Origin: a virus
Virus record (IMG/VR): IMGVR_UViG_3300043539_000496
Coordinates: 1 to 64,000 of that record
Length of the DNA: 64,000 nucleotides
Direction: 5' to 3' (one strand)
The notes under the pieces are model-generated. The model was not told the DNA's origin. It did no database searches and worked only from the letters and a program-made list of their open reading frames with translations. Below are positions 1 to 64,000 of the stretch, piece by piece. The position numbers and the translations under genes are program-made. Numbering within the stretch: the stretch's first letter is position 1; each line of letters starts with the position of its first letter.

Positions 1-3000
1 CGTACCATCATAATGTCTTGGTATAATTCTATTTTTTTCTGACCTGTTCTTATTTAAATAATTAATGTATTCTTTAGACAAATCATTATCTATAAATTGT
101 TGTGCTAATTGATCAGATCTAAAACCTTTACCTCCAGAACCTAAACCAGCATTTCTTTTATGAAACTCCTCTTTTGCATGGTTATATTGTACTAAGTCAC
201 CATAGGCTAAGATTACAGTTTCATACTTATGAATATATGAGTTGTAAGTATATGCTTTAGTTAACATCTGTGTAATGTCTTTTTTAGATTCAATTACACC
301 CTCTTTTCTATATTCAGACAATAAACTTGCATCTACATAACTGTTTTCATCAAGTCTTTCTTTATTTTCTTCAGTGAGTAAACCAAAGAACTTTGTAATG
401 TCAGTCTCAATTCTGTTTCTAAGTTCAATATTATCTTCTAAAATATCAGCCATATTGAAGTCAGCTTGTTTATTATCAATAGCATCTTGAATGATGTCAT
501 ACAAATCTTCTTGTACATCTTTAGTAAGAATATCATCAAATAAAGTAAATGCTTCACCGGCCATTACAGTTCTACCTAGTTTATCAACTACTTCTCTGTT
601 ATAGCCTGTATAGTTTTTAAACTTATCTATATCATTTTTAAATCTAAATATTCTATTTGATTCACCTGCAAGATAACCAATCATTATTTGAGCTCCTTGA
701 TAATCACCATCTCTACCTGGTTCAAACTCATTGATATCTATATACAAGTTTTTATTTTTAGTTTTACCTGGGTATGTTTTGATTTCAGTATCTCTATCAA
801 CAGTGATTCCCATTGCCATGTTTTTAGAAGCATGTCTCATGAACTCTTCTACTCCATTCATTAGCATAGTATGGTACTCTTGAAGAAACTTACCTACAGC
901 ATCCATAGAAGCTGTGTTACTTCCTGTAGTTTCATCAGCTTGTTTATTTATAAACTGAGTACCAGTTACATTCTGAAGAAGTAGTTTTGCATCTTTTCTT
1001 TTAGTTCCATATTGTTCAGGTTTTCTAGGATTGAATTGCATATAGAAAACACTGTTTAATAACTGAGAGAAAGGTGCTAATGTATTGTTCTCTTTAGCTA
1101 ACCAATGCATGTGTTTAAAATCTTCTGATTGAGTCAACTCTTGATATGTCTCAGCTTTGTTTATTGAAGTAATAACACGAGTAATTGTATTATCTACAAA
1201 GTGTTCCCATACTCTATTTCTTTCAGCATTAAGTACACTGAAGTTAGAAAATCCATCTGAAAATTCATTTTGTATTTCAGCAAGAAGTCTTATTCTTGAT
1301 TGTACATCAAGACTTTTTTCTTTATCTTGTCTTAATTCAACAGGAAGACCTTTCTGTAATATACTTAATGGGTTTCTTCTAAACTCATTTTTCTTCTCTT
1401 CATTATTTGAAGCATTAACTGATTTTATTGCTTCTAATATTATGTTTAATCCAAACTCAAGTCCAAAATTCATATTAGAATTATAAACAATATTTCTAAT
1501 TGCAGCACTTGAAAGATCCATTTCAATACCTAATGCTTTTAAAAACTCTATTGATTGTTTAGAAGTCATGGTAGGTCTTTTACCAAAACTTTCTATTATA
1601 GCATCTAGTTTAAGTAAATTATTATCTGTACCTATTTCTTTTTCTATATATGGATTTACCATAGTATTAGCCAAAGTAAAGTTAGCTTCCCACTCACTAA
1701 CAACTTTGTATACATCCATACTTGCTTTAGAGATCTTAGCTTTAAAATCATCTGTTGATTCTTTATCAATGTTTAATTGTATGTATCCAATTCTTGGTTT
1801 TTTAAGATCTTGCCAAAAATTAGTTTCAGATTTAAACTCAGAAGTCATTTCATAAGCACTACTATCTGTATTAGAATTTGCCAACTGTGGTAGAAGGTTC
1901 ATCATCTGCTCAAGTTCTGGATAGTTTTCCATATTATCCAGTATTCTTTGATACATCTCACTAATATCATATGAACCAGCAAGAATTTTTGCTAGCTTAT
2001 TCCAGACATTATTTACATCTTCCAATACAGGAATTCCAAACACATCTTGTTCATACTCAATAACACCTTCTTCATCTCTAACTACTAGTCCATTAACTCT
2101 TCTAGGTTTAAATAAACTTGATAAAAGCATCAATGTTTCTTCACTAGCTACTTCTTTTGAAGAGATACTGTTACCACTTTGATCTTTAAACTGTTTAACG
2201 GCTTCTATAGATGTAGTATCTTCTACTTCTTTATAACCTTCTTTCAACATTGTAAATCTGGATTTTTGCATATGATATGCAACTATACCAGTGTTTTGTT
2301 TTTTCTCTAGGGAAAGTCTAACATCACCAAAATTGTCTACTACTCTTTTTAGTAGATCAACCATATCGGCTAGTTTTTTTTCTTCAGCAGCCTCTTCAGG
2401 AGTAACTTTCTCAGCATTTACATTTTTAAGAGTAACCTCTTCTAACTCAGTAACATAATATGTTAATGCATTATAGAAATTATCTTTCATGTTTTCATAC
2501 ATACCAAGTCTGTTCTCAGCATTTTGAGTTACTCTTAAATACCCTGAAGTATTCCCCCACTGTAAATTATAGTTTTGAAACTCTAATGCAGCCATAGAAT
2601 CCATTGCTTTTACAATCTGCATACTTTCTGGAGCTGTAAATTCATCAATGTTTTTATTAGCCTTAATAGGTTGTATATTTCTAGTACCTCTATTAAGTTT
2701 AGTAAACCTTACATTTTGAGTAGATGCATTAAGATTTTGAAACAATCCTTTTTTAATTGCTTCTTCAGGTTTGTTTGTTCTAAGTGCATCAAACATTTCT
2801 CTTACTCTAGGAATATCCCTAGGACGAGTCATATCTTGTCTAGTAACTTTACCATAGGCCCATCTAAGGAATGCACCTATTCTTTCAAATATAGTTCTTA
2901 AAAATCCAGGAAGAGATTCTTTAAACTTCTCAGACTTCATATAAGATCTAAAATCTTCTGCTATGTCTTCTTCTATATCAAAGAACTCTGCATCAGCCCA

Positions 3001-5772
3001 CTTAGGAACTTTTTGAACTTCTTCATATAAAGACTCTTGTTCTTCAGGAGTCAAGAATAACTGAGAGAATGCATGCCATGCCTCATGATAGATATCAATA
3101 TTACTACTACCCTTGTATAAAGTAATAGCTGAATTTTCAAAAGTTGCAACAGCATCAGAGTTGGCAACTTCTGTAAGTCTATCTAATGATACAGGAGCCT
3201 CTCCATTTACTTTTACTTGAGATATAAAAGATTGTTCCCACCAGTTTAAAGCTTTGTCTTTTGCTTTTTTGGTAGTAAATATCTTTTCTAAAAAGCTATT
3301 TAGTTTTACATCTCTTTTTAAATAAGATTTTCTATTGGGATTATTAAGAATACTATTTATTGTAGCCTTAACAGGTAGACTCTGTTTCTTTGGAGCAGGT
3401 GCTGATTGTGCTATAGGTTCATTAATAGTAATGTCTACTTTTTCAACTTGATTTCTTTTGTTAACTAAATCTATAAGAACATCAATATGTGATCTATAAC
3501 TTTTTCCAGCAGGTTTATAATAAACAAAAGTAGTATTATCAAACCATCCTTTTTGAATGGCATCTAAAATAAACTTTCTTCTCTTTTGATCTGTTGTTTT
3601 AAATTTCTTTCCTGTTAACCAATCTTCATAATTTTTTACAGCAGTCTCTACACTATTAACAATTTGTACATTTTTATTCAATGCATCTTTTTGTGTTGAC
3701 CAAGGATTTCCTACATGTTCAGTAAATTTTACCATAGGTTCTAAACCTTTTGCAGGTCTCATTCCCCATACTGCTTTTCTTTGGTTATGTAATTCTTTAG
3801 CCTTATCATACTTAGTAACATTAATTACTTTAGCAGATGGTTCAGTTTTAGTGCTTTTTTTAACAGTCTGTTTATCTTCTTTGGGTGCCGGTGTACCTAA
3901 TTCAAAAACTTCTTTATTTATAGGAATTATATTCTGAGGTATCTCAAATCTTAAATAAGCATTCATACCTGAGAAATATGCAGCAGTTTCATCAGGATAT
4001 TGTATGAGCATTTTATCTTTTATAAAATCAAAATAATTATCTGTTATTACTCCTATCTTACCATCTTTAACAAAATAATCAACATAGTCTTTGCCCATTA
4101 AGTCGTCATTAAAATTTAAAGCTGCACTATATGTTTTTTTCTCAGTTCCTTTTTGTTTATTATATAAATCCCAATCTGTTTTTGCTACAAGTAAATGATC
4201 GTAAATAAGTTTTTTACCTTCAGCAGTATACAAAATATCTTGAGATATGGGTTCTGCACCATCTATACTAACATTTAAAATAGCTTGACCTTCTTCATCA
4301 ACACCTTCTTTTACAAGAATTTTATCAGGATTTGTATTAAAACCTTTTTCTGGTTTATTATTAATAAAGTTTTCAAAGAATACTCTTCTTTGTTTAGGAG
4401 TTAGTTCTTTACCTAATAGTTTTGCTTTAGTAGTTAGTATGTCAGCAATATGTTCTGCTAATTCATTTGAAATGTTTGGTCTCTGTAATAGAAGTAATTG
4501 TTCTACTGTTACACCTGGTTTTGTTCTTCTTATTGTTGCACCAAATCTTCCAGAAAAAGGATCTGTTGTAATTTTTTGAAACTTTAAATCTTCTATCTTT
4601 AATCCTGTTTGTGAGATAGGTATAAAGTTCATTGTTTCATTAACCATTCCAAAACTACCAGCTGTAATCTTTAATGTAACAGGTTGATTAGTTGCATTTA
4701 TTACTTCAGTAAGTCTAAGTAAATCATTAAAGAGTTTTGTCTGTTCATTTCTTACAGCTATTACTTTTTTAGAAATTTCTTCGTCACTAGGGTAGATTTT
4801 TTGTCTTCTTTTTTGTTTGACCCAAGTATCTACATAATCTTCTGCAGAAACTAAAGATGTTTTTTTACCATAGGCACCTGAGAAAAATAACTTACCATTT
4901 TCAACTAAGGGTGTTCTTGCCCATTGATAAACTCTACGTCCTCCACCTTCAAAATTAATACTACCATCTTCATTAAAGTATACAGGATTCCCATTAGTAT
5001 CTGTTACAACAGCAACAACAGTTGTTACATCAGGATTATCTTTTTGAAATTTCAGATCTGCTTCAGTAAACATAGATTTGTCAGCAGCTTTACGAGATAC
5101 TAATGTAAGTGCTAATGATACAGGATTTTCTTCTCCATATAATATTTCATCTGTATCATTTTTTCTTTGTCTTGCTATGTATACTATGTCTTTAATAACA
5201 TTATAAAACATTTCTTTCTCCGGATCTTTTTTATTTTTATCTTTATTAGATCCTGGATCTATTCTAAATGCAGCTTGCCCTGTAGTACCATTTGGAAAAA
5301 CTACTTTTGCTGAATATTCTGCATATGAATACTTCTTAGTTTCATCAGGATTTTCAGTTGTCTGTTCATCTAAGTTTTGTTCTATCTCTTTTTTAACAGT
5401 CTTTCTTGTCCTAATTTTAGGCTTAACCAATATCTCAATTTTACTTATATCAGAATATTCACTTGCAAGTGTTGGTATGTCTATGAAAAGTTGTGTATTT
5501 GTTTTAAGAATGTAATCTCTTGCTTTTGGTCTTGCCACTACCAGTCCCAGAATTTGTGGTATTGATTGAGCAAAATATAATGCTTTTTCTTTTTTATCCT
5601 CTTCTGACTCAAATCCATCATTAGGTAAACTATTAAGGTAATTATAAAAGTCTTTCATCATGACTTTTATGTCAAGAGGATTTTTATTTTTACCAGCTAT
5701 TCTATCTGATATTTCTCCATATACATAGCCGTATACAAACTCTACTGCTTTATTATTTAATTCACAAGCCAT
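1..5772 (-). CDS. Giant virion protein with HExxH zincin-like motif (3' end outside window)
   Basis: The reading frame begins at ATG two bases after the stop of the 2467-aa gene's downstream side and stays open to the left edge, giving at least 1924 codons; I checked the last 2.4 kb codon by codon and found no stop. Residues 896-900 are HEAWH, inside a hydrophobic helix followed by Phe-Ser-Gln-Leu-Phe-Leu-Thr, the usual look of a zincin metalloprotease helix (DNA 3073-3087). No distant third zinc ligand could be assigned. The part nearest the left edge contains KYETVILAYGDLVQYN and then EEFHKRNAG, which I associate with the giant proteins linked to the virion RNA polymerase of crAss-like phages. 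The catalytic DFDGD motif is not in the visible part. It probably belongs to the ejected cargo. Coding and family context are secure; enzyme activity is inferred. Confidence 0.85.
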   Translation of the reverse strand, partial: MACELNNKAVEFVYGYVYGEISDRIAGKNKNPLDIKVMMKDFYNYLNSLPNDGFESEEDKKEKALYFAQSIPQILGLVVARPKARDYILKTNTQLFIDIPTLASEYSDISKIEILVKPKIRTRKTVKKEIEQNLDEQTTENPDETKKYSYAEYSAKVVFPNGTTGQAAFRIDPGSNKDKNKKDPEKEMFYNVIKDIVYIARQRKNDTDEILYGEENPVSLALTLVSRKAADKSMFTEADLKFQKDNPDVTTVVAVVTDTNGNPVYFNEDGSINFEGGGRRVYQWARTPLVENGKLFFSGAYGKKTSLVSAEDYVDTWVKQKRRQKIYPSDEEISKKVIAVRNEQTKLFNDLLRLTEVINATNQPVTLKITAGSFGMVNETMNFIPISQTGLKIEDLKFQKITTDPFSGRFGATIRRTKPGVTVEQLLLLQRPNISNELAEHIADILTTKAKLLGKELTPKQRRVFFENFINNKPEKGFNTNPDKILVKEGVDEEGQAILNVSIDGAEPISQDILYTAEGKKLIYDHLLVAKTDWDLYNKQKGTEKKTYSAALNFNDDLMGKDYVDYFVKDGKIGVITDNYFDFIKDKMLIQYPDETAAYFSGMNAYLRFEIPQNIIPINKEVFELGTPAPKEDKQTVKKSTKTEPSAKVINVTKYDKAKELHNQRKAVWGMRPAKGLEPMVKFTEHVGNPWSTQKDALNKNVQIVNSVETAVKNYEDWLTGKKFKTTDQKRRKFILDAIQKGWFDNTTFVYYKPAGKSYRSHIDVLIDLVNKRNQVEKVDITINEPIAQSAPAPKKQSLPVKATINSILNNPNRKSYLKRDVKLNSFLEKIFTTKKAKDKALNWWEQSFISQVKVNGEAPVSLDRLTEVANSDAVATFENSAITLYKGSSNIDIYHEAWHAFSQLFLTPEEQESLYEEVQKVPKWADAEFFDIEEDIAEDFRSYMKSEKFKESLPGFLRTIFERIGAFLRWAYGKVTRQDMTRPRDIPRVREMFDALRTNKPEEAIKKGLFQNLNASTQNVRFTKLNRGTRNIQPIKANKNIDEFTAPESMQIVKAMDSMAALEFQNYNLQWGNTSGYLRVTQNAENRLGMYENMKDNFYNALTYYVTELEEVTLKNVNAEKVTPEEAAEEKKLADMVDLLKRVVDNFGDVRLSLEKKQNTGIVAYHMQKSRFTMLKEGYKEVEDTTSIEAVKQFKDQSGNSISSKEVASEETLMLLSSLFKPRRVNGLVVRDEEGVIEYEQDVFGIPVLEDVNNVWNKLAKILAGSYDISEMYQRILDNMENYPELEQMMNLLPQLANSNTDSSAYEMTSEFKSETNFWQDLKKPRIGYIQLNIDKESTDDFKAKISKASMDVYKVVSEWEANFTLANTMVNPYIEKEIGTDNNLLKLDAIIESFGKRPTMTSKQSIEFLKALGIEMDLSSAAIRNIVYNSNMNFGLEFGLNIILEAIKSVNASNNEEKKNEFRRNPLSILQKGLPVELRQDKEKSLDVQSRIRLLAEIQNEFSDGFSNFSVLNAERNRVWEHFVDNTITRVITSINKAETYQELTQSEDFKHMHWLAKENNTLAPFSQLLNSVFYMQFNPRKPEQYGTKRKDAKLLLQNVTGTQFINKQADETTGSNTASMDAVGKFLQEYHTMLMNGVEEFMRHASKNMAMGITVDRDTEIKTYPGKTKNKNLYIDINEFEPGRDGDYQGAQIMIGYLAGESNRIFRFKNDIDKFKNYTGYNREVVDKLGRTVMAGEAFTLFDDILTKDVQEDLYDIIQDAIDNKQADFNMADILEDNIELRNRIETDITKFFGLLTEENKERLDENSYVDASLLSEYRKEGVIESKKDITQMLTKAYTYNSYIHKYETVILAYGDLVQYNHAKEEFHKRNAGLGSGGKGFRSDQLAQQFIDNDLSKEYINYLNKNRSEKNRIIPRHYDGT

Positions 5773-5773
5773 T

Positions 5774-8700
5774 TTAACACTGATTAAAAATATTTTTTAT
5801 TTTATCCAATCTTTCTTCAGGAGAAAGATTTTCACTTTCTTCTTCAATTTGATCTAATACATCAGGATTTTTAGCTAAATCTGTTATATTAGATTCAGTA
5901 GATTTTATATTTTCTTTTATCTGAGGAGTTATAACTATTTCTTCAACAGCCTTTGGTTTATCTGAAGGTTTCATAAAATTAGTTTTGATTTCTTGTTCAG
6001 TAAAGGTATAACTTTTCTTTCTTATTGGACTGAATATTTCTACAGTTTGAGCTTGTTTATTTATACTTTTAACAACAAATGCTTCATTGATTTTTTTGAA
6101 TGTTTTAAAAGGTTCTATGTTAACTAATTCAGTACCTTCAGTAAGATTATCTAATGACATATCTTCTTCTAAGGAATCTAATTTATTTTTAAAAATTTCG
6201 TCTAACATATTTGTTAAAGGATAATTTAAACTATCCTCATTATAAATAAATTTAACTACAGCATCAAAATATATTTGTTTAATATTTTCTAATGTTGCAT
6301 TATCAAACATAGCATCCATTTGAGATTTTACAATCCATAATTCTTCTACATTAGGGGCCATTGGAGATTCCAGTACAGTAATAAAAGATGGACCAAATTG
6401 ATTTAATGCTTCTTCTTTAGTAAAAATACCAGCATTAATATTGTTGTCAAAGTCTGAATAATAATTAAGAATAACTTCATATCTACCATCAGGTAGTAGT
6501 ATTGCTAAATCTTTTTCAAACTCATTTAGTTTTATCCCTTGGATTTTCTTTCTAGACTCTTGGATAAGGTTCGTGAGTTCTTCTCCTGATACTGCTTGTC
6601 CAGGAACTCCTTCTGTTGCTGCTCTGGTAGACTTCTGAACAGGAGATACATTTGTCCTCTGCTGTACTTTTGTTCTTCTTTCAAATTCTTTCCTTGAGGC
6701 TTTTGTGATTTTTCCATTTTTGAAAAATTTAATTGATACTAAATTATTAAGTGTTTCATTAACTGCTTCTATAACATTATCTACAGGAACAGTAGATCTT
6801 CCTTCATTTGCAAGTCTACTTTGATATTCTTCAAGTTTTATAATTAACTCTACACCCCACTCTTCTATTTCTCTTTGTTTAGATGAGTTGAGATCATCAA
6901 TTTTTCCTGCCATAAAATTTTCAACATCTCTCGGCATTCCATGTGAATATAGAATAAAATCAATCTCTCTTGTAACAGACTCTGATTCAGATAGTTGTGC
7001 AATCATTTTAACTTGATCTTCTCTATCTGTAGGCTCACCTGAAGGAACTTGTTTTTGAAATCTATTAGGTAGTCTGTTTAATGCAAAGATTAAATCATCT
7101 GTGTTACCACCTCTACGTGTACGTTTCTTATTTTTATTTATAAGATCTGTCTTCTTACTAGTTAATCTATTTACTTCAAATATTTTAGCAGTAATATCAC
7201 GTTGTATATTTTTATTTCTAGTTTCTCTTTGTTCTTTCTGAAGTGAGTCTATTTCTCTACTTAAGGTATCTATTTCTTTCTGGGTCTCAGCTATTTCTTT
7301 ATCATTAGTATTATAACTTAATGAAACTATAGCACCTGTAGTATCTCTATTGATAGTATATGTAACACCATTTATTTCTGCAGTTTTTTCACTCTTGTCT
7401 AAGAATCTAGCATTGATAGTTTGTCCTGCTATTTGTGTTACTTGTCCTACAGATTCTGTTGCTGTAATAGGAGAAAGTCCGGCTTTAACTATATTTATAC
7501 CACCATCTTTAACATTAGTTCCAGAAACATTTACATCATATTGTACAATCTTATTACCATCAACAACTTCAACTGAAAAACCTCCCTCACTATTAGTTAC
7601 TAATTTTCCTAGTTTGCCTTGATAGATAACATCTTGATTAAGAAAATCATTTAATGTAGTTTTTTCTGGGTCACTTATTGGAATAGCTCCTGGTCTAATA
7701 GGAACTTCTTGTTCTCCCATTTGAGGTAATTCAACAGTGTCACTAGGTGGGGTTCTTTCAAATCCAAACCTTTGCATTGTTTCCTGATCAATTGGTTCTA
7801 GAATAATAAACATACCATTTTCACTAAGTTGGTTATTCTTAGTTAAATCGGCTGTTGGTTTACTTAATTTTTTAATATAACCATCCATTGTTACATCCAT
7901 CTCAATTGGATATAACAAAAGAGTAGCATCCAAACCACTCATAGTATATATACTATTTCCATATATACTTTGTTGTGCTCTAAAGTATGTTTTCTTATTT
8001 GAATTATTTTTTATAGGTTGTCCTTGATCATCTGTAAGTTGTTTACCAGTTTTTTTATCAAACCTAAATGGTATACCTAAATTATCCCAAGTATTTTTTT
8101 GAGCAGCTTTTATATCTACTACAGCTAGATTACCTTCAGTATCAATTAATAGTAAGTCTAATTCACCAGTTACCCCTCTACCACCTCTAGCATTTCTATC
8201 AAATACTTTTACATCATTTGTAAATAACTGATAACCACCATCAATCATGTTTCTTCTAAATCTTGTTGCACTACCTGTAACAGGATGAAACATAAAGTCA
8301 TATGCTTCTTTTGACATCATATCAGAAACTTTTTTCTGTGTTCCTCTGACATCAATAATAGAATCATAGTTTACTTTTACAAATCCTCCTCTAGGATCCA
8401 AAGTCAAAAACTGTCTGATTAAAGCATCCAGATTAATTCCTGAATCACTTGCTTCTTTAAATGAATATTTTTTAACGGTATTCTCTAAGTTTTCTATACT
8501 TTGATCAGCCATTAAACTTTCTTTGATACCAGCAATTTTTAAATCAGATTTAAATTGATCATAGTTTCTAAGACTTGCTAGAAATGCATCTACTCTTTCT
8601 TCTAAAGTTCCAATAGGATTATCAAGTACTACTTCTTTAAATAAGTTTTGAATACTATTATCCTTAAGTCTATTAAATAAAAAAGGTTCTTTTTCTTCAA

Positions 8701-11700
8701 TATCTTGCTCCATCAATGCTGCTACTTCAGTAGCTCTTTCAGGTCTAGGATCTTCAGGTTTAGAATCTCTAAATCTTCTACTTTCAAACCCTTCTTCATC
8801 AACAGATAGAACTAGTTCATTTTGTCTATTGAAAATAGTAGTTTCAAGTTTTTCAATTATTTCTTGTGCAATAGGTTTTAACTTAAATGCTTTTTCTTTA
8901 CTATCAATATATGCAGCAATTGCTTTCATATCTTCTTTGATAGCTTTGATATCATCAACTGTTAGTTTCTTAACAGACTTTCCATCCTCACTTTTTAATT
9001 CTTTTGTTCTAACAGCTTCTTCATATGTCATATAAAGATCTGTTATATTAGACAATGGAGTACCTGGTTCAATTACAGCATTACCAAATAATAATTTAGG
9101 GGGAGTTAATCCTATTCTAGCATTTTTAATTGCTTCTTGTTTGGTCTTATCATTAAATTTATTAAGAATATCTTGAGCAACAGGATCATTTTCCATCCAT
9201 CTTTCTCTCAAAGTATTGTATCTTGTAGGATCATCTTGTTTAAGAGTAGCAGGTTCATTTGTTTTTGTAACTAAAAAGTCATCAAATACACCATTAAGTT
9301 CTTCCTGTAGATCTTCAGGATAGTCTTCAAATTGATCTTCTATTGAATACTCTCTAACATCAGTAGGATTACCACCAGCTTCTACAAATTCTAACTTAGC
9401 TTCTTTTATTAACTCTTCATACTCAGTATTAATATCAGATAATTCTTTTTGATACTGAGCCCATTCAGGAGTTTGTTCAACATCAATAACATCAGCAACA
9501 ACAAAATTATCCACAACTGATTGTTGTTCTTTAATTAAATCATCAATTAATGGTTTAGTAGATAAATAAAAACCTGCATTTCTAATAGCATTATCAGCAT
9601 CCATTTCTGGATTTGCTTCCATAATTTTATTACGTAACTCAATAATTGTATCTGTTAAATCTGGATTATCAAATAGAGCATCTGTTGCATCAAGTAATTG
9701 TTGATTATCTATAAGATTAGCATTTACTAATCCTGCAGCAGCTTTTTCAATACCAGTTAATGATTCTAGATCTTTTAACCATTCATTGTATATACCAAGT
9801 TTATCTTCTTCAGCTGATAATTCTAATCTACCATTATCATCTGCATCAGCTGCTTGTTTTCTTAATTCTGCTTCTGTTGAATCATAATTATCTTTCAGAG
9901 CTTTATTAAATTTTTCTCTGGCAATGTCTATCTTTTTATCTCTGTCTTTAGTTATTTCATTAACTATCTCTTCTAACTTTTCAGAATCAGGTTGTGGTTC
10001 TCCTGCTGGTTTTACAGCACTTAGTTCAGATGCTTTCTCAAATAACTTATAGTAGTCATTATAAAGAAGACTGTTTCTAGTTATGTATGAGTTATTTTTT
10101 ACATCAATAAAATACTCAGGTTCATATGTAGGATTTTCAACCCACTTAGCAAATTCTTCTAAGTCAACAAAAATACCTTGATCTGCTAATGCATTTAGTA
10201 ATGCATTCCTTTCTATATTAGAAATCTCAGCATTTACTATGTCTTTAATAATGTCTTTTTTATTATGATACATATTTCTCATCCACTGAAAGTTTCTCAG
10301 TAAATGATCATAAAAATCATTTGGATTAGCAAGAAGATTAATTACAGGAGCAAGTCTATTTTTTTCATTTCTTAAAATATGAGTATCAAGTAATGAATCA
10401 AATAACCCATCAAATCCTTTTTCCATTCCTTCTATTTCTTGTTGAAGTTTTAATTTTTCTTCATCAGTTTTAGCTAAACCAAATAGTAAGTTTTTAAATG
10501 CATCTTTATATTCTGTAAACTCATTAGACTTACCTTCATCAAACTGTTGTATTAGTTTCTCAATTGAATTTAAGTTTAATTGTTCTTTTGTTAACTCTGG
10601 ATTTTCTTTTAAAATACGTTCACTAAGAGCTGAAAATTTTTCTTTAGTAATATAACTTGATACTAATGCATCTTGTTTCTCTTTAAACTTAGAATAAATT
10701 TCCAATAGGTTTCTTTTTCTTTCAAGATCTTCTGCTACTATAGGAACACCTGATTTCTCTAATGTTTCTATATCAGTTTTCATCATCTCAATTTCCCGTT
10801 GTAATCTTCCACTATCTGCAAAACCTGCAAAGTCTGCAAAGTTTGAATTTTTTATAGTAGACAAACTAGACAACTTACTATAGAGTGATTCAAGTCTTTT
10901 TGCACTATCATCAAATGCACCTTGTAAAAAGACATAGTTAAATATAGATTGAGAAACAGCACTGTTATAAATTTTTGCCATCTTGTATTTATAACTATCT
11001 TTTTCATAGTCATTAAGATCAAGCATGTATGAACCATAGTTTTGTTTTGCTTGATTCCATCTATATGAAATCTTCTTTGCATTCTCTATAGATTCATTAA
11101 AATTATCTAGTGCTTTTGCTCCTTGACCTGGTTTCAAATTCCAAGCTTGTTCTATATCTTCTGGAGTAGCTTGTTTATATTTTTCATAATGATTTAAGAA
11201 CATATCATAAGTACCTCGTTGTAATGAACTTAGTACTGCACTTTGAAATGCTGCAAATCTATCATCTTGTATTTCTTTAGTAGTTTTTTCTTCAGGATTA
11301 GCTACTGTATTATATAATAAAGATTGTGTTGCATAGTTATTTATTCTAGGATCAAATAGTAAATCACTATTATCCCACATAGTATTCATATGTTCTACAA
11401 CTTCATTAGCTGTAGCTTCTCTTTCCTCTATATACTCTCTATACTTTTCATTTTTATTAAAGTAATCATTATAGCCCATAGTCATGAAACTCTTCATTTT
11501 ACTAGGAGCTTGAAGAATACTACCCATTAAGAAACCAGACATAAATGTTTCAGCACCTTGAGCAGAAAATTGTTTCTTGATTGCATCACCCACTACACCA
11601 GTAGCATACATGAAGTTTCTTGATGACTGATTCTTATAAGTATCCGTATAATAGTTTTGAGTTGCATCCTGAAGAACATCTTGTAATGACTCTTGTAAAC

Positions 11701-13177
11701 CTTCAACTACATTAGCTTTAAAGTAATTTAATCCTACTTTACCATATGTAGCCGGTCTACCCAAAGACTTAATTGCATTTACTAAATTTATTTTTTCTTT
11801 AGAGAATGGTGACTTTAATACATTCTTTGCAGGGTTGAATACAAGTTGATATTCTTTATTAATATCACCTATCACTGTTCCAAATCCAAATTTAGGAGCA
11901 CCCTTTAAAAAACTTGCATTACTTAATGAAGGGAATACAAGTTTATTAGAGTAAAATATTAGTGCTGTATTGTTAAGAGTATTCCAGAAAGATGCTTTGG
12001 ATGCTTCTTTCATCATGTTTTCTTGCTCATCTAATGAAGGAGCCATACCTTCATGATCTTCTACATATTTGTTATATAGTTTATCATAAGTCTGATACTT
12101 TGTAAAACCTCCTTCAAGTTTACCTTCTGATAATGCTAAGTTCATTACCATCATATCATGCCACAATGCACCTGCTGTTTTAGATGCTCTTGCAAGATCT
12201 GCAATGTTATTAAGATTATGATCAAATAAAGCAGTTTTTGTATTTGCTAAGGGGTTTGCAAAGTTTCCAAAGTTTTTACCGGCAGATGCAAAAAGTTCTT
12301 TTGCTTTATAGATTTTAGTATAATCATTCATAGTCTCAGCAAGTTTCTTAACACCTTGACCTGTTTGATATATTGACTTAGGTAAAGAAGCCATTCTATT
12401 TACAAACTTACCTAGTCCAAATCCTGCAGCACCAGCAACTCCTCCACGTGCACCTGCTCCTACAACACCTTCAATAAGTACAGATTCTACAACACCTTCC
12501 ATTAATATACCCATGGAATAAGAGGCTGAGTTAAATAAGTTTACAGTAAATCCTCCAAGACCACCTTTACTTGACTGACCTATTGCATTATAGTATTCAT
12601 AGTCTCTTGCACTTTGTTCATCTGCATCAAAAAGACCATCTCCATTTATTATACTTTGATAAGACTTAATAGGATCCATAAATCCTTTTGTCAACATAGG
12701 CCATGCAGCATGATTCCAGAATCTTGATAAGTCATCTCCAAATGTTGTATTTTTATTATAGATTGCCTCATTATCTATTAGAGGATCAAAACCTATTTTA
12801 TTAAAGGTCTCTTGACCATAAGCTTTGTATCTATCTCTAAATGTTCCTTTAGGACTACTATCATAACCAAATGCATATCCATATCTGTTTCTATCCTGAA
12901 CACCATCTATTTTAGCAATTGATTGATCAAACAGTGCTCTACCTGCAGCAACAGGATTACTAATTACATTTGATCTAACTTGTGATGGATAATAGTTAGG
13001 TGAAACACCTGTTGAGTTATCTTTAATAGGATAGATAGGATTAACTACTGCACGTGGTTCATTAAAATTAAATACAGTAGGTGCACCTTGTTCAATCCTA
13101 GCAGGATTAAGATAATCACTTTTACTTAAAAAATCATTAAGTTCTTCAGGACTATTGTTTTGTGGAGTATCTGCCAT
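5774..13177 (-). CDS. Giant cargo protein with PD-(D/E)xK nuclease-like site and glycine-rich membrane segment
   Basis: A 2467-aa protein. Its first 250 residues, including a FGYD segment near 103 and FMDPIKSY at 166-173, resemble the N termini of giant crAss-like virion proteins. Residues 222-258 form a hydrophobic, Gly/Ala-rich stretch (GVVGAGARGGVAGAAGFGLG) that could insert into a membrane during ejection. Residues 1671-1690 hold GELD, then a beta strand ending in VVDIK. Asp1674 and Asp1688-x-Lys1690 fit the core of a PD-(D/E)xK nuclease, with Gln1693 nearby. Residues of about 1955-2020 form a charged coiled coil ending in KRTRRGG. The stop lies one base before the start of the zincin protein, so the two are probably translated together. 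Nuclease activity is inferred from motif spacing only. It could act on host DNA after injection or help process phage DNA. Confidence 0.85.
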   Translation of the reverse strand: MADTPQNNSPEELNDFLSKSDYLNPARIEQGAPTVFNFNEPRAVVNPIYPIKDNSTGVSPNYYPSQVRSNVISNPVAAGRALFDQSIAKIDGVQDRNRYGYAFGYDSSPKGTFRDRYKAYGQETFNKIGFDPLIDNEAIYNKNTTFGDDLSRFWNHAAWPMLTKGFMDPIKSYQSIINGDGLFDADEQSARDYEYYNAIGQSSKGGLGGFTVNLFNSASYSMGILMEGVVESVLIEGVVGAGARGGVAGAAGFGLGKFVNRMASLPKSIYQTGQGVKKLAETMNDYTKIYKAKELFASAGKNFGNFANPLANTKTALFDHNLNNIADLARASKTAGALWHDMMVMNLALSEGKLEGGFTKYQTYDKLYNKYVEDHEGMAPSLDEQENMMKEASKASFWNTLNNTALIFYSNKLVFPSLSNASFLKGAPKFGFGTVIGDINKEYQLVFNPAKNVLKSPFSKEKINLVNAIKSLGRPATYGKVGLNYFKANVVEGLQESLQDVLQDATQNYYTDTYKNQSSRNFMYATGVVGDAIKKQFSAQGAETFMSGFLMGSILQAPSKMKSFMTMGYNDYFNKNEKYREYIEEREATANEVVEHMNTMWDNSDLLFDPRINNYATQSLLYNTVANPEEKTTKEIQDDRFAAFQSAVLSSLQRGTYDMFLNHYEKYKQATPEDIEQAWNLKPGQGAKALDNFNESIENAKKISYRWNQAKQNYGSYMLDLNDYEKDSYKYKMAKIYNSAVSQSIFNYVFLQGAFDDSAKRLESLYSKLSSLSTIKNSNFADFAGFADSGRLQREIEMMKTDIETLEKSGVPIVAEDLERKRNLLEIYSKFKEKQDALVSSYITKEKFSALSERILKENPELTKEQLNLNSIEKLIQQFDEGKSNEFTEYKDAFKNLLFGLAKTDEEKLKLQQEIEGMEKGFDGLFDSLLDTHILRNEKNRLAPVINLLANPNDFYDHLLRNFQWMRNMYHNKKDIIKDIVNAEISNIERNALLNALADQGIFVDLEEFAKWVENPTYEPEYFIDVKNNSYITRNSLLYNDYYKLFEKASELSAVKPAGEPQPDSEKLEEIVNEITKDRDKKIDIAREKFNKALKDNYDSTEAELRKQAADADDNGRLELSAEEDKLGIYNEWLKDLESLTGIEKAAAGLVNANLIDNQQLLDATDALFDNPDLTDTIIELRNKIMEANPEMDADNAIRNAGFYLSTKPLIDDLIKEQQSVVDNFVVADVIDVEQTPEWAQYQKELSDINTEYEELIKEAKLEFVEAGGNPTDVREYSIEDQFEDYPEDLQEELNGVFDDFLVTKTNEPATLKQDDPTRYNTLRERWMENDPVAQDILNKFNDKTKQEAIKNARIGLTPPKLLFGNAVIEPGTPLSNITDLYMTYEEAVRTKELKSEDGKSVKKLTVDDIKAIKEDMKAIAAYIDSKEKAFKLKPIAQEIIEKLETTIFNRQNELVLSVDEEGFESRRFRDSKPEDPRPERATEVAALMEQDIEEKEPFLFNRLKDNSIQNLFKEVVLDNPIGTLEERVDAFLASLRNYDQFKSDLKIAGIKESLMADQSIENLENTVKKYSFKEASDSGINLDALIRQFLTLDPRGGFVKVNYDSIIDVRGTQKKVSDMMSKEAYDFMFHPVTGSATRFRRNMIDGGYQLFTNDVKVFDRNARGGRGVTGELDLLLIDTEGNLAVVDIKAAQKNTWDNLGIPFRFDKKTGKQLTDDQGQPIKNNSNKKTYFRAQQSIYGNSIYTMSGLDATLLLYPIEMDVTMDGYIKKLSKPTADLTKNNQLSENGMFIILEPIDQETMQRFGFERTPPSDTVELPQMGEQEVPIRPGAIPISDPEKTTLNDFLNQDVIYQGKLGKLVTNSEGGFSVEVVDGNKIVQYDVNVSGTNVKDGGINIVKAGLSPITATESVGQVTQIAGQTINARFLDKSEKTAEINGVTYTINRDTTGAIVSLSYNTNDKEIAETQKEIDTLSREIDSLQKEQRETRNKNIQRDITAKIFEVNRLTSKKTDLINKNKKRTRRGGNTDDLIFALNRLPNRFQKQVPSGEPTDREDQVKMIAQLSESESVTREIDFILYSHGMPRDVENFMAGKIDDLNSSKQREIEEWGVELIIKLEEYQSRLANEGRSTVPVDNVIEAVNETLNNLVSIKFFKNGKITKASRKEFERRTKVQQRTNVSPVQKSTRAATEGVPGQAVSGEELTNLIQESRKKIQGIKLNEFEKDLAILLPDGRYEVILNYYSDFDNNINAGIFTKEEALNQFGPSFITVLESPMAPNVEELWIVKSQMDAMFDNATLENIKQIYFDAVVKFIYNEDSLNYPLTNMLDEIFKNKLDSLEEDMSLDNLTEGTELVNIEPFKTFKKINEAFVVKSINKQAQTVEIFSPIRKKSYTFTEQEIKTNFMKPSDKPKAVEEIVITPQIKENIKSTESNITDLAKNPDVLDQIEEESENLSPEERLDKIKNIFNQC

Positions 13178-13184
13178 AGTAATG

Positions 13185-16100
13185 TTATTTCCAGAATGGA
13201 TTATTTGGAGTTATACCAAGATTTTTATGTGTTTTATCTACTAACTCAGGATTGTTTATATTACGAAAATGTTTATACATTTCATTATTTAACATATCTT
13301 GTTTAGCAAGAAGTGAATGTGCTTCTACTTCTATATCTTCAATACCTTTACCAGCTCTTCCTCCAGGTTTTCTATGTACTAATTCAACAACACTACCATC
13401 TACATCTAAGATATTTGTTCTTATAATTGCTTCATAATCAATACCTGGAACTCCTGATACTTTATTTATTGTGTAACTTCCTGCATTATGTGGATGAGTA
13501 TAATTAATAGGTTTGTTATTTAATATAATTTCTGTAGCTGTAGGAGTTGATGTATTCCAAAGTTTATGTGTCCAATAATCATGTGGGGCTATTGCAGTAA
13601 TACCATTTTGTACTATACCATCTATAGTTTGTTTAAGTTGTTGTTCAGTAAAGTCTGCACCTTTTAAAGATTTAACTACCTCTTCTACTACTGACCTAGG
13701 GACATCAAATGTAGTAGATCCAAGTTTACTATTTTCTCTAGAAACTCTGGACGTTGATAATGTAAAGTCTCCTAGTTTTGGATCACCCATTCTATTATAC
13801 AATGTTCTTAGAATTGTTTTTGCTAAGTCATCATCTAAACCATCATCTTCTCCTTCTGCTGGTAAATTATTACTAAGTGCAAAATTATAATCTGCACCTG
13901 TAGGAAGTGCTAATGCATCTTGTATAGCTTGAGCTGCTGCTTGGAAACCAAAGTCTCCTGCATAATCAGAATCTACTTTTACAGTCTGAGTATCAGATGA
14001 TAAAGATACCATGTCATCTCCTCTTGATACTGTTTGTACAAAAGATTGTAATGCTTTGTCAGGATTCTTATCTGTTACAAGTTCAATATATGGTTTATTT
14101 AAAATGTCAGTAATCCATGAAGCAGCAACATTTTCTCTATTACCTGTTGCAGCATCATAGATTGATTCTGCTGTATATACAATTGGAGTATATTCCCACC
14201 AACTTCTATCTCTTCCTGATTTAGTATCTTTTACAAATGATGCACCCAATTCATTGTTGATCATTTTATCAAGATTTTCTGCATTGTTTCTTATTGCTTC
14301 CCAGTTGTAACCACTTGCAACATATTCACCCATTATTTTTTGTAATGCATTATTTACTTGTTGATCACTTACTTTATGTCCTTGTTCTCTAAGTTTATTT
14401 GCACTAAATGTAAGTTCTTCTTTAAATTTAGTTTGAAGTTTTTTAGCATTGTTTGCTTGAGTAATTGCTAATCCTTCATCATGTCTACCAAGTATTTCTA
14501 ATTCAAAAATACTTTTATCATTAGCATATTCTTGCATTAAAGTATTTCCATTATGGCTTATAGCATAATCTTTCATTATAGTATTTAAATGATAAACATT
14601 TCCATACTTAGTTAAATTTGTTACAAATTTGTCTTTATCACCTTTATCATATTCATTATAAATTTGATTCCAAATTTTTGTAGCATTAGCTAAATTTTTA
14701 TTACTTGGACTCTTAACATAGTCATTTATTATTTTATCTACTTCAGGATCATTTGATCTAAATTGATTAAGTACTTGTCCTAATTGACCACCGTTGAATT
14801 GACCAGTTTTAACTAACTCATTAATATAAGTCATCATTGATTGTACACCAGGTCCAGCTTTTTTATTTATAACTTCATCACGTACTTGACTATTCATCAC
14901 ATCAAATTGAGTTTTATCTCCTCCACTTTGACCAGATTGTTTTGATTTACCTTGGAATATTAACTCATATAATGATTCTTGAGGATTAAGTTCAATACTA
15001 CCATCTGCTTTGTAGTATGCACGTCCTGCAGTTACCATTGCTTTTTGGTAATCACTTATACGTTTAAGTTTTTCAGCCTGTTCATTTTCTTTAAGTCTCA
15101 TTTGATGACCAGTATGAAGTCTTTGATTTGCTTGTGCTTCCCTAAATTGTGCTATAGCAACGGCATCAGGTTTATATTCAACTTCATAGTTACTGTATGC
15201 ATAAGAACCTGCTGCCTCATTTATTTTTACACCTGCTTTATATGATGCAAATCCTGCATCAACTTTTAATCTAGCAAGTTCAATATTACCAAATAATTCA
15301 TCTTTATTAACCGGAGATGATGTAGTACCATTAACTTGATCACTTACTTCTGAAGTATATCTTTCTACCTCAGATACTATTCCCATTGCTTCTTCTAATT
15401 CTTGTTGATAGCTTTTTTGTAAAGGATTAACTTTTCCTCTAGCAATATTAGATTGTAAATTTGAATTTAAATTTTGAACAGTAGTAAGATTATCTTTTGC
15501 ATCTACATCAGCTTTTTTAGTAATATTTTTTAACCAATCATATTTTGCTTTAATGTATTCTTTTTCAGCTTCTAATTTACTTCCCCCAAATTTGTCTGCA
15601 TTCTGAGTTGCATAATCCATCCTCTCTACAAATGCTTCTTCTTTATACATGTTTTGTATGTCAGGTCTATTTCCATATTGTGCCCAAAAAATTTGTTGAA
15701 GACCAGGAAGTAATTGTTCACCATTCTTTTTCCTTATCATGTACATTCCACTAGGAGTTTGTGTTACCATCCCAATGTCATACTTTTTAGCAAAGTCCAT
15801 GTACTCTTTTACATCATCAACTTTATTTACATACTGAGCATCTCCAAAACTTAATGTTTCATCAAGAGTAGCATCTTTAAACATTTGTCTTCTATATTCT
15901 AAACCTTTCATACCAACATCCCAATATTTTGAAGACTGTTTAGGATCAGCAGAATTTGATAAAGCTTGTGCAGTAGTGTAAGTATTTTTAAAATTCTTTG
16001 TCCATGCCATATCTTTAATAAGATACTTATCTTCATAGAATGGTCTAAATACTTGTAGTGCTTGATTTACATTCTGCTCTAGGGAAAGATCAAGTCCGGA

Positions 16101-16334
16101 AACTCTTTTAAGATTGAAGTCAATCTGTCTTAATAATTCATCTTTCTTTTTTATATTTTGATCATGAGTAAGGTCTGCACCATACAATTGACCATATAAA
16201 TTATTTAACTGATTCCAGTTAGTATCATACTGAGTCTGCTTAGTCTGCATTAAATTTGCATAGAAATTTAAGTCAGGTTGAAACGGCTGATAATCTGGTA
16301 TATAATCTGTGACTCCTTGTAAATACGTTGCCAT
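13185..16334 (-). CDS. Conserved crAss-like virion cargo protein
   Basis: A 1049-aa, mostly helical, soluble-looking protein. The N terminus, MATYLQGVTDYIPDYQPFQP followed by DLNFYANLMQTKQ and DFNLKRVSGLDLSLEQNVNQA (near residues 131-151), is a signature I recognise from crAss-like phages, where a protein of this kind is packaged with or beside the genome as cargo. No catalytic motif, signal peptide or membrane helix is visible. Long stretches rich in Lys, Glu, Asn and Gln suggest an extended helical protein. It sits between the Gln-rich 1126-aa protein and the 2467-aa protein, with 7 bases to the latter. A 56-base AT-rich gap lies upstream and holds no clear promoter. Family assignment is from memory of the N-terminal pattern; the cargo role is inferred from that family and from position. 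Confidence 0.8.
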   Translation of the reverse strand: MATYLQGVTDYIPDYQPFQPDLNFYANLMQTKQTQYDTNWNQLNNLYGQLYGADLTHDQNIKKKDELLRQIDFNLKRVSGLDLSLEQNVNQALQVFRPFYEDKYLIKDMAWTKNFKNTYTTAQALSNSADPKQSSKYWDVGMKGLEYRRQMFKDATLDETLSFGDAQYVNKVDDVKEYMDFAKKYDIGMVTQTPSGMYMIRKKNGEQLLPGLQQIFWAQYGNRPDIQNMYKEEAFVERMDYATQNADKFGGSKLEAEKEYIKAKYDWLKNITKKADVDAKDNLTTVQNLNSNLQSNIARGKVNPLQKSYQQELEEAMGIVSEVERYTSEVSDQVNGTTSSPVNKDELFGNIELARLKVDAGFASYKAGVKINEAAGSYAYSNYEVEYKPDAVAIAQFREAQANQRLHTGHQMRLKENEQAEKLKRISDYQKAMVTAGRAYYKADGSIELNPQESLYELIFQGKSKQSGQSGGDKTQFDVMNSQVRDEVINKKAGPGVQSMMTYINELVKTGQFNGGQLGQVLNQFRSNDPEVDKIINDYVKSPSNKNLANATKIWNQIYNEYDKGDKDKFVTNLTKYGNVYHLNTIMKDYAISHNGNTLMQEYANDKSIFELEILGRHDEGLAITQANNAKKLQTKFKEELTFSANKLREQGHKVSDQQVNNALQKIMGEYVASGYNWEAIRNNAENLDKMINNELGASFVKDTKSGRDRSWWEYTPIVYTAESIYDAATGNRENVAASWITDILNKPYIELVTDKNPDKALQSFVQTVSRGDDMVSLSSDTQTVKVDSDYAGDFGFQAAAQAIQDALALPTGADYNFALSNNLPAEGEDDGLDDDLAKTILRTLYNRMGDPKLGDFTLSTSRVSRENSKLGSTTFDVPRSVVEEVVKSLKGADFTEQQLKQTIDGIVQNGITAIAPHDYWTHKLWNTSTPTATEIILNNKPINYTHPHNAGSYTINKVSGVPGIDYEAIIRTNILDVDGSVVELVHRKPGGRAGKGIEDIEVEAHSLLAKQDMLNNEMYKHFRNINNPELVDKTHKNLGITPNNPFWK

Positions 16335-16390
16335 AATCTATCTTTGTGTAAAACTATTAAAATTTTTTAAGTTTAATAAACATATTAAGT

Positions 16391-19300
16391 TTACAGTATA
16401 AAAGGGTTAATATAAATATATCCTGAAGGATTTACATTACCACCTTTCTTTTTAGTTCTTGTTTGACTTCCATACATTCCCATTCCAATATTTGCATTAG
16501 CTCCTGTGCTAGCAGTAGAACCTGCAGCAGCTGCTTTCTTAGCTTCTATACATGATTTTATAATTGCACTGTCTGCATTTGGATTAGCTTGAGTACATTC
16601 ATTTTTTGCTTTCTGCCAGTCAAATCCAGTACCACCACTACCTTGTCCTGTAAACTTTCTATTACCTGGTTGATAGAACATTCTACCACCTACTCCAGGA
16701 GAAACAGCATAGTTAGGATACATTTGGTTTAATGCATCTGTCTGCCATCTATTAGTAATAGCATTGGTATAATAGTTTCTTAAGTTGTTTCTCATTGCTA
16801 ATTTAGAATTATCAAACTGTTGGTTAGCAATAGTATTCTGATCATATAATTTTTGAGCAGATGCTTGTTTCAACATTGATTCTTGGTTAGCTATGTCAGT
16901 ACCTTTAAGTTCAAATTGATTTGCTATGTTAACATTAGCATTGTTGTACTTAGAAAGTATATCTGCAGCATTCTTAGCAGCTTGACCTTGTACACTAGAT
17001 GATCTTGCAGACAATGCTTGAGGTCCTGCAAACTGTGCCATACCTTGGGTTTGGATGTTTGCTTGTTCTGCATTAGCAGCAAGTTCTCTAGTAGGATCTA
17101 AGAATGTAGGTCTTGGTTGTTGTAGTTCAACTCCCGGTGCCCACGGCATATATTTCTTAATACCCATTAAGTCTCCAAATGCACCTGTAGTTTTAATAGT
17201 ATCTTGTAACCACCATTCAGCAGGAGGTCCTGGTACATCTACATCTACCTCAGTTTCACAAGGAGGACAGTTACCATTTGCATCTGGTGTTAAAGGAATT
17301 TTATTACCTTGAGTATCAAAACATGGACAAGGATCTTCTTCTGGTTTTGGACAAAGTGCAGGATCACATTTTCCTTGTGGATCTGCTGCACCATAGTTAG
17401 GACCTTTAGGATCAGTACATTGACATATTGTTTTAGGATCATCAAAAGTCATAGTTCTAATCCCAACACCTGGTACATGACCTATTGTTGAATTACCATG
17501 AGATGGTCTAGTTAGATCTCCAAAGTCATCAACTGGAGATATTCTAATTCCTTTGTTACTGGTATATATAGCAGACATTGATGATTCATCATCAACACCT
17601 CTTTGAAGATTACCGTATAAATTTCTTAATGCATATTGTGTATCAGGATCAAGTTTATCATAATCTTCAATAGTTCTTGCATAACCATGAAATGTTGCTT
17701 GTTGTAGTGCTCTTGTACTAGCATCATTTTCAAGTGGTTCTCCAATACCAGCAGATAGTTGTGTTACTGATAATTTTGGATCTGTAGCATCATCAACACC
17801 ACCATAAGTTTTTGCAAGATATCTTTTTGCTGCAAGAAAATCTGCTTCAGTTTTTATAGGTTGACCTGTTCCAGGATTTTTAATTACAATACCTTTATCT
17901 AGTGCAGCTTTGACACCACTCCAACTTCTAAATTCTCTTCCCCCATCACTAAATAATTCAGGATTAATTCCACGTCCTTGAATTTTAAGATTTCTTTCTT
18001 CATGCTGTAAAAATTGTTTTAATACTGTTGCTTTATCTGGTAAAGCATACCCTCTTTCTTCCCAAGTTGAACCTTGAACACCATGTTTATTTACATAAGA
18101 TCTTGTATCTTTTAATGCTTCTATTGTTTTATTATATATAGCATCTGCAACTTTTTCATCTTTTAAGTTTTGTTCTAATAAATAATATTGTGCAGCTGCA
18201 AATTTAGCATCATCACTATTAGAACCACCCCAATCATTTAAATCCATACCACCGGTGTCACTAGGTGCTACAGGATCAAATCCTTTAAGAGTTCTTGACT
18301 GACCTGATGCATCTATTACAGTAATAGGATCTGTAGTTTTATTTATTTGTTTATTTCTATATGCAGTATACACAGCTCTTTCATAATCTGCATCAGAAGC
18401 GTAGTCAGATCTTTTTATTATTATACCATTATTTGCTTTAGGTAGTGGAAACATTGGTCCTGATCCAGGAATAGGTTTTGGTCTACCTTGATAATTCTGA
18501 GACATACCAGATCCCATAGCCATACCATACTCTGCTTCAGGAATATCTTCTTCATCATAGTCTGGTTCATCATAAAACGGCATATCATAACCACCCATAG
18601 ACATACCATACATAGCCATAGGAGCTTGTTGTTGCATCTGTTGTTGCATCATCATGTCCTCTTCAGACATTTGTGGTTCTTCTTGACCACCTTCTAACTC
18701 TTGTATAGTTTGTTGTATAAGACCAACTGCTTCTTCTTGTGAAGCACCTAACTGCATAAATACTTCTACTATAGCTTCAGGAGGAAGTTGATTTTCTAAA
18801 AGACTTGCAACTATTTCTTGAGGATCTACACCTTGTTCTAGTGCAGCACTAACTTCTTGAACAATTTGCATCATGTCATCACCACCTTCTTCTTGTGGTT
18901 GCTCCATCATTTGTTGTTCCATACCTTCTTCTGCTCTTCTCAATCTCCTCATACCACCACCATACATCATCATTTCTTCTGGAGATGGTTGCTGCATTTG
19001 TTGTTCTTCAGGTTGTGCAACAGGTTGACCTTGATTCATTTGTTCTGCTGCAGCAATTTGATCTTCTGATTGCATTGTTTCTTCAGAACTCTTTTGTTGA
19101 GCATACTTAGACTCTAGTTGTTCTGTAAGTTGTTTAATCTCTTGTTTAGGTAATACTTGTTCATCAGTAATACCTTTTGCTTGCATACAAGGTCTAGCAA
19201 CAGCAGGAATACCTTGAGGGAATCCTTTCTTTGCTTCTTGTGCAAGTGCAAGACATCCAAGTTTAACAACAAACTTTTTAATCATTAACTCAGCTGTTGT

Positions 19301-19771
19301 TCTATCTAATTTATCTGAGTTAGGATCTTCTAGAATTTTTCTATATTTCTGTATGTCATATTGTTTAGCAAGTTCTGCAGGAGTATATGCTTTACTAGTT
19401 CCTGCTTTACCAAACATTTCAAGTATCTCAGGATCTTTAATTCTCATACCTCTAGTATCACTAAAGATAAAAGTATCATCAGGAAGATTTAAAGGTACAC
19501 CACCTGCATGGTGTCTTGGTCCTTTAATAATTTTGTGTTCTGGAAATCCATCACCATTGATATCACCATATACTGTTTCACCTCCTTCTGCCTCTAGATT
19601 TGCTTCTTCTCTAGGGACAGCGGTGATATATTTACTTTCCTTAAGTTTTGGTGCACCAATATATGCATTATAATCCCTACCTCCCATTGCAGGTACATCA
19701 TTAACTAATGCTCCTTGAACTTGATATCCAGTTCTTGCTGTTGGTAATTTTTTTATTTTAACTTTTATCAT
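16391..19771 (-). CDS. Gln-rich modular virion/cargo protein with calcium-loop-like and Cys-rich segments
   Basis: A 1126-aa mosaic. It starts MIKVKIKKLPTARTGY, the basic 'I-x-LP' signature shared with neighbours. Residues 58-118 (AEGGETVYGDINGDGFPEHK, HHAGGVPLNLPDDTFIFSDT) match a conserved block I recall from structural proteins of Bacteroidota phages; DINGDG resembles a calcium-binding loop. Residues 230-400 are Gln/Met/Glu-rich. Within them, residues 270-283 (YGGGMRRLRRAEEG) and 296-366 are closely similar to part of the 1315-aa neighbour (about 37 of 71 identical by hand alignment). A Cys-rich stretch of CxC and CPxC pairs sits near residues 770-850. The C-terminal 250 residues are rich in Ala, Gln and Asn and likely helical. 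No enzyme motif was seen. Probably virion cargo or a structural linker. Confidence 0.8.
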   Translation of the reverse strand: MIKVKIKKLPTARTGYQVQGALVNDVPAMGGRDYNAYIGAPKLKESKYITAVPREEANLEAEGGETVYGDINGDGFPEHKIIKGPRHHAGGVPLNLPDDTFIFSDTRGMRIKDPEILEMFGKAGTSKAYTPAELAKQYDIQKYRKILEDPNSDKLDRTTAELMIKKFVVKLGCLALAQEAKKGFPQGIPAVARPCMQAKGITDEQVLPKQEIKQLTEQLESKYAQQKSSEETMQSEDQIAAAEQMNQGQPVAQPEEQQMQQPSPEEMMMYGGGMRRLRRAEEGMEQQMMEQPQEEGGDDMMQIVQEVSAALEQGVDPQEIVASLLENQLPPEAIVEVFMQLGASQEEAVGLIQQTIQELEGGQEEPQMSEEDMMMQQQMQQQAPMAMYGMSMGGYDMPFYDEPDYDEEDIPEAEYGMAMGSGMSQNYQGRPKPIPGSGPMFPLPKANNGIIIKRSDYASDADYERAVYTAYRNKQINKTTDPITVIDASGQSRTLKGFDPVAPSDTGGMDLNDWGGSNSDDAKFAAAQYYLLEQNLKDEKVADAIYNKTIEALKDTRSYVNKHGVQGSTWEERGYALPDKATVLKQFLQHEERNLKIQGRGINPELFSDGGREFRSWSGVKAALDKGIVIKNPGTGQPIKTEADFLAAKRYLAKTYGGVDDATDPKLSVTQLSAGIGEPLENDASTRALQQATFHGYARTIEDYDKLDPDTQYALRNLYGNLQRGVDDESSMSAIYTSNKGIRISPVDDFGDLTRPSHGNSTIGHVPGVGIRTMTFDDPKTICQCTDPKGPNYGAADPQGKCDPALCPKPEEDPCPCFDTQGNKIPLTPDANGNCPPCETEVDVDVPGPPAEWWLQDTIKTTGAFGDLMGIKKYMPWAPGVELQQPRPTFLDPTRELAANAEQANIQTQGMAQFAGPQALSARSSSVQGQAAKNAADILSKYNNANVNIANQFELKGTDIANQESMLKQASAQKLYDQNTIANQQFDNSKLAMRNNLRNYYTNAITNRWQTDALNQMYPNYAVSPGVGGRMFYQPGNRKFTGQGSGGTGFDWQKAKNECTQANPNADSAIIKSCIEAKKAAAAGSTASTGANANIGMGMYGSQTRTKKKGGNVNPSGYIYINPFIL

Positions 19772-19781
19772 TTTAGATATA

Positions 19782-20531
19782 TTAAATATAATCTACTTCT
19801 CCTCCTGCTTTTAAAAATGCTTCTAATTCTGGAATTGACATTGTAACTTCATCTCCTATGTTATAACTATTTACACCACCATCTTGTAAAAATCCTCCAA
19901 GTTGTGCACTGTTACCACCAAAGTCACCATAAGTAGAATAACTATTTCTATCAGATCCCATCTCATCAAAATTCTGTAATCCTGCTTTATGACCAAAGTC
20001 TGTCCATGCACCTCTATATTTATTATATTGAGTAGCAACAAAGTTTGCAGGATTAACAGTATTTAAAATCATTGCTTTTTCTCTCCCTCTATTTTGAAAA
20101 TTAGTTATTGCTCCTAACACACCTTTAGTAGCAGCATTAAATTTGTTTACCCCTTTTTCAAAATTTGTGTTTCTCATTTTTCTACTTTCAACAGCTACTA
20201 AATTAGATATTTTATTAGGTGCCTTTTCTTGTTCTAATAATTTAGGTTTTAAAGTAGGCATTTTATCTGGTGTATCTAAATTAAAAGGTACAATAGAACT
20301 AGAAGGTGCTGTATTACTATTGTAATCCATTATATTACGTACATGTTTATTGTAAGGATTTACAGAATTACTTTGAATATTATCAGGTACACCATTTTTA
20401 TCTGCATCATAAGGATCATTGATATTTCCTAAGTTCATATCAAAATTAAAATTTCCATCAGGAAAGTCCCATGAACCAGAATCATTAGCTCCACCAGGTA
20501 AAAATCTTCTTAATTGTTTTTTACTATACAT
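19782..20531 (-). CDS. 249-aa virion-associated protein with GG motifs and calcium-loop-like segment
   Basis: Begins MYSKKQLRRFLPGGAND, a short basic stretch ending in LPGG like the N termini of the larger neighbours. Residues of about 40-52 (DPYDADKNGVPDNIQ) have the DxDxNGxPD pattern of thrombospondin type-3 calcium repeats. The C terminus, IGDEVTMSIPELEAFLKAGG followed by EVDYI, has the same layout as the LTxxEIxxYVxGGYIVE tails of the 1412- and 1658-aa proteins: a beta strand, a short acidic helix, then GG and an acidic end. Further double-glycine sites are FGGNSAQLGG and DGG. The gene is packed between the two Gln-rich giants, with 1-10 bases on either side. No enzymatic motif is visible; function unknown. 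A small member of the same cargo set is the best guess. Confidence 0.75.
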   Translation of the reverse strand: MYSKKQLRRFLPGGANDSGSWDFPDGNFNFDMNLGNINDPYDADKNGVPDNIQSNSVNPYNKHVRNIMDYNSNTAPSSSIVPFNLDTPDKMPTLKPKLLEQEKAPNKISNLVAVESRKMRNTNFEKGVNKFNAATKGVLGAITNFQNRGREKAMILNTVNPANFVATQYNKYRGAWTDFGHKAGLQNFDEMGSDRNSYSTYGDFGGNSAQLGGFLQDGGVNSYNIGDEVTMSIPELEAFLKAGGEVDYI

Positions 20532-20532
20532 A

Positions 20533-23500
20533 CTATTTCTTTTTAGTAAATGGTTTAATTATTTTTTTACCTAAACTTTTATAATAATCTATTGGTGCTC
20601 CAAATGCTTGATCAAATCCTTGATTCAATCTATACTTCATTGCAGCTGAACTAAATTTAACTTCTTTAGGTCCTGACTTCTTTTTTTCTTTTCTTTCTTG
20701 TTTTTTGTCAGAATCATTAGATTTATTTTCTGAAGTTGACTTACGACCTCTTCTACCACCATAGTAAGAATCAATTATTGTTTGTAGTTCTTCTTTTCCA
20801 TAAGATTTATTTGGATCATAAATTCTCAATGTAGGTGAAAACCAATTCTTTTTAAATTTAGCAACAGGTTTTCCTAAAGCAGTCAAATCTCCCATGTAAG
20901 GCATACCTGTATTTAAACCATAGGCTCTCAAGACTCTTTCATCCATAGATCTACCATTCCATAATCCTAATGTATTTAATAATCCTGGAGCCGATCTTAC
21001 CAGTCTTGGATTATATCTTATACTTGCAACAGGAACACATCTATTTAATTGTGCATTCCATATTGTACCAGGACCACATTCATTAGTTGTATTAGTATTA
21101 AGATTAAGATTTTGATTTGGATCATCTTGGGGTATGTCACGAGATTCTAAATACTGATTGTATAATTTAAATCTATTTACATCATTTGCTGATATTAAAA
21201 AATCTTGTATCCAATCATTATAATCTTGCTCTTCTTGTGGATCAGAACTAAATTGATGCATCATTTGCTGATCTTCTGGAAGACGTGGATCATAAGGAGT
21301 TGGATCATTAGTTTCATATGCTCCTGGCCAATTATCTGGACTTGTGTAGTCATCTAACCACTCTTCATAATTCATATATGGTACTTGTGGTTTATATTTT
21401 TCATTTAATTTTTTTATGTCTTCCGGAGTAAAAAAACCATATTTTGGAAAATTACCATTTTTTGCTTCAGGTAATGGATTATTTGATTCATAATAATCTT
21501 CATCACCACCATAAATAAATCTTGTAAGTGGATTTTCTACATCCATATTTACATAACCACCCATTTCACCAAACTGAGGTTGTTGCATCATTTGATTATC
21601 TTGAGGTTGTTCTTGTTTATTATCACCTATAAAGATATTCATAAGCTGAGGATCACCAGATTCTTGAACAAGTTTATACAAATCTTCTGTAGCTCTTTTA
21701 TCAGATTGCTGTTTAAGAGTACTGATAAAATTACTATATCTTTTAGAAACTTGACCATCATCCATCCTACTACCTTTTCCTAATGAAGTATCTTGTGCTT
21801 CTCCACCAGGTTCAAACATTTGTTGGACTCTTTTAATAAACTTCTTTTTATGAGCCCCACCATGTTTTTGTCCAGGTAAATCTCCAAACATACGACCATA
21901 ACCTTTATCATGTATAGTATCTCCACTAGGAGAAACATACATAGAGTCATCATATTTATTTTCTCTCCTTAAAGGAATATCAATCCCAAAACCTAATGTA
22001 TCAAATGATCTACCTGCTCCAAATTTATTCCATGTAGTATCTGCAGATGGTGTACGATTTTGAATCATACTTTTATCTCTCATAACATTATCTCCTGGAT
22101 CTTGATATAAATTATATCCTATAAGACCAGCACCTGTTAAAAATCCTGCTGTTCCTAAAAAGTTTCTACCAGTACGGAAGTTACGATCTTTAAGTAATTG
22201 ATAGTCTGCATACTGTGCACCAAATGGTTGATCTCCAAATGTCATTCCTCCTGGTACTTGTTCAGGTCCTATTTCTCTTTGTCTTCCTAAGAAATCTGCA
22301 GTAACCTTATCAGCATTAGGATAAAATTTACTTCTTGCTGCAAATCCAGGATATATAAAAGGATAGAAAGGAGTCATTAAAGACCCCCTACCTAAAGTAT
22401 TCCAATAGATTCTAGCTAAAGACATAGGATCTTTCTTTAACGGTTCTTCAGAAATTACAGTAGGATACTTTTCTAATTTTAAATTAGGGTACTTTTTAGT
22501 AAAAGGAAAGGCAAATGGTTGATTATACCAATTTAACTGATTACCAGTATAGTAACTTTTTTTAATTTGTTCTAATGGCATTCCTGTTGATACATCAAGT
22601 ATCTGTTTATTTTGTGGATCTATGTAAAACTCATCTTTTATTACTACAGCATCTTTATCATAACCTTTTAATTTAGTTTTAACATCAGTTACAATAGATG
22701 CTTTTATAAAACCAGAAGCATCTTTTTCTAATTTTATTCTAGTATTATTATCTTTAGTATGTAAACTTAAAAAGTTTAATTCTGGAATTTTAGATGCAGG
22801 TAATGCTAATTCAATAGGTTTTTTACTTTTACCAAAACCATAACTAGTTCCTACATTTAAAATTGCTTCTGATAATTCAGGTCCTATATTAAATGCTAAA
22901 CCAGAGTTATATGTACCATCTGTATTTTTCTTAAGAACTTGAGGTTCATACTCTGGATTCTTAATTAAATTCATTATATCAACAAGAGGCAGAGTGGATG
23001 TAGTAGATGGTGCTACTTTTTCTTTACCTTTTTTTGTCCAAGTTGTAAGATAATTTATTCCTTGACCCAGTGCTTCTACACCTGCACCCATCCATGATCT
23101 ATTACTTAATGGATTTTGTGTATAGTAAGCATTTTGTACTCTCTCTATAAAATTAGGATTTAATACAGATTGTTGTGCTTCTCTAACTACAGTAGGATTA
23201 AGATTCTCTGTTATCTTTGGAGTTGTTGGTTCTGTTTTATTTGTTTCTGTTGTAGTTGCAGCTGCTTTTTTTCTTTTACGTTTTCCTGGTCCTCCAGGTC
23301 CTCCATTTGCATACTGATCAAGTGCACCACCATACATTCCTTGTGACATAGGTAATAAGTCATCAGGAATAGAACCATCTGCTACACCTTGATAATCTTG
23401 TAAATACATATCTAAAGGAGCAAATCTAGATTTATCATATGGTGTAGTTCCAGGAGTTTGTAAGATCATGCTATCTAAATCTTGAGCAAACATTTCTTGA

Positions 23501-24480
23501 TCACTCAATTGACCAGGATTAACATACTGATTAACTACCATGTCTTCTGGAGATAGTGTACTTTCATATGAATTATAAAAATCCTCAGCTTCACCACCAT
23601 CATCAAAGTAACCACCATACTGCATCATCTGTTCTTGACCACCTTGTGATTGTTGTATAACAGATTGTATTATCTGTCCTACTTGTTCTTGAGACATTCC
23701 CAACTCAACAAATATTTGCATTATTGCTTCTGGTGGAATTTGACCTTGTAATAATTGTGTTATGATTTCTTCAGGTCTACCACCTTGTTGAAGTGCTTGA
23801 CCAACTTGTTGCATTATCTGTTGCATTTGATCTCCACCACCTTGTTGTTGTTGAGGTTGTTGTTGACCTTGTTGCATTCTCATCATCTCTTCTTCTGATG
23901 GTTGTTGCATTCCTTGTTGAGCTCGTTTAAGTTTCTTTGTATAAGGACCTCCATACTTACTTATTTCTTGTTGTTGTTCTTGTTCAACAGCTCTTGGTTC
24001 ATTCAAACGATTTAATGTACTTTCATCAGTTTCTTCATCTGCCATAGAGAGTGCTAGTTCTTCATCTTCACCTGGTGTACCTGATCCTTCATTTCCTGGT
24101 AATGCAATCGGTGCACTATTTTCATCTTCTCCTCCTAATGATTGATCTTGAGCTTGAGGTTGTTCTTCTTCAGAAGGTTCAGCATATCCACTTTGTTCTA
24201 ATTGAGTTTTAACAATGGCAATCATTTCTTTTGCCATCATAGGATCTATACCATAATTAGTAATCAATTTTGTTTCTACAAAGTTTTCATCAGCTCCATT
24301 TACAAGATCTGAATAAACATTACCAAGTACAACTTTTAATCTTTCTTCAGGATCATTATTAGGACCTACTTGCATTCCCATATTTGCTTTTACAAGACCA
24401 CCATATAGAAATTTTGCAGTTTTATTATAGTAACCTGGTTTCTCACCTGGAAGTGCTTTTCTTATTCTTACTGACTTCAT
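20533..24480 (-). CDS. Gln-rich modular cargo protein (paralogous module shared with the 1126-aa protein)
   Basis: A 1315-aa protein starting MKSVRIRKALPGEKPGY, again the basic 'I-x-LP' signature, with YGGLVKANMG at 26-35. Residues 100-175 are acidic and low complexity. Residues 176-190 (YGGPYTKKLKRAQQG) and 214-284 form a Gln-rich module repeated in the 1126-aa protein. More double-glycine motifs occur at 288-296 and 383-397 and again in the C-terminal half. An NECGPGTIWNAQLNRCVPV hairpin-like segment lies about 160 residues from the C terminus. A hydrophobic stretch (FLGTAGFLTGAGLIGYNLY) near residue 780 could be membrane-active. The C terminus is Lys-rich. A candidate promoter precedes it, so it may head its own transcription unit. 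Function unknown; most likely an ejected or internal virion protein. Confidence 0.8.
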   Translation of the reverse strand: MKSVRIRKALPGEKPGYYNKTAKFLYGGLVKANMGMQVGPNNDPEERLKVVLGNVYSDLVNGADENFVETKLITNYGIDPMMAKEMIAIVKTQLEQSGYAEPSEEEQPQAQDQSLGGEDENSAPIALPGNEGSGTPGEDEELALSMADEETDESTLNRLNEPRAVEQEQQQEISKYGGPYTKKLKRAQQGMQQPSEEEMMRMQQGQQQPQQQQGGGDQMQQIMQQVGQALQQGGRPEEIITQLLQGQIPPEAIMQIFVELGMSQEQVGQIIQSVIQQSQGGQEQMMQYGGYFDDGGEAEDFYNSYESTLSPEDMVVNQYVNPGQLSDQEMFAQDLDSMILQTPGTTPYDKSRFAPLDMYLQDYQGVADGSIPDDLLPMSQGMYGGALDQYANGGPGGPGKRKRKKAAATTTETNKTEPTTPKITENLNPTVVREAQQSVLNPNFIERVQNAYYTQNPLSNRSWMGAGVEALGQGINYLTTWTKKGKEKVAPSTTSTLPLVDIMNLIKNPEYEPQVLKKNTDGTYNSGLAFNIGPELSEAILNVGTSYGFGKSKKPIELALPASKIPELNFLSLHTKDNNTRIKLEKDASGFIKASIVTDVKTKLKGYDKDAVVIKDEFYIDPQNKQILDVSTGMPLEQIKKSYYTGNQLNWYNQPFAFPFTKKYPNLKLEKYPTVISEEPLKKDPMSLARIYWNTLGRGSLMTPFYPFIYPGFAARSKFYPNADKVTADFLGRQREIGPEQVPGGMTFGDQPFGAQYADYQLLKDRNFRTGRNFLGTAGFLTGAGLIGYNLYQDPGDNVMRDKSMIQNRTPSADTTWNKFGAGRSFDTLGFGIDIPLRRENKYDDSMYVSPSGDTIHDKGYGRMFGDLPGQKHGGAHKKKFIKRVQQMFEPGGEAQDTSLGKGSRMDDGQVSKRYSNFISTLKQQSDKRATEDLYKLVQESGDPQLMNIFIGDNKQEQPQDNQMMQQPQFGEMGGYVNMDVENPLTRFIYGGDEDYYESNNPLPEAKNGNFPKYGFFTPEDIKKLNEKYKPQVPYMNYEEWLDDYTSPDNWPGAYETNDPTPYDPRLPEDQQMMHQFSSDPQEEQDYNDWIQDFLISANDVNRFKLYNQYLESRDIPQDDPNQNLNLNTNTTNECGPGTIWNAQLNRCVPVASIRYNPRLVRSAPGLLNTLGLWNGRSMDERVLRAYGLNTGMPYMGDLTALGKPVAKFKKNWFSPTLRIYDPNKSYGKEELQTIIDSYYGGRRGRKSTSENKSNDSDKKQERKEKKKSGPKEVKFSSAAMKYRLNQGFDQAFGAPIDYYKSLGKKIIKPFTKKK
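23810..23980. repeat. Gln-codon-rich low-complexity tract in the 1315-aa gene
   Basis: Imperfect CAA-type repeats encoding QQGQQQPQQQQGGG and nearby Gln/Met-rich sequence. A similar tract lies in the 1126-aa gene at about 18600-19080. The two tracts flank paralogous modules and may favour recombination between the genes. Confidence 0.6.
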
Positions 24481-24496
24481 AATAACATGTTATATA

Positions 24497-24510
24497 TAAA
24501 TATACTAAAA
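24497..24510 (-). promoter_or_regulatory. Candidate late promoter, TTTTAGTATATTTA
   Basis: Lies in the 58-base gap between the 1412-aa and 1315-aa genes, 16 bases before the ATG of the latter. It matches the TTTTAGTATATTA motif found at two other unit starts, with one T for A change. No matching -35 box is evident. Proposed only from recurrence and position. Confidence 0.4.
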
Positions 24511-24538
24511 TTTAATTTAATCAATAAACTTATAAAGT

Positions 24539-27500
24539 TTATTCTTCTTCTACAATGTATCCTCCTTGAACATATTTGTCTATTTCCTTTTTAGTAAGTT
24601 TCATAGCAATACCTCCATTTTTATTTTTCCAACCTGGTTGAGAGGTTATTTGATTCCAAGCATCTCTGCCTTTGAACGGTTTACCTTTATTTATATCTTT
24701 CATCAAATCTTGTTTAAACATTTGATGTCTTTTTTCTATTAGTGCATCCTGTAAAGCTTGTGCTTCTACACGGGACAAACCATAAACAGTACGTGATAAT
24801 GTATTAGAAATACTTTTATTTATTATATCATCAGCCCACGGTAGTCCTCGTAAACTTTCAATATAAGTAAATGGATTTTGTCTTCTTAACCAATCCTTAT
24901 CAAAAGCATTAAATTTTTGAGCACTTGGAAATAGAGAATCAAATTTAATATCTGGTTCTCCTAACACTGAAGCTTTAAATGATGAATAGTATTCACCAAC
25001 TGTTTTAGGAAAAGGTTTACCTTTTGCAAGAGCACTTAAAGCTCCAGTACCTAAAGGATCAATCATTGTATATCCAAAACCAAGTGTATCATTTATTAAT
25101 TTTCTTTGTGCTTGATTGCTATAAAATTTACCCTTTGGAAATTTAAATTCATCTGTAAATATTTCAGCCAAATGTGGATATTTTTTAATAAATCCAGGAA
25201 CATCATCAACAGAAAGAAAATCCATAAATTCATTTTGATGTTCATCAAATTGTTTTCCTAATTCTACAGATTTATTTAAATCAGCATCAGTCCAAAAGTC
25301 AGATTTAGATAATGTTTTTTGTGGTCCATCAAATGCATTCATCATAAACCTCCTTGCTTCCCAACCATCTGAAAAATCTTGAAATCTAAAATCTCCTAAT
25401 TTATTTAAATCAATACTAATATCAGAGCCCTTAACATTATTTACATTCTTTTCTAATTCAGGAAAATTTGTTTTTGTTTCTTTAGTTTGATAATCTAAAA
25501 AATCAAGTATACCTTGTTGTTGCCAATTTGCAGCATTACCATAATCTAAAGGATCAACATTATATATTGCTTCACCAAGTTTATTTTTATCATATGGAAT
25601 ACCTTCAAAATTAATTGGATATTCTCTTTTAACATTGCCATAGGTAGATATTCTTTCTGTAGGAGTAAAAACATTTCCAGCTTTTATTCCTGTGTTAAAA
25701 ATAGTACTACTTGGTCTATATACATCTCTACCAAAAACTGTTGGAGTTTTTCTTCTAAGTCTAAAACTTCCAGGAGGCCATCCCATTTTTGCTTGAGGAA
25801 GATCTCCACCTTCTTTTCTTAATCTTAATGGTTCTTTAGGATTTAATCCAGTAGCATTTAATCCAGAACGATTAAAATATTGTTGATTAAACAATGCAGG
25901 ATCCATTTCAAAATTATATTTATCATTTAATAATCTTGTACCAGCAGGTAAATAATTTGGTGCTCCACGTAGTAAGTCTTTACCAAATCCTAAAGCAGTT
26001 TTTCCACCATGTAAACCTATCATTCCTGCCATACCTAAACCAAATAAATTTTCTTTTACTTTATCTGAATCCAAATGTGCTAAGAAATCTAATGATGATG
26101 ATGAAGGTAAAGAGCTTGATATGTGTGCTTTTTCTTTTGCTTTTTGTATTTCATTCCATATATTTTGACCAGCTTCAACTCCAAACCCTTGTATTTCTCT
26201 ACCTGTGTATGGATCTATTTCTCCAGTTGGCATAAATGCATCTTTAACAAACAGACCAGTTAATCCGGCACCAGGTGTTACTAAATTTCTAGTAGCATTA
26301 TATAATGCATTTTTTGCTAACCCTCTTGCCCCTACTTTAGATAAAGTCTTTACACCAGGTAATAGTTTTGTAGCAGATGCTGCTCGTAATACTTTTGATA
26401 CAGGTAAAACAGAAAATGCTGTATTTAATAAAACATCTCCAACTTCTTGTTCTGGATCTCCTTCATATAAATTACGTAGACCAATACCAACATTTGAAGC
26501 AAAATGTGCAGGGTTAAATAAATTAGCTATTTGAGTTCCAAAATCACTATTTAAATTATTATATCTATCTAAAAATAATCTTGACCCACCTGGACCAAGA
26601 TTTGCTTCCCATGCTCCTATGTTTCGTGATGTAGGTGCATCAGGCATAAGACCAATCATAGGATCTGCTGCATTTCCTGATGCCCATTGATTTAAAGTAT
26701 AAACAGGTTGATTAGCTAAACTACTTATTTGTTGACCAGCCTTTTCTAAAAAATTAGATAAGGTAGGTTTTTTCCATAATGAATTTTCATCTTGGTAGTC
26801 TTGCCATTTTTTTTCTGCACGGTTCTTTTCTACATCATATATCTTTTCACCATACTTAGGATCTTTATTATAATTTGCTATAAACTCTTGTGCTTCAGGA
26901 GTTTGTTTCCATACATCAAAAGGCAATGTTTCATATTCTTCTTCTCCTGTGTACTTTGATCCATCATAACCTTTATAATTAAGACTTTCTGAACCAGGAT
27001 TTATTTTATTTGTATAAGCATATCTAAGAAGTTCTTCTGCTGCATTATTTCTTGCATCACCCATAGCTTTTTTAAGATCACCTGAGTTTTTATATGCTTC
27101 TGCATTTCTGGTACCTTTATAGTCTAAATAAACAACAGAAGCTTTGTCACCATAATTACCAAGTTGTGAAACATCTAATTTTTTATCATGATAACTTTTT
27201 ACACTACCATCAGCATTATATTCTTTAGGAACTTTTGCTATATAACTACTATTAAATGTTTTAGCTTTTGTAAAAAAGTCATTTAATATTTTTGCTCTTT
27301 TAGCAACATCATCTTGTGAGTTTCCTTCAATAGAATTTATTTGTTGAGCAGCTTTGTTAAACTCATTTGCATAATCATTATGAACACCATATACAGGAGT
27401 TATGGGTGCTATTTTAGTACCAGTATTATTATAAACAGCATCATACAGCATATTATTCATTTCAGTATACCTTTCTTGCTGCTGATCTACTTCAGAATCT

Positions 27501-28777
27501 TTTATTTGTTTTTCTGTATCTGTGTAATATTTATTTGTGTCACTTTTGTATTGAGATAATATATTAGCTTCATTTTTATCACCAGCTCTATTACCAAAAC
27601 CATAACCATAGTAAGTTGTATTTTTACCATTTACATTTATATTTCCTTGAGCATCTGTTTTAACTTTTTTAGAATCTACTTTTTCCCAATTAAAAGGATT
27701 AATATATTCTTTACCACTTTCTTTATCTTTACTAAATGGACTTTCAGATTCTTTTGTTTCAGTTCCTTTAATTAAACTAAAATCATCATTGGCATATTCA
27801 TTAGTATACTTGTATACATTTCCATACTTATCTTTCTTATACAATACACCACTGTAATCTACAAAATAATTATCAGCATTATTTTGAAAATCAAGATCAT
27901 TGGCAATTCCAGTAAATTGAGTAACACCTTGTTTTGAATTATAACCTGTTTTAACTAATTGTCTTTTAGCATCTTCAGCTGAATAACCTTGCTTAGTTAA
28001 ATTATTAATCATTTCAGCACCTTGTTTAATATGAAATTTATCAAGGGCTCCTAAGTAATCTCCAAATTCTGTTTGAAGTTGTTGAGCATTTAGTCCATGA
28101 TGTTTTTCAAATTCACCAGGTTTCATACCTGCCTGAGACATCATGTGTGCTATTCCTTCTTTAGGGTAAAGATTAAATTCATAATTACCATCACCCAAGT
28201 CTTTCTTTTCTACATAGTAATTTGCTCTATCAGGATCTTCAGTATTGTTATACCAAGCTTCAAAATTTGGATTAGATTCTACTTGTTCTTTAGATAAACT
28301 ATAATATGGTTTAAGAGTTTCTTTTTTATATTTATTACCTTTGTCTACAGCTTTTTGTATACCAGATATATAAGATTGATATTTATCTTTATCTTCTTGT
28401 TCTCTTCTGTTTTTGTTATATATATAATCACCTAACATCTTTGAAGCAAGTTCAGGATTTTCAAATGTACTATATGATTTATTTAATTTTGCTAATCTTC
28501 TATCAAAATTCTTTTGTGTCATTTCTGTATTTCTAGCTTCTAGAATACTAAGAATTTCATCTTCAGTTAAACAATTTCCTTCAAAATTTTCTCTTCCAGG
28601 AGGGCACTCTATACCTTGCACAACATCACTAGACATTTGATTCCAGTAAGAAGGTTGATCAACACCTTGGACTTCTACCATAGGTTGATCTTCATATGTT
28701 TTCTTTTTTCTTTTTGACCTATCAGTCTCTCCTCCTGGTGCATATTGTGGAATGCTTGTTATTCTATACTTTGCCAT
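24539..28777 (-). CDS. Large cargo protein with YAPGG start, membrane-like segment and GGYIVEEE tail
   Basis: A 1412-aa protein whose N terminus MAKYRITSIPQYAPGGE combines the basic 'I-x-IP' strand with the YAPGG motif. Residues 57-69 (ECPPGRENFEGNC) form a two-cysteine hairpin-like motif of a type repeated in neighbours. Residues 70-680 are hydrophilic, Lys/Asn/Tyr-rich and probably helical. Residues 780-850 and 911-935 are Ala/Gly/Leu-rich (LFGLGMAGMIGLHGG) and could enter a membrane. Residues 989-1000 (EGGDLPQAKMGW) carry another double-glycine motif at what looks like a module boundary. The last 25 residues, with LTKKEIDKYVQGGYIVEEE, match an internal segment of the 1658-aa protein at 16 of 25 positions. 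The start overlaps the stop of the 1658-aa gene by one base. No catalytic motif was found. A DNA-ejection role is inferred. Confidence 0.8.
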   Translation of the reverse strand: MAKYRITSIPQYAPGGETDRSKRKKKTYEDQPMVEVQGVDQPSYWNQMSSDVVQGIECPPGRENFEGNCLTEDEILSILEARNTEMTQKNFDRRLAKLNKSYSTFENPELASKMLGDYIYNKNRREQEDKDKYQSYISGIQKAVDKGNKYKKETLKPYYSLSKEQVESNPNFEAWYNNTEDPDRANYYVEKKDLGDGNYEFNLYPKEGIAHMMSQAGMKPGEFEKHHGLNAQQLQTEFGDYLGALDKFHIKQGAEMINNLTKQGYSAEDAKRQLVKTGYNSKQGVTQFTGIANDLDFQNNADNYFVDYSGVLYKKDKYGNVYKYTNEYANDDFSLIKGTETKESESPFSKDKESGKEYINPFNWEKVDSKKVKTDAQGNINVNGKNTTYYGYGFGNRAGDKNEANILSQYKSDTNKYYTDTEKQIKDSEVDQQQERYTEMNNMLYDAVYNNTGTKIAPITPVYGVHNDYANEFNKAAQQINSIEGNSQDDVAKRAKILNDFFTKAKTFNSSYIAKVPKEYNADGSVKSYHDKKLDVSQLGNYGDKASVVYLDYKGTRNAEAYKNSGDLKKAMGDARNNAAEELLRYAYTNKINPGSESLNYKGYDGSKYTGEEEYETLPFDVWKQTPEAQEFIANYNKDPKYGEKIYDVEKNRAEKKWQDYQDENSLWKKPTLSNFLEKAGQQISSLANQPVYTLNQWASGNAADPMIGLMPDAPTSRNIGAWEANLGPGGSRLFLDRYNNLNSDFGTQIANLFNPAHFASNVGIGLRNLYEGDPEQEVGDVLLNTAFSVLPVSKVLRAASATKLLPGVKTLSKVGARGLAKNALYNATRNLVTPGAGLTGLFVKDAFMPTGEIDPYTGREIQGFGVEAGQNIWNEIQKAKEKAHISSSLPSSSSLDFLAHLDSDKVKENLFGLGMAGMIGLHGGKTALGFGKDLLRGAPNYLPAGTRLLNDKYNFEMDPALFNQQYFNRSGLNATGLNPKEPLRLRKEGGDLPQAKMGWPPGSFRLRRKTPTVFGRDVYRPSSTIFNTGIKAGNVFTPTERISTYGNVKREYPINFEGIPYDKNKLGEAIYNVDPLDYGNAANWQQQGILDFLDYQTKETKTNFPELEKNVNNVKGSDISIDLNKLGDFRFQDFSDGWEARRFMMNAFDGPQKTLSKSDFWTDADLNKSVELGKQFDEHQNEFMDFLSVDDVPGFIKKYPHLAEIFTDEFKFPKGKFYSNQAQRKLINDTLGFGYTMIDPLGTGALSALAKGKPFPKTVGEYYSSFKASVLGEPDIKFDSLFPSAQKFNAFDKDWLRRQNPFTYIESLRGLPWADDIINKSISNTLSRTVYGLSRVEAQALQDALIEKRHQMFKQDLMKDINKGKPFKGRDAWNQITSQPGWKNKNGGIAMKLTKKEIDKYVQGGYIVEEE

Positions 28778-31700
28778 TATTTTATTTTTTCAAATGTATA
28801 ACCTAATTTTTTTAGTTTTTCCATAGTAGCTTTATTTATCTCATCACCTAGTTGGTAATCAGGTGTACCACCATATTGAGCTTGTTGAGGTGCATACTCA
28901 TCTATTGATCTTGATTCATTCTTTGCCATCTTATTAAGAAGCATTTTTAAATCTTGAGGACTATTTATAAATCTTTGAAAATCAATTAAAGCAGGAACAA
29001 ATGCATCTGAATTAGGATCAGTCCATCCTTTAGTTTTAGCTTTCTGATAAAAGTTTTTTAGATCATCATCTGTAATTTCTTGATCTGGTTTAAATCCAGC
29101 AAGTCTTCTTAATTCCATAATTCTCTTACTGATCTCCTCACCATAATTACCTGAGATGTAATCATAAAACTTTCCTTCTTCTTTTGATACTTTATTTTTA
29201 GGAACTAATGCTTGATTAACTAAACCTGTTTCATACTCTCTTAGTTTGTGTACAGGATGATTTTTCATTTTTTTATATGTATCCATTTCAGGATCTAGCA
29301 TAGAAGGAGACGTAAGGTAATGACCTTTTTCATGAAACAAAACTTCATCTCTAATAAAAGGAGACGTTATCTGTGAAGAATTTAAAGATATTTTTCCTGT
29401 CATAGGATTATACATACCTGAAGAATCACCTAATCCTTTAGTATCATAATCTATTTCAGGAAACTTTTCTGTTCTTTTTAATAGTTTCGGTCTTGCTTCA
29501 TTTAATAATTTTTGACCTTCTACATCTTGTATAACTCTATTAGTATACCAGTTCTTATACCATTCTTCAGCAGGTGTTTGTTCTGCAGATACATCTAAAA
29601 CACACTCACCGGTAGCAGTACTTCTAATATATCCTTCTGGACATGGTTCACCACCTTCAGCATATTGATTATCTTCTAAATTACTTTCTGCACTAAATGG
29701 ATTACCTAATAAAGCAGCTGTACCAGCACCTATTACATATGGAGCAAATGATGGAAGTTCATTCATTGTGTTAGACAATAAACCAAAGTTCTTAGGTTTA
29801 TTTGTCATTATATCAAAAATTCTAAGTGGAAACTTATCTTCTTTTTTTAAGTAATCCTTATAGTAATCTTTTATCATTTTAGAATTTACTTTTTGATAAG
29901 GATGTTTTATAATATTGTCTTGTAACATATTTTCTCTTAACTCAGCTAAAAAAGGACTTCTTTCAAAACCTCCATTAAGATTATAATAAGATATAGCCTT
30001 TTGTAAATAATTACCATCTTTATTTAAATGTTTATAAAAAATATTATTATTAGATGCATTAGACAAATCAAAATCTAATTGATTTTTTAAATCTAAACCA
30101 CCAAGTTTTTCATCTATTGATGTACGTCCTACTCCACGTTTAACACCTGGTAAATGAATTATCTCATGCATACCTACACTAGGTAATTCTTCATTAGTAA
30201 AAAATTTAGGATTTATAACAAAAGCATTTTGATTTCTATCATAGAAAGCACCACCTTGTGTATTAGAATCTTCTAATAATTTAGCATAAGTTTCTTCAGC
30301 TGTTTTGAGTTGATTATCTAAAGTTACTGAAGTATTAAAATAATCATTGTCACTTATTAAATTTTGCTCATGATATGAATCAATTTTATTTTGTTCAGCT
30401 ATTATATCATTTATAGTTTTTGTATAAGTAATAGCCTCTTGATTTAGATTTCTTGTATTTGCTAAATCAGAAACCATATCTTTTGAATCAAAAAATAAAT
30501 TAGCTTTTAAAGCAGGAGTAGTATTAATTAAATTTTGTAATCTTCTTTGACCTTCAGCTGAATTCCATAAATTAACAGTTCTATCTTGTACTGCCTTTAT
30601 AGTTTGAGCTGCTGACAAATTTGTTGCACGATCTTTTGAATTACCAATTGTTATTTTATTTATTCTATGTTCAGGTTCAGGTAGTTTACGAGACTTACGT
30701 AATCCTTTAGGGGGCCAACCTCCTGGTGCATAACTATCCAATTGTCCACCATATTTATCACTAACTAAAGTTGATTCTTGTCTTAGTTTTTCATCATAAG
30801 CTTTTCTCTGCATTAATTCTTCAAGTTGTGTATTGTATTCTTCTTTAGCAACTCTATTTCTTTCACGTAATTTAGGAAGTTCATTTTTAACATAGTTCTT
30901 CCAATCTTTTTTATATTCTCTTCTTGCCCTGTAATCATCCCAACTTGCAATTGGTACACCTCTAAAACTTGGAAATTTTACATTTTCTGCATTCTCTAAA
31001 TCTTGGTGCATCTTACTAGTTGCATCAATATATCTTTCATTCCAACCTTTACGTGATTTATACAATTCAGGAGTTCCCTTTTCTCTATCATACCCAGTTA
31101 TAAATCTTAGTAAAGGATCTTCTTTTTTATTTACAATTTTTGAAGATTTTCTTATTAAAGGTTGTGTATCATATCTTTGATTTAAAAATAACTTATATGT
31201 ATTCTTTCTTTTTGGATGTGATTTACCTTCTGGAAATTCATATCTAGAAATACCCAATCCCTCTAACTCTAATTCAGGTGTTTCATATGTAGGTATTTTT
31301 CTATCAAGAGACGGATCAGCATATGTATATTGTTTTTCAAAATCAATATTTTGTGCATCTTCATAACCATCAGCATCCTTTTTAAAAATTACATCAGGAT
31401 ATTCTTTAGTTACTAAAGATAAATTCATATTTTCTCTAACATAGTCATCTCCAATATCATAAGTTGAACCATGATAAAGTGAACATTCAGGACATGGTTT
31501 AGCTTCTATGTTACCTTTTTTTCTTTTCTTTTGATAATCATTAAATAATTGATTCTTGATATTATCTGGTATATATTCAGGATCTTCATATAATTTTTTA
31601 AAGGCATTAATTTCTTTACTCATCCTTTTAGTAAAGTCACTATTTGGATCTTGGTCTGCTATATCACCAGAAAAAGTTGAAAACTTATATTCAGAATCTG

Positions 31701-33753
31701 GATTATAAGTTTGTGTCTCTCCAATCTTAGTTTTTAAACCAGCTTTTTGTATTTTATCAAGATTTTCTTTTTCTTCTTGTTTAAGTATTTGCCATTGTCT
31801 GTACTTTTCATACTGATGTGAATCTTTAGAATTTACATAGTATGTATTACTAGACTTGTCATAACCTTCTTTTTTATTAGGATCAACTTCAACTTTATAA
31901 TTAAGATCAGGATAAAAAGGTACAGATGTTAAATACTCATTATTATCAGAATATATAGTGTATGATCCTGCTGGTTGAATATAGATATCACCATACTCAT
32001 CATCAAATTCAGTACGTGTGAGGTTTAAATCTTGTGGCCAGTCCGTATACTTTCTTTCAAGTTTACTTCTATCAATTACTTTTTTATTTTCATCAAGTAC
32101 ACCTGGTATAACTTTATAACCAATAGATTTGCATTTTCCTGTCTCAGGATCTTTTACATAACCATCAGGACATTTATCACCATATCCTTCACACCATCCA
32201 GTTTCTGGATTATATGTATATCCATCAGGACATCTAGGTTCTCCATTTTCATCCATCATTGGTTTTACAGCACCACCTGGTGCATACTGATTTAATTCAG
32301 GTACAGAAATATCATCTTCTACTATATAACCACCGTCAACATATTTTTGTATTTCATCTTCTGTAAGATTAATACTTATACCTCCATTTTTATTTTGGCT
32401 ACCAAAGGTTGTAGTTTTTACGTTATTATTAGAAGGTATAAATGGATCATTTTTAATTTTTTCATTAATTTCTTTCTGTGCTTTTTTTTGTTTGTATTGA
32501 TTTAGTGGAAACTTCATCCCTGCATTAGCAGAAAAACTTCCAGGCAGCATTAGACTTTGGTTATAGTTTACATTACCATAGAAATAACCAGGAAAATTCT
32601 TAGGCATAAATTTAGGTAAACCTTCTACACCTGCATTTAGATTAAAACCAAAATGTGGTCTTGTACCTATACCAGCTGTTACACTAGGGTTTACATTCCA
32701 TTTATAACTACCCGGTCTATAATTTTTTGAGTGATATTTATCACCTCCATAAAACTCAAGACCACCTTTTAATCCTAAACCAATATTGTTACTTGGATCC
32801 CAATCTAATTTTATTTCTCCTTCACCAGCTGCTTTGTAACCATGAGGTTGTTTAAATTTATCATAACGGTAATTAGCTGATAAACCTCCTACAACAGGAC
32901 TTTTTTCTACAGCTTTTCCAAAACCTTTTAAAAATTTACCAACACTTTCTTTAGGTTTTTCTTTTTCAGGATCCCATTTATCTGGACCTTCCCTATATGC
33001 TGAACCAGTCATCTCACCTGCATTGTACATAGCAAGATCATCATAATATCTTTCCCAGGCTCCCTCATATTGATCCTTACCCATTTTTTGTATTGCCTGT
33101 CCTGCAGCTTGACCCAAAGATGAATCATAAGGTTTTCCTAAATAACCTTTTAATGCCCAACCACTATCTTTGTTTTTTGATATATCTCTAGTCAATCCTG
33201 TAGTAAAGTTTACCCCATAAGAAGGATTTGACATTCCTATAGCTTTTGTGCCTTCTCCCAACAAACTTTTTCCAGAGGTAAAATCAGTAAGATTTTGTTT
33301 CATACCTATAGGATAAGCCTGTTCATTTGTCATATAAGGACTTATTCCTACTTCAGTATTCTGAATAGCTTTAACCATTCCTTTTGGCATCCATTTTGGA
33401 AGTATTCTTTTAGAATCACCATAATTTTTTTTCTTTGATCCTGGTGGCTCATCAGAATATCCTCCTGGTGCATATTGTATTAAACCACCTTCAGCATAAT
33501 ATTGAGCTCTTGGATCAAAGATTTTATTCTTTTTAGATTTAGGTTTCTTAAATAGAGGATGTTGTGCAAACAACCTATTTGTTGCTTCAAAACTTCTTGA
33601 GTATGATTTAGGACTTTTACCTTTTGGTAGACTAGGTCTTTTATTAGATCCACCCCTCTTAAAATTATTATCTAAGCCATTATTAGTATTAGTAGAATTC
33701 TTAGTTTTACTAAGATTTCTAACAGCGTCAATAAGTACTTTTTTATTATACAT
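28777..33753 (-). CDS. Modular cargo protein with two HExxH metalloprotease-like motifs and YAPGG boundaries
   Basis: A 1658-aa protein built of modules marked by YAPGG-like motifs at residues 86-98, 490-494, 1008-1012 and 1364-1368. Residues 1-85 are basic. Residues 190-420 alternate Gly and aromatic residues (GLGLKGGLEFYGG, VTAGIGTRPHFGFNLNAG), like strands of a beta-barrel. Residues 457-481 contain LTEDEIQKYVDGGYIVEDD, the tail seen at the end of the 1412-aa protein. Residues 508-541 hold two CPDGY...C hairpins and 1370-1384 a third. Two zincin-like sites occur: HEIIH at 1196-1200 and HEKGH at 1474-1478, each in its own module. A hydrophobic stretch (FAPYVIGAGTAALLG) lies at 1336-1350. A role in crossing or locally digesting the host envelope during DNA entry is plausible but inferred. 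It overlaps both neighbours by one base. Confidence 0.82.
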   Translation of the reverse strand: MYNKKVLIDAVRNLSKTKNSTNTNNGLDNNFKRGGSNKRPSLPKGKSPKSYSRSFEATNRLFAQHPLFKKPKSKKNKIFDPRAQYYAEGGLIQYAPGGYSDEPPGSKKKNYGDSKRILPKWMPKGMVKAIQNTEVGISPYMTNEQAYPIGMKQNLTDFTSGKSLLGEGTKAIGMSNPSYGVNFTTGLTRDISKNKDSGWALKGYLGKPYDSSLGQAAGQAIQKMGKDQYEGAWERYYDDLAMYNAGEMTGSAYREGPDKWDPEKEKPKESVGKFLKGFGKAVEKSPVVGGLSANYRYDKFKQPHGYKAAGEGEIKLDWDPSNNIGLGLKGGLEFYGGDKYHSKNYRPGSYKWNVNPSVTAGIGTRPHFGFNLNAGVEGLPKFMPKNFPGYFYGNVNYNQSLMLPGSFSANAGMKFPLNQYKQKKAQKEINEKIKNDPFIPSNNNVKTTTFGSQNKNGGISINLTEDEIQKYVDGGYIVEDDISVPELNQYAPGGAVKPMMDENGEPRCPDGYTYNPETGWCEGYGDKCPDGYVKDPETGKCKSIGYKVIPGVLDENKKVIDRSKLERKYTDWPQDLNLTRTEFDDEYGDIYIQPAGSYTIYSDNNEYLTSVPFYPDLNYKVEVDPNKKEGYDKSSNTYYVNSKDSHQYEKYRQWQILKQEEKENLDKIQKAGLKTKIGETQTYNPDSEYKFSTFSGDIADQDPNSDFTKRMSKEINAFKKLYEDPEYIPDNIKNQLFNDYQKKRKKGNIEAKPCPECSLYHGSTYDIGDDYVRENMNLSLVTKEYPDVIFKKDADGYEDAQNIDFEKQYTYADPSLDRKIPTYETPELELEGLGISRYEFPEGKSHPKRKNTYKLFLNQRYDTQPLIRKSSKIVNKKEDPLLRFITGYDREKGTPELYKSRKGWNERYIDATSKMHQDLENAENVKFPSFRGVPIASWDDYRARREYKKDWKNYVKNELPKLRERNRVAKEEYNTQLEELMQRKAYDEKLRQESTLVSDKYGGQLDSYAPGGWPPKGLRKSRKLPEPEHRINKITIGNSKDRATNLSAAQTIKAVQDRTVNLWNSAEGQRRLQNLINTTPALKANLFFDSKDMVSDLANTRNLNQEAITYTKTINDIIAEQNKIDSYHEQNLISDNDYFNTSVTLDNQLKTAEETYAKLLEDSNTQGGAFYDRNQNAFVINPKFFTNEELPSVGMHEIIHLPGVKRGVGRTSIDEKLGGLDLKNQLDFDLSNASNNNIFYKHLNKDGNYLQKAISYYNLNGGFERSPFLAELRENMLQDNIIKHPYQKVNSKMIKDYYKDYLKKEDKFPLRIFDIMTNKPKNFGLLSNTMNELPSFAPYVIGAGTAALLGNPFSAESNLEDNQYAEGGEPCPEGYIRSTATGECVLDVSAEQTPAEEWYKNWYTNRVIQDVEGQKLLNEARPKLLKRTEKFPEIDYDTKGLGDSSGMYNPMTGKISLNSSQITSPFIRDEVLFHEKGHYLTSPSMLDPEMDTYKKMKNHPVHKLREYETGLVNQALVPKNKVSKEEGKFYDYISGNYGEEISKRIMELRRLAGFKPDQEITDDDLKNFYQKAKTKGWTDPNSDAFVPALIDFQRFINSPQDLKMLLNKMAKNESRSIDEYAPQQAQYGGTPDYQLGDEINKATMEKLKKLGYTFEKIK

Positions 33754-36700
33754 TACCTAGGAGAATATTGATTTTTACTATTACTAAGTTTTAATATCAT
33801 ATTGACATTATCACATTGTTTCTTTCTCAAACTTAAGAAATTTAAATAATGTCTGAACTTTTTTCTTTGTAATTCTGGTTTTCCATAATTCATATTGTTC
33901 GGATTAAGCACCCTAGTGTAACCATCTACAGAAGTTATCCATGTATTTTCTGAAGAGTAATTACCTTGTAGAATTGTAGTACCTGGAATAAGAGCTCCTG
34001 TTGGAGGATAATTTGATCCTATTGGAAATTCATCTCTATTTCTTGTTATATCCCAGAATTGGTTAAACCTATATTTGTTTTCTTCTTTAGAGAAAAGGAT
34101 GTCATACGAGAATTGATTGGCTCCTAACTTAGGGTATTGTAATGATAAGTTTACATCATTTTTAGGATACAGGTTTAGATTAAGATATCCGGAAACTTGT
34201 TCTGTGTTATATACAACTGCTTGATCAAAATTATAATCAAGTACATGATGTTGATCAATACAACTTTCTCCATTTCGTCTGTAACATTCTAATGCATACT
34301 CCATAGATCTAGTAGTCATTACAGTTTGTCCAGTTACAATTGGAAACTCTAATTCAAACCCGTGTTGTTCACCATAGTAATTACAGAAGCTGTTACATAC
34401 ATAATTATGTTTCCATAAAGTATTATTTTTTACACTTATAAATATATCTTTTGTAGGTAATAGTGAATCTGGATGCCAGTCATGAAAACTAATCCAATAC
34501 TGTGCTTTAGGGTCATAACTTAATGTCCATGAAGCATCTTCAAATAATCTTGGATCACCTAGTAAGTATCTTATATTTTGTTGATTATCTACTATAAAAT
34601 AATCACCAGTACCATTAGATCTTAATGGTACATATGTCACACGATTTTTAAATTCATCTTTTAATCCGTAATCTTTCTTACAAAAATAAAGTACAGTACT
34701 AGAGCTATCATAGGTTGCTTGACAACCAATACCTGATACAGGATTATCTTGCCATGGGTAATCAGGAAAATCTTCAGTAAGTTTATATGGCATATATAAA
34801 ATAAACCACCATTTCATTCCATTCTGTGATATTTCTTTTAATCCTTCACCATAAGCAAATACTCTTCCTTGGTTTTGTGACATATAATAAAGTCCAGCTG
34901 GAGTAGAAATAACAGATCTCCTATTTTGAGAAGATCCATATTCATATGCTTTATCAGAGTTACTTACTGATTGTTGAGGTTGAGAAAATAATCCACCATC
35001 ACCAATAGTAATCTTAGTTCCTAAATCAGTTTGTAGTGTATCTACACCTTGATACATTAGTGGACTATCATTTTTAAATGTAATAAAAATACCACTTTTG
35101 TTAATTGCTTTTACACCACTAATTTGTGATTTAAATTCTTTATAGTTATTGACTAGATATATAAACCAACTATCTTTAACTGCTTCAGCTTGTTGAGGTA
35201 GAGAATATATTATTCTATCAGGGTAGTAAGTGTAACATAACTTTGCTACTTCAGGATCATAATATCTTGATTGAAGACTACCCGCAGAAAAATATTGGTT
35301 ATAAAGTTTTGATACACTTAAACTGTAATCATATATGTACTCACTTAATCTACCCATGACAGCTGGATCCATATCAAACATTGCTTGATAATCTGTATAT
35401 CTATATGGGTCATAATGTTTACCTCCTTCTCTTTCACTATTTTTTCTAAAGTCAACAAGTACTTCAGACTCAACAAAAAAATCTCTTATACCTGAATTAG
35501 CTAAATAAAAATATGCATTTTTTACTGACCAAATACCAGCATAGTATTGAATCCAAAAGAATGGTGGAAACGGAACAACTGTAAAAAATCCATTTCTTGT
35601 ATCATTTGTATAATCATAAAATGCTGTTTGTCCTATTGCATTTTGTCTCCAATAGTCTAGTCTATAAGATGCACTTGGTCTTGCACCTACACCTGGTATT
35701 GCAGGTGTTCCTGGAATAAAAGCTTCAGCTAAATTATTTATATCATACAGTTGACTATTTACTTTAAATCTAGCTTGAGGTATCATGCTATGTAAATAGT
35801 AGTTGTACTCAAATCCATCAGGTTGATCATATAACCAATCATAAAAGAACATCATATTGTTCTTTTCTGTATATCTATTTATATAAGTATCTCCACCAAA
35901 TAATACAGGAGTTCTTTGTATAGTTTTAAAGTTATATGTTTTATTATCTGTTGGACATATCCAATTTGTAGGAATTAAATTATAATCTTTTAATTTTTGC
36001 TCACATGTTGTAATTACAATTTGATACTCACTTCCTAGTTGACCATACTGATTTCTAACTCTACCTTTTAAACCACCATAATGACTAGCAATAGTTTGTC
36101 TAAAACCAACATCTTTATCATCTTCATTAAAATTAGGTGTAAATGTAGATGGAGTAGCTTGAGATTGTACCAAGCTTCCTAATGTAACTAATGATTTATC
36201 TTGAACACCTGATGTAATTAAATGAGGTCCAATGTTTGCACCATCAGGAACTCCTGGAATATAGTCAGGTCCTGAAGTAGTTCTTATTGTTACGGCATCA
36301 GATCTTTTTAAATTATTTATTTTATAACCATATGTTATAGCAGGAAATATATTGTCTTGATACTTAGAAACATTTTGTATATTATCTCTTAAATAAAAAC
36401 TATCTCTTATTCTAAATCTTAATAGTTCATTATTTGAAATTTTTCTCATGTTAGAATAATAACCATGACTTATAGATTGTAATCCATATTGTCTAAAAGG
36501 TACTATTGCATAAAATATTTTTAATGTAACATCTGCACCTTCTGAAAAATAAAACACAACTTGATTTAATGCACCTAATGATCTTGTAACAGGATCTAGA
36601 TATGCCCATCTAGGAAACTCAATTGTTCCAGCAAGTGATAATAAACCTGGTATACCAGCATCATCTGCATTAGTATTTATAACACCAATTAAACTATTTA

Positions 36701-39323
36701 TTTCTGTTGCATATTGTGTATTACTATATCCTGCTGCAATAGCTGTAAATACATCACTATATGCAGTACCACTTGAATAATACGTGTTAATAAAAGGATT
36801 GTATCCAGTAAGTAGATTAGTTAATGCATTATCAATATTCCCTAAAGCATTGTTTTGTGCAAGTGCATCGTCAATTTGACCACCAGTTCCAGGTGTACTA
36901 TTACCTCCAACAAATGTTCCTGAACCAGTTGGACCAAAACTAAGATTGATTGGATTAATTCCTCCTGTTCCTCTAACTTGTTCTGTATATGAATTTATAA
37001 TTGGTTCATTTACTGTTCTCTTACCTAACATAGATATGATAGCTTCAGCTACACCAGCAACTATCATTGGTAGAATTACATCATCACTTAATAGTTTCCA
37101 TTTTGGATGACCATTAGGTTCTTGAAAATTTATATCGGCATAACCACTTAATGTTCCATATAATTTAAACTCTGTGGTAGAGAGAAATGGAGTACGGAAC
37201 ATTGTATCCGGGGAATGAAATGTAAATATATCATTAGGTATATTTTGATCTAAATCATTTCCTGCAGCATCTTGATTTCTAATATATGGATCATTATACA
37301 AGTAATTATGATCACCTGGTGTATTAGAATTATTTAATGGAAGAATAGTATTATAAGGATAGTTTGGATAAAGTCCAATTACATCAGAAGGAATATTATT
37401 TCTTATTTTATAACTTCTAAAATTATTAACCATTCCTTTGGCAATAATAGTTTTATTACCTTCTCTAGAACCTCTAAGAATTTCATAACCAACTATACCA
37501 GGAATATCATTTCCATTTTGATCTTTTGGAAGCATTATGTTTTCAAAATAAACTCCCATTAATCTAATAAAATATTCATCAGCACCAGCACTTGTTGTAT
37601 TTGAATTTGGTCTAAAATGTAATGCTTGTGTAGCAGGACTGTTATTTATAAAATTTTCAGGAAACTTATGATGTCTTATTGGTAAACCACACAAATCATA
37701 ATTACCGACACTCTGTCCTGGTAGTAGTTGAGCAGCAGGTCCTGTCCAACAATATCTACTTGGATTCCAAATATCAGGTCTGTTATCTGGATATATTTCT
37801 TCTGATTCCCAATAACCCATTTCTCCAATTGCAACTACAGTACCTCCATCATCAGTTGTTGTACCTACAACAGGACCCGGTGCTATATTTATTGTAGCTG
37901 TATTATAAACTTCAAATACTTGATCATCTGTTGCTAATATATTTTTATCAGGATTTAATAAAAAATCAGATGTTTCATTTAATGCAGGTCCTCCTGGAAT
38001 TTGAAATTGTCTTGGAGCACGTCCTGGAATATGATATGAAGAAGACTTATCTCCTGTATCATAAATCCATCTAATGTAGAAAGTATAAACTTCATCTCTA
38101 AGATAATTTGTTTTATTACCTCCCTTCATGTAATAATCAGCAGGATACTCAACACTTGCCCATCTTGTGCTAATCATATTAGCAAGTGGTTGATAATTAA
38201 AATCAAATTTAGATCTAGGACCTACTCGTAATAAATAATCATTTACTTCTGCTATTTGATCAGATGTTTCAAATACAGGAGTTTGAATTGGTAATTGTTC
38301 TAAAGGAACTTTTATAAGACTAGGATTAATTTGATCAATTGCAATTCTATTTGTATTAGTAGAATAGATTCCCATTTGACTAGCTACAGTTTGTTGATTT
38401 GTAGCTTCTACAATTACCAAAATAAATTCATCAAAGTTTTCTGAATCAACTTCTACATCTAATATTAACGAACCCTCTAGATCATTTACAGTATAGATAA
38501 ACTGAAAGTTACTTTGTGAAAACCAATCTGTTACTCTTTGTCCTTTAATACTATATGCAATAACTGCAAAATAAGTTCCATTGGCTAATGTTCCACCTGA
38601 TTGACCTAGTGTTAAATTAAGACATGGTGTCTCCATTAATCTAGCAAGTCTGGTATCATCACAATTAAGTGAGTTTATATATGTTGTAAATTCACATGGT
38701 TGTGCTGGAGTTACTTTTTCATACCAAGGAACACCTGGCCAAAGAAAATTTACAACAGTACCATTAGAATAATAGTTCATATTTAAACCACCTAACCATT
38801 GATAATCAGATGTTGGCCATGTTTGAGGATCTCCAATATTTAAATATCTATCTGGATTAAATCCATCTGCCCAATACACTTGCCAAGAACAATCTTCTTT
38901 TTCTCTAGATGCTCCAGATATAAGATATCTTTTATCAAAGTTTAAACATGGGTCTTGTACAATTTCTCTGTATCTACAAGAGTCCTCTTCATACAACCCT
39001 ATTTCAGAAGTTATTCTTTGTCCTTGTGAATTATGTCCTGCAGTAAATATTACCCATTTATCTGAATAAAGATATATAGCACCTACTATATGTTTGTCTG
39101 TTGCTGTAGCTGGCATTGATAGTCCAGTAACACCACATGGTTCATTTCCTATTTCATTAGATAATGTATTAACATCTCCTTCAATAGTATTGTTAACTAC
39201 ATTAATTGCATGAGTCCACATTCCTTCAGATACAAATGAAGGATCAGAATCTTTATTTAATCCTTTTGAAAAAGAATTAGTAAATACTTTAGACGTATCT
39301 TGTATACCCTGTTTCTTTGCCAT
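33753..39323 (-). CDS. Tail nozzle ('muzzle') protein
   Basis: A 1856-aa protein directly downstream of the two short ring/adaptor genes, which is the position of the long tail nozzle gene in crAss-like podoviruses (functional counterpart of T7 gp12 and P22 gp10). The N terminus, with FTNSFSKGLNKDSDPSFVSEG at about 11-31, followed by HAINVVNNTIEGD, is typical of this family. The next segment is beta-rich with Trp and Tyr patterns (WVIFTAG, CSWQVYWADG) consistent with a propeller. The protein would form the distal tube of the tail and bind fibres or cargo. A Gly/Thr/Asn-rich insertion near residues 800-890 is probably an exposed loop or extra domain. No enzymatic motif was noticed. The stop TAA shares a base with the ATG of the next gene. 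Family assignment is from pattern memory and synteny. Confidence 0.85.
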   Translation of the reverse strand: MAKKQGIQDTSKVFTNSFSKGLNKDSDPSFVSEGMWTHAINVVNNTIEGDVNTLSNEIGNEPCGVTGLSMPATATDKHIVGAIYLYSDKWVIFTAGHNSQGQRITSEIGLYEEDSCRYREIVQDPCLNFDKRYLISGASREKEDCSWQVYWADGFNPDRYLNIGDPQTWPTSDYQWLGGLNMNYYSNGTVVNFLWPGVPWYEKVTPAQPCEFTTYINSLNCDDTRLARLMETPCLNLTLGQSGGTLANGTYFAVIAYSIKGQRVTDWFSQSNFQFIYTVNDLEGSLILDVEVDSENFDEFILVIVEATNQQTVASQMGIYSTNTNRIAIDQINPSLIKVPLEQLPIQTPVFETSDQIAEVNDYLLRVGPRSKFDFNYQPLANMISTRWASVEYPADYYMKGGNKTNYLRDEVYTFYIRWIYDTGDKSSSYHIPGRAPRQFQIPGGPALNETSDFLLNPDKNILATDDQVFEVYNTATINIAPGPVVGTTTDDGGTVVAIGEMGYWESEEIYPDNRPDIWNPSRYCWTGPAAQLLPGQSVGNYDLCGLPIRHHKFPENFINNSPATQALHFRPNSNTTSAGADEYFIRLMGVYFENIMLPKDQNGNDIPGIVGYEILRGSREGNKTIIAKGMVNNFRSYKIRNNIPSDVIGLYPNYPYNTILPLNNSNTPGDHNYLYNDPYIRNQDAAGNDLDQNIPNDIFTFHSPDTMFRTPFLSTTEFKLYGTLSGYADINFQEPNGHPKWKLLSDDVILPMIVAGVAEAIISMLGKRTVNEPIINSYTEQVRGTGGINPINLSFGPTGSGTFVGGNSTPGTGGQIDDALAQNNALGNIDNALTNLLTGYNPFINTYYSSGTAYSDVFTAIAAGYSNTQYATEINSLIGVINTNADDAGIPGLLSLAGTIEFPRWAYLDPVTRSLGALNQVVFYFSEGADVTLKIFYAIVPFRQYGLQSISHGYYSNMRKISNNELLRFRIRDSFYLRDNIQNVSKYQDNIFPAITYGYKINNLKRSDAVTIRTTSGPDYIPGVPDGANIGPHLITSGVQDKSLVTLGSLVQSQATPSTFTPNFNEDDKDVGFRQTIASHYGGLKGRVRNQYGQLGSEYQIVITTCEQKLKDYNLIPTNWICPTDNKTYNFKTIQRTPVLFGGDTYINRYTEKNNMMFFYDWLYDQPDGFEYNYYLHSMIPQARFKVNSQLYDINNLAEAFIPGTPAIPGVGARPSASYRLDYWRQNAIGQTAFYDYTNDTRNGFFTVVPFPPFFWIQYYAGIWSVKNAYFYLANSGIRDFFVESEVLVDFRKNSEREGGKHYDPYRYTDYQAMFDMDPAVMGRLSEYIYDYSLSVSKLYNQYFSAGSLQSRYYDPEVAKLCYTYYPDRIIYSLPQQAEAVKDSWFIYLVNNYKEFKSQISGVKAINKSGIFITFKNDSPLMYQGVDTLQTDLGTKITIGDGGLFSQPQQSVSNSDKAYEYGSSQNRRSVISTPAGLYYMSQNQGRVFAYGEGLKEISQNGMKWWFILYMPYKLTEDFPDYPWQDNPVSGIGCQATYDSSSTVLYFCKKDYGLKDEFKNRVTYVPLRSNGTGDYFIVDNQQNIRYLLGDPRLFEDASWTLSYDPKAQYWISFHDWHPDSLLPTKDIFISVKNNTLWKHNYVCNSFCNYYGEQHGFELEFPIVTGQTVMTTRSMEYALECYRRNGESCIDQHHVLDYNFDQAVVYNTEQVSGYLNLNLYPKNDVNLSLQYPKLGANQFSYDILFSKEENKYRFNQFWDITRNRDEFPIGSNYPPTGALIPGTTILQGNYSSENTWITSVDGYTRVLNPNNMNYGKPELQRKKFRHYLNFLSLRKKQCDNVNMILKLSNSKNQYSPR

Positions 39324-39325
39324 AA

Positions 39326-40381
39326 CTAAATAACTCTACTATTTGTGTTTCTTCTATAGTAAGGATTGTTAGGTGAGTGACTCATAAACATATAGTAGTA
39401 TTTACCATACTGAGCTTTTCTATTTGCCCACCAAAGTTTTTCCATTTCTCTAAAGTTTGGAGTATTAACTAGATTGAGTGCTTGATTTCTTGCAACTCTT
39501 AGTCTTTGTTCTATAAGTTGCATTCTTTGAGCAACATCTTCTCCATTAATATAAAGATTCTCTAGTATTCTTGCTTTTAATGCATACTCATAATATTCAT
39601 TAAGAAGGTCATGATCGGGAACCATTAGATTACCATTATCATCAAGTAGTTCACCTTGGTAATTTAAATAAACTTTTTCACTTTCAAAAGTTGTAAATAA
39701 AAACCCATCTTTTATCCAACCCTCATTTGGTGTATTATAATATAAGTTTGGACAGTCGCATTCAATTTCTTGACTTGACTTCATTCGTAGTGGTAAAAGT
39801 TTTGAATAGGTTCTTGTTGTTCCTGTATTTAAAACTTGTATTAGTTCATACTTCTCACCTTTACAGTTCATAAATACTCTTGGTCTAATACAGGTATCAC
39901 CATATGGATTAAGTGGATCAACAGAATCAGGAATTACTACAGGAGCACATGTAGGAGGATTTGTATTACTAGAACATGCTGCAGTATTATTACAAGGATT
40001 TGAACCACACGTAGAACAATTAATTGTTGGTGCTGCACACTGATTTACAGTAGATGGAACTTCTTTATAAGGTACTTCTTGTATGTTGGTACCACCAGCA
40101 GGATATCCATAACCTACAAAATCTTTATATTCTCCACAAACAAATGCAAAATTAAATGTATAAAAGTCATCAGGTAATTTTACTTTATTATGACATACTT
40201 CAAGTATTGTTTCTTTCTGCTGATTAATTCTTAAACCTAAATCATAATTAATCTTTTTTACAAGTTTAATTAATTGTTGAGGCTCAATCATATTTTCCAA
40301 TGCAAATGTATGCATGTCAATAGTAACATCTTCCAACAACTGGTCAAATGTTCTGTATTTTAGTGTGTAGTTAAAATCCAT
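39326..40381 (-). CDS. Tail ring/adaptor protein with Cys-rich insertion
   Basis: A 351-aa protein. MDFNYTLKYRTFDQLLEDVT at the N terminus, then LIKLVKKINYDLGLRINQ at 37-54 and KLPDDFYTFNFAF, match a small ring or stabilisation protein conserved next to the nozzle gene in crAss-like phages. The C-terminal third is helical and aromatic (YYEYALKARILENLYIN, YGKYYYMFMSH). Residues 115-145 form an unusual insertion with six cysteines (C115, C122, C125, C130, C136, C145) among Asn, Thr and Pro, perhaps an exposed loop held by disulfides or metal. It overlaps the start of the 222-aa gene's stop by one base and lies 2 bases from the nozzle gene, so all three should be co-translated in a tail assembly operon. 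Exact ring position cannot be assigned from sequence alone. Confidence 0.8.
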   Translation of the reverse strand: MDFNYTLKYRTFDQLLEDVTIDMHTFALENMIEPQQLIKLVKKINYDLGLRINQQKETILEVCHNKVKLPDDFYTFNFAFVCGEYKDFVGYGYPAGGTNIQEVPYKEVPSTVNQCAAPTINCSTCGSNPCNNTAACSSNTNPPTCAPVVIPDSVDPLNPYGDTCIRPRVFMNCKGEKYELIQVLNTGTTRTYSKLLPLRMKSSQEIECDCPNLYYNTPNEGWIKDGFLFTTFESEKVYLNYQGELLDDNGNLMVPDHDLLNEYYEYALKARILENLYINGEDVAQRMQLIEQRLRVARNQALNLVNTPNFREMEKLWWANRKAQYGKYYYMFMSHSPNNPYYRRNTNSRVI

Positions 40382-41049
40382 TATCTTAATGCATTTTGAC
40401 CATCATCAGGCCCATCAGTTGGAACCTGCATAGCCATGGTTAATTCTTTTATAACAAACTGCTCTATTTCAGAAAATAAATATTCTGGAAAAGGTAATGG
40501 ATCATTCTGTCTAATAAGACAAGGATCTGTATTACAATTATACTCTGCAGTACTTCCTTCAAATACAGCTTCAATTCTTATTGCTTCCCAGTCTATATTG
40601 GGACAATATAAGTAACCGTTAAGATACCAGAAGTAAGGTCTCTTATTATATTTAAATGTTGTTGACTTAGTTATAGAAACCCAAGTACCAGGATCTGTTC
40701 TGAACATTTCTATTGATCCATCTATAGAAGATACAGTACGAATAATAGGACCCATTGCTCCATCAAAAATTGTAGGTAGTTTATCTTTTGTTCTTTTAAA
40801 ATAACATCCTGAATATACACCAATACATCCTGCTTCAACTCTATCAACATCAATAAGTTCAACATAAGAAAGAACATTGAAGATAGAACTTATCTTCATT
40901 AATCTAAATTGATTATCTTCTCTCTTTAAAAGAGTTTGCCCATACTTTGTTATTGCAGAATATATAACTCTGTCAGTAAGAAAAGGATCTTCCTTTACAG
41001 CTTTTAATGTATTTCTTACTCGTGATACGGCATCTCCAATTGTTGTCAT
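40381..41049 (-). CDS. Tail stabilisation/ring protein
   Basis: A 222-aa protein with the conserved crAss-like pattern IGDAVSRVRNTLKAVKED near the N terminus, KYGQTLLKREDN in the next helix, GPIIRTVSSIDGS in the middle, and YLFSEIEQFVIKEL followed by Met and a PTDGPDDGQN end. I recognise it as the short protein next to the nozzle gene that has been compared with the P22 gp4-type tail stabilisation protein. It would sit between portal and nozzle and close the head-tail junction. Four-base overlap with the upstream 193-aa gene (ATGA type) and a one-base overlap downstream show tight coupling. Several cysteines (C75, C82 region and the CNTDPC pair) are conserved in the family as I remember it. 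Assignment rests on pattern memory and gene order. Confidence 0.82.
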   Translation of the reverse strand: MTTIGDAVSRVRNTLKAVKEDPFLTDRVIYSAITKYGQTLLKREDNQFRLMKISSIFNVLSYVELIDVDRVEAGCIGVYSGCYFKRTKDKLPTIFDGAMGPIIRTVSSIDGSIEMFRTDPGTWVSITKSTTFKYNKRPYFWYLNGYLYCPNIDWEAIRIEAVFEGSTAEYNCNTDPCLIRQNDPLPFPEYLFSEIEQFVIKELTMAMQVPTDGPDDGQNALR

Positions 41050-41627
41050 AACTCAAATTCGTTATATGTTTTTAAAGTTGTTTTCTCAACTTTATTTAAA
41101 TAATCTTTATACATAATACTATTGTAAACTTTATCTATTTTTGCCTTAGATAGAACAGGTACATATATATTCCAATTTTCAGGATATGTTTTAGCTACTG
41201 ATCTTTTAAATTCTCTACATGCAGTAAACCCCCAAAATTCTCTATTCTTCATTTTGTGTTTTGGTGCATAGTTTGTAAAAAATATCTTAGCTAGTTTTCC
41301 ATCTGTTTCCCAATTATTGTTTGTTACCTTAACACCATACTTTTTAGATTTTGCATAATCAATATTGTCTTTCTTACTACGTTGACATGTTCCAATAAAT
41401 AACCAACCTAATTGCTCCGGCAATTGCACACCATCTCTTGTATCAATTACTGTCTGATAAACTATTTGATTAAATCGTTTAATGATTTTTCTTAATAGTT
41501 TATTATCCAAGTTTTTATACTTAGGATATGCTTTTTTAAAGTTTTCAAAGAACTCTTTATTTAAGAGAGTTATTACTTCTGGTCTATACCTTGAAGCTTT
41601 TACATTTGGTTTCTTAAACTCCTTCAT
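41046..41627 (-). CDS. Conserved tail-cluster protein, possibly HU/IHF (DNABII)-like
   Basis: A basic 193-aa protein. Residues of about 35-80 read as two helices and a beta arm: LDNKLLRKIIKRFNQIVYQT, then DTRDGVQLPEQLGWLFIGTC. This resembles the HU/IHF pattern in which a long helix is followed by 'V-x-L-P-x-x-G-x-F'. IHF-like genes are reported among crAss-like structural genes, which supports this reading, but the DNA-binding arm is not obvious and the 100-residue C-terminal half (YGVKVTNNNWETDGKLAKIFFTNY) is not part of the standard fold. It begins the tail unit (ring, ring, nozzle). The start is the only ATG in the first 100 codons and lies just 2 bases after a promoter-like motif, so the transcript could be almost leaderless. 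It could instead be another connector component. Confidence 0.78.
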   Translation of the reverse strand: MKEFKKPNVKASRYRPEVITLLNKEFFENFKKAYPKYKNLDNKLLRKIIKRFNQIVYQTVIDTRDGVQLPEQLGWLFIGTCQRSKKDNIDYAKSKKYGVKVTNNNWETDGKLAKIFFTNYAPKHKMKNREFWGFTACREFKRSVAKTYPENWNIYVPVLSKAKIDKVYNSIMYKDYLNKVEKTTLKTYNEFEL

Positions 41628-41629
41628 AT

Positions 41630-41643
41630 TAATATACTAAAAA
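41630..41643 (-). promoter_or_regulatory. Candidate late promoter, TTTTTAGTATATTA
   Basis: Exact copy of the motif also present before the 525-aa capsid gene, placed between the terminator that ends the fibre unit and the first tail gene. It is only 2 bases from the annotated ATG. An ATTTG/CAAAT inverted repeat lies just upstream (about 41645-41661). Support is recurrence plus the position right after a terminator. Confidence 0.45.
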
Positions 41644-41667
41644 TATTTGACATTAACAAATGTAACT

Positions 41668-41696
41668 AAAAAACAAAACCCCCACAAGTGTGAGGG
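41668..41696 (-). terminator. Rho-independent terminator after the 527-aa fibre gene
   Basis: Read on the minus strand: CCCTCAC, loop ACTT, GTGGGGG (seven pairs, one T-G wobble), followed by TTTTGTTTTTT. It lies 48 bases after the stop of the fibre-like gene and before the promoter-like motif of the tail unit, so it separates two transcription units. Confidence 0.85.
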
Positions 41697-41743
41697 TATT
41701 GCCTTGTTGTCACAGAAACCAACAACCTGTAACTTCTTTATAG

Positions 41744-43327
41744 TTATCCAACTCGTCTTATTGACCAGTCTATATTATCTCCAATTACGGGTACATAATT
41801 AATATCTGTAAAGTTCAAAACTTTAAAAATCAATTGTGTACCTGCATTTAATACAGCACCTTGTAATGTTCCTGTTAAATATGCTGTCTTTAAGAACACT
41901 CCTTTTCTAATCATAATAATATCAGCAAAGTATATTATAGCTGTTCCTGTAGTATCAGTAACACCTATTTGTATATTTCCATCATTTGAATCTCCCCAAC
42001 CAGTAGTACCTGCAGGAGCAGTAAGATATAAGTTACAATTAATATCATATCTACCTGTTTGAGGACATGTCCAAACTCCTGTACCAGCATTATATTGTGA
42101 CGTTGTTACTCCATTAACAATTTGATACTGAACAGTAGGAATAATAGTTTGACCTGTTCCAACAAATGAGTTTAAATAACTTTTAACTTGAACATTAATA
42201 GTTGGAGGAGGTGATATTATTGCTCTAAATGCAGTACCAAATAAACCGGCTGTTTGTTCAATTACATCACCAGTACCATTAGTTAATAGATTAAATGTAG
42301 GAGTTCCTGCAAATGTACCTATACCATATCTATTAAGTTTTAACTGCCCATTTCCTGATATCTCTAATTTAGTATCAGGTGTTGCAGAACCATTGTCTTT
42401 TGTAGTAATAAAAAATTTAGCTACATTTAAAAGTGGTAATGCACTATTTGTAGTAGATGTATAACCTATTCTTCCCGATGATAATTCTGTTCCTAAAGTT
42501 GTTTGATAAGTAAAATTAATTGCTGCACCTATACCTGCAAGTGCGGGTGCTGCAGTAGATGCATACAATTTAAGAACATTAACTGTAACATTACCTAATG
42601 TAGGTTCTTCAGCAACTGCATATAATGCAGGATTAGTAGGAGCATTATTTGTTGTTACAAGCAAACCTTGTCCTAAACCACCTCCAAATTCAGCAGCTTT
42701 TGATGTAGCATCTGTAATAAGATTTCTAATTGTAAGACCAATTGTATTTGCATCAACACCACTTGTTACAATTGTCATAGCTGATGATCCTGCAATAGGA
42801 GTTGCTGTAAAGGTAGTTGTGTATCCTGCTTGAGTTATAGTAGTATCTTGTATTAATGTTCCTCCCCATTGTACATTTGTTATTGTACTCATAGTAAGAC
42901 CATTATCAGCTGTAATTGGTACTAGTGTAGAAATAGCAGTACAAAAATAATTTACTATAGCTTCAAATGCTTCTATAATACTAGAATCAGCATCTACAAC
43001 AATATCTGTATCACATGTTATTTCAGGAATAGTTGGATTAAATGCACAAAAATATCTTACAATATCTTCTAATGCATTCATTATAGATGTATCTGGAACA
43101 ACTACTGTGTCATCATTACAAGTAATACCAGGTCCAGAATATATAACACAATTAGCATCTAATACTTCTGAACATGCAGGAGGATCGGGACATCCTGCTG
43201 GTGTAGGGCATGGTGGTGGGGTAGTTAAAAAACTATCCTTGCAACCACACTTTGGACATTTAGTATTGCAACCACTACAAGTTGTATTACAACTAGTACA
43301 TGTTATATTTGTATTTGAACAAGCCAT
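41744..43327 (-). CDS. Fibre-like protein with Cys-rich N terminus and C1q-like C-terminal domain
   Basis: A 527-aa protein. Residues 1-30 carry nine cysteines in CxxC-type pairs (TCTSCNTTCSGCNTKCPKCG), perhaps a zinc or disulfide knot. Residues 52-70 (CSEVLDANCVIYSGPGITC) form the same anchor module as the neighbouring 568-aa protein. The middle (150-370) is low-complexity beta, rich in Thr, Ala and Gly (TFTATPIAGSSAMTIVTSG), typical of trimeric fibres. The last 150 residues (VQVKSYLNSF; YNAGTGVWTCPQTGRYDINC; YLTGTLQGAVLNAG) resemble a C1q/TNF-like jelly roll, common at the tips of receptor-binding fibres. It ends the exterior-protein unit and is followed by a strong terminator. Likely a head or tail fibre that contacts host or mucus glycans; which of the two cannot be told from sequence. 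Confidence 0.8.
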   Translation of the reverse strand: MACSNTNITCTSCNTTCSGCNTKCPKCGCKDSFLTTPPPCPTPAGCPDPPACSEVLDANCVIYSGPGITCNDDTVVVPDTSIMNALEDIVRYFCAFNPTIPEITCDTDIVVDADSSIIEAFEAIVNYFCTAISTLVPITADNGLTMSTITNVQWGGTLIQDTTITQAGYTTTFTATPIAGSSAMTIVTSGVDANTIGLTIRNLITDATSKAAEFGGGLGQGLLVTTNNAPTNPALYAVAEEPTLGNVTVNVLKLYASTAAPALAGIGAAINFTYQTTLGTELSSGRIGYTSTTNSALPLLNVAKFFITTKDNGSATPDTKLEISGNGQLKLNRYGIGTFAGTPTFNLLTNGTGDVIEQTAGLFGTAFRAIISPPPTINVQVKSYLNSFVGTGQTIIPTVQYQIVNGVTTSQYNAGTGVWTCPQTGRYDINCNLYLTAPAGTTGWGDSNDGNIQIGVTDTTGTAIIYFADIIMIRKGVFLKTAYLTGTLQGAVLNAGTQLIFKVLNFTDINYVPVIGDNIDWSIRRVG

Positions 43328-43338
43328 TATTTAATATT

Positions 43339-45045
43339 TTAAGGACAAGAATAATTTTTAATATCTGTGTTACATGGATCAAGATAAGCTATTAAACCAT
43401 CTAAATCTATCCAACCAAATCCACCCAAATTAGTTTCATCATTAGCATCACAATCAAATTCATATCTTAATGTAGAATCATAATCTAATTCAACAGGTTG
43501 TACACCTGAAACAGGTGAACTTGCCATTACACTTGATGCACTTTGATATTTTGGTACAAATTCATTATTTCTTACATGTGATATTAAATTGTTTAAAAGT
43601 GAAGTACTGTGTGGATTACCTGGTGTTCCTCCAGTACCAGCCGTTTCTTCAATATCTTTTACTAATTGTAATACTAATCTTTTATCTGCTGTAATTGATG
43701 GTCTTAATAAAGTTGATAAAGTTCCACTGTATGTAGGTGAAGTATCAATACGAATAAATCTAAGTGCTATTTTAAAACCCATAGAATATGTATTATCAAA
43801 ATTTAAAGCATTAGCAACTACAGATGTTGGTATAACTGACAAACCTTGATTAAATGTAATAGAACCACCAGAATTTAATACTACAGATCCAGGACCCGTT
43901 GTTGATGGTGTTACTGTTGAATTTCCAAAATAAGTATCTGTTAATGGAGAAGATCCTTTATAATCCCACTCTAATGGTTGATTACCAGGAGGTTCTTGTA
44001 AAGGAATCATTAATATACCTCTAAAATGTACTTGATTACCAATTCTTCTACATTGAGGAACTCTTGTAGCACTATTTACCCCATACCATAAAAATCCATT
44101 TAAATCTACCCATCCTGTATCTACAATGTTTGCTGTTAATACTCCTGAAGTATAATCAAGATCTATAGTGTTTGTATCTTGAACAGTTAAAGTTAATGTT
44201 GATACATATGTGTATATATCACAAAGTGCTATCCATAAATTATTTAGTGCATCAGCTGCAGTAATAGGATTGTTTTGCCAAGTTCCTGCTCCTGTATAAG
44301 GACCATATGCTGTTTGCATGTCTTGTCCAGGATTAGCAAGTGATGGTGAACCATTAAGAATACATTGAGATAATACTGCTGAAGTTATTTCTGCTGGTAA
44401 TCCTGTTGATGCAAGTAATTCACAATATGAAATTAAAGGATCATTTACCAATGCATTTACTACAAGATCAATTGTTGCTGAAGGATTTCCAATTGCACTT
44501 GCAAAACAATTTGTTGATATAGAAGGTAATGTATATGTACTACCTTGATTAACTATTATTTCTAATGAATTTACCTGAAGTTGTAAGTTATCAATTTGAG
44601 TTTGTATATCAGCTACTTGATCTACTAGATTACAAACTCTTATACCTATTGCAATAACATATTCAGTTAATGTCATTACTGTAATTCCATTTACTATAAA
44701 ACAAGGTGCTACTGTGATAAATGGATCACTTTTTATTTCATCAGGATTATTACTTGATTGTCCTCCAACAATATTATTTAGATTACATACTTGATCAATT
44801 AAAAATTGTAAGAATGCTTGATAGGTATCAGGTTTACAACCTACTAAATCAAAACATGAAAGATCATAGTTTGATATATTTAATTGATCCATTATTGTAC
44901 AAAGTTCAGTAGCTAGTTTAGCAACTACATCAGATACAGTATCTCCTGTACATAATTTAATACAATCTAAATTAGGTCCTTGCCATATAACACAATTACT
45001 TGATATAGGACTACAAGGAGAATTATCAAAATTTAGTGGTTTCAT
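43339..45045 (-). CDS. crAss-like fibre protein
   Basis: A 568-aa protein with an N terminus (NFDNSPCSPISSNCVIWQGP, then CIKLCTGDTVSDVVAKLATE) that I recognise as a conserved fibre anchor in crAss-like phages. It contains many cysteines in the first 130 residues. A short coiled coil (VADIQTQIDNLQLQVNSLE) covers about residues 144-162 and suggests a trimer. The distal part from residue 300 is beta-rich with WVDLNGFLWYG followed by a Pro/Gly/Thr-rich stretch, and the C terminus has a second WIDLDGLIAYLDPC-type motif. Two similar 'W-[IV]-D-L-[DN]-G' elements may be paired strands. The gap to the next gene is 11 bases. Probably part of head or tail fibres; receptor unknown. Confidence 0.8.
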   Translation of the reverse strand: MKPLNFDNSPCSPISSNCVIWQGPNLDCIKLCTGDTVSDVVAKLATELCTIMDQLNISNYDLSCFDLVGCKPDTYQAFLQFLIDQVCNLNNIVGGQSSNNPDEIKSDPFITVAPCFIVNGITVMTLTEYVIAIGIRVCNLVDQVADIQTQIDNLQLQVNSLEIIVNQGSTYTLPSISTNCFASAIGNPSATIDLVVNALVNDPLISYCELLASTGLPAEITSAVLSQCILNGSPSLANPGQDMQTAYGPYTGAGTWQNNPITAADALNNLWIALCDIYTYVSTLTLTVQDTNTIDLDYTSGVLTANIVDTGWVDLNGFLWYGVNSATRVPQCRRIGNQVHFRGILMIPLQEPPGNQPLEWDYKGSSPLTDTYFGNSTVTPSTTGPGSVVLNSGGSITFNQGLSVIPTSVVANALNFDNTYSMGFKIALRFIRIDTSPTYSGTLSTLLRPSITADKRLVLQLVKDIEETAGTGGTPGNPHSTSLLNNLISHVRNNEFVPKYQSASSVMASSPVSGVQPVELDYDSTLRYEFDCDANDETNLGGFGWIDLDGLIAYLDPCNTDIKNYSCP

Positions 45046-45061
45046 ATTTTTTCTATTAATA

Positions 45062-45073
45062 TAATATACATAA
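45062..45073 (-). promoter_or_regulatory. Weak promoter-like motif before the 568-aa fibre gene
   Basis: GTATATTATATTAAT lies 16 bases before the ATG, in the 39-base AT-only gap. It shares the GTATATTA core of the other candidate sites but lacks the TTTTA before it. The 8-base core also occurs inside genes by chance in this AT-rich DNA. Confidence 0.2.
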
Positions 45074-45084
45074 TTTTATTGAGA

Positions 45085-46347
45085 TTAACAAGGGTTATTT
45101 AGATAAGTTAATCCAACCTGCCAATATTTTCTAGCACTACAGTCTATATATTTATTAGAACTTCCGTTAGGAGTTGTAATATATTCAATTGATGTAGGGT
45201 CTACATATTTTACATTGTGTGTACCATCCCATGCCTTGATTCCCATTTCTATTGCAGTGTTATCTATTCTATTTGCATAACCAAATATAAAATCACTTCC
45301 TACTTTAGTTCCTGCAAATACATGTCCTACAATCTTTCTTACCCCATTAAAATCTGCAATTAATGCAGAACCTGAATCTCCACTATATACGGGATTAGGA
45401 CATGTAGGAGATAAGGCAGGATCTGTTGCAGGATCTGTTTTTACATATGTAATCTGATCTGTAAATACTACTGGGGAAAATCCTCCTTGTTTTGCATACA
45501 AGATTGGAAATGCAGTAAAGATAGAAAAAATTCTAAGTGGACATAAAGGTCCTCCTTTTGGGCCTGTAGTTCTACCAGAACTATATATCATAGGATTAGT
45601 AATAAGCAAATCATCTATCTCATCAGAAGTAGCAAATGGTAAAGGATCACTATATGTTTCTCCACTTTGCATAACTGACTTAGATATAATAGATTGTTCT
45701 ATATCTGATTTTTGTAATGAAAATATAGCACAGTCTACTCTATTATCTGAGTTTGCTGATACAGGTACATACCTTAATGATAAACCTATATTATAATTTG
45801 ATGGTGGAATAAATCCACTTTCTCCATCTTGATAAACTGTATTTACTGGAGTATATTCATTTCTTATTAAACCTAACAAGTTTCTTTCAGAAGTTAAAAA
45901 TGAATCTTGTATAATAACGTGATTATTTGTTACTCCAACTAATGCATTTGTTTCTTCATGTACTGCAATAAATCCAAATGTACCTACTGAAAATACAGTG
46001 TTTGTAGAAGATATTGAAAGTCCACCTACTAAGGGTCTTGTTAAAGTTCTGTTTGCTGCAGAGTTAGGTCCTGCTACTTGTCCACAAAAAGCATTACATA
46101 CAAGTAATTCTGGCATAGGAGCTTCAAACACATCTGTTTTTATATCATCTGCACCAACAGATATTGTTCTAGGAATAATTTCTTCAGTAGATAGTTCAGC
46201 TAATGATTTCTTTTTTGCTACACCATATAGTATTGCTAACTCATTTGTTTGTATACCATTTATAAATTTATAACCATATGATATACTTGTAACATTTGGT
46301 AATGACATTGAAGCTAATTCTTTTATCTTTTCTTTAATGTGTTTCAT
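45085..46347 (-). CDS. Trypsin-like serine protease
   Basis: A 420-aa protein with a chymotrypsin-fold triad in the right order: His143 in VTNNHVI, Asp205 in RVDCAIFSL, and Ser325 in SGDSGSAL. The first 75 residues (SISYGYKFINGIQTNELAIL, then IIPRTI and DDIKTDVFE) look like the short domain before the catalytic part in bacterial nal1-like trypsin-family proteins. GTFGFIAV at 122-129 and VGHVFAG at 340-346 are expected strands of the two barrels. There is no signal peptide and no zymogen region, so the enzyme is probably built into or onto the virion. It lies between the 839-aa Cys-rich repeat protein (1 base) and the fibre gene. Possible roles are maturation of fibres or cargo, or cutting host surface or mucus proteins. 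Fold and triad are strongly supported; the target is unknown. Confidence 0.88.
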   Translation of the reverse strand: MKHIKEKIKELASMSLPNVTSISYGYKFINGIQTNELAILYGVAKKKSLAELSTEEIIPRTISVGADDIKTDVFEAPMPELLVCNAFCGQVAGPNSAANRTLTRPLVGGLSISSTNTVFSVGTFGFIAVHEETNALVGVTNNHVIIQDSFLTSERNLLGLIRNEYTPVNTVYQDGESGFIPPSNYNIGLSLRYVPVSANSDNRVDCAIFSLQKSDIEQSIISKSVMQSGETYSDPLPFATSDEIDDLLITNPMIYSSGRTTGPKGGPLCPLRIFSIFTAFPILYAKQGGFSPVVFTDQITYVKTDPATDPALSPTCPNPVYSGDSGSALIADFNGVRKIVGHVFAGTKVGSDFIFGYANRIDNTAIEMGIKAWDGTHNVKYVDPTSIEYITTPNGSSNKYIDCSARKYWQVGLTYLNNPC

Positions 46348-46348
46348 T

Positions 46349-48868
46349 TTAGATAGCTTTAAATGTTGTATATACTGTACTAATAAGTGGTGGAGGAGGT
46401 ACAGGAGTTATTTTTGCAGGTGGTATCAATGCTTGTAAATCAACCAATTCTTTTTGGATAATATACTTTTCATCATCATCACCACAACAGTTTGAAATAC
46501 CATATCTTAATTCCATAACTTTTCTGTACATAGCTTCTGCTGCTCTACAAGATATTTCTTCATACTTCCAAGTCTCACAAGCTGGTGTATTATATCCAGG
46601 TCTTACAGATTTTTTAGTATGTTTTCTAGGAGGGCATATACCATTAACACAGTCTCCAAAATATTCAATTGTATTTTGACATTCTTTAGTTGTAATAACT
46701 GTAGTTACTTGCGTAGGAATACTTGATGATTGATGCCATGTACCAACTGGGCAATTTAAATTTACTACAGATTCTAAATAATAATTATTTGATACTGTTT
46801 CTAATATCCATTTTGTACCATCATAATATATTATACTGTCATTAAAAGTCCAAACAGGTTTATTATTTTGATATTCTCCAGATGGATATATAACAACATT
46901 TTGTGTAATTGTTCCATTAGTTTCAGTAAGAACTAAACAGTTACAACTTTCTGGTACTAACCATTTTATTACACATATCCTTTCACTTTTTTGTCCAGGT
47001 GCAAGTGTAACAGTTTGTAACTGACCATAGCAATTAATATAACTATAGGTTTGTATTACAGCATCATAATTTTTAATTGTACTACAAATACATTTTGCAT
47101 CTGTAATACAATCAATACATTCCTCATATGAATTTTGTATATCAGATACAATACCTGCATTTTCAGTTTCTGTTGTAGTAGTTACTTTCCAACATGTATC
47201 TGGACACCATTCTAATTTAATATACTGATCTAAGTATGCTGATAGATCCGTATAAGTAATTATAGTATTTAAAGGATTATAACAATCTGTAAGTAGATAA
47301 TGTATTCTTTCACATTCATCACAATTTGTAAATCCTTGTACAACCTCTATTGGTGTATTAGTTGGAATAGGTGTATTTATTTCAGTTACAATCCAACAAC
47401 CACCACAGTCTTTTCTTATAATAGTTTGATCAATATAAAGTGAAAGATCCGATGATGTATAAATAAATACATTTGGATTTAAACAACTAGTTAACTTGTA
47501 ATTAGTATCTCCTTTACATACTCTACAACAACTACTTACAGTTAAAACAGTTACATTAATTGGACACTCACAATCTATAGGTGATTCTTTTACTTCCCAA
47601 CATTCTGTAAAACCATCAATTGTTATTATCTGATTATTTAATACAATCTGTTCTAAAGCTGCAGTTGTACTGTATATGATATTAGTAGGATTATCACACT
47701 CTGTAAGTTGATAACATTTAACTGGACATACCCATTCAACATTTTCTTCACAAGTTATAGGATCTAACACCTGTTGCTGAACACAATCACCACTATTTGT
47801 AATAACTATTGTTTCATCAATTGGTGCATCAACTAATGGATATGCTCTTGCACAAAATTGATTATAAGTTGCTGGATTTAAAACCTGTACAAAATTACCT
47901 TCACAATCTATATAATTTATAGATGTTGCATTACCAATTACTGTATAACATGCACAATCACAATCACAATATATTACTGGATCTATAGTAATATCAATAG
48001 GATCTGTACATGTAGTATTTGCTAGTTCTTCTACAAAAACACAAAGACTAGTTATGTTATCTGCTGGATCAACACTAGTTACAACTATATTTAATCCTAC
48101 ATAAGCTGACAGATCTACATTTGTAGTAAATACAGGAATAGATCCATCACATGACCATAATGCATAACATGATGTATTACATGTAGGACATTCACTAATA
48201 AATGCAGCACAATTATCATTTATATAAGAACGGTAATTATAAGTACTAGGATTATCTGGTGGAGCTAATTGTAAATTATTATATTCAGCTGTTGATGTAA
48301 TAAATGATGTTGGACCTACTGCAGAAGATGTTATACTATAACATGTATTAGTAATTAATCCTGGAGGCATAGACATTCCAGCTCCATCTGTTGCTGGATA
48401 ATTTGGACCAATATATAATGCTACTCCTGTAGAAGGAATTACACCCGGATAGTTTCCATTTATATCAGTGACTCTAAAATATAAAGAAGGACCACCACAA
48501 CATGGACTATATATTAAAAATCTAGGTGTCCAGGTGTTGTCTGGTTGAGCAGTACAAGCATCAATACAATTTTGAGTAGCACAATTTTTTGGATTTGCTA
48601 CATTTAATGCAAAATTTCCAATTACTAATGGGGTACTTGTAACTGCAACAAAAGTACTTGTTATTGGTGCACTACCTCTAGAAAAAATATAACATTGTGG
48701 AGTAAGCAAAGTATCATACAAAGGTGTTCCTGTTGACGTACCTATTACAGGAGGCCCATTATAAATATAAACATTGTTATTAGTAAGACCTGGAATATCA
48801 CCTTCAAAAGTAAGACTGCTTCCTGGACTACAACAAGGAGTAAATATTATAATTGTTTTAACTGCCAT
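46349..48868 (-). CDS. Cys-rich repeat virion surface protein
   Basis: An 839-aa protein made of short repeated modules. Two N-terminal units begin with PCC (residues 11-13 and 122-124) and end in a CY(I/S) strand. At least four units follow the plan 'Y-x-L-T-x-C-x-N-P ... DLSxY(I/L)xQ ... CWxV': near 234-280, 385-427, 456-497 and 522-563. Two other units share 'YI(D/N)CxG ... V-x-L-x-P ... C' at 318-341 and 609-634. The C terminus (765-810) is helical with CC and an acidic DDDE. No transmembrane segment or catalytic motif was found. Repeated small disulfide-linked or metal-linked beta modules suit a flexible appendage on the virion. It overlaps the exterior-protein operon, one base from each neighbour. 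Function unknown; adhesion to host or mucus is a guess. Confidence 0.78.
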   Translation of the reverse strand: MAVKTIIIFTPCCSPGSSLTFEGDIPGLTNNNVYIYNGPPVIGTSTGTPLYDTLLTPQCYIFSRGSAPITSTFVAVTSTPLVIGNFALNVANPKNCATQNCIDACTAQPDNTWTPRFLIYSPCCGGPSLYFRVTDINGNYPGVIPSTGVALYIGPNYPATDGAGMSMPPGLITNTCYSITSSAVGPTSFITSTAEYNNLQLAPPDNPSTYNYRSYINDNCAAFISECPTCNTSCYALWSCDGSIPVFTTNVDLSAYVGLNIVVTSVDPADNITSLCVFVEELANTTCTDPIDITIDPVIYCDCDCACYTVIGNATSINYIDCEGNFVQVLNPATYNQFCARAYPLVDAPIDETIVITNSGDCVQQQVLDPITCEENVEWVCPVKCYQLTECDNPTNIIYSTTAALEQIVLNNQIITIDGFTECWEVKESPIDCECPINVTVLTVSSCCRVCKGDTNYKLTSCLNPNVFIYTSSDLSLYIDQTIIRKDCGGCWIVTEINTPIPTNTPIEVVQGFTNCDECERIHYLLTDCYNPLNTIITYTDLSAYLDQYIKLEWCPDTCWKVTTTTETENAGIVSDIQNSYEECIDCITDAKCICSTIKNYDAVIQTYSYINCYGQLQTVTLAPGQKSERICVIKWLVPESCNCLVLTETNGTITQNVVIYPSGEYQNNKPVWTFNDSIIYYDGTKWILETVSNNYYLESVVNLNCPVGTWHQSSSIPTQVTTVITTKECQNTIEYFGDCVNGICPPRKHTKKSVRPGYNTPACETWKYEEISCRAAEAMYRKVMELRYGISNCCGDDDEKYIIQKELVDLQALIPPAKITPVPPPPLISTVYTTFKAI

Positions 48869-48869
48869 T

Positions 48870-49079
48870 TTATTTAATAAATTTTTTCAAGTTCAGATAT
48901 CTATTTGGTCCCCAAACATTTTTATTTACATTAGGTTGATTAGAAGATTTAGCTGTAGTTGGTTCTGGTTTTTTCTCAGCTTTACTAGCACAACTACTAC
49001 ATCCTTGTTTTCCATTGGGAAGTGTTCTTTTCTGACATCCACAACTTAATTTGGCTCCACAATTAGGACAACTACTCAT
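48870..49079 (-). CDS. Zinc-ribbon mini-protein
   Basis: A 69-aa protein starting MSSCPNCGAKLSCGCQKRTL and continuing CSSCASK, so it has CPNCG, CGC and CSSC clusters (C4, C7, C13, C15, C27, C30), a clear zinc-ribbon arrangement. The rest is basic and Asn/Pro-rich, ending NRYLNLKKFIK. Small CPNCGAKLSCGCQKR proteins occur next to structural genes in related phages as I recall. It is preceded by an A-rich leader with AAAACCAACAA. Stop and next start are 1 base apart. It could bind metal for folding of the Cys-rich proteins or act as a minor virion or regulatory protein. Confidence 0.75.
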   Translation of the reverse strand: MSSCPNCGAKLSCGCQKRTLPNGKQGCSSCASKAEKKPEPTTAKSSNQPNVNKNVWGPNRYLNLKKFIK

Positions 49080-49098
49080 TTTTTGTTGGTTTTAAAGT

Positions 49099-49656
49099 TT
49101 AACAATTTACACAATCCATTTTCTTTAATAATTTCAAAGCATAGTTATAAAGACTCATTCCTTTCTGAGGCTCGTGACAAAACTCTACTTTTGATTTTGC
49201 AGCATCAAGATACATCTTAATCATTCTCAGCATTTCTAATTTTTGTTTAACTTTTGCTGGTGGATCACAATCTGCTACATCTACTCTACAAAGAATATTA
49301 TAATATCTATTTAATGCTTGTGTGATTCTCATATGATTATACTCTACATATACTACATCATTTGGAGATACACTATATTTAATAATATATACTCCATCAG
49401 GTAGATCAGCACATGTAGTTCCACAATTTACAGTTTGAACACCAAGATCACAAGCACTTATATTTTCTAAAAATCCAGAACATCCAGCACATGCATCAAC
49501 ATCTAATTGTACTGAATAAGAAAAACCAGGTAATGTAATATTTAATGTTTCACATACCACTGGAATTGCTTCTGAATATATACTAGTATCAAAGACAGTA
49601 AGAATACATGCATTCATTACAGTTGGTACTTCTAAACTTAAAATATGATTTGCCAT
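49099..49656 (-). CDS. Conserved 185-aa crAss-like structural protein
   Basis: Starts MANHILSLEVPTVMNACILT and carries the conserved stretches ETLNITLPGFSY, CDLGVQTVNCGT, PDGVYIIKYSVSPND, VYVEYNHMRITQALN and a C-terminal VEFCHEPQKGM...YNYALKLLKKMDC. I recognise this as a widely conserved protein of crAss-like virion modules, with a beta-sandwich first half and a helical second half. It follows the terminator of the 525-aa gene, with no clear promoter between them, so it may depend on readthrough. It is likely a connector, ring or fibre-base protein; which one I cannot say. Confidence 0.8.
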   Translation of the reverse strand: MANHILSLEVPTVMNACILTVFDTSIYSEAIPVVCETLNITLPGFSYSVQLDVDACAGCSGFLENISACDLGVQTVNCGTTCADLPDGVYIIKYSVSPNDVVYVEYNHMRITQALNRYYNILCRVDVADCDPPAKVKQKLEMLRMIKMYLDAAKSKVEFCHEPQKGMSLYNYALKLLKKMDCVNC

Positions 49657-49668
49657 GGTTTTTATAAT

Positions 49669-49701
49669 AAAAAAGGGGAGGAGTTTGAAACTCTTCTCCC
49701 C
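49669..49701 (-). terminator. Rho-independent terminator after the 525-aa capsid-associated gene
   Basis: On the minus strand GGGGAG, AA bulge, GAGTTT, a 1-3 base loop, AAACTC, CTCCCC and then TTTTTT. It lies 28 bases after the stop of the 525-aa gene and 12 bases before the next ATG. A strong hairpin this close to the next gene suggests that most transcripts stop here and few read through. Confidence 0.85.
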
Positions 49702-49728
49702 TTATTGTTTATACTAATACTAGAAAGA

Positions 49729-51306
49729 CTAAGGAGTCTGACAAATTACTGTTACGTTAGGAGTGAAATTAGTTGTTAAAACTGGGAAGTTATAAACTGG
49801 TTCACAAACCGGTTCAACACATCCTTCAATTTCCATACCTGTACACTGAGAACACTCTTCTAACCATGCATCAACAAAAGTTTCAAATGCAGCAATACGA
49901 TCACAAGTGATAACTTCTAACAAGTATTGATCATTATCAAATGTACTGGTTGGGTTATTGAAACGTGGAACATTGTGTTGCAAGAAATATCTTGTATACA
50001 AAGTATTTCTATTGATAAAATCAAACACACTGTAACCTTGAGTAATCTCACGGATACGGAAGTCTGAATGGAAGAAGTTTTGTCTGTATTGTTCAGATAA
50101 AATTATATCTCTTGCAACTGACTCACCTAATCCCATTGCTTGTCTTCCTTCACATTCTGTAACAACACATACTCCATCAAACAAACATGGATCACCATTT
50201 AAGTCTACTTCAGAAGCATACAATCTTACTGGCTCTAATTCATAGAAGTCAGAGATTTGGAATGTACAGTTTTGGAATTTAGTATCTACATAAGCTCCAT
50301 TAAGAACTAATCCAGCACAACCATCAGGAGTGTGTCCTGGAGATACATAATGATCCCAAGTATCAACACCATTAGCAGCTAAGAAAGAAGCACTTGTTCC
50401 TGGTGCATACCAAGGAGTACCTGTCTCATCAACTAAGATGATTTGCATAAATGGAGAGATAACTGGATATCTTGTAATAGCCTCAGCCCATTGTTTGAAG
50501 ATTAATGTAGAGTCAATTACTACTGGAGCAATTGCACCATCAGGACAACATCCACCATATGCAGAAGCAATGATGTAAGAGTTGTGGTTAAGTAATCTTA
50601 ATGCAGGAGAACCTTTAACATCAACACGTAATGTATAAGTCTCACCACAGAAAAATTCTTTACAACAGTTAGCACCAACACCAGCTGTTACAACAAATAT
50701 AGGTTGTGTACCATCACCATCTTCAGGAATAAGTTCATCACTAGTTGTAGCTGTATCAGCTGTTGTCCAATCTGAACCACCATTTACAATTTCTACAAAA
50801 GTAACTACACCACCTACTACAGTGATATTAACTACTAATCCAGTGCCTGCACCAGATAATGGAATGTCTGTATACACACCATCAACTAAGTTAACACCTG
50901 GATCACCAGCACCAGCCGTAGATAATGATAATGCAACACTATCAGTCCAAGCTGTGTTACCAATATGGATAACATTATTTTGTGGTAAACATGGATCTAC
51001 ACGGTAGAACTTGTTTACATATCTTGGATTAATTTCCTTAGACTTGTTAGATTCTAAGTATCCTCCGTGGAAAGGACCAATTTTATCATTTTGATAAATT
51101 GAACCTGCAGCAAGAATAAGGTTACAACAACCAACCGTAACAGCATTATAAATTGTTGGAACTACAGTCCAGTTTCTAGGATTAACAAATCCAAATTGAC
51201 CACCTTCAAAAATATTTCCAGTAGTACCAAGTTGACCACCATTAAGATCAGTATAACCTTCTGTTCCCACAAAGGTTTTTCTAAAGGCATGATTAAAATA
51301 ACTCAT
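49729..51306 (-). CDS. Conserved virion protein, candidate auxiliary capsid/decoration protein
   Basis: A 525-aa protein opening MSYFNHAFRKTFVGTEGYTD, with LTxGQ-like GGQFGFVNPRNW, a block I associate with an abundant structural protein of crAss-like phages. Residues of about 119-212 look like an inserted Gly/Val/Thr-rich beta domain (GVYTDIPLSGAGTGLVVNIT, VNGGSDWTTADTAT) of the kind often added to capsid decoration and tail proteins. The C-terminal 150 residues return to conserved sequence with DILLSEQYRQNFF-like and FETFVDAWLEEC patterns and CxxC/CVEPVCEPV. Strong signals surround it: a promoter-like motif 32 bases upstream and a terminator downstream, so it is probably made in high copy. 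Podoviruses have no sheath, so a head decoration role fits best, but this is inferred. Confidence 0.78.
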   Translation of the reverse strand: MSYFNHAFRKTFVGTEGYTDLNGGQLGTTGNIFEGGQFGFVNPRNWTVVPTIYNAVTVGCCNLILAAGSIYQNDKIGPFHGGYLESNKSKEINPRYVNKFYRVDPCLPQNNVIHIGNTAWTDSVALSLSTAGAGDPGVNLVDGVYTDIPLSGAGTGLVVNITVVGGVVTFVEIVNGGSDWTTADTATTSDELIPEDGDGTQPIFVVTAGVGANCCKEFFCGETYTLRVDVKGSPALRLLNHNSYIIASAYGGCCPDGAIAPVVIDSTLIFKQWAEAITRYPVISPFMQIILVDETGTPWYAPGTSASFLAANGVDTWDHYVSPGHTPDGCAGLVLNGAYVDTKFQNCTFQISDFYELEPVRLYASEVDLNGDPCLFDGVCVVTECEGRQAMGLGESVARDIILSEQYRQNFFHSDFRIREITQGYSVFDFINRNTLYTRYFLQHNVPRFNNPTSTFDNDQYLLEVITCDRIAAFETFVDAWLEECSQCTGMEIEGCVEPVCEPVYNFPVLTTNFTPNVTVICQTP

Positions 51307-51338
51307 TGTTTTTTGTTTTAGTTAATAAATATATACTA

Positions 51339-51351
51339 TAATATACTAAAA
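51339..51351 (-). promoter_or_regulatory. Candidate late promoter, TTTTAGTATATTA, with overlapping inverted repeat
   Basis: Lies 32 bases before the 525-aa gene in a 76-base AT-rich gap. An inverted repeat (AAAAGTTTTGA ... TCAAAAACTTTT, 51348-51374) overlaps its upstream end. The same 13-base motif precedes the tail unit. The inverted repeat could be an operator or a weak end for the ferritin transcript. Confidence 0.45.
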
Positions 51352-51382
51352 GTTTTTGAAATATCAAAACTTTTAAAAAAAT

Positions 51383-51997
51383 TTATCCGGCCATTTCATT
51401 ATCAAGTAATCTAAGAGCAATCTTATCTGTACCAAAAGCTTCAAGTTTATCCATCCAAGTTTGAGTTTTATCATGTTCTTCCACTTGTTCTTTTAGATAA
51501 GCAAGACATAATTCATACAACATATGATCACCATCAGACAATGCATGATTAGCCATTTCTTTTATTTGTTTAGATACTTCTATTTCATGTTCAAATGACA
51601 TCTTAATAATTTCAGGAAGACCTGAAAAAGTTTGTTTAGGTTGATCTAATCTAGGTGTAGCCGGTTGGATACCAAATGACAACATATACTTTCTTGCTAT
51701 ATCAGCATGTTTCATTTCTTCATCTGAGTATGTTCTCCATAATGCTGCTGCACCCATGTAACCTTCATTGTTTAACCACATAGACATTGATAGATATATT
51801 CTTGCTGAATATTCTTCTTGTTGTATTCTATAGTTAAGATAACTAGCACATGAATCATCTAGTAGAGGATTCTTTGTTTTAGTTGTAGGAACTTCTGTTG
51901 TAGTACCTTCACTAGGTTTAGAAATATCCATATGTTTATTTTCTAATCCCACAACTGTATTAGTTGGTCTTTTTAAAGATCTTGGTTTTGCTTCCAT
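51383..51997 (-). CDS. Non-haem ferritin with N-terminal extension
   Basis: A 204-aa protein whose residues 45-195 form a four-helix ferritin with all expected ferroxidase residues. Aligned to E. coli FtnA these are Glu61 (E17), Tyr68 (Y24), Glu93 and Glu94 (E49, E50), His97 (H53), Glu138 (E94), Gln171 (Q127) and Glu174 (E130). It should oxidise Fe(II) and store iron in a 24-subunit shell. The first 44 residues are extra: basic, Pro/Thr-rich and disordered, perhaps a tail that tethers the protein to something else. It starts 2 bases after the stop of the 232-aa structural gene and has no promoter of its own, so it should be made late, with the virion. It may limit oxidative damage, sequester iron in the lysing cell, or travel in the particle. 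The fold is certain; the role is unknown. Confidence 0.93.
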   Translation of the reverse strand: MEAKPRSLKRPTNTVVGLENKHMDISKPSEGTTTEVPTTKTKNPLLDDSCASYLNYRIQQEEYSARIYLSMSMWLNNEGYMGAAALWRTYSDEEMKHADIARKYMLSFGIQPATPRLDQPKQTFSGLPEIIKMSFEHEIEVSKQIKEMANHALSDGDHMLYELCLAYLKEQVEEHDKTQTWMDKLEAFGTDKIALRLLDNEMAG

Positions 51998-51999
51998 AA

Positions 52000-52698
52000 T
52001 TAGTTACTTCTTTCTGCAGATTCTTGTGTTCTAGAGAACTGATTTCCAGATTCTATATCTCCAGCTAAGATACTTACTGCTTCGTCTATTATTAATTCTA
52101 TTATATCATCTTTGAATTCTGATTGTACTTCTGTAGTAGAAATGATTCCCGTGTAGGGATCTGAACACCCGTTTATTTGTATCTTAATAGGTTGTCTATA
52201 ATAAGTAAGTTGTGCATCAGATACATCAAACTCATTGTTTGTATAAACGTGTACTGTATCATTAATCAAAGTAGCAAATGTTTCTGCCCAATCAAAACTT
52301 GGTTGCTTTAATTTATCTCTTAGAAGTTGATTTAAATTACCTTCTTCTGCAAGATAAACATTCATTCTTCTTTTATCACAACATTCTTTTTTAGCATAGA
52401 CATCTACTCTTTTCCACTGTAAATAATCTTGAGGAATGTTTCCCTCATAGTATTGATCTTTTTTTATTGTGGAAAACGGTTCTTTTATTAATAACTTTTG
52501 TAAGTCATCTTTTCTACGAGTAGATTGTTCATCACCTTCTTTAACTATATTAAGACCATGAAGTTGTCTTCTAACCCATTCTACCTGAGCTTTATTAAAA
52601 GACTCAACAATTTGCCAGCAGTTTATATTATCATAATCCTGACTGTCAAGCTTGTTAAGCCTCTGTTTCATCTTTATGGTAATAGTACTATTAAGCAT
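52000..52698 (-). CDS. Conserved crAss-like connector-type structural protein
   Basis: A 232-aa protein with motifs I recognise from crAss-like structural genes: NKAQVEWVRRQLHGLN (35-50), EGDEQSTRRKDDLQKLL, PQDYLQWKRVDVYAKKECC, KRRMNVYLAEEGNLNQLLRD, KPSFDW-like QPSFDWAETF, NNEFDVSDAQLTYYRQP, and IIELIIDEAVSILAGDIES near the C terminus. It is mixed alpha/beta with a conserved CC pair. Position after the capsid block and conservation suggest a head-tail connector or ring protein. Translation may start at Met1 or at Met10 (MKQRLNKLDS), since the family usually begins close to the latter. The stop is followed after 2 bases by the ferritin start. Confidence 0.8.
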   Translation of the reverse strand: MLNSTITIKMKQRLNKLDSQDYDNINCWQIVESFNKAQVEWVRRQLHGLNIVKEGDEQSTRRKDDLQKLLIKEPFSTIKKDQYYEGNIPQDYLQWKRVDVYAKKECCDKRRMNVYLAEEGNLNQLLRDKLKQPSFDWAETFATLINDTVHVYTNNEFDVSDAQLTYYRQPIKIQINGCSDPYTGIISTTEVQSEFKDDIIELIIDEAVSILAGDIESGNQFSRTQESAERSN

Positions 52699-52701
52699 GT
52701 C

Positions 52702-53184
52702 TTACTTCTTTTTTCTTTTTATAGCTCCACCTTTTTTTCTAATCAAAGGAGTTGTATGACCAAGAGTAGTATTTCCAAAACCTCCTCCTTTTATAGGACC
52801 CAAATCAGGAGGAACTAAATCTCTCATTCTTACACTATCTGGTGGAGTTGTATTTTGGCTTCCATAACCTCTTAATGGTATATGACCAGGAGTAGTATTT
52901 CCATAAGGTCCACCAGGTACTGGTTTAGAAGGTTTTGGTGTACTAACTGGTGCAGATGATGTATTTATCAGTGCATCAAATGCTGCATCATCTGCTGCCA
53001 TTCTACCCATACCAGATCCACCACCATTATCTTTTCTTGGCAATGGTGCATTTTTAGGAACATTATATCCTCCATTTTTAAACATTGCTTTTATTTTTTC
53101 TCCACCTTCTCTAAAGAATTTAAGTGGATTACCTAGTGGAGCTCCAGTAGGACTTTTCTTAACTTGTGTTTTTTTAGTTGCCAT
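52702..53184 (-). CDS. Basic Gly/Pro-rich 160-aa protein
   Basis: First of the small basic proteins before the connector gene. It contains FFREGGEKIKAMFKNGGYNVPKN with two double-glycine motifs, a Pro/Ser-rich disordered middle, and an internal repeat (PYGNTTPGHIPL and GFGNTTLGHTTPL). It ends KKGGAIKRKKK, a tail type shared with two other small proteins in the island. No known fold, and no membrane segment. It could bind DNA or RNA, or dock on the virion by its basic tail. Function unknown. Confidence 0.65.
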   Translation of the reverse strand: MATKKTQVKKSPTGAPLGNPLKFFREGGEKIKAMFKNGGYNVPKNAPLPRKDNGGGSGMGRMAADDAAFDALINTSSAPVSTPKPSKPVPGGPYGNTTPGHIPLRGYGSQNTTPPDSVRMRDLVPPDLGPIKGGGFGNTTLGHTTPLIRKKGGAIKRKKK

Positions 53185-53186
53185 GA

Positions 53187-53333
53187 TTATTTATTTTTAG
53201 CCATTTTTTTAAAAGTTCTTGCAAGAGCTGCTCTCTTAGGAGTACAAGTAGGTTTAGACATTGGAGTACAGTAACCTTTATGTTTAGGGTTAACTGCTTT
53301 TTGTATCCATTTCTTATCCTTCTTTTCAGCCAT
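53187..53333 (-). CDS. 48-aa conserved basic protein (KKWIQKAxNPKHKGYCTP type)
   Basis: Hand-translated small gene, MAEKKDKKWIQKAVNPKHKG followed by YCTPMSKPTCTPKRAALART and FKKMAKNK. It has 2 cysteines in CTP motifs and a C-terminal basic helix. I recall small proteins of this pattern (KWIQKAI..., CTP, ALAKTFKKMAK) in many phage genomes of Bacteroidota. It fits exactly between its neighbours with 2-base gaps on each side, which supports coding. Role unknown; a nucleic-acid or virion minor protein. Confidence 0.72.
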   Translation of the reverse strand: MAEKKDKKWIQKAVNPKHKGYCTPMSKPTCTPKRAALARTFKKMAKNK

Positions 53334-53335
53334 GA

Positions 53336-53674
53336 TTATTTCTTTTTAGTAGTTTTTTTAATAACACCTCTACCGATCAAAATATCTTTTTTTGTAATCT
53401 TACCATCTCCTGATAAGTCTTTAAATCCACCTGATTTAAATTTTCTTTTACCACAACTACCATCTGGCATTCTTACATCACCACCTTTACAAACAGGAAG
53501 TGAAGCAGAACCCCCATTTTTTAAACTACGACCACTATAGACTCTAGGATTATTATCATATAAAGGAATCATTTTTCCAGCAGCACCACCAGCTGCCATC
53601 TTTTTTATTTTGGCAACTTTAGCACCACCATTTGACATCATCTTACCTCCACAGCCTGACATACACTTTTTCAT
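53336..53674 (-). CDS. 112-aa basic protein with EF-hand-like loop
   Basis: Starts MKKCMSGCGGKMMSNGG, with a CMSGCGG pair and several SNGG/AAGG/KNGG/SGG motifs. A CKGGDVRMPDGSCG two-cysteine hairpin lies at about residues 62-75. Residues 86-98, DLSGDGKITKKDI, follow the EF-hand/dockerin pattern (D-x-S-G-D-G-x-I-x-x-x-D), then LIGRGVI and a Lys-rich end. I recall DLTGDGKxTxxDxLxGRGV as a frequent small-protein motif in these phages. Calcium binding is likely from the loop but not proven. It overlaps the start of the preceding gene's stop by 4 bases (ATGA type). Confidence 0.7.
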   Translation of the reverse strand: MKKCMSGCGGKMMSNGGAKVAKIKKMAAGGAAGKMIPLYDNNPRVYSGRSLKNGGSASLPVCKGGDVRMPDGSCGKRKFKSGGFKDLSGDGKITKKDILIGRGVIKKTTKKK

Positions 53675-53979
53675 TTTTTCTTAGTTTTAGATTTTACACT
53701 TCCACCTCTTTTTGCTTCTGGTGTAGGATTGTTAATTGTATATCGTGATGCTTTTATTGCTTCCTTTTTTTTCAGGTTAGGATCAGCTTTTCTAAGTTCT
53801 TTTGCACCCTGTACAACAGCTCTTCTTTTTTTAATTGCATCACTAAGCATCTTAGTTCCAACACCTATTGCACCAGAAATTGTAGTTGCAAGACCAGCAA
53901 TTCTACCACCTTTACCAGGATCTTTTTGTCCACCATTAGACATTTTTTTCATTTTTGTAGTTTTAATTGTTTTTTTCAT
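53671..53979 (-). CDS. 102-aa basic protein with small hydrophobic segment
   Basis: Contains MSNGGQKDPGKGGR, then a Gly/Ala-rich hydrophobic helix (IAGLATTISGAIGVGTKML, about residues 27-45), a basic helix (KKRRAVVQGAKELRKADPN) and a KRGGSVKSKTKKK tail. The hydrophobic helix may touch a membrane. Start may be at Met1 or at the internal Met13. Like its neighbours it is small, lysine-rich and packed with a 4-base overlap. Function unknown. Confidence 0.65.
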   Translation of the reverse strand: MKKTIKTTKMKKMSNGGQKDPGKGGRIAGLATTISGAIGVGTKMLSDAIKKRRAVVQGAKELRKADPNLKKKEAIKASRYTINNPTPEAKRGGSVKSKTKKK

Positions 53980-53991
53980 TGTATATATAAT

Positions 53992-54273
53992 TTAACAGTT
54001 CCATTTTCTTAAAGACTTATTGATCCTTGAATCAGGATCATTAGCTGTCTTAGAGCTTGTTAGTTTTTTCTTCATCCCACTCATCCTAGCACAGAAACTT
54101 TTTCTTCTCTTAGCAGACTTACTGTCTGGATCAAGTTTAGAAGGTTTAGTAGTTACAGCTGTCTTAAGTTTACTACCAGGATTAGCTCTTCTATAACTAG
54201 CTACCCCTTTAGAATTAAGACCACCTTCTGGATTCTTACCTTCTTTTCTTTGCCATGCTGGAGACTTTCCCAT
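53992..54273 (-). CDS. Conserved small protein starting MGKSPAWQRKEGKNPEGGLN
   Basis: 93 aa. The frame is open farther upstream, but the start is placed at ATG 54273 because MGKSPAWQRKEGKNPEGGLN is the N terminus of a small family I know from many phages and some bacteria. Conserved parts follow: SYRRANPGSKL, then SFCARMSGMKKKLTSSKTAN and DPDSRINKSLRKWNC at the C terminus. This choice leaves a 38-base overlap with the preceding gene. The protein is basic with a conserved central and terminal Cys. Function of the family is unclear; the context (late phage genes) suggests a minor virion or nucleic-acid-binding role. Confidence 0.78.
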   Translation of the reverse strand: MGKSPAWQRKEGKNPEGGLNSKGVASYRRANPGSKLKTAVTTKPSKLDPDSKSAKRRKSFCARMSGMKKKLTSSKTANDPDSRINKSLRKWNC

Positions 54274-54526
54274 TTCCTTTACCTTTATATTTATAGTCAG
54301 GATTATCTTTGTGCCACTTCTTAGTTGCAGCAACACCTTGTTTAACTGTTTTTGCTCTACCTTTTTTAGTTAAGTCTATAGTATCCCACTGTCCTTTATC
54401 TTTGGTAGGATGGTTGACCATTATGTGACCAACCTTTCCTTCACCTTTTTTTGTAGTCTTTTTATATACTACATGTTTCTCACCACCGGCAGTAACTTTT
54501 ACCTTCTTAGTTTTTGCCTGTGCCAT
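54236..54526 (-). CDS. 96-aa conserved basic protein
   Basis: A basic protein with VGHIMVNHPTKDKGQWDTID followed by LTKKGRAKTVKQGVAATKKW. The VNHPTKDKGxWDTIDLTKK block is conserved in homologues I recall from crAss-like phages. It looks like a small alpha/beta domain with basic tails (KVKVTAGGEKHVVYKK at the start). Its 3' end overlaps the next gene by 38 bases. Function unknown. Confidence 0.7.
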   Translation of the reverse strand: MAQAKTKKVKVTAGGEKHVVYKKTTKKGEGKVGHIMVNHPTKDKGQWDTIDLTKKGRAKTVKQGVAATKKWHKDNPDYKYKGKGNGKVSSMAKKRR

Positions 54527-54528
54527 AA

Positions 54529-54759
54529 TTACTTACTAAAGTTTTTTAAAACATTCATTTGTTCTTTAGCAAGATTTGCAATATCAGTCATCATCTTTTT
54601 ATCCTTACGGATATCCTCTGCTCTTTTTAAAGTACTTAATGCAGATTCTACTTCCCATTTTCTCATCTCAGCTTTATTACTACCAAGTCCAATTGATATA
54701 CTTGTTGTACTTGCTTTTTTAGCTGGTGCTTTTTTAGTTGTTGTTTTTTTAACAGCCAT
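54529..54759 (-). CDS. 76-aa basic helical protein
   Basis: A Lys/Ala-rich N terminus (MAVKKTTTKKAPAKKAST) resembling histone-like tails, followed by a helical domain from residue 25 (NKAEMRKWEVESALSTLKRA, then MMTDIANLAKEQMNVLKNF). The basic tail suggests DNA or RNA binding. Adjacent genes overlap or touch by 1-2 bases. Function unknown. Confidence 0.68.
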   Translation of the reverse strand: MAVKKTTTKKAPAKKASTTSISIGLGSNKAEMRKWEVESALSTLKRAEDIRKDKKMMTDIANLAKEQMNVLKNFSK

Positions 54760-54971
54760 TACTTCTTCTTTTTAGATTTTACACTACCACCTTTTTTAGC
54801 TAAAGTTGTTCTTCCTTTTGGAGGTTTTCTATTTATCATTTTAATCATACCAGGTCTACCCTTTTCTTTTTCCCAATCTTTATAAAATTCAGATGGTGTT
54901 ATGCATTTTTCTTTACCAGTTACTGGGTCTGCATACAACATATATCCTTTTGGACATTTTCCTTTTTCCAT
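54759..54971 (-). CDS. 70-aa basic protein with CPxGY hairpin and KKGGSVKSKKKK tail
   Basis: Begins MEKGKCPKGYMLYADPVTGK then EKCI, a two-cysteine CPxGY...TGxxC motif like those in the 1658-aa protein. The middle is helical (SEFYKDWEKEKG) and the end is RTTLAKKGGSVKSKKKK, almost the same tail as the 102-aa protein. It shares a base with the next gene at each side. It links the small-protein island to the cargo proteins through shared motifs. Function unknown. Confidence 0.68.
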   Translation of the reverse strand: MEKGKCPKGYMLYADPVTGKEKCITPSEFYKDWEKEKGRPGMIKMINRKPPKGRTTLAKKGGSVKSKKKK

Positions 54972-55126
54972 TACTTTTTCTTTTTATTAGTTGCTTTAAT
55001 TTTCTTTTCCTGTTGCAGCATCTGTTTAGTAGGTTTCTTACCAGAACCTTTATTAGCACGGATGTTATCCCAGAGACCTCTCTGGGAATAACTACCGTCT
55101 TTTCTTTTTATCATATCTTTACCCAT
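54971..55126 (-). CDS. 51-aa basic protein (RKDGSYSQRGLWDNIRANKG type)
   Basis: Hand-translated: MGKDMIKRKDGSYSQRGLWD, NIRANKGSGKKPTKQMLQQE, KKIKATNKKKK. The SYSQRGLWDNIRANxGSGKKPT block is a small-protein pattern I recall from many phage genomes. It is strongly basic with a single helix. Stop overlaps the next start. Function unknown; a role in the virion or in nucleic-acid binding is possible. Confidence 0.72.
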   Translation of the reverse strand: MGKDMIKRKDGSYSQRGLWDNIRANKGSGKKPTKQMLQQEKKIKATNKKKK

Positions 55127-55131
55127 TGTTC

Positions 55132-55302
55132 TTAACAAGAAGGTTTAGCTTTTTTAGGAGCTTTAGATATACCACCAACTTTTCCTTTTGGTTTAGTTGT
55201 TGATTTCAAATTAGGATTAGTTCCTCCTACTTTTCCACCTGGTGTTTTATCAGCACCTGTAATTTTCTTTGACTTTGTTTTAGTCACGTTAGCAGCTTTC
55301 AT
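55132..55302 (-). CDS. 56-aa basic Gly/Lys-rich protein
   Basis: Hand-translated: MKAANVTKTKSKKITGADKT, then PGGKVGGTNPNLKSTTKPKG and KVGGISKAPKKAKPSC. It has three KVGG or PGG motifs and a C-terminal Cys, and is probably disordered. Conservation was not recognised, but it has its own ATG, fits the gap after the 340-aa gene exactly, and matches the style of the island. A disordered DNA-binding or linker peptide is possible. Confidence 0.55.
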   Translation of the reverse strand: MKAANVTKTKSKKITGADKTPGGKVGGTNPNLKSTTKPKGKVGGISKAPKKAKPSC

Positions 55303-55314
55303 ATTTATTGTATT

Positions 55315-56337
55315 TTATGTATTCCAATATTTCTCACAAGCTAGGTTAAGATCTTTTAAAATATCCTCATTTAAAGGATTTTTTAAGTGTTCAATAACAT
55401 CAGGTACATTTCTTCCAAGTAAGGCATTTGTCTTAGAATGGTAAATATATCCATCGGGCTTATTAATAATATACTTAAAAAAAACGGAATCACGTACAAT
55501 TGATTTAATTTTTAATGATTCCATATCCATATTTACTGCATCAGTAAATGTTTTTGCTGCTCTTTCTTTGTTATTTTCAGCACCATCACCAGAAATATAT
55601 CTATCCATGTTTTCATAAAGAACATCTAATGGAGTTGATTTTCTGTATTGAGTACTATTAGCATCCACAACTTTTGCAATATAAAATAATTTTGTACTGT
55701 TTTTATCATATAGTTTTTGTAATTCTGAGTAAGCTTTGTTACGGAGTTTTTTGTACTCTGTTCTTACCATTACAGTTTCTTCTTCCTTATCTAGATAAAA
55801 CTTAGGGGGAACTGCTTTTGATCTTGCATCATCAAAACTTTTTGCAATCATTGCAAAGGCACCTGCTTCAATAGCATGTATTTTAATTCTATCAAAAGGT
55901 TTTGTTGGATCTAAATAAACAGGTTCATTACCACATGACATGTCTATCTTATTCCAAAACTCTCTATTATCAGGTTTAAGAAGTTTTACTTGATTCCAAA
56001 AATCTTTATCCTCTGGATCAATAACATTTGCAGCCAACTCTCTTTCTAATTCAGCTACTGAACTTCTTATTTCTTTAATTCTTGCTTCTCTTTCTTCTAT
56101 TTGTAGTAATTTAATTTCAGGAGCAAACTCATTTAATCCTGTAATATATCTTACTACACCATTATTTTCTAGACAAGCTAGTTGTTCATTATGAGTTACT
56201 CCGTCAAATAAACTCATTCCGTACTCTTCTAATCCCATGTTAGAAGCTTTTTTGTCAAAGTAAGGTCTAACAGCAATTGATGTTTTTTTAATACTGCCTA
56301 CCTCTACTTCAACTTTTGTAAAATTTGTTGTTTCCAT
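55315..56337 (-). CDS. Conserved protein following the major capsid gene
   Basis: A 340-aa protein with SIAVRPYFDKKASNMGLEEYG (20-40) and THNEQLACLENNGVVRYITG (48-67) near the N terminus, a coiled coil (about residues 78-105, EEREARIKEIRSSVAELERE) and FDRIKIHAIEAGAFAMIAKS in the middle. It is largely helical, with no signal peptide. I recognise it as a protein regularly found just after the crAss-like capsid gene; its function is not known to me. The leader contains two AAACCAACAA copies and follows the capsid-gene terminator with no promoter in between, so it probably depends on readthrough. Confidence 0.78.
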   Translation of the reverse strand: METTNFTKVEVEVGSIKKTSIAVRPYFDKKASNMGLEEYGMSLFDGVTHNEQLACLENNGVVRYITGLNEFAPEIKLLQIEEREARIKEIRSSVAELERELAANVIDPEDKDFWNQVKLLKPDNREFWNKIDMSCGNEPVYLDPTKPFDRIKIHAIEAGAFAMIAKSFDDARSKAVPPKFYLDKEEETVMVRTEYKKLRNKAYSELQKLYDKNSTKLFYIAKVVDANSTQYRKSTPLDVLYENMDRYISGDGAENNKERAAKTFTDAVNMDMESLKIKSIVRDSVFFKYIINKPDGYIYHSKTNALLGRNVPDVIEHLKNPLNEDILKDLNLACEKYWNT

Positions 56338-56375
56338 TTTTTTGTTGGTTTTTGTTTTTGTTGGTTTTAAAATTT

Positions 56376-56402
56376 AAAAAAAGGGAGGAGTTCCCCCCTC
56401 CC
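56376..56402 (-). terminator. Rho-independent terminator after the major capsid gene
   Basis: On the minus strand GGGAGG, loop GGGGAACT, CCTCCC, then TTTTTTT. It starts 18 bases after the stop of the capsid gene. Only 38 bases separate the T run from the next ATG, and no promoter was seen there. Confidence 0.85.
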
Positions 56403-56419
56403 TTGTATATAGATTCTGA

Positions 56420-58039
56420 TTAGAATGATCCACCAGTGATTGGGTTTCTCATAACAATCTTCAATACCTTAGTTGGATCTTTAACCCAAATTGCAGGCAT
56501 AGTTTGAGACATCATTACACGGTATCCATTGAACTGACCAGAAGACTGGAATCCTTGAGTACGACCCATGTAATCCATTGTACCATTTTGATACCACCAT
56601 TTCAATTGATTATCCCAAGACAATTTCAATAAGTAGATATTGTCATTAGTATTATCAGTGATATCAAAGATAATGAATGAGTAAGAAGATAATGGGAAAC
56701 CATCAATGATTGGGTTCTCAATATCATTTGTATGGATGTTGTCAAATGCTGGGTTAAGAACAAACTTAACATTTGCCAAGAATGGAATTACATATGAAGT
56801 ATAAGCAAATCCAAAGTTCAAGTCCATACCTTTACCAGTGATTGCACCAATATCAGCAGCCTGAATAAGTAAACCTGATGCAACAGCTTCTCTTCTGATA
56901 GCTTCATTTACCATTCTCATACCACCCATACCTGTTTGTACAACTAAGCTACGTTTTGGATCTGGACCTTGGAATTCAACTTTACCATTGAAGAAGTTGT
57001 AGATCTCTCCACGGAATAAATCCAATGTAAAGTTATTTTTGTTGTATACTCTTTTGAATGAGTTATCCAACTGTCTCCAAAGACCCACAGATAATCTAAT
57101 ATCATCTGGACCATCTTGACGTACTCTACCTCCTTGTCCCCACATTAAGTAAGTCTCAATGTCAGTAGCAATCTTAGTCAAGTGAGCAGCTTCCATTCCA
57201 GTTAAGAATGTTCTAGATAAATCTCCGTTGTCAAATGCACGTTTAACTTTATCTTTACCCATTACTTTAACCATATCTTCTAATGAAGTAATAGAAGGAT
57301 CTTGAGTGTTTTTGTCAAATGTTCTCCAGATTTCAGTTACAGGAACTGTACCATCTGCATTCATACCACCTTTGATCATCAAATCTGCACGAGATGAAAT
57401 AGAATAATGTACGTGAGCTTCAGCACCACCAACAAAGTTATAGAATTCACGGAATCCTGTTCTTGTTGTAATGTCTGAGAATCTTTCACCATATTCTCCA
57501 CGAGCAGAACCTTTACGGAATACTTTAGTACCATTTGCCAAGTACTTGTTATCCAAGTATTTGAAGTTGTCATTGTTTACCAACTGTACAGTATAGATAT
57601 AAGCATCTCCTAAAGGAAGAATATCTTCATCAGTAATGTACATCTCAACTCCGTTATATTTGTCATAAGTGATGATATCACCATGTCCAAACTCACGTCT
57701 GTTGATTTTGATACGGAATGTTGTTCCTTCAATACCTTTAAAATTATTTTCTGGTTCAATATCCTCAAGGATGTAAGGTAGATCTACAGACACTGGAGTC
57801 TGCCATCTATACTCTCCACGAGCATTATCAACCATGATTACATTTTTACCACCAAAGCTAGACATTTGATAAAGAGGCATCTCTACTTTCTGTGCCATAG
57901 CCCAAAGGTCTACTGGGCCCAGATCCATAGGTTCTGCATCCTTCAACATGTTAACCAAGTGGTAAGAGTCTACGTGTGAACTAGCTTGGTAGTTGGTATC
58001 CCGTAGAAATATACCATTGTTTAAAACTGGAGTTGCCAT
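56420..58039 (-). CDS. Major capsid protein
   Basis: A 539-aa HK97-fold capsid protein of the crAss type. Recognisable blocks are IFLRDTNYQASSHVDSYHLV (10-29), KVEMPLYQMSSFGGKNVI (51-68), a beta E-loop-like region with NRREFGHGDIITYDKYNGVE, LMWGQGGRVRQDGPDDIRLS and WRQLDNSFKRVYNK in the spine, and GFQSSGQFNGYRVMMSQTMP near the C terminus. It forms the icosahedral shell. No N-terminal delta domain or protease site is obvious, so processing is uncertain. The gene follows the scaffold-like gene by 28 bases and is closed by a strong terminator, as expected for a highly expressed protein. Confidence 0.95.
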   Translation of the reverse strand: MATPVLNNGIFLRDTNYQASSHVDSYHLVNMLKDAEPMDLGPVDLWAMAQKVEMPLYQMSSFGGKNVIMVDNARGEYRWQTPVSVDLPYILEDIEPENNFKGIEGTTFRIKINRREFGHGDIITYDKYNGVEMYITDEDILPLGDAYIYTVQLVNNDNFKYLDNKYLANGTKVFRKGSARGEYGERFSDITTRTGFREFYNFVGGAEAHVHYSISSRADLMIKGGMNADGTVPVTEIWRTFDKNTQDPSITSLEDMVKVMGKDKVKRAFDNGDLSRTFLTGMEAAHLTKIATDIETYLMWGQGGRVRQDGPDDIRLSVGLWRQLDNSFKRVYNKNNFTLDLFRGEIYNFFNGKVEFQGPDPKRSLVVQTGMGGMRMVNEAIRREAVASGLLIQAADIGAITGKGMDLNFGFAYTSYVIPFLANVKFVLNPAFDNIHTNDIENPIIDGFPLSSYSFIIFDITDNTNDNIYLLKLSWDNQLKWWYQNGTMDYMGRTQGFQSSGQFNGYRVMMSQTMPAIWVKDPTKVLKIVMRNPITGGSF

Positions 58040-58067
58040 TTTATATTTGTTTTTGTTTGTTACTTAA

Positions 58068-59348
58068 TTAAAATCTTCTAAACATTGTGTTTTTAGAAAG
58101 CTTCCTTGGTTCAGATCTAGAAGTAGTATTTCTTCTTGGTTCATCATCATACTGATTATTTATAGAAGATGCAATCTTTCTAGACTGTTCCGTTTTCAAT
58201 TGTCTTACTACTTTTTCTGTAGCTTGTTTTCCACCTTGTTCTTTTATCTTACTTTTATATCCATTTGGATCTGCAAGTAACCAAAGAGCTTCGGCAATTA
58301 AATCATGTCTTGGTTCTACAAACTGATACTTCTCTAGTAAGTGACCAAGTAGGTTGGTTGGTTTTCCTGAAATAGAAGGGTAGTTTGGTTGTACTAATCC
58401 GGAGAATAATAAACTCTGAATTTTTCTATCTAGTTTAACACCACCAATTGTTCCTGTTGCAAGAGTATTATAAACATTTTCTTGATATGCTTTTGCTTGT
58501 TCTGCTTGCAATTGTTTTTTCTCTTCCTGTTCTGCAAGTTCTCTTCCAATAATTTCTTCTTGCATTGCATCCAATTTAGGTTTAAATTGATTAGCTTTTT
58601 GTTCTAATCTATTTAAATCTTTCCAATCTTGGATCTCAGATTCTATTTCTTCTGGAGTTCCAAATCCTGTAGCATATAAATACTGTCTTGCAATTTCAGC
58701 TTGATCATACTCATCAGATGGATCAAGTTGTCTCATTTCTTCTACATGAGCAAGAGTTCTAAATAAACCTTTAAGATCTTCACCACCATCAGCTACATAT
58801 TTAGCTGCAATCTGAAGTTCTTCAGGAAGTGCTTCAAAAAATTCTCTTGGAGTATTTCTTCTAATTTCATTTTCTCTTTCTGCAAAGTTTGCTTCAAATA
58901 ACTCTCTAAAATCTTTAGTAGTATACTCTTCTAAAGTTTTATCATCATCAAATGGAATAAGACTACCTTCCTCAATCATTTTTTGTGCTAAATCATAAAG
59001 ACCAGATTTATCTACTTTAGGTCTTCCTTTATTTCCAGCATCTTCTTCTTGAGTAATTAAATCATTTAGTTCATTGATAGTCTCTTCAATTTCACCAGAT
59101 TTAAGTTCAGGCTCATTCTTGTCATCAGTTTTTTCTTTTGCAGAACTAGCAGGTTTTTCAAAGAACGATGTGTCTACACTGTTTTCTTTTGAAAACATAG
59201 ACTTAGGTTTATCTTCTTCTGCACCTGATGGAAGCATGACATTTTCTGCTCCCGGCATTCCAAAGATTTCATCAATATTTACATCTACTTGTTCTACCGC
59301 TGTAGAATCTTGTACCTGATCTTCAGGTTTTTTGTTGGTTGTTTCCAT
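58068..59348 (-). CDS. Scaffold-like acidic protein upstream of the capsid gene
   Basis: A 426-aa protein with a disordered acidic N-terminal 120 residues, then helices such as YDQAEIARQYLYATGFGTPE (about 217-236), a central coiled coil with QEEIIGRELAEQEEKKQLQA near 270-290, and a basic, Arg/Ser-rich C terminus ending KLSKNTMFRRF. Acidic, coiled-coil proteins placed just before the capsid gene commonly act as scaffold; the basic end would contact the shell or the portal. It is conserved at this position in crAss-like phages as I recall. It starts a unit: a promoter-like motif and an 88-base gap precede it. No protease motif was found. Confidence 0.7.
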   Translation of the reverse strand: METTNKKPEDQVQDSTAVEQVDVNIDEIFGMPGAENVMLPSGAEEDKPKSMFSKENSVDTSFFEKPASSAKEKTDDKNEPELKSGEIEETINELNDLITQEEDAGNKGRPKVDKSGLYDLAQKMIEEGSLIPFDDDKTLEEYTTKDFRELFEANFAERENEIRRNTPREFFEALPEELQIAAKYVADGGEDLKGLFRTLAHVEEMRQLDPSDEYDQAEIARQYLYATGFGTPEEIESEIQDWKDLNRLEQKANQFKPKLDAMQEEIIGRELAEQEEKKQLQAEQAKAYQENVYNTLATGTIGGVKLDRKIQSLLFSGLVQPNYPSISGKPTNLLGHLLEKYQFVEPRHDLIAEALWLLADPNGYKSKIKEQGGKQATEKVVRQLKTEQSRKIASSINNQYDDEPRRNTTSRSEPRKLSKNTMFRRF

Positions 59349-59370
59349 GTTGTTGGTTTTGTTTATAGTT

Positions 59371-59382
59371 TAATATACAAAA
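59371..59382 (-). promoter_or_regulatory. Promoter-like motif TTTTGTATATTA before the scaffold gene
   Basis: Located 22 bases before the ATG, in the 88-base AT-rich gap after the portal gene. It shares TTTT and GTATATTA with the other candidates but lacks the A between them. The leader also has AAAACCAACAA. No strong hairpin was seen between portal and this motif. Confidence 0.3.
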
Positions 59383-59436
59383 TAAATTTTAAAAATTTAA
59401 AAGGTGTAGAAAAAAAAATTGTAATATATAGCTAAG

Positions 59437-62181
59437 TTACTTTTCCTTACTTGGTTTAATATCATATTTGTTTTTGTTTTCCTGTGCAATCTGTAATTGT
59501 TTCTCAGCAATATCTTTCTCAGTTTGTAGTTTTTCACGTTCAAGTTGGTTCTTTTGATTTTCAATAACCATCCTGTTTGTTTCCTTTTCTCTTTGCAATC
59601 CTGTTTGTTCTTGATACTGTTCTGTTTCTCTTATCTCTTTCATTGCATCAGCATAGTCAGACATTTGATTTTGGTTAACATCTGCAGGAGCACCATAACC
59701 AGCAGCTCTAATTTCTGCAACCAAGATATCTCTTTGTCTATCTTTCTCTTTCTCAGCCATAGTAGCATCAATCTTCATTTGTTCAATCTCTTGTTGTTTT
59801 TGAAGTTGTTCTTGTTGCATTTGTTGTTGCTGTTGCATTTCTTGTTGTTTTTGTTGCTCTTGTTTTTGTTCAGAAGCTTTAAGAACAGAATTAAGAGATG
59901 CAATAGATTCTGATTGAACAACTTTACCAAGATCATAAATACTTGCACCAGTAGTATTATTCTGAAGAGCCATTTGTTTTAACTGTTCTAGAATAGCTCT
60001 ATGGTTTGCATTTGTACTAACTGCAATATTTAAATCTCTAAGTAAAAGATCTGTACCATTAATTTCAAAGTTTACCTTTTCATCAGCTGATGTAATATAT
60101 GTTAATCTTGAAGATGGTTTAGTAGAATGATAATACTGTGCTAGATCAGTTCTCATTTGATGAACTCTTGGCATTAAATAATCACAGTGTTGAATGAAGT
60201 ATATTTCTGTTTGTGCATATGATGCATTCATTGCTTGTTCTACTCCAGTAGCAGTTTGTTGTGATATTTGTTGTCCCATCCTTTGAGGATTAACACCAAT
60301 TACTTCATATGCTTGTTGTTTAAAGTAGTTAGCTAATTGTATTCTTGACATCAACCTATTAGTTTGTTCAAGATCAAGTTTCTGGAAATGATTAAAGTTT
60401 AATGCATTCTCAGTGTTTGTAATAGAAGTATCCAATGGTAACATCTGGAAATTCTTCATTGCAACATAAGCTTTAGCTAAGTTACCTTTCCCCCAGTCTT
60501 CTCCTAATGAGTGTCTAGGTAATGAATTTTGGTCAAGCATAATTACTGTACCAAGTTCATCTACTAGTATATCTGCTATTTGATTATTAACAATGTTATA
60601 TCCAATCTGGTATGGTTTCATTAAGTCAATAAGAGCAGTAGACTTAGTATTTCTGTCTGAGAATACAGATCCTTCTACAGGAAGTTTAGATCCATATAAA
60701 CTTGAGTCACCTTTAAATTGAAACTTAAGTGGACCAATATGGTTTTTATCTATACCTAAATAGATTGGAGAAAATCCACCAGGGTTATTCATACCCCAGA
60801 ATGAAGGAATGTTTGGTCCAATCTTTACACCTCCCCAAACTTCATTAATCCAGATCCAATCTATATGTTCACCAAAAAGTAAATTATCTTTATTTTTATT
60901 TTTAAAGAGTCTTGTATCATAAATTGCTTTATCTGTAATCTGATAATCTTCAGTAACTATATCATTTGTTACTTCTCCTTCTTCAGTAATCTTAGTAAGA
61001 TGTCCTACTTTTCTTTGTGATTTCCAATAACAGGTACTTACTCTAAGTAGATAAGCTGTACCTTGATCATAATAGTCTTCTCCTTCTGCTAATATCTGAG
61101 TAATTATATCTGATCCATCTAATACATTACCTGCCATAAAAGATGTATACTGTCTATAACTTAATGAAGGCATACTTGTATTCCAGTCATGAGATCTAAC
61201 ACCATCATAAAAACTACCATCATTTTGAAGACCTCCAATTGTATAACCGGCAGATCTAATTGGATAAACTGATTCAAGAGCTTTGTGTTGTTCTTCAGTT
61301 AAAACATGTCCAAACTTATCTATAACATCCGATACAGTAAACATATCAGTTTTACCTACCCAGTTAGATTGTGATATATATCTTATATCTGGTGACTTAT
61401 GATAGAATGTAAGAACAGGATTCCAAAGTTCTACTTCATAATCATCTTCCATCATACGGAAATGCCAGAACTCTCTATCTGTAATTAACATGTCACGGAA
61501 ACCTCTTTCCTCTAACTCATCCATTCTAAATCTTTCTACATCCACTTTATGTTGATGTTCAGCCCATTGTTCTACCATAGAACGATAATCTTTCTTAAAG
61601 AACTGTTCTATTTCAGGTAATGATTTTAAACTTTCAGGTTGTAGTTGTTGTTTTGCTTCTTCAGAATTTGGATCCAATCCTTGTTCTAACATTGCTGCTA
61701 ACATTTTAGTTGCAGCATCTGCCATTAAAGTTTGTTCAACCATTCCTCTTTTTTGTTCTAACATCTCATTATATGAAAAGTCATCAACAGCTCTATAAGT
61801 TAATCTTGTAGATCTTTTTGCAAATTCAGCTACTAGAACATTAACTACATTAGGAATAATTGGATAGAATTTTAATTCAAGTGCAGATACATCTTCTTTA
61901 GTAAGAGTTTCTACAACATCTCTATATTCATTATCATCTTCAATTATATAGTCTGTTCTATCAATAATACCTTTTGCTAGTTTATAATTTTTCATTAATC
62001 TTCTAGCATTTCTACGGATTTGTTTAAGACCTTGCCACTCTAACCAGTCTAGATTCCAAGCTGCCCACTCATCTGTTTTATCTTTTTTAGGTAAGAACTG
62101 CAGAGGTTGGGTAATACTACCTAACCTATTCTGTGAAGTCTTAGCACCTTTCTTAGCCTGTAATGCGTTATATATTTGCAT
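59437..62181 (-). CDS. Portal protein
   Basis: A 914-aa protein in the order terminase-portal-scaffold-capsid. Conserved-looking parts are DEWAAWNLDWLEWQGLKQIR (37-56), WHFRMMEDDYEVELWNPVLT, SPDIRYISQSNWVGK, a long central block with WIWINEVWGGVKIG and DSSLYGSKLPVEGSVF, and MGQQISQQTATGVEQAMNAS. The last 150 residues are a Gln/Glu-rich coiled coil (QKQEQQKQQEMQQQQQMQQE region, about 770-830, then charged helix to 914), matching the barrel helix of large podovirus portals. Twelve subunits form the DNA gate at the capsid vertex. It lies 6 bases after the terminase stop. CAA/CAG-rich DNA encodes the coiled coil. Confidence 0.92.
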   Translation of the reverse strand: MQIYNALQAKKGAKTSQNRLGSITQPLQFLPKKDKTDEWAAWNLDWLEWQGLKQIRRNARRLMKNYKLAKGIIDRTDYIIEDDNEYRDVVETLTKEDVSALELKFYPIIPNVVNVLVAEFAKRSTRLTYRAVDDFSYNEMLEQKRGMVEQTLMADAATKMLAAMLEQGLDPNSEEAKQQLQPESLKSLPEIEQFFKKDYRSMVEQWAEHQHKVDVERFRMDELEERGFRDMLITDREFWHFRMMEDDYEVELWNPVLTFYHKSPDIRYISQSNWVGKTDMFTVSDVIDKFGHVLTEEQHKALESVYPIRSAGYTIGGLQNDGSFYDGVRSHDWNTSMPSLSYRQYTSFMAGNVLDGSDIITQILAEGEDYYDQGTAYLLRVSTCYWKSQRKVGHLTKITEEGEVTNDIVTEDYQITDKAIYDTRLFKNKNKDNLLFGEHIDWIWINEVWGGVKIGPNIPSFWGMNNPGGFSPIYLGIDKNHIGPLKFQFKGDSSLYGSKLPVEGSVFSDRNTKSTALIDLMKPYQIGYNIVNNQIADILVDELGTVIMLDQNSLPRHSLGEDWGKGNLAKAYVAMKNFQMLPLDTSITNTENALNFNHFQKLDLEQTNRLMSRIQLANYFKQQAYEVIGVNPQRMGQQISQQTATGVEQAMNASYAQTEIYFIQHCDYLMPRVHQMRTDLAQYYHSTKPSSRLTYITSADEKVNFEINGTDLLLRDLNIAVSTNANHRAILEQLKQMALQNNTTGASIYDLGKVVQSESIASLNSVLKASEQKQEQQKQQEMQQQQQMQQEQLQKQQEIEQMKIDATMAEKEKDRQRDILVAEIRAAGYGAPADVNQNQMSDYADAMKEIRETEQYQEQTGLQREKETNRMVIENQKNQLEREKLQTEKDIAEKQLQIAQENKNKYDIKPSKEK
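59790..59875. repeat. CAA/CAG-rich low-complexity tract in the portal gene
   Basis: A run of Gln codons (TTG/TTC/CTG in the plus strand) encodes the polyglutamine-like part of the portal coiled coil. It is imperfect and in frame, so it is a coding repeat, prone to length change between relatives. Confidence 0.7.
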
Positions 62182-62187
62182 AACTTT

Positions 62188-64000
62188 CTATTTAATATTT
62201 TTAAATGCAGATTTTTTAAATCCTCTATTCATAGTAGATGTTTTATGACCCATGTGTTTAAATGGACTCTTATTTAATTTAAACAAATTTTCTGACTTTT
62301 GCAAGTTTTTAGCTGCATCATCCATGATTGTTCTTGTTGCAACACCTCTATTTGATTCTTGAATCCTCATGAATGCAACAAGAGCAGCAAAAGAAACTAG
62401 TCTATCCACATTGACTCCATCTGCATATTCTCTCATTTCTTTGATTAACATAGGATCAGGAATCCTCTCTATACCATAGGTAGTTCTAACTACTGTACCA
62501 TCTGGTTTTAATTCTTGATCTAATTCTTCTTTAGTAAATTCTATGGCATAACTAAGAAGATGTGCTTTAAAAAGAGTACCTGTATTTTTCCAACCATATT
62601 CTTGATACACATTATTATTAGAACCTAAATCTTTTAAAAACATAATCTGTCCTTTTGGTACAAGATATTTTTGTTTACGTCTTGCAATCATGTGTTGAAT
62701 AAAATAAGATATGTTATTTTCTACAAGTGCCCATGCATTATACCATTCAATAATAAGTTCTAGTTGTTTATGTGTTTGATTTATATCATCATATCTACCA
62801 CACCAAGCAGCCACTATCTTACCTTGTTCTATGTAAGTCTCTACTTCAGTACCCGTAACTTTTTGCACTCTTATTGGAGCTTTCATTATGTAGATTGAAC
62901 ATAATGATTCTGATGTTGTAGTTTTACCTTCACCTACGGGGTCAATAGATGCATAATATGTTTTACCAAACTCAGGATTTGGAATTGGTCTTTCCCATAC
63001 AACAATACATCCTGTTTTATCTTCAGTCTTTTTGTTTATTGGAAATTGCATTATTGGACTTTTATTACTTTTAGTAACTACAGGCCTTCCCTCTATATCA
63101 GTTGATATATCTAAATATTCATATGCATAGTCTTTTTCTTCAATTCTTCTTTCTTGTGCTGCAAGTAAATGAGGAGGAAATACAGATACTGTTCTGTATG
63201 CAAATGCTTCTTTTATATTTCTAGGATGCTGAGATATACGAAGCTGGTAGTCTTCTGGAGATAACTCATCTTTCCATTGTTTAAACTGTTTTTTTAATGC
63301 TTCTATTGCTTCTTCTACTAATGAATTACCATAATCATCTATGTAAGGAGGCATAGACCATTGTTCAGGAATAAATAAACCTGACATACCTGTAGTACCT
63401 TTATCATCTATTAAATCTGTTTGTACAGCATATATATCTTTAGACAAAGGATTTAATATCATATCCTTTAAAGGATTACACTGAGATAAATCTCCTACAG
63501 ATCCTGCAGCAATAAACATCCCTGTAGTAATTAAACCAGATCTCATTGCCGGTCTCATGTACTCATATGTCTGATCCATCTTAGGAGCAATTCCTGCCTC
63601 CTCATGGAAGAAGTATTTAACTGGACCCCCTACACCATTTGTTGGATCTTTCTCAAATGACATACCTTGTATAGTACCTTTAAGACCAACTTCATTCTTT
63701 CTATCTCCTTTTCTTACCTCAATCTTTTGCTGCCACATCATTACTTTATCCGGTGACATAGGTCTATACCATGCTGTATGTTCATTTAAGAATGCAGCAT
63801 ATTCTTGTAAGAACTTCCAGGATCCTTTCTCATTAATGTAGTCTTTAAGACTTGCACCCATTTTTAAAGTAACCCCTGCCTCAAACCATTGCTGATTTAT
63901 AAACTTACCCATGTGGTAGTAAGAAGATGCAATCTGACGTTTTTTTAATATAGCTGCATGTTTATAGTTAAGTTCTGCAAGAAGTTCATAGAGTGCCAAA
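62188..64000 (-). CDS. terL: Terminase large subunit (5' end outside window)
   Basis: At least 603 residues, open to the right edge; the first codon seen in full is TTG for Leu inside the gene, not a start. The Walker A part of the ATPase must lie outside. Visible are KYFFHEEAG, the Walker B-type strand with the catalytic Glu pair, a coupling region with IAAGSVGDLSQC, and the RNase H-like nuclease with YYASIDPVGEG (first acidic residue), ALVENNISYFIQHM and the late acidic DRLVSFAALVAF. The enzyme drives DNA into the head and cuts it. The stop is TAG, which shows that TAG is not reassigned. C terminus is Lys/Arg-rich. Confidence 0.95.
   Translation of the reverse strand, partial: LALYELLAELNYKHAAILKKRQIASSYYHMGKFINQQWFEAGVTLKMGASLKDYINEKGSWKFLQEYAAFLNEHTAWYRPMSPDKVMMWQQKIEVRKGDRKNEVGLKGTIQGMSFEKDPTNGVGGPVKYFFHEEAGIAPKMDQTYEYMRPAMRSGLITTGMFIAAGSVGDLSQCNPLKDMILNPLSKDIYAVQTDLIDDKGTTGMSGLFIPEQWSMPPYIDDYGNSLVEEAIEALKKQFKQWKDELSPEDYQLRISQHPRNIKEAFAYRTVSVFPPHLLAAQERRIEEKDYAYEYLDISTDIEGRPVVTKSNKSPIMQFPINKKTEDKTGCIVVWERPIPNPEFGKTYYASIDPVGEGKTTTSESLCSIYIMKAPIRVQKVTGTEVETYIEQGKIVAAWCGRYDDINQTHKQLELIIEWYNAWALVENNISYFIQHMIARRKQKYLVPKGQIMFLKDLGSNNNVYQEYGWKNTGTLFKAHLLSYAIEFTKEELDQELKPDGTVVRTTYGIERIPDPMLIKEMREYADGVNVDRLVSFAALVAFMRIQESNRGVATRTIMDDAAKNLQKSENLFKLNKSPFKHMGHKTSTMNRGFKKSAFKNIK

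Follow-up and report, generated by a model that had tools for sequence, protein, structure and literature searches.

Four consecutive protein positions in one operon of a crAss-like phage, here called slots A to D, share a conserved architecture of short sequence tags, which is restricted to this operon and between which payload domains are exchanged from slot to slot. The tags are real, lineage-specific and modular, and the proteins that carry them are probably ejected. We put the probability that the products of slots A–C are modular internal virion (ejection) proteins, composed of head, payload and tail cassettes whose tags putatively dock or load them, at about 50%. These very large, fast-changing proteins are probably injected into bacteria.

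The window, that is, the whole stretch analysed, comprises 64,000 nt (positions 1 to 64,000) of the 67.6-kb IMG/VR virus record IMGVR_UViG_3300043539_000496. A hallmark search matched the genes for TerL (62188–63999), the portal (59437–62181) and the major capsid protein (56420–58039) to PHROG families, phrog_6547/phrog_6681 being matched by the portal and TerL. The best public-phage match of the capsid protein is Leptolyngbya phage Lbo-JY46 (28% identity), followed by distant, weak and partial matches to the Cellulophaga phages phi17:2/phi4:1 and to csAssE-Sib. We provisionally class the phage as crAss-like, from an environmental lineage. A muzzle-like 1856-aa gene is followed by slots A–D and then by the genes for a 1049-aa C2-like and a 2467-aa RNA-polymerase-like protein. 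The PHROGs search with the slot proteins of the window was empty, PDB searches gave nothing useful, and Rfam had no match in 12000–40000; slot D was not encoded on any of the bacterial genome contigs searched.

Head and tail modules of the slot proteins

The head module can be described as a basic strand followed by [LI]P-x-[AY]-x-x-G-G (for example, LPKAQxGG), and the tail module, at the very end of the protein, as GG-x-LTxxEIxxYVxGGYIVE. A first-pass annotation had quoted individual motif strings, all of which we located where it had placed them, and had reported that the C terminus of the 1412-aa protein resembles an internal site of the 1658-aa protein at 16 of 25 positions. This likeness holds, with 18 of 27 residues identical, whereas 1000 shufflings of the 1658-aa protein gave at most 10 matches and 1000 shufflings of the tail at most 11. 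Since 6 of the 18 identical residues use different codons, a fresh DNA duplication is excluded, and it is the peptide rather than the DNA that has been kept.

The basic N termini ending in LP and the internal double-glycine sites, which had been taken as separate signatures, do exist, but most of them are instances of one and the same motif, [LI]P-x-[AY]-x-x-G-G. Among three-residue gapped patterns, P.A..G shows the strongest over-representation in these proteins (102 occurrences versus 24 in shuffled sequences and 10.6 in an equal length of other proteins), which identifies most of these "LP" ends and "GG" sites as a single head motif; F..GG and Q.GG come next in this unbiased count. Some GG pairs lie in a folded domain instead, such as RHHAGG of the 1126-aa protein, which is invariant in relatives and inside the confident part of the model.

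Slot A encodes a 1658-aa protein (28777–33753; this and all slot features below lie on the minus strand) with at least two cassettes, two HExxH metallopeptidase-like sites, an internal tail-plus-head junction and a C-terminal tail. The internal tail KNGGISINLTEDEIQKYVDGGYIVEDD (32311–32391) was matched by a profile built from slot B tails only (iE 9e-11) and is directly followed by the head motif DDISVPELNQYAPGG (32272–32316), the same junction being found at the internal tails of relatives. Further head-type motifs are seen in the sequence at 33460–33498 (YAEGGLIQYAPGG) and 30718–30741 (LDSYAPGG). A zinc-site-like HEIIH motif (30154–30168) lies in a DUF6782-like region with a weak Pfam match (E=0.0036), and a second one, HEKGH (29320–29334), marks a second metallopeptidase-like domain; HExxH recurs in slots A and B of relatives, and no family scored above cut-off in the window protein. 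The C-terminal tail QYGGTPDYQLGDEINKATMEKLKKLGYTFEKIK (28780–28878; slot A tail profile, iE 3e-17) is present in all slot A orthologues, and slot A proteins begin without a head. A cysteine motif, CPxGYxxxxxTGxC, is repeated in the 1658-aa protein after GG sites (after residues ~497 and ~1367), and in relatives junctions are followed by a similar sequence, CPxGYxxD, and by a zinc-ribbon-like one, TCKKCGWTWDAADG.

The 1412-aa slot B protein (24539–28777) carries the N-terminal head MAKYRITSIPQYAPGG (28730–28777; orthologues have, for example, MAKYRITSIPQSLPKAQKG), an internal head-type motif KEGGDLPQAKMG (25781–25813) and the C-terminal tail KNGGIAMKLTKKEIDKYVQGGYIVEEE (24542–24622), the last identified by end alignments and tail profile. 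Slot C is split at 20529–20535 into a 1315-aa first part (20533–24480) and a 249-aa C-terminal part (19782–20531), which in relatives are fused into one gene of ~1100–1670 aa. The N-terminal head MKSVRIRKALPGEKPGYYNKTAKFLYGG (24397–24480) corresponds to MKKxVRIRKALPGExPGYYNKTAKFLKKAQMG in orthologues, and the downstream piece itself starts with a head-like MYSKKQLRRFLPGG (20490–20531). The looser tail version noted previously in the 249-aa protein proved to be the orthologous tail of this third gene, VNSYNIGDEVTMSIPELEAFLKAGGEVDYI (19785–19874; slot C tail profile, iE 6e-15), which in relatives ends the fused protein. In the mostly disordered 249-aa model it is the sole short element predicted with fair confidence (pLDDT about 70).

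Slot D encodes a 1126-aa protein (16391–19771) with a conserved N-terminal domain, a variable middle and a C-terminal helical region. Its head MIKVKIKKLPTARTG (19727–19771), kept in all relatives, is disordered in the model and lies outside the confident domain at about residues 45–205; its C terminus is KKKGGNVNPSGYIYINPFIL (16394–16453), and slot D orthologues end in GG-x-[YV]. An origin of the motifs as parts of unrelated globular domains, which the first-pass annotation had itself raised against its reading, is unsupported except for some GG pairs in the slot D domain: the slot D head is disordered, and the 249-aa tail sits in a mostly disordered protein.

The tags are common to proteins whose middles otherwise differ, in agreement with the modular use proposed earlier. 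The accompanying statement that the proteins have little else in common did not survive, as slots A and B swap payload domains between genomes and the 1126-aa and 1315-aa proteins share a helical stretch (18686–18865 and 23638–23817; 50% identity over 60 aa, E=1.6e-13). This stretch is Q/M-rich and recurs in slots C and D of relatives.

Distribution in relatives and held-out loci

We recovered and stitched 14 related records. In the complete operons, slots A, B, C and D always occur in one order, A and B being merged in some genomes; end alignments revealed constant N and C termini and middles that are often unalignable. A tail profile made from 12 slot B tails and searched against ~900 proteins matched the C termini of all slot B proteins and, between residues 302 and 1866, one internal position in nearly every slot A protein (iE 1e-6 to 1e-12), with no confident match outside slots A/B among these ~900 proteins. 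Slot C has its own tail type of similar look, so that slots A, B and C are all matched by tail profiles. Comparison of the types with hhalign (P 0.0016 for A–B, 0.0021 for B–C and 0.071 for A–C) is suggestive of kinship among the three. Terminal tails end 0–2 residues from the C terminus.

A further 63 loci, found by the slot D domain and excluded from profile building, served as a held-out set. Tails were detected in 53 of 62 genes one step upstream of slot D (the slot C position), in 52 of 57 genes two steps upstream (the A/B position) and in 0 of 192 slot-D and downstream genes, counts that are not fully independent because some loci come from near-identical contigs. Heads, scored in the first 50 residues and subject to the same dependence, occurred in 59 of the 63 genes at slot D and in 51 of the 58 at slot C, compared with 0/129 downstream genes and 12/764 other proteins. 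One scan yielded about 300 slot D-related loci.

Internal tails run directly into a head, as GGYIVEDISVPxLxxAQKGG or GGYIVEDLPKAQLG, and 40 of 52 distinct internal sites across both data sets fit this junction, compared with 15% of random stretches of the same proteins. When a degenerate junction DNA pattern was used to scan 2.9 million viral contigs, 24 matches were returned, all in this lineage. Twelve lay on contigs already assigned to the lineage; the other 12 contigs all carried slot A/B relatives, and 11 of them also a muzzle gene. The junction reads as the boundary between cassettes.

Payloads and the role of the tags

Between the tags lie SET domains, metallopeptidases, lysozyme/SLT/VanY domains, ADP-ribosyltransferases and GNAT domains. 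SET was found with Pfam in 6/19 and 7/42 slot A/B proteins of the two sets, and other slot A/B proteins have SLT transglycosylase, phage lysozymes, VanY, amidase, ART-PolyVal, GNAT or metallopeptidase; PHROGs families in relatives included "internal virion protein with endolysin domain", tape measure and tail lysozyme. The SET (lysine methyltransferase-like) payloads, for instance in L134:5420-11695, L102:10989-16214, L014:683-3481 and L140:14483-18838, are unusual for phage virion-operon genes. The slot A protein of one relative has SET above cut-off together with sub-threshold DUF6782 and CBM_14 matches. Payload domains have been exchanged between slots A and B across genomes. Homology breaks fell within 10 aa of a motif in 26.8% of cases versus 11.3% expected, a clustering that in part follows from the tendency of BLAST alignments to stop at conserved stretches and that was computed from alignment ends not mutually independent. 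Clustering of payload segments was uninformative because common subdomains chain everything together.

Ejected phage proteins typically carry envelope-cutting and protein-modifying enzymes. We infer an ejection role for the slot proteins because enzymes of both kinds sit among virion genes here as well, and the domain that slot B has in common with phi4:1 gp040, an annotated virion protein, supports it. Slots A, B and C each form a chain of exchangeable cassettes consisting of a head (LPKAQxGG type), a payload domain and a tail (LTxxEIxxYVxGGYIVE type), and slot D carries the same head as these cassettes. The slot A–C proteins would be packed in the capsid or tail and ejected at infection, after which peptidoglycan hydrolase payloads may help to cross the envelope and protein-modifying enzymes may act on the host. 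Less certainly, heads and tails would be putative docking peptides for a conserved internal surface, such as the portal, ring proteins, slot D or each other, a function that would suit short peptides with some order, fixed at the ends of disordered chains. Docking at the tags would load any payload placed between head and tail, and the C2-like and RNA-polymerase-like proteins would take another loading route.

The reading we favour is that the tags dock or load a single class of internal proteins; the explanation as a whole, ejection included, has roughly even odds, the docking part being the less certain. The stronger version is tentative: a transferable loading code, whereby any payload between LPKAQxGG and LTxxEIxxYVxGGYIVE would travel in the capsid or tail and leave it by ejection, with phages evolving by swapping host-acting enzymes between the tags.

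The main rival to docking is processing at the junctions, with heads and tails as maturation cleavage sites, cut at GG or at the tail/head border, that free payloads or remove a targeting peptide. Prohead proteases of T4 and giant phages carry out maturation cleavage of this kind, and the adenovirus protease cuts at GG sites. An internal tail plus head looks exactly like two genes with such ends joined, and cutting would give ends matching the terminal tails, which stop 0–2 residues from the C terminus; the strongly basic, GG-containing small proteins encoded close to the capsid gene also resemble processed core proteins. We nevertheless consider processing unlikely: no protease conserved among the 14 relatives was recognised, the sole nearby protease-like gene (45085–46347) has no BLAST match in them, HExxH domains occur in just 7 of about 25 slot A/B proteins, and cleavage goes unmentioned in the crAss001 structure paper (PMC10172136). 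The 45085–46347 product itself matches phrog_20754 and, weakly, NAL1_N.

It is also doubtful that the motifs are flexible, sequence-conserved linkers or recombination joints that permit domain swaps between slots and genomes and have no binding role. The payload swaps between slots A and B, the clustering of homology breaks at motifs and the disorder around the motifs in the slot D and 249-aa models agree with this, but the amino acids are conserved with different codons, and in most genes the motifs are strictly terminal, with heads at N termini, where there is nothing to link. Simple linkers or joints thus explain the internal copies, not the terminal ones.

The first-pass annotation had proposed a common code for virion-loaded proteins; its modular side stands, and the tags are specific to this operon, but a general loading signal for all internal proteins is very improbable, although small basic proteins encoded close to the capsid gene carry related motifs too. 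The 1049-aa C2-like and 2467-aa RNA-polymerase-like proteins have a motif density at the shuffled level, and downstream genes of the held-out loci carried the tail in 0/129 and the head in 0/129. Relatives of both families sit in the virions of other phages: crAss001 gp47, found in virions (PMC10172136), is a relative of the RNA-polymerase-like family (best E about 3e-9), and phi4:1 gp039, a virion protein according to its deposited annotation, is weakly related to the C2-like family, for which homology to Lbo-JY46 XAI97383 is better supported. Homology of the C2-like protein to gp46 failed its test. Because these families are untagged, the tags mark a protein class rather than all cargo; if they are an address, it serves a single class among the internal proteins.

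The small basic proteins form a GG-rich, very basic cluster at 52702–54971, with ends such as KKGGAIKRKKK and KRGGSVKSKTKKK, and most relatives have similar clusters with related motifs no more than about 5 kb from the capsid gene. They may be DNA-binding core proteins. One conserved member near the capsid gene (53992–54336) matches Pfam DUF6321 (E=6e-21).

Comparison with known systems

The slot proteins resemble the polyvalent proteins (PMC5512222), which are large and multidomain, combine disparate enzymes, are encoded with virion genes, are rapidly shuffled and are predicted to be co-delivered with DNA. Both groups include ART-PolyVal, peptidoglycan hydrolases and metallopeptidases, and the slots are likewise encoded among virion genes, between the muzzle and C2/RNA-polymerase genes in relatives, with packaging predicted. 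A difference is that few single slot proteins here were shown to have two enzyme types. The words linker and glycine are absent from the polyvalent protein paper (PMC5512222), and bracketing head and tail peptides seem undescribed there.

By position, slot D is the counterpart of crAss001 C1 (gp45; PDB 7qog/8ckb; PMC10172136), which follows the muzzle gene and precedes C2 and the RNA polymerase; in our lineage slots A–C intervene between the muzzle gene and slot D. C1 is located at the portal wing and inside the tail barrel. Its orthologues also begin with a basic stretch, contain repeated [FY]A-x-GG sites and end in a KGG-basic segment, and in crAss001 GG is concentrated in gp45, not in gp46 or gp47. 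However, C1 lacks an LTxxEI..GGYIVE tail and is one protein rather than four slots. Homology of slot D to gp45, plausible by eye and position, failed profile, shuffle and fold tests, which took in the portal-bound domain 425–552 of gp45: hhalign scored 19.2 (shuffled maximum, 22.4), and Foldseek gave no match with E<=0.001. We do not file slot D as a C1 member because neither profile nor fold comparison established homology.

The IPSNxITMxGV domain of slot B recurs (E=1.7e-9) in phi4:1 gp040, a virion structural protein annotated as detected by MS/MS. Both conserved ends of slot D also match gp040 weakly, but it has no tail module. The internal proteins of T4 offer a functional parallel, as a short N-terminal capsid targeting sequence is common to otherwise different injected proteins; in T4, however, gp21 removes that peptide by cutting at another motif, and the peptide has no internal or C-terminal repeats. 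In the limited open-access literature searched, we found no description of head/tail pairs.

For one class of proteins, the tags would provide a concrete, testable answer to how crAss-like phages choose the proteins borne in their virions, and new injected enzymes should, as predicted, be recognisable by the tags alone; the untagged C2-like and RNA-polymerase-like proteins must then load differently. A similar arrangement is found in Leptolyngbya phage Lbo-JY46: its capsid protein has only about 28% identity and its tail matches are weak (E 0.0004–0.02), but XAI97384/XAI97385 carry a head (MKIRIIGLPKAQIG) and a tail (QQGGYNLGEEIDLSPEEVAKLIELGYDFEVV) at the same operon position.
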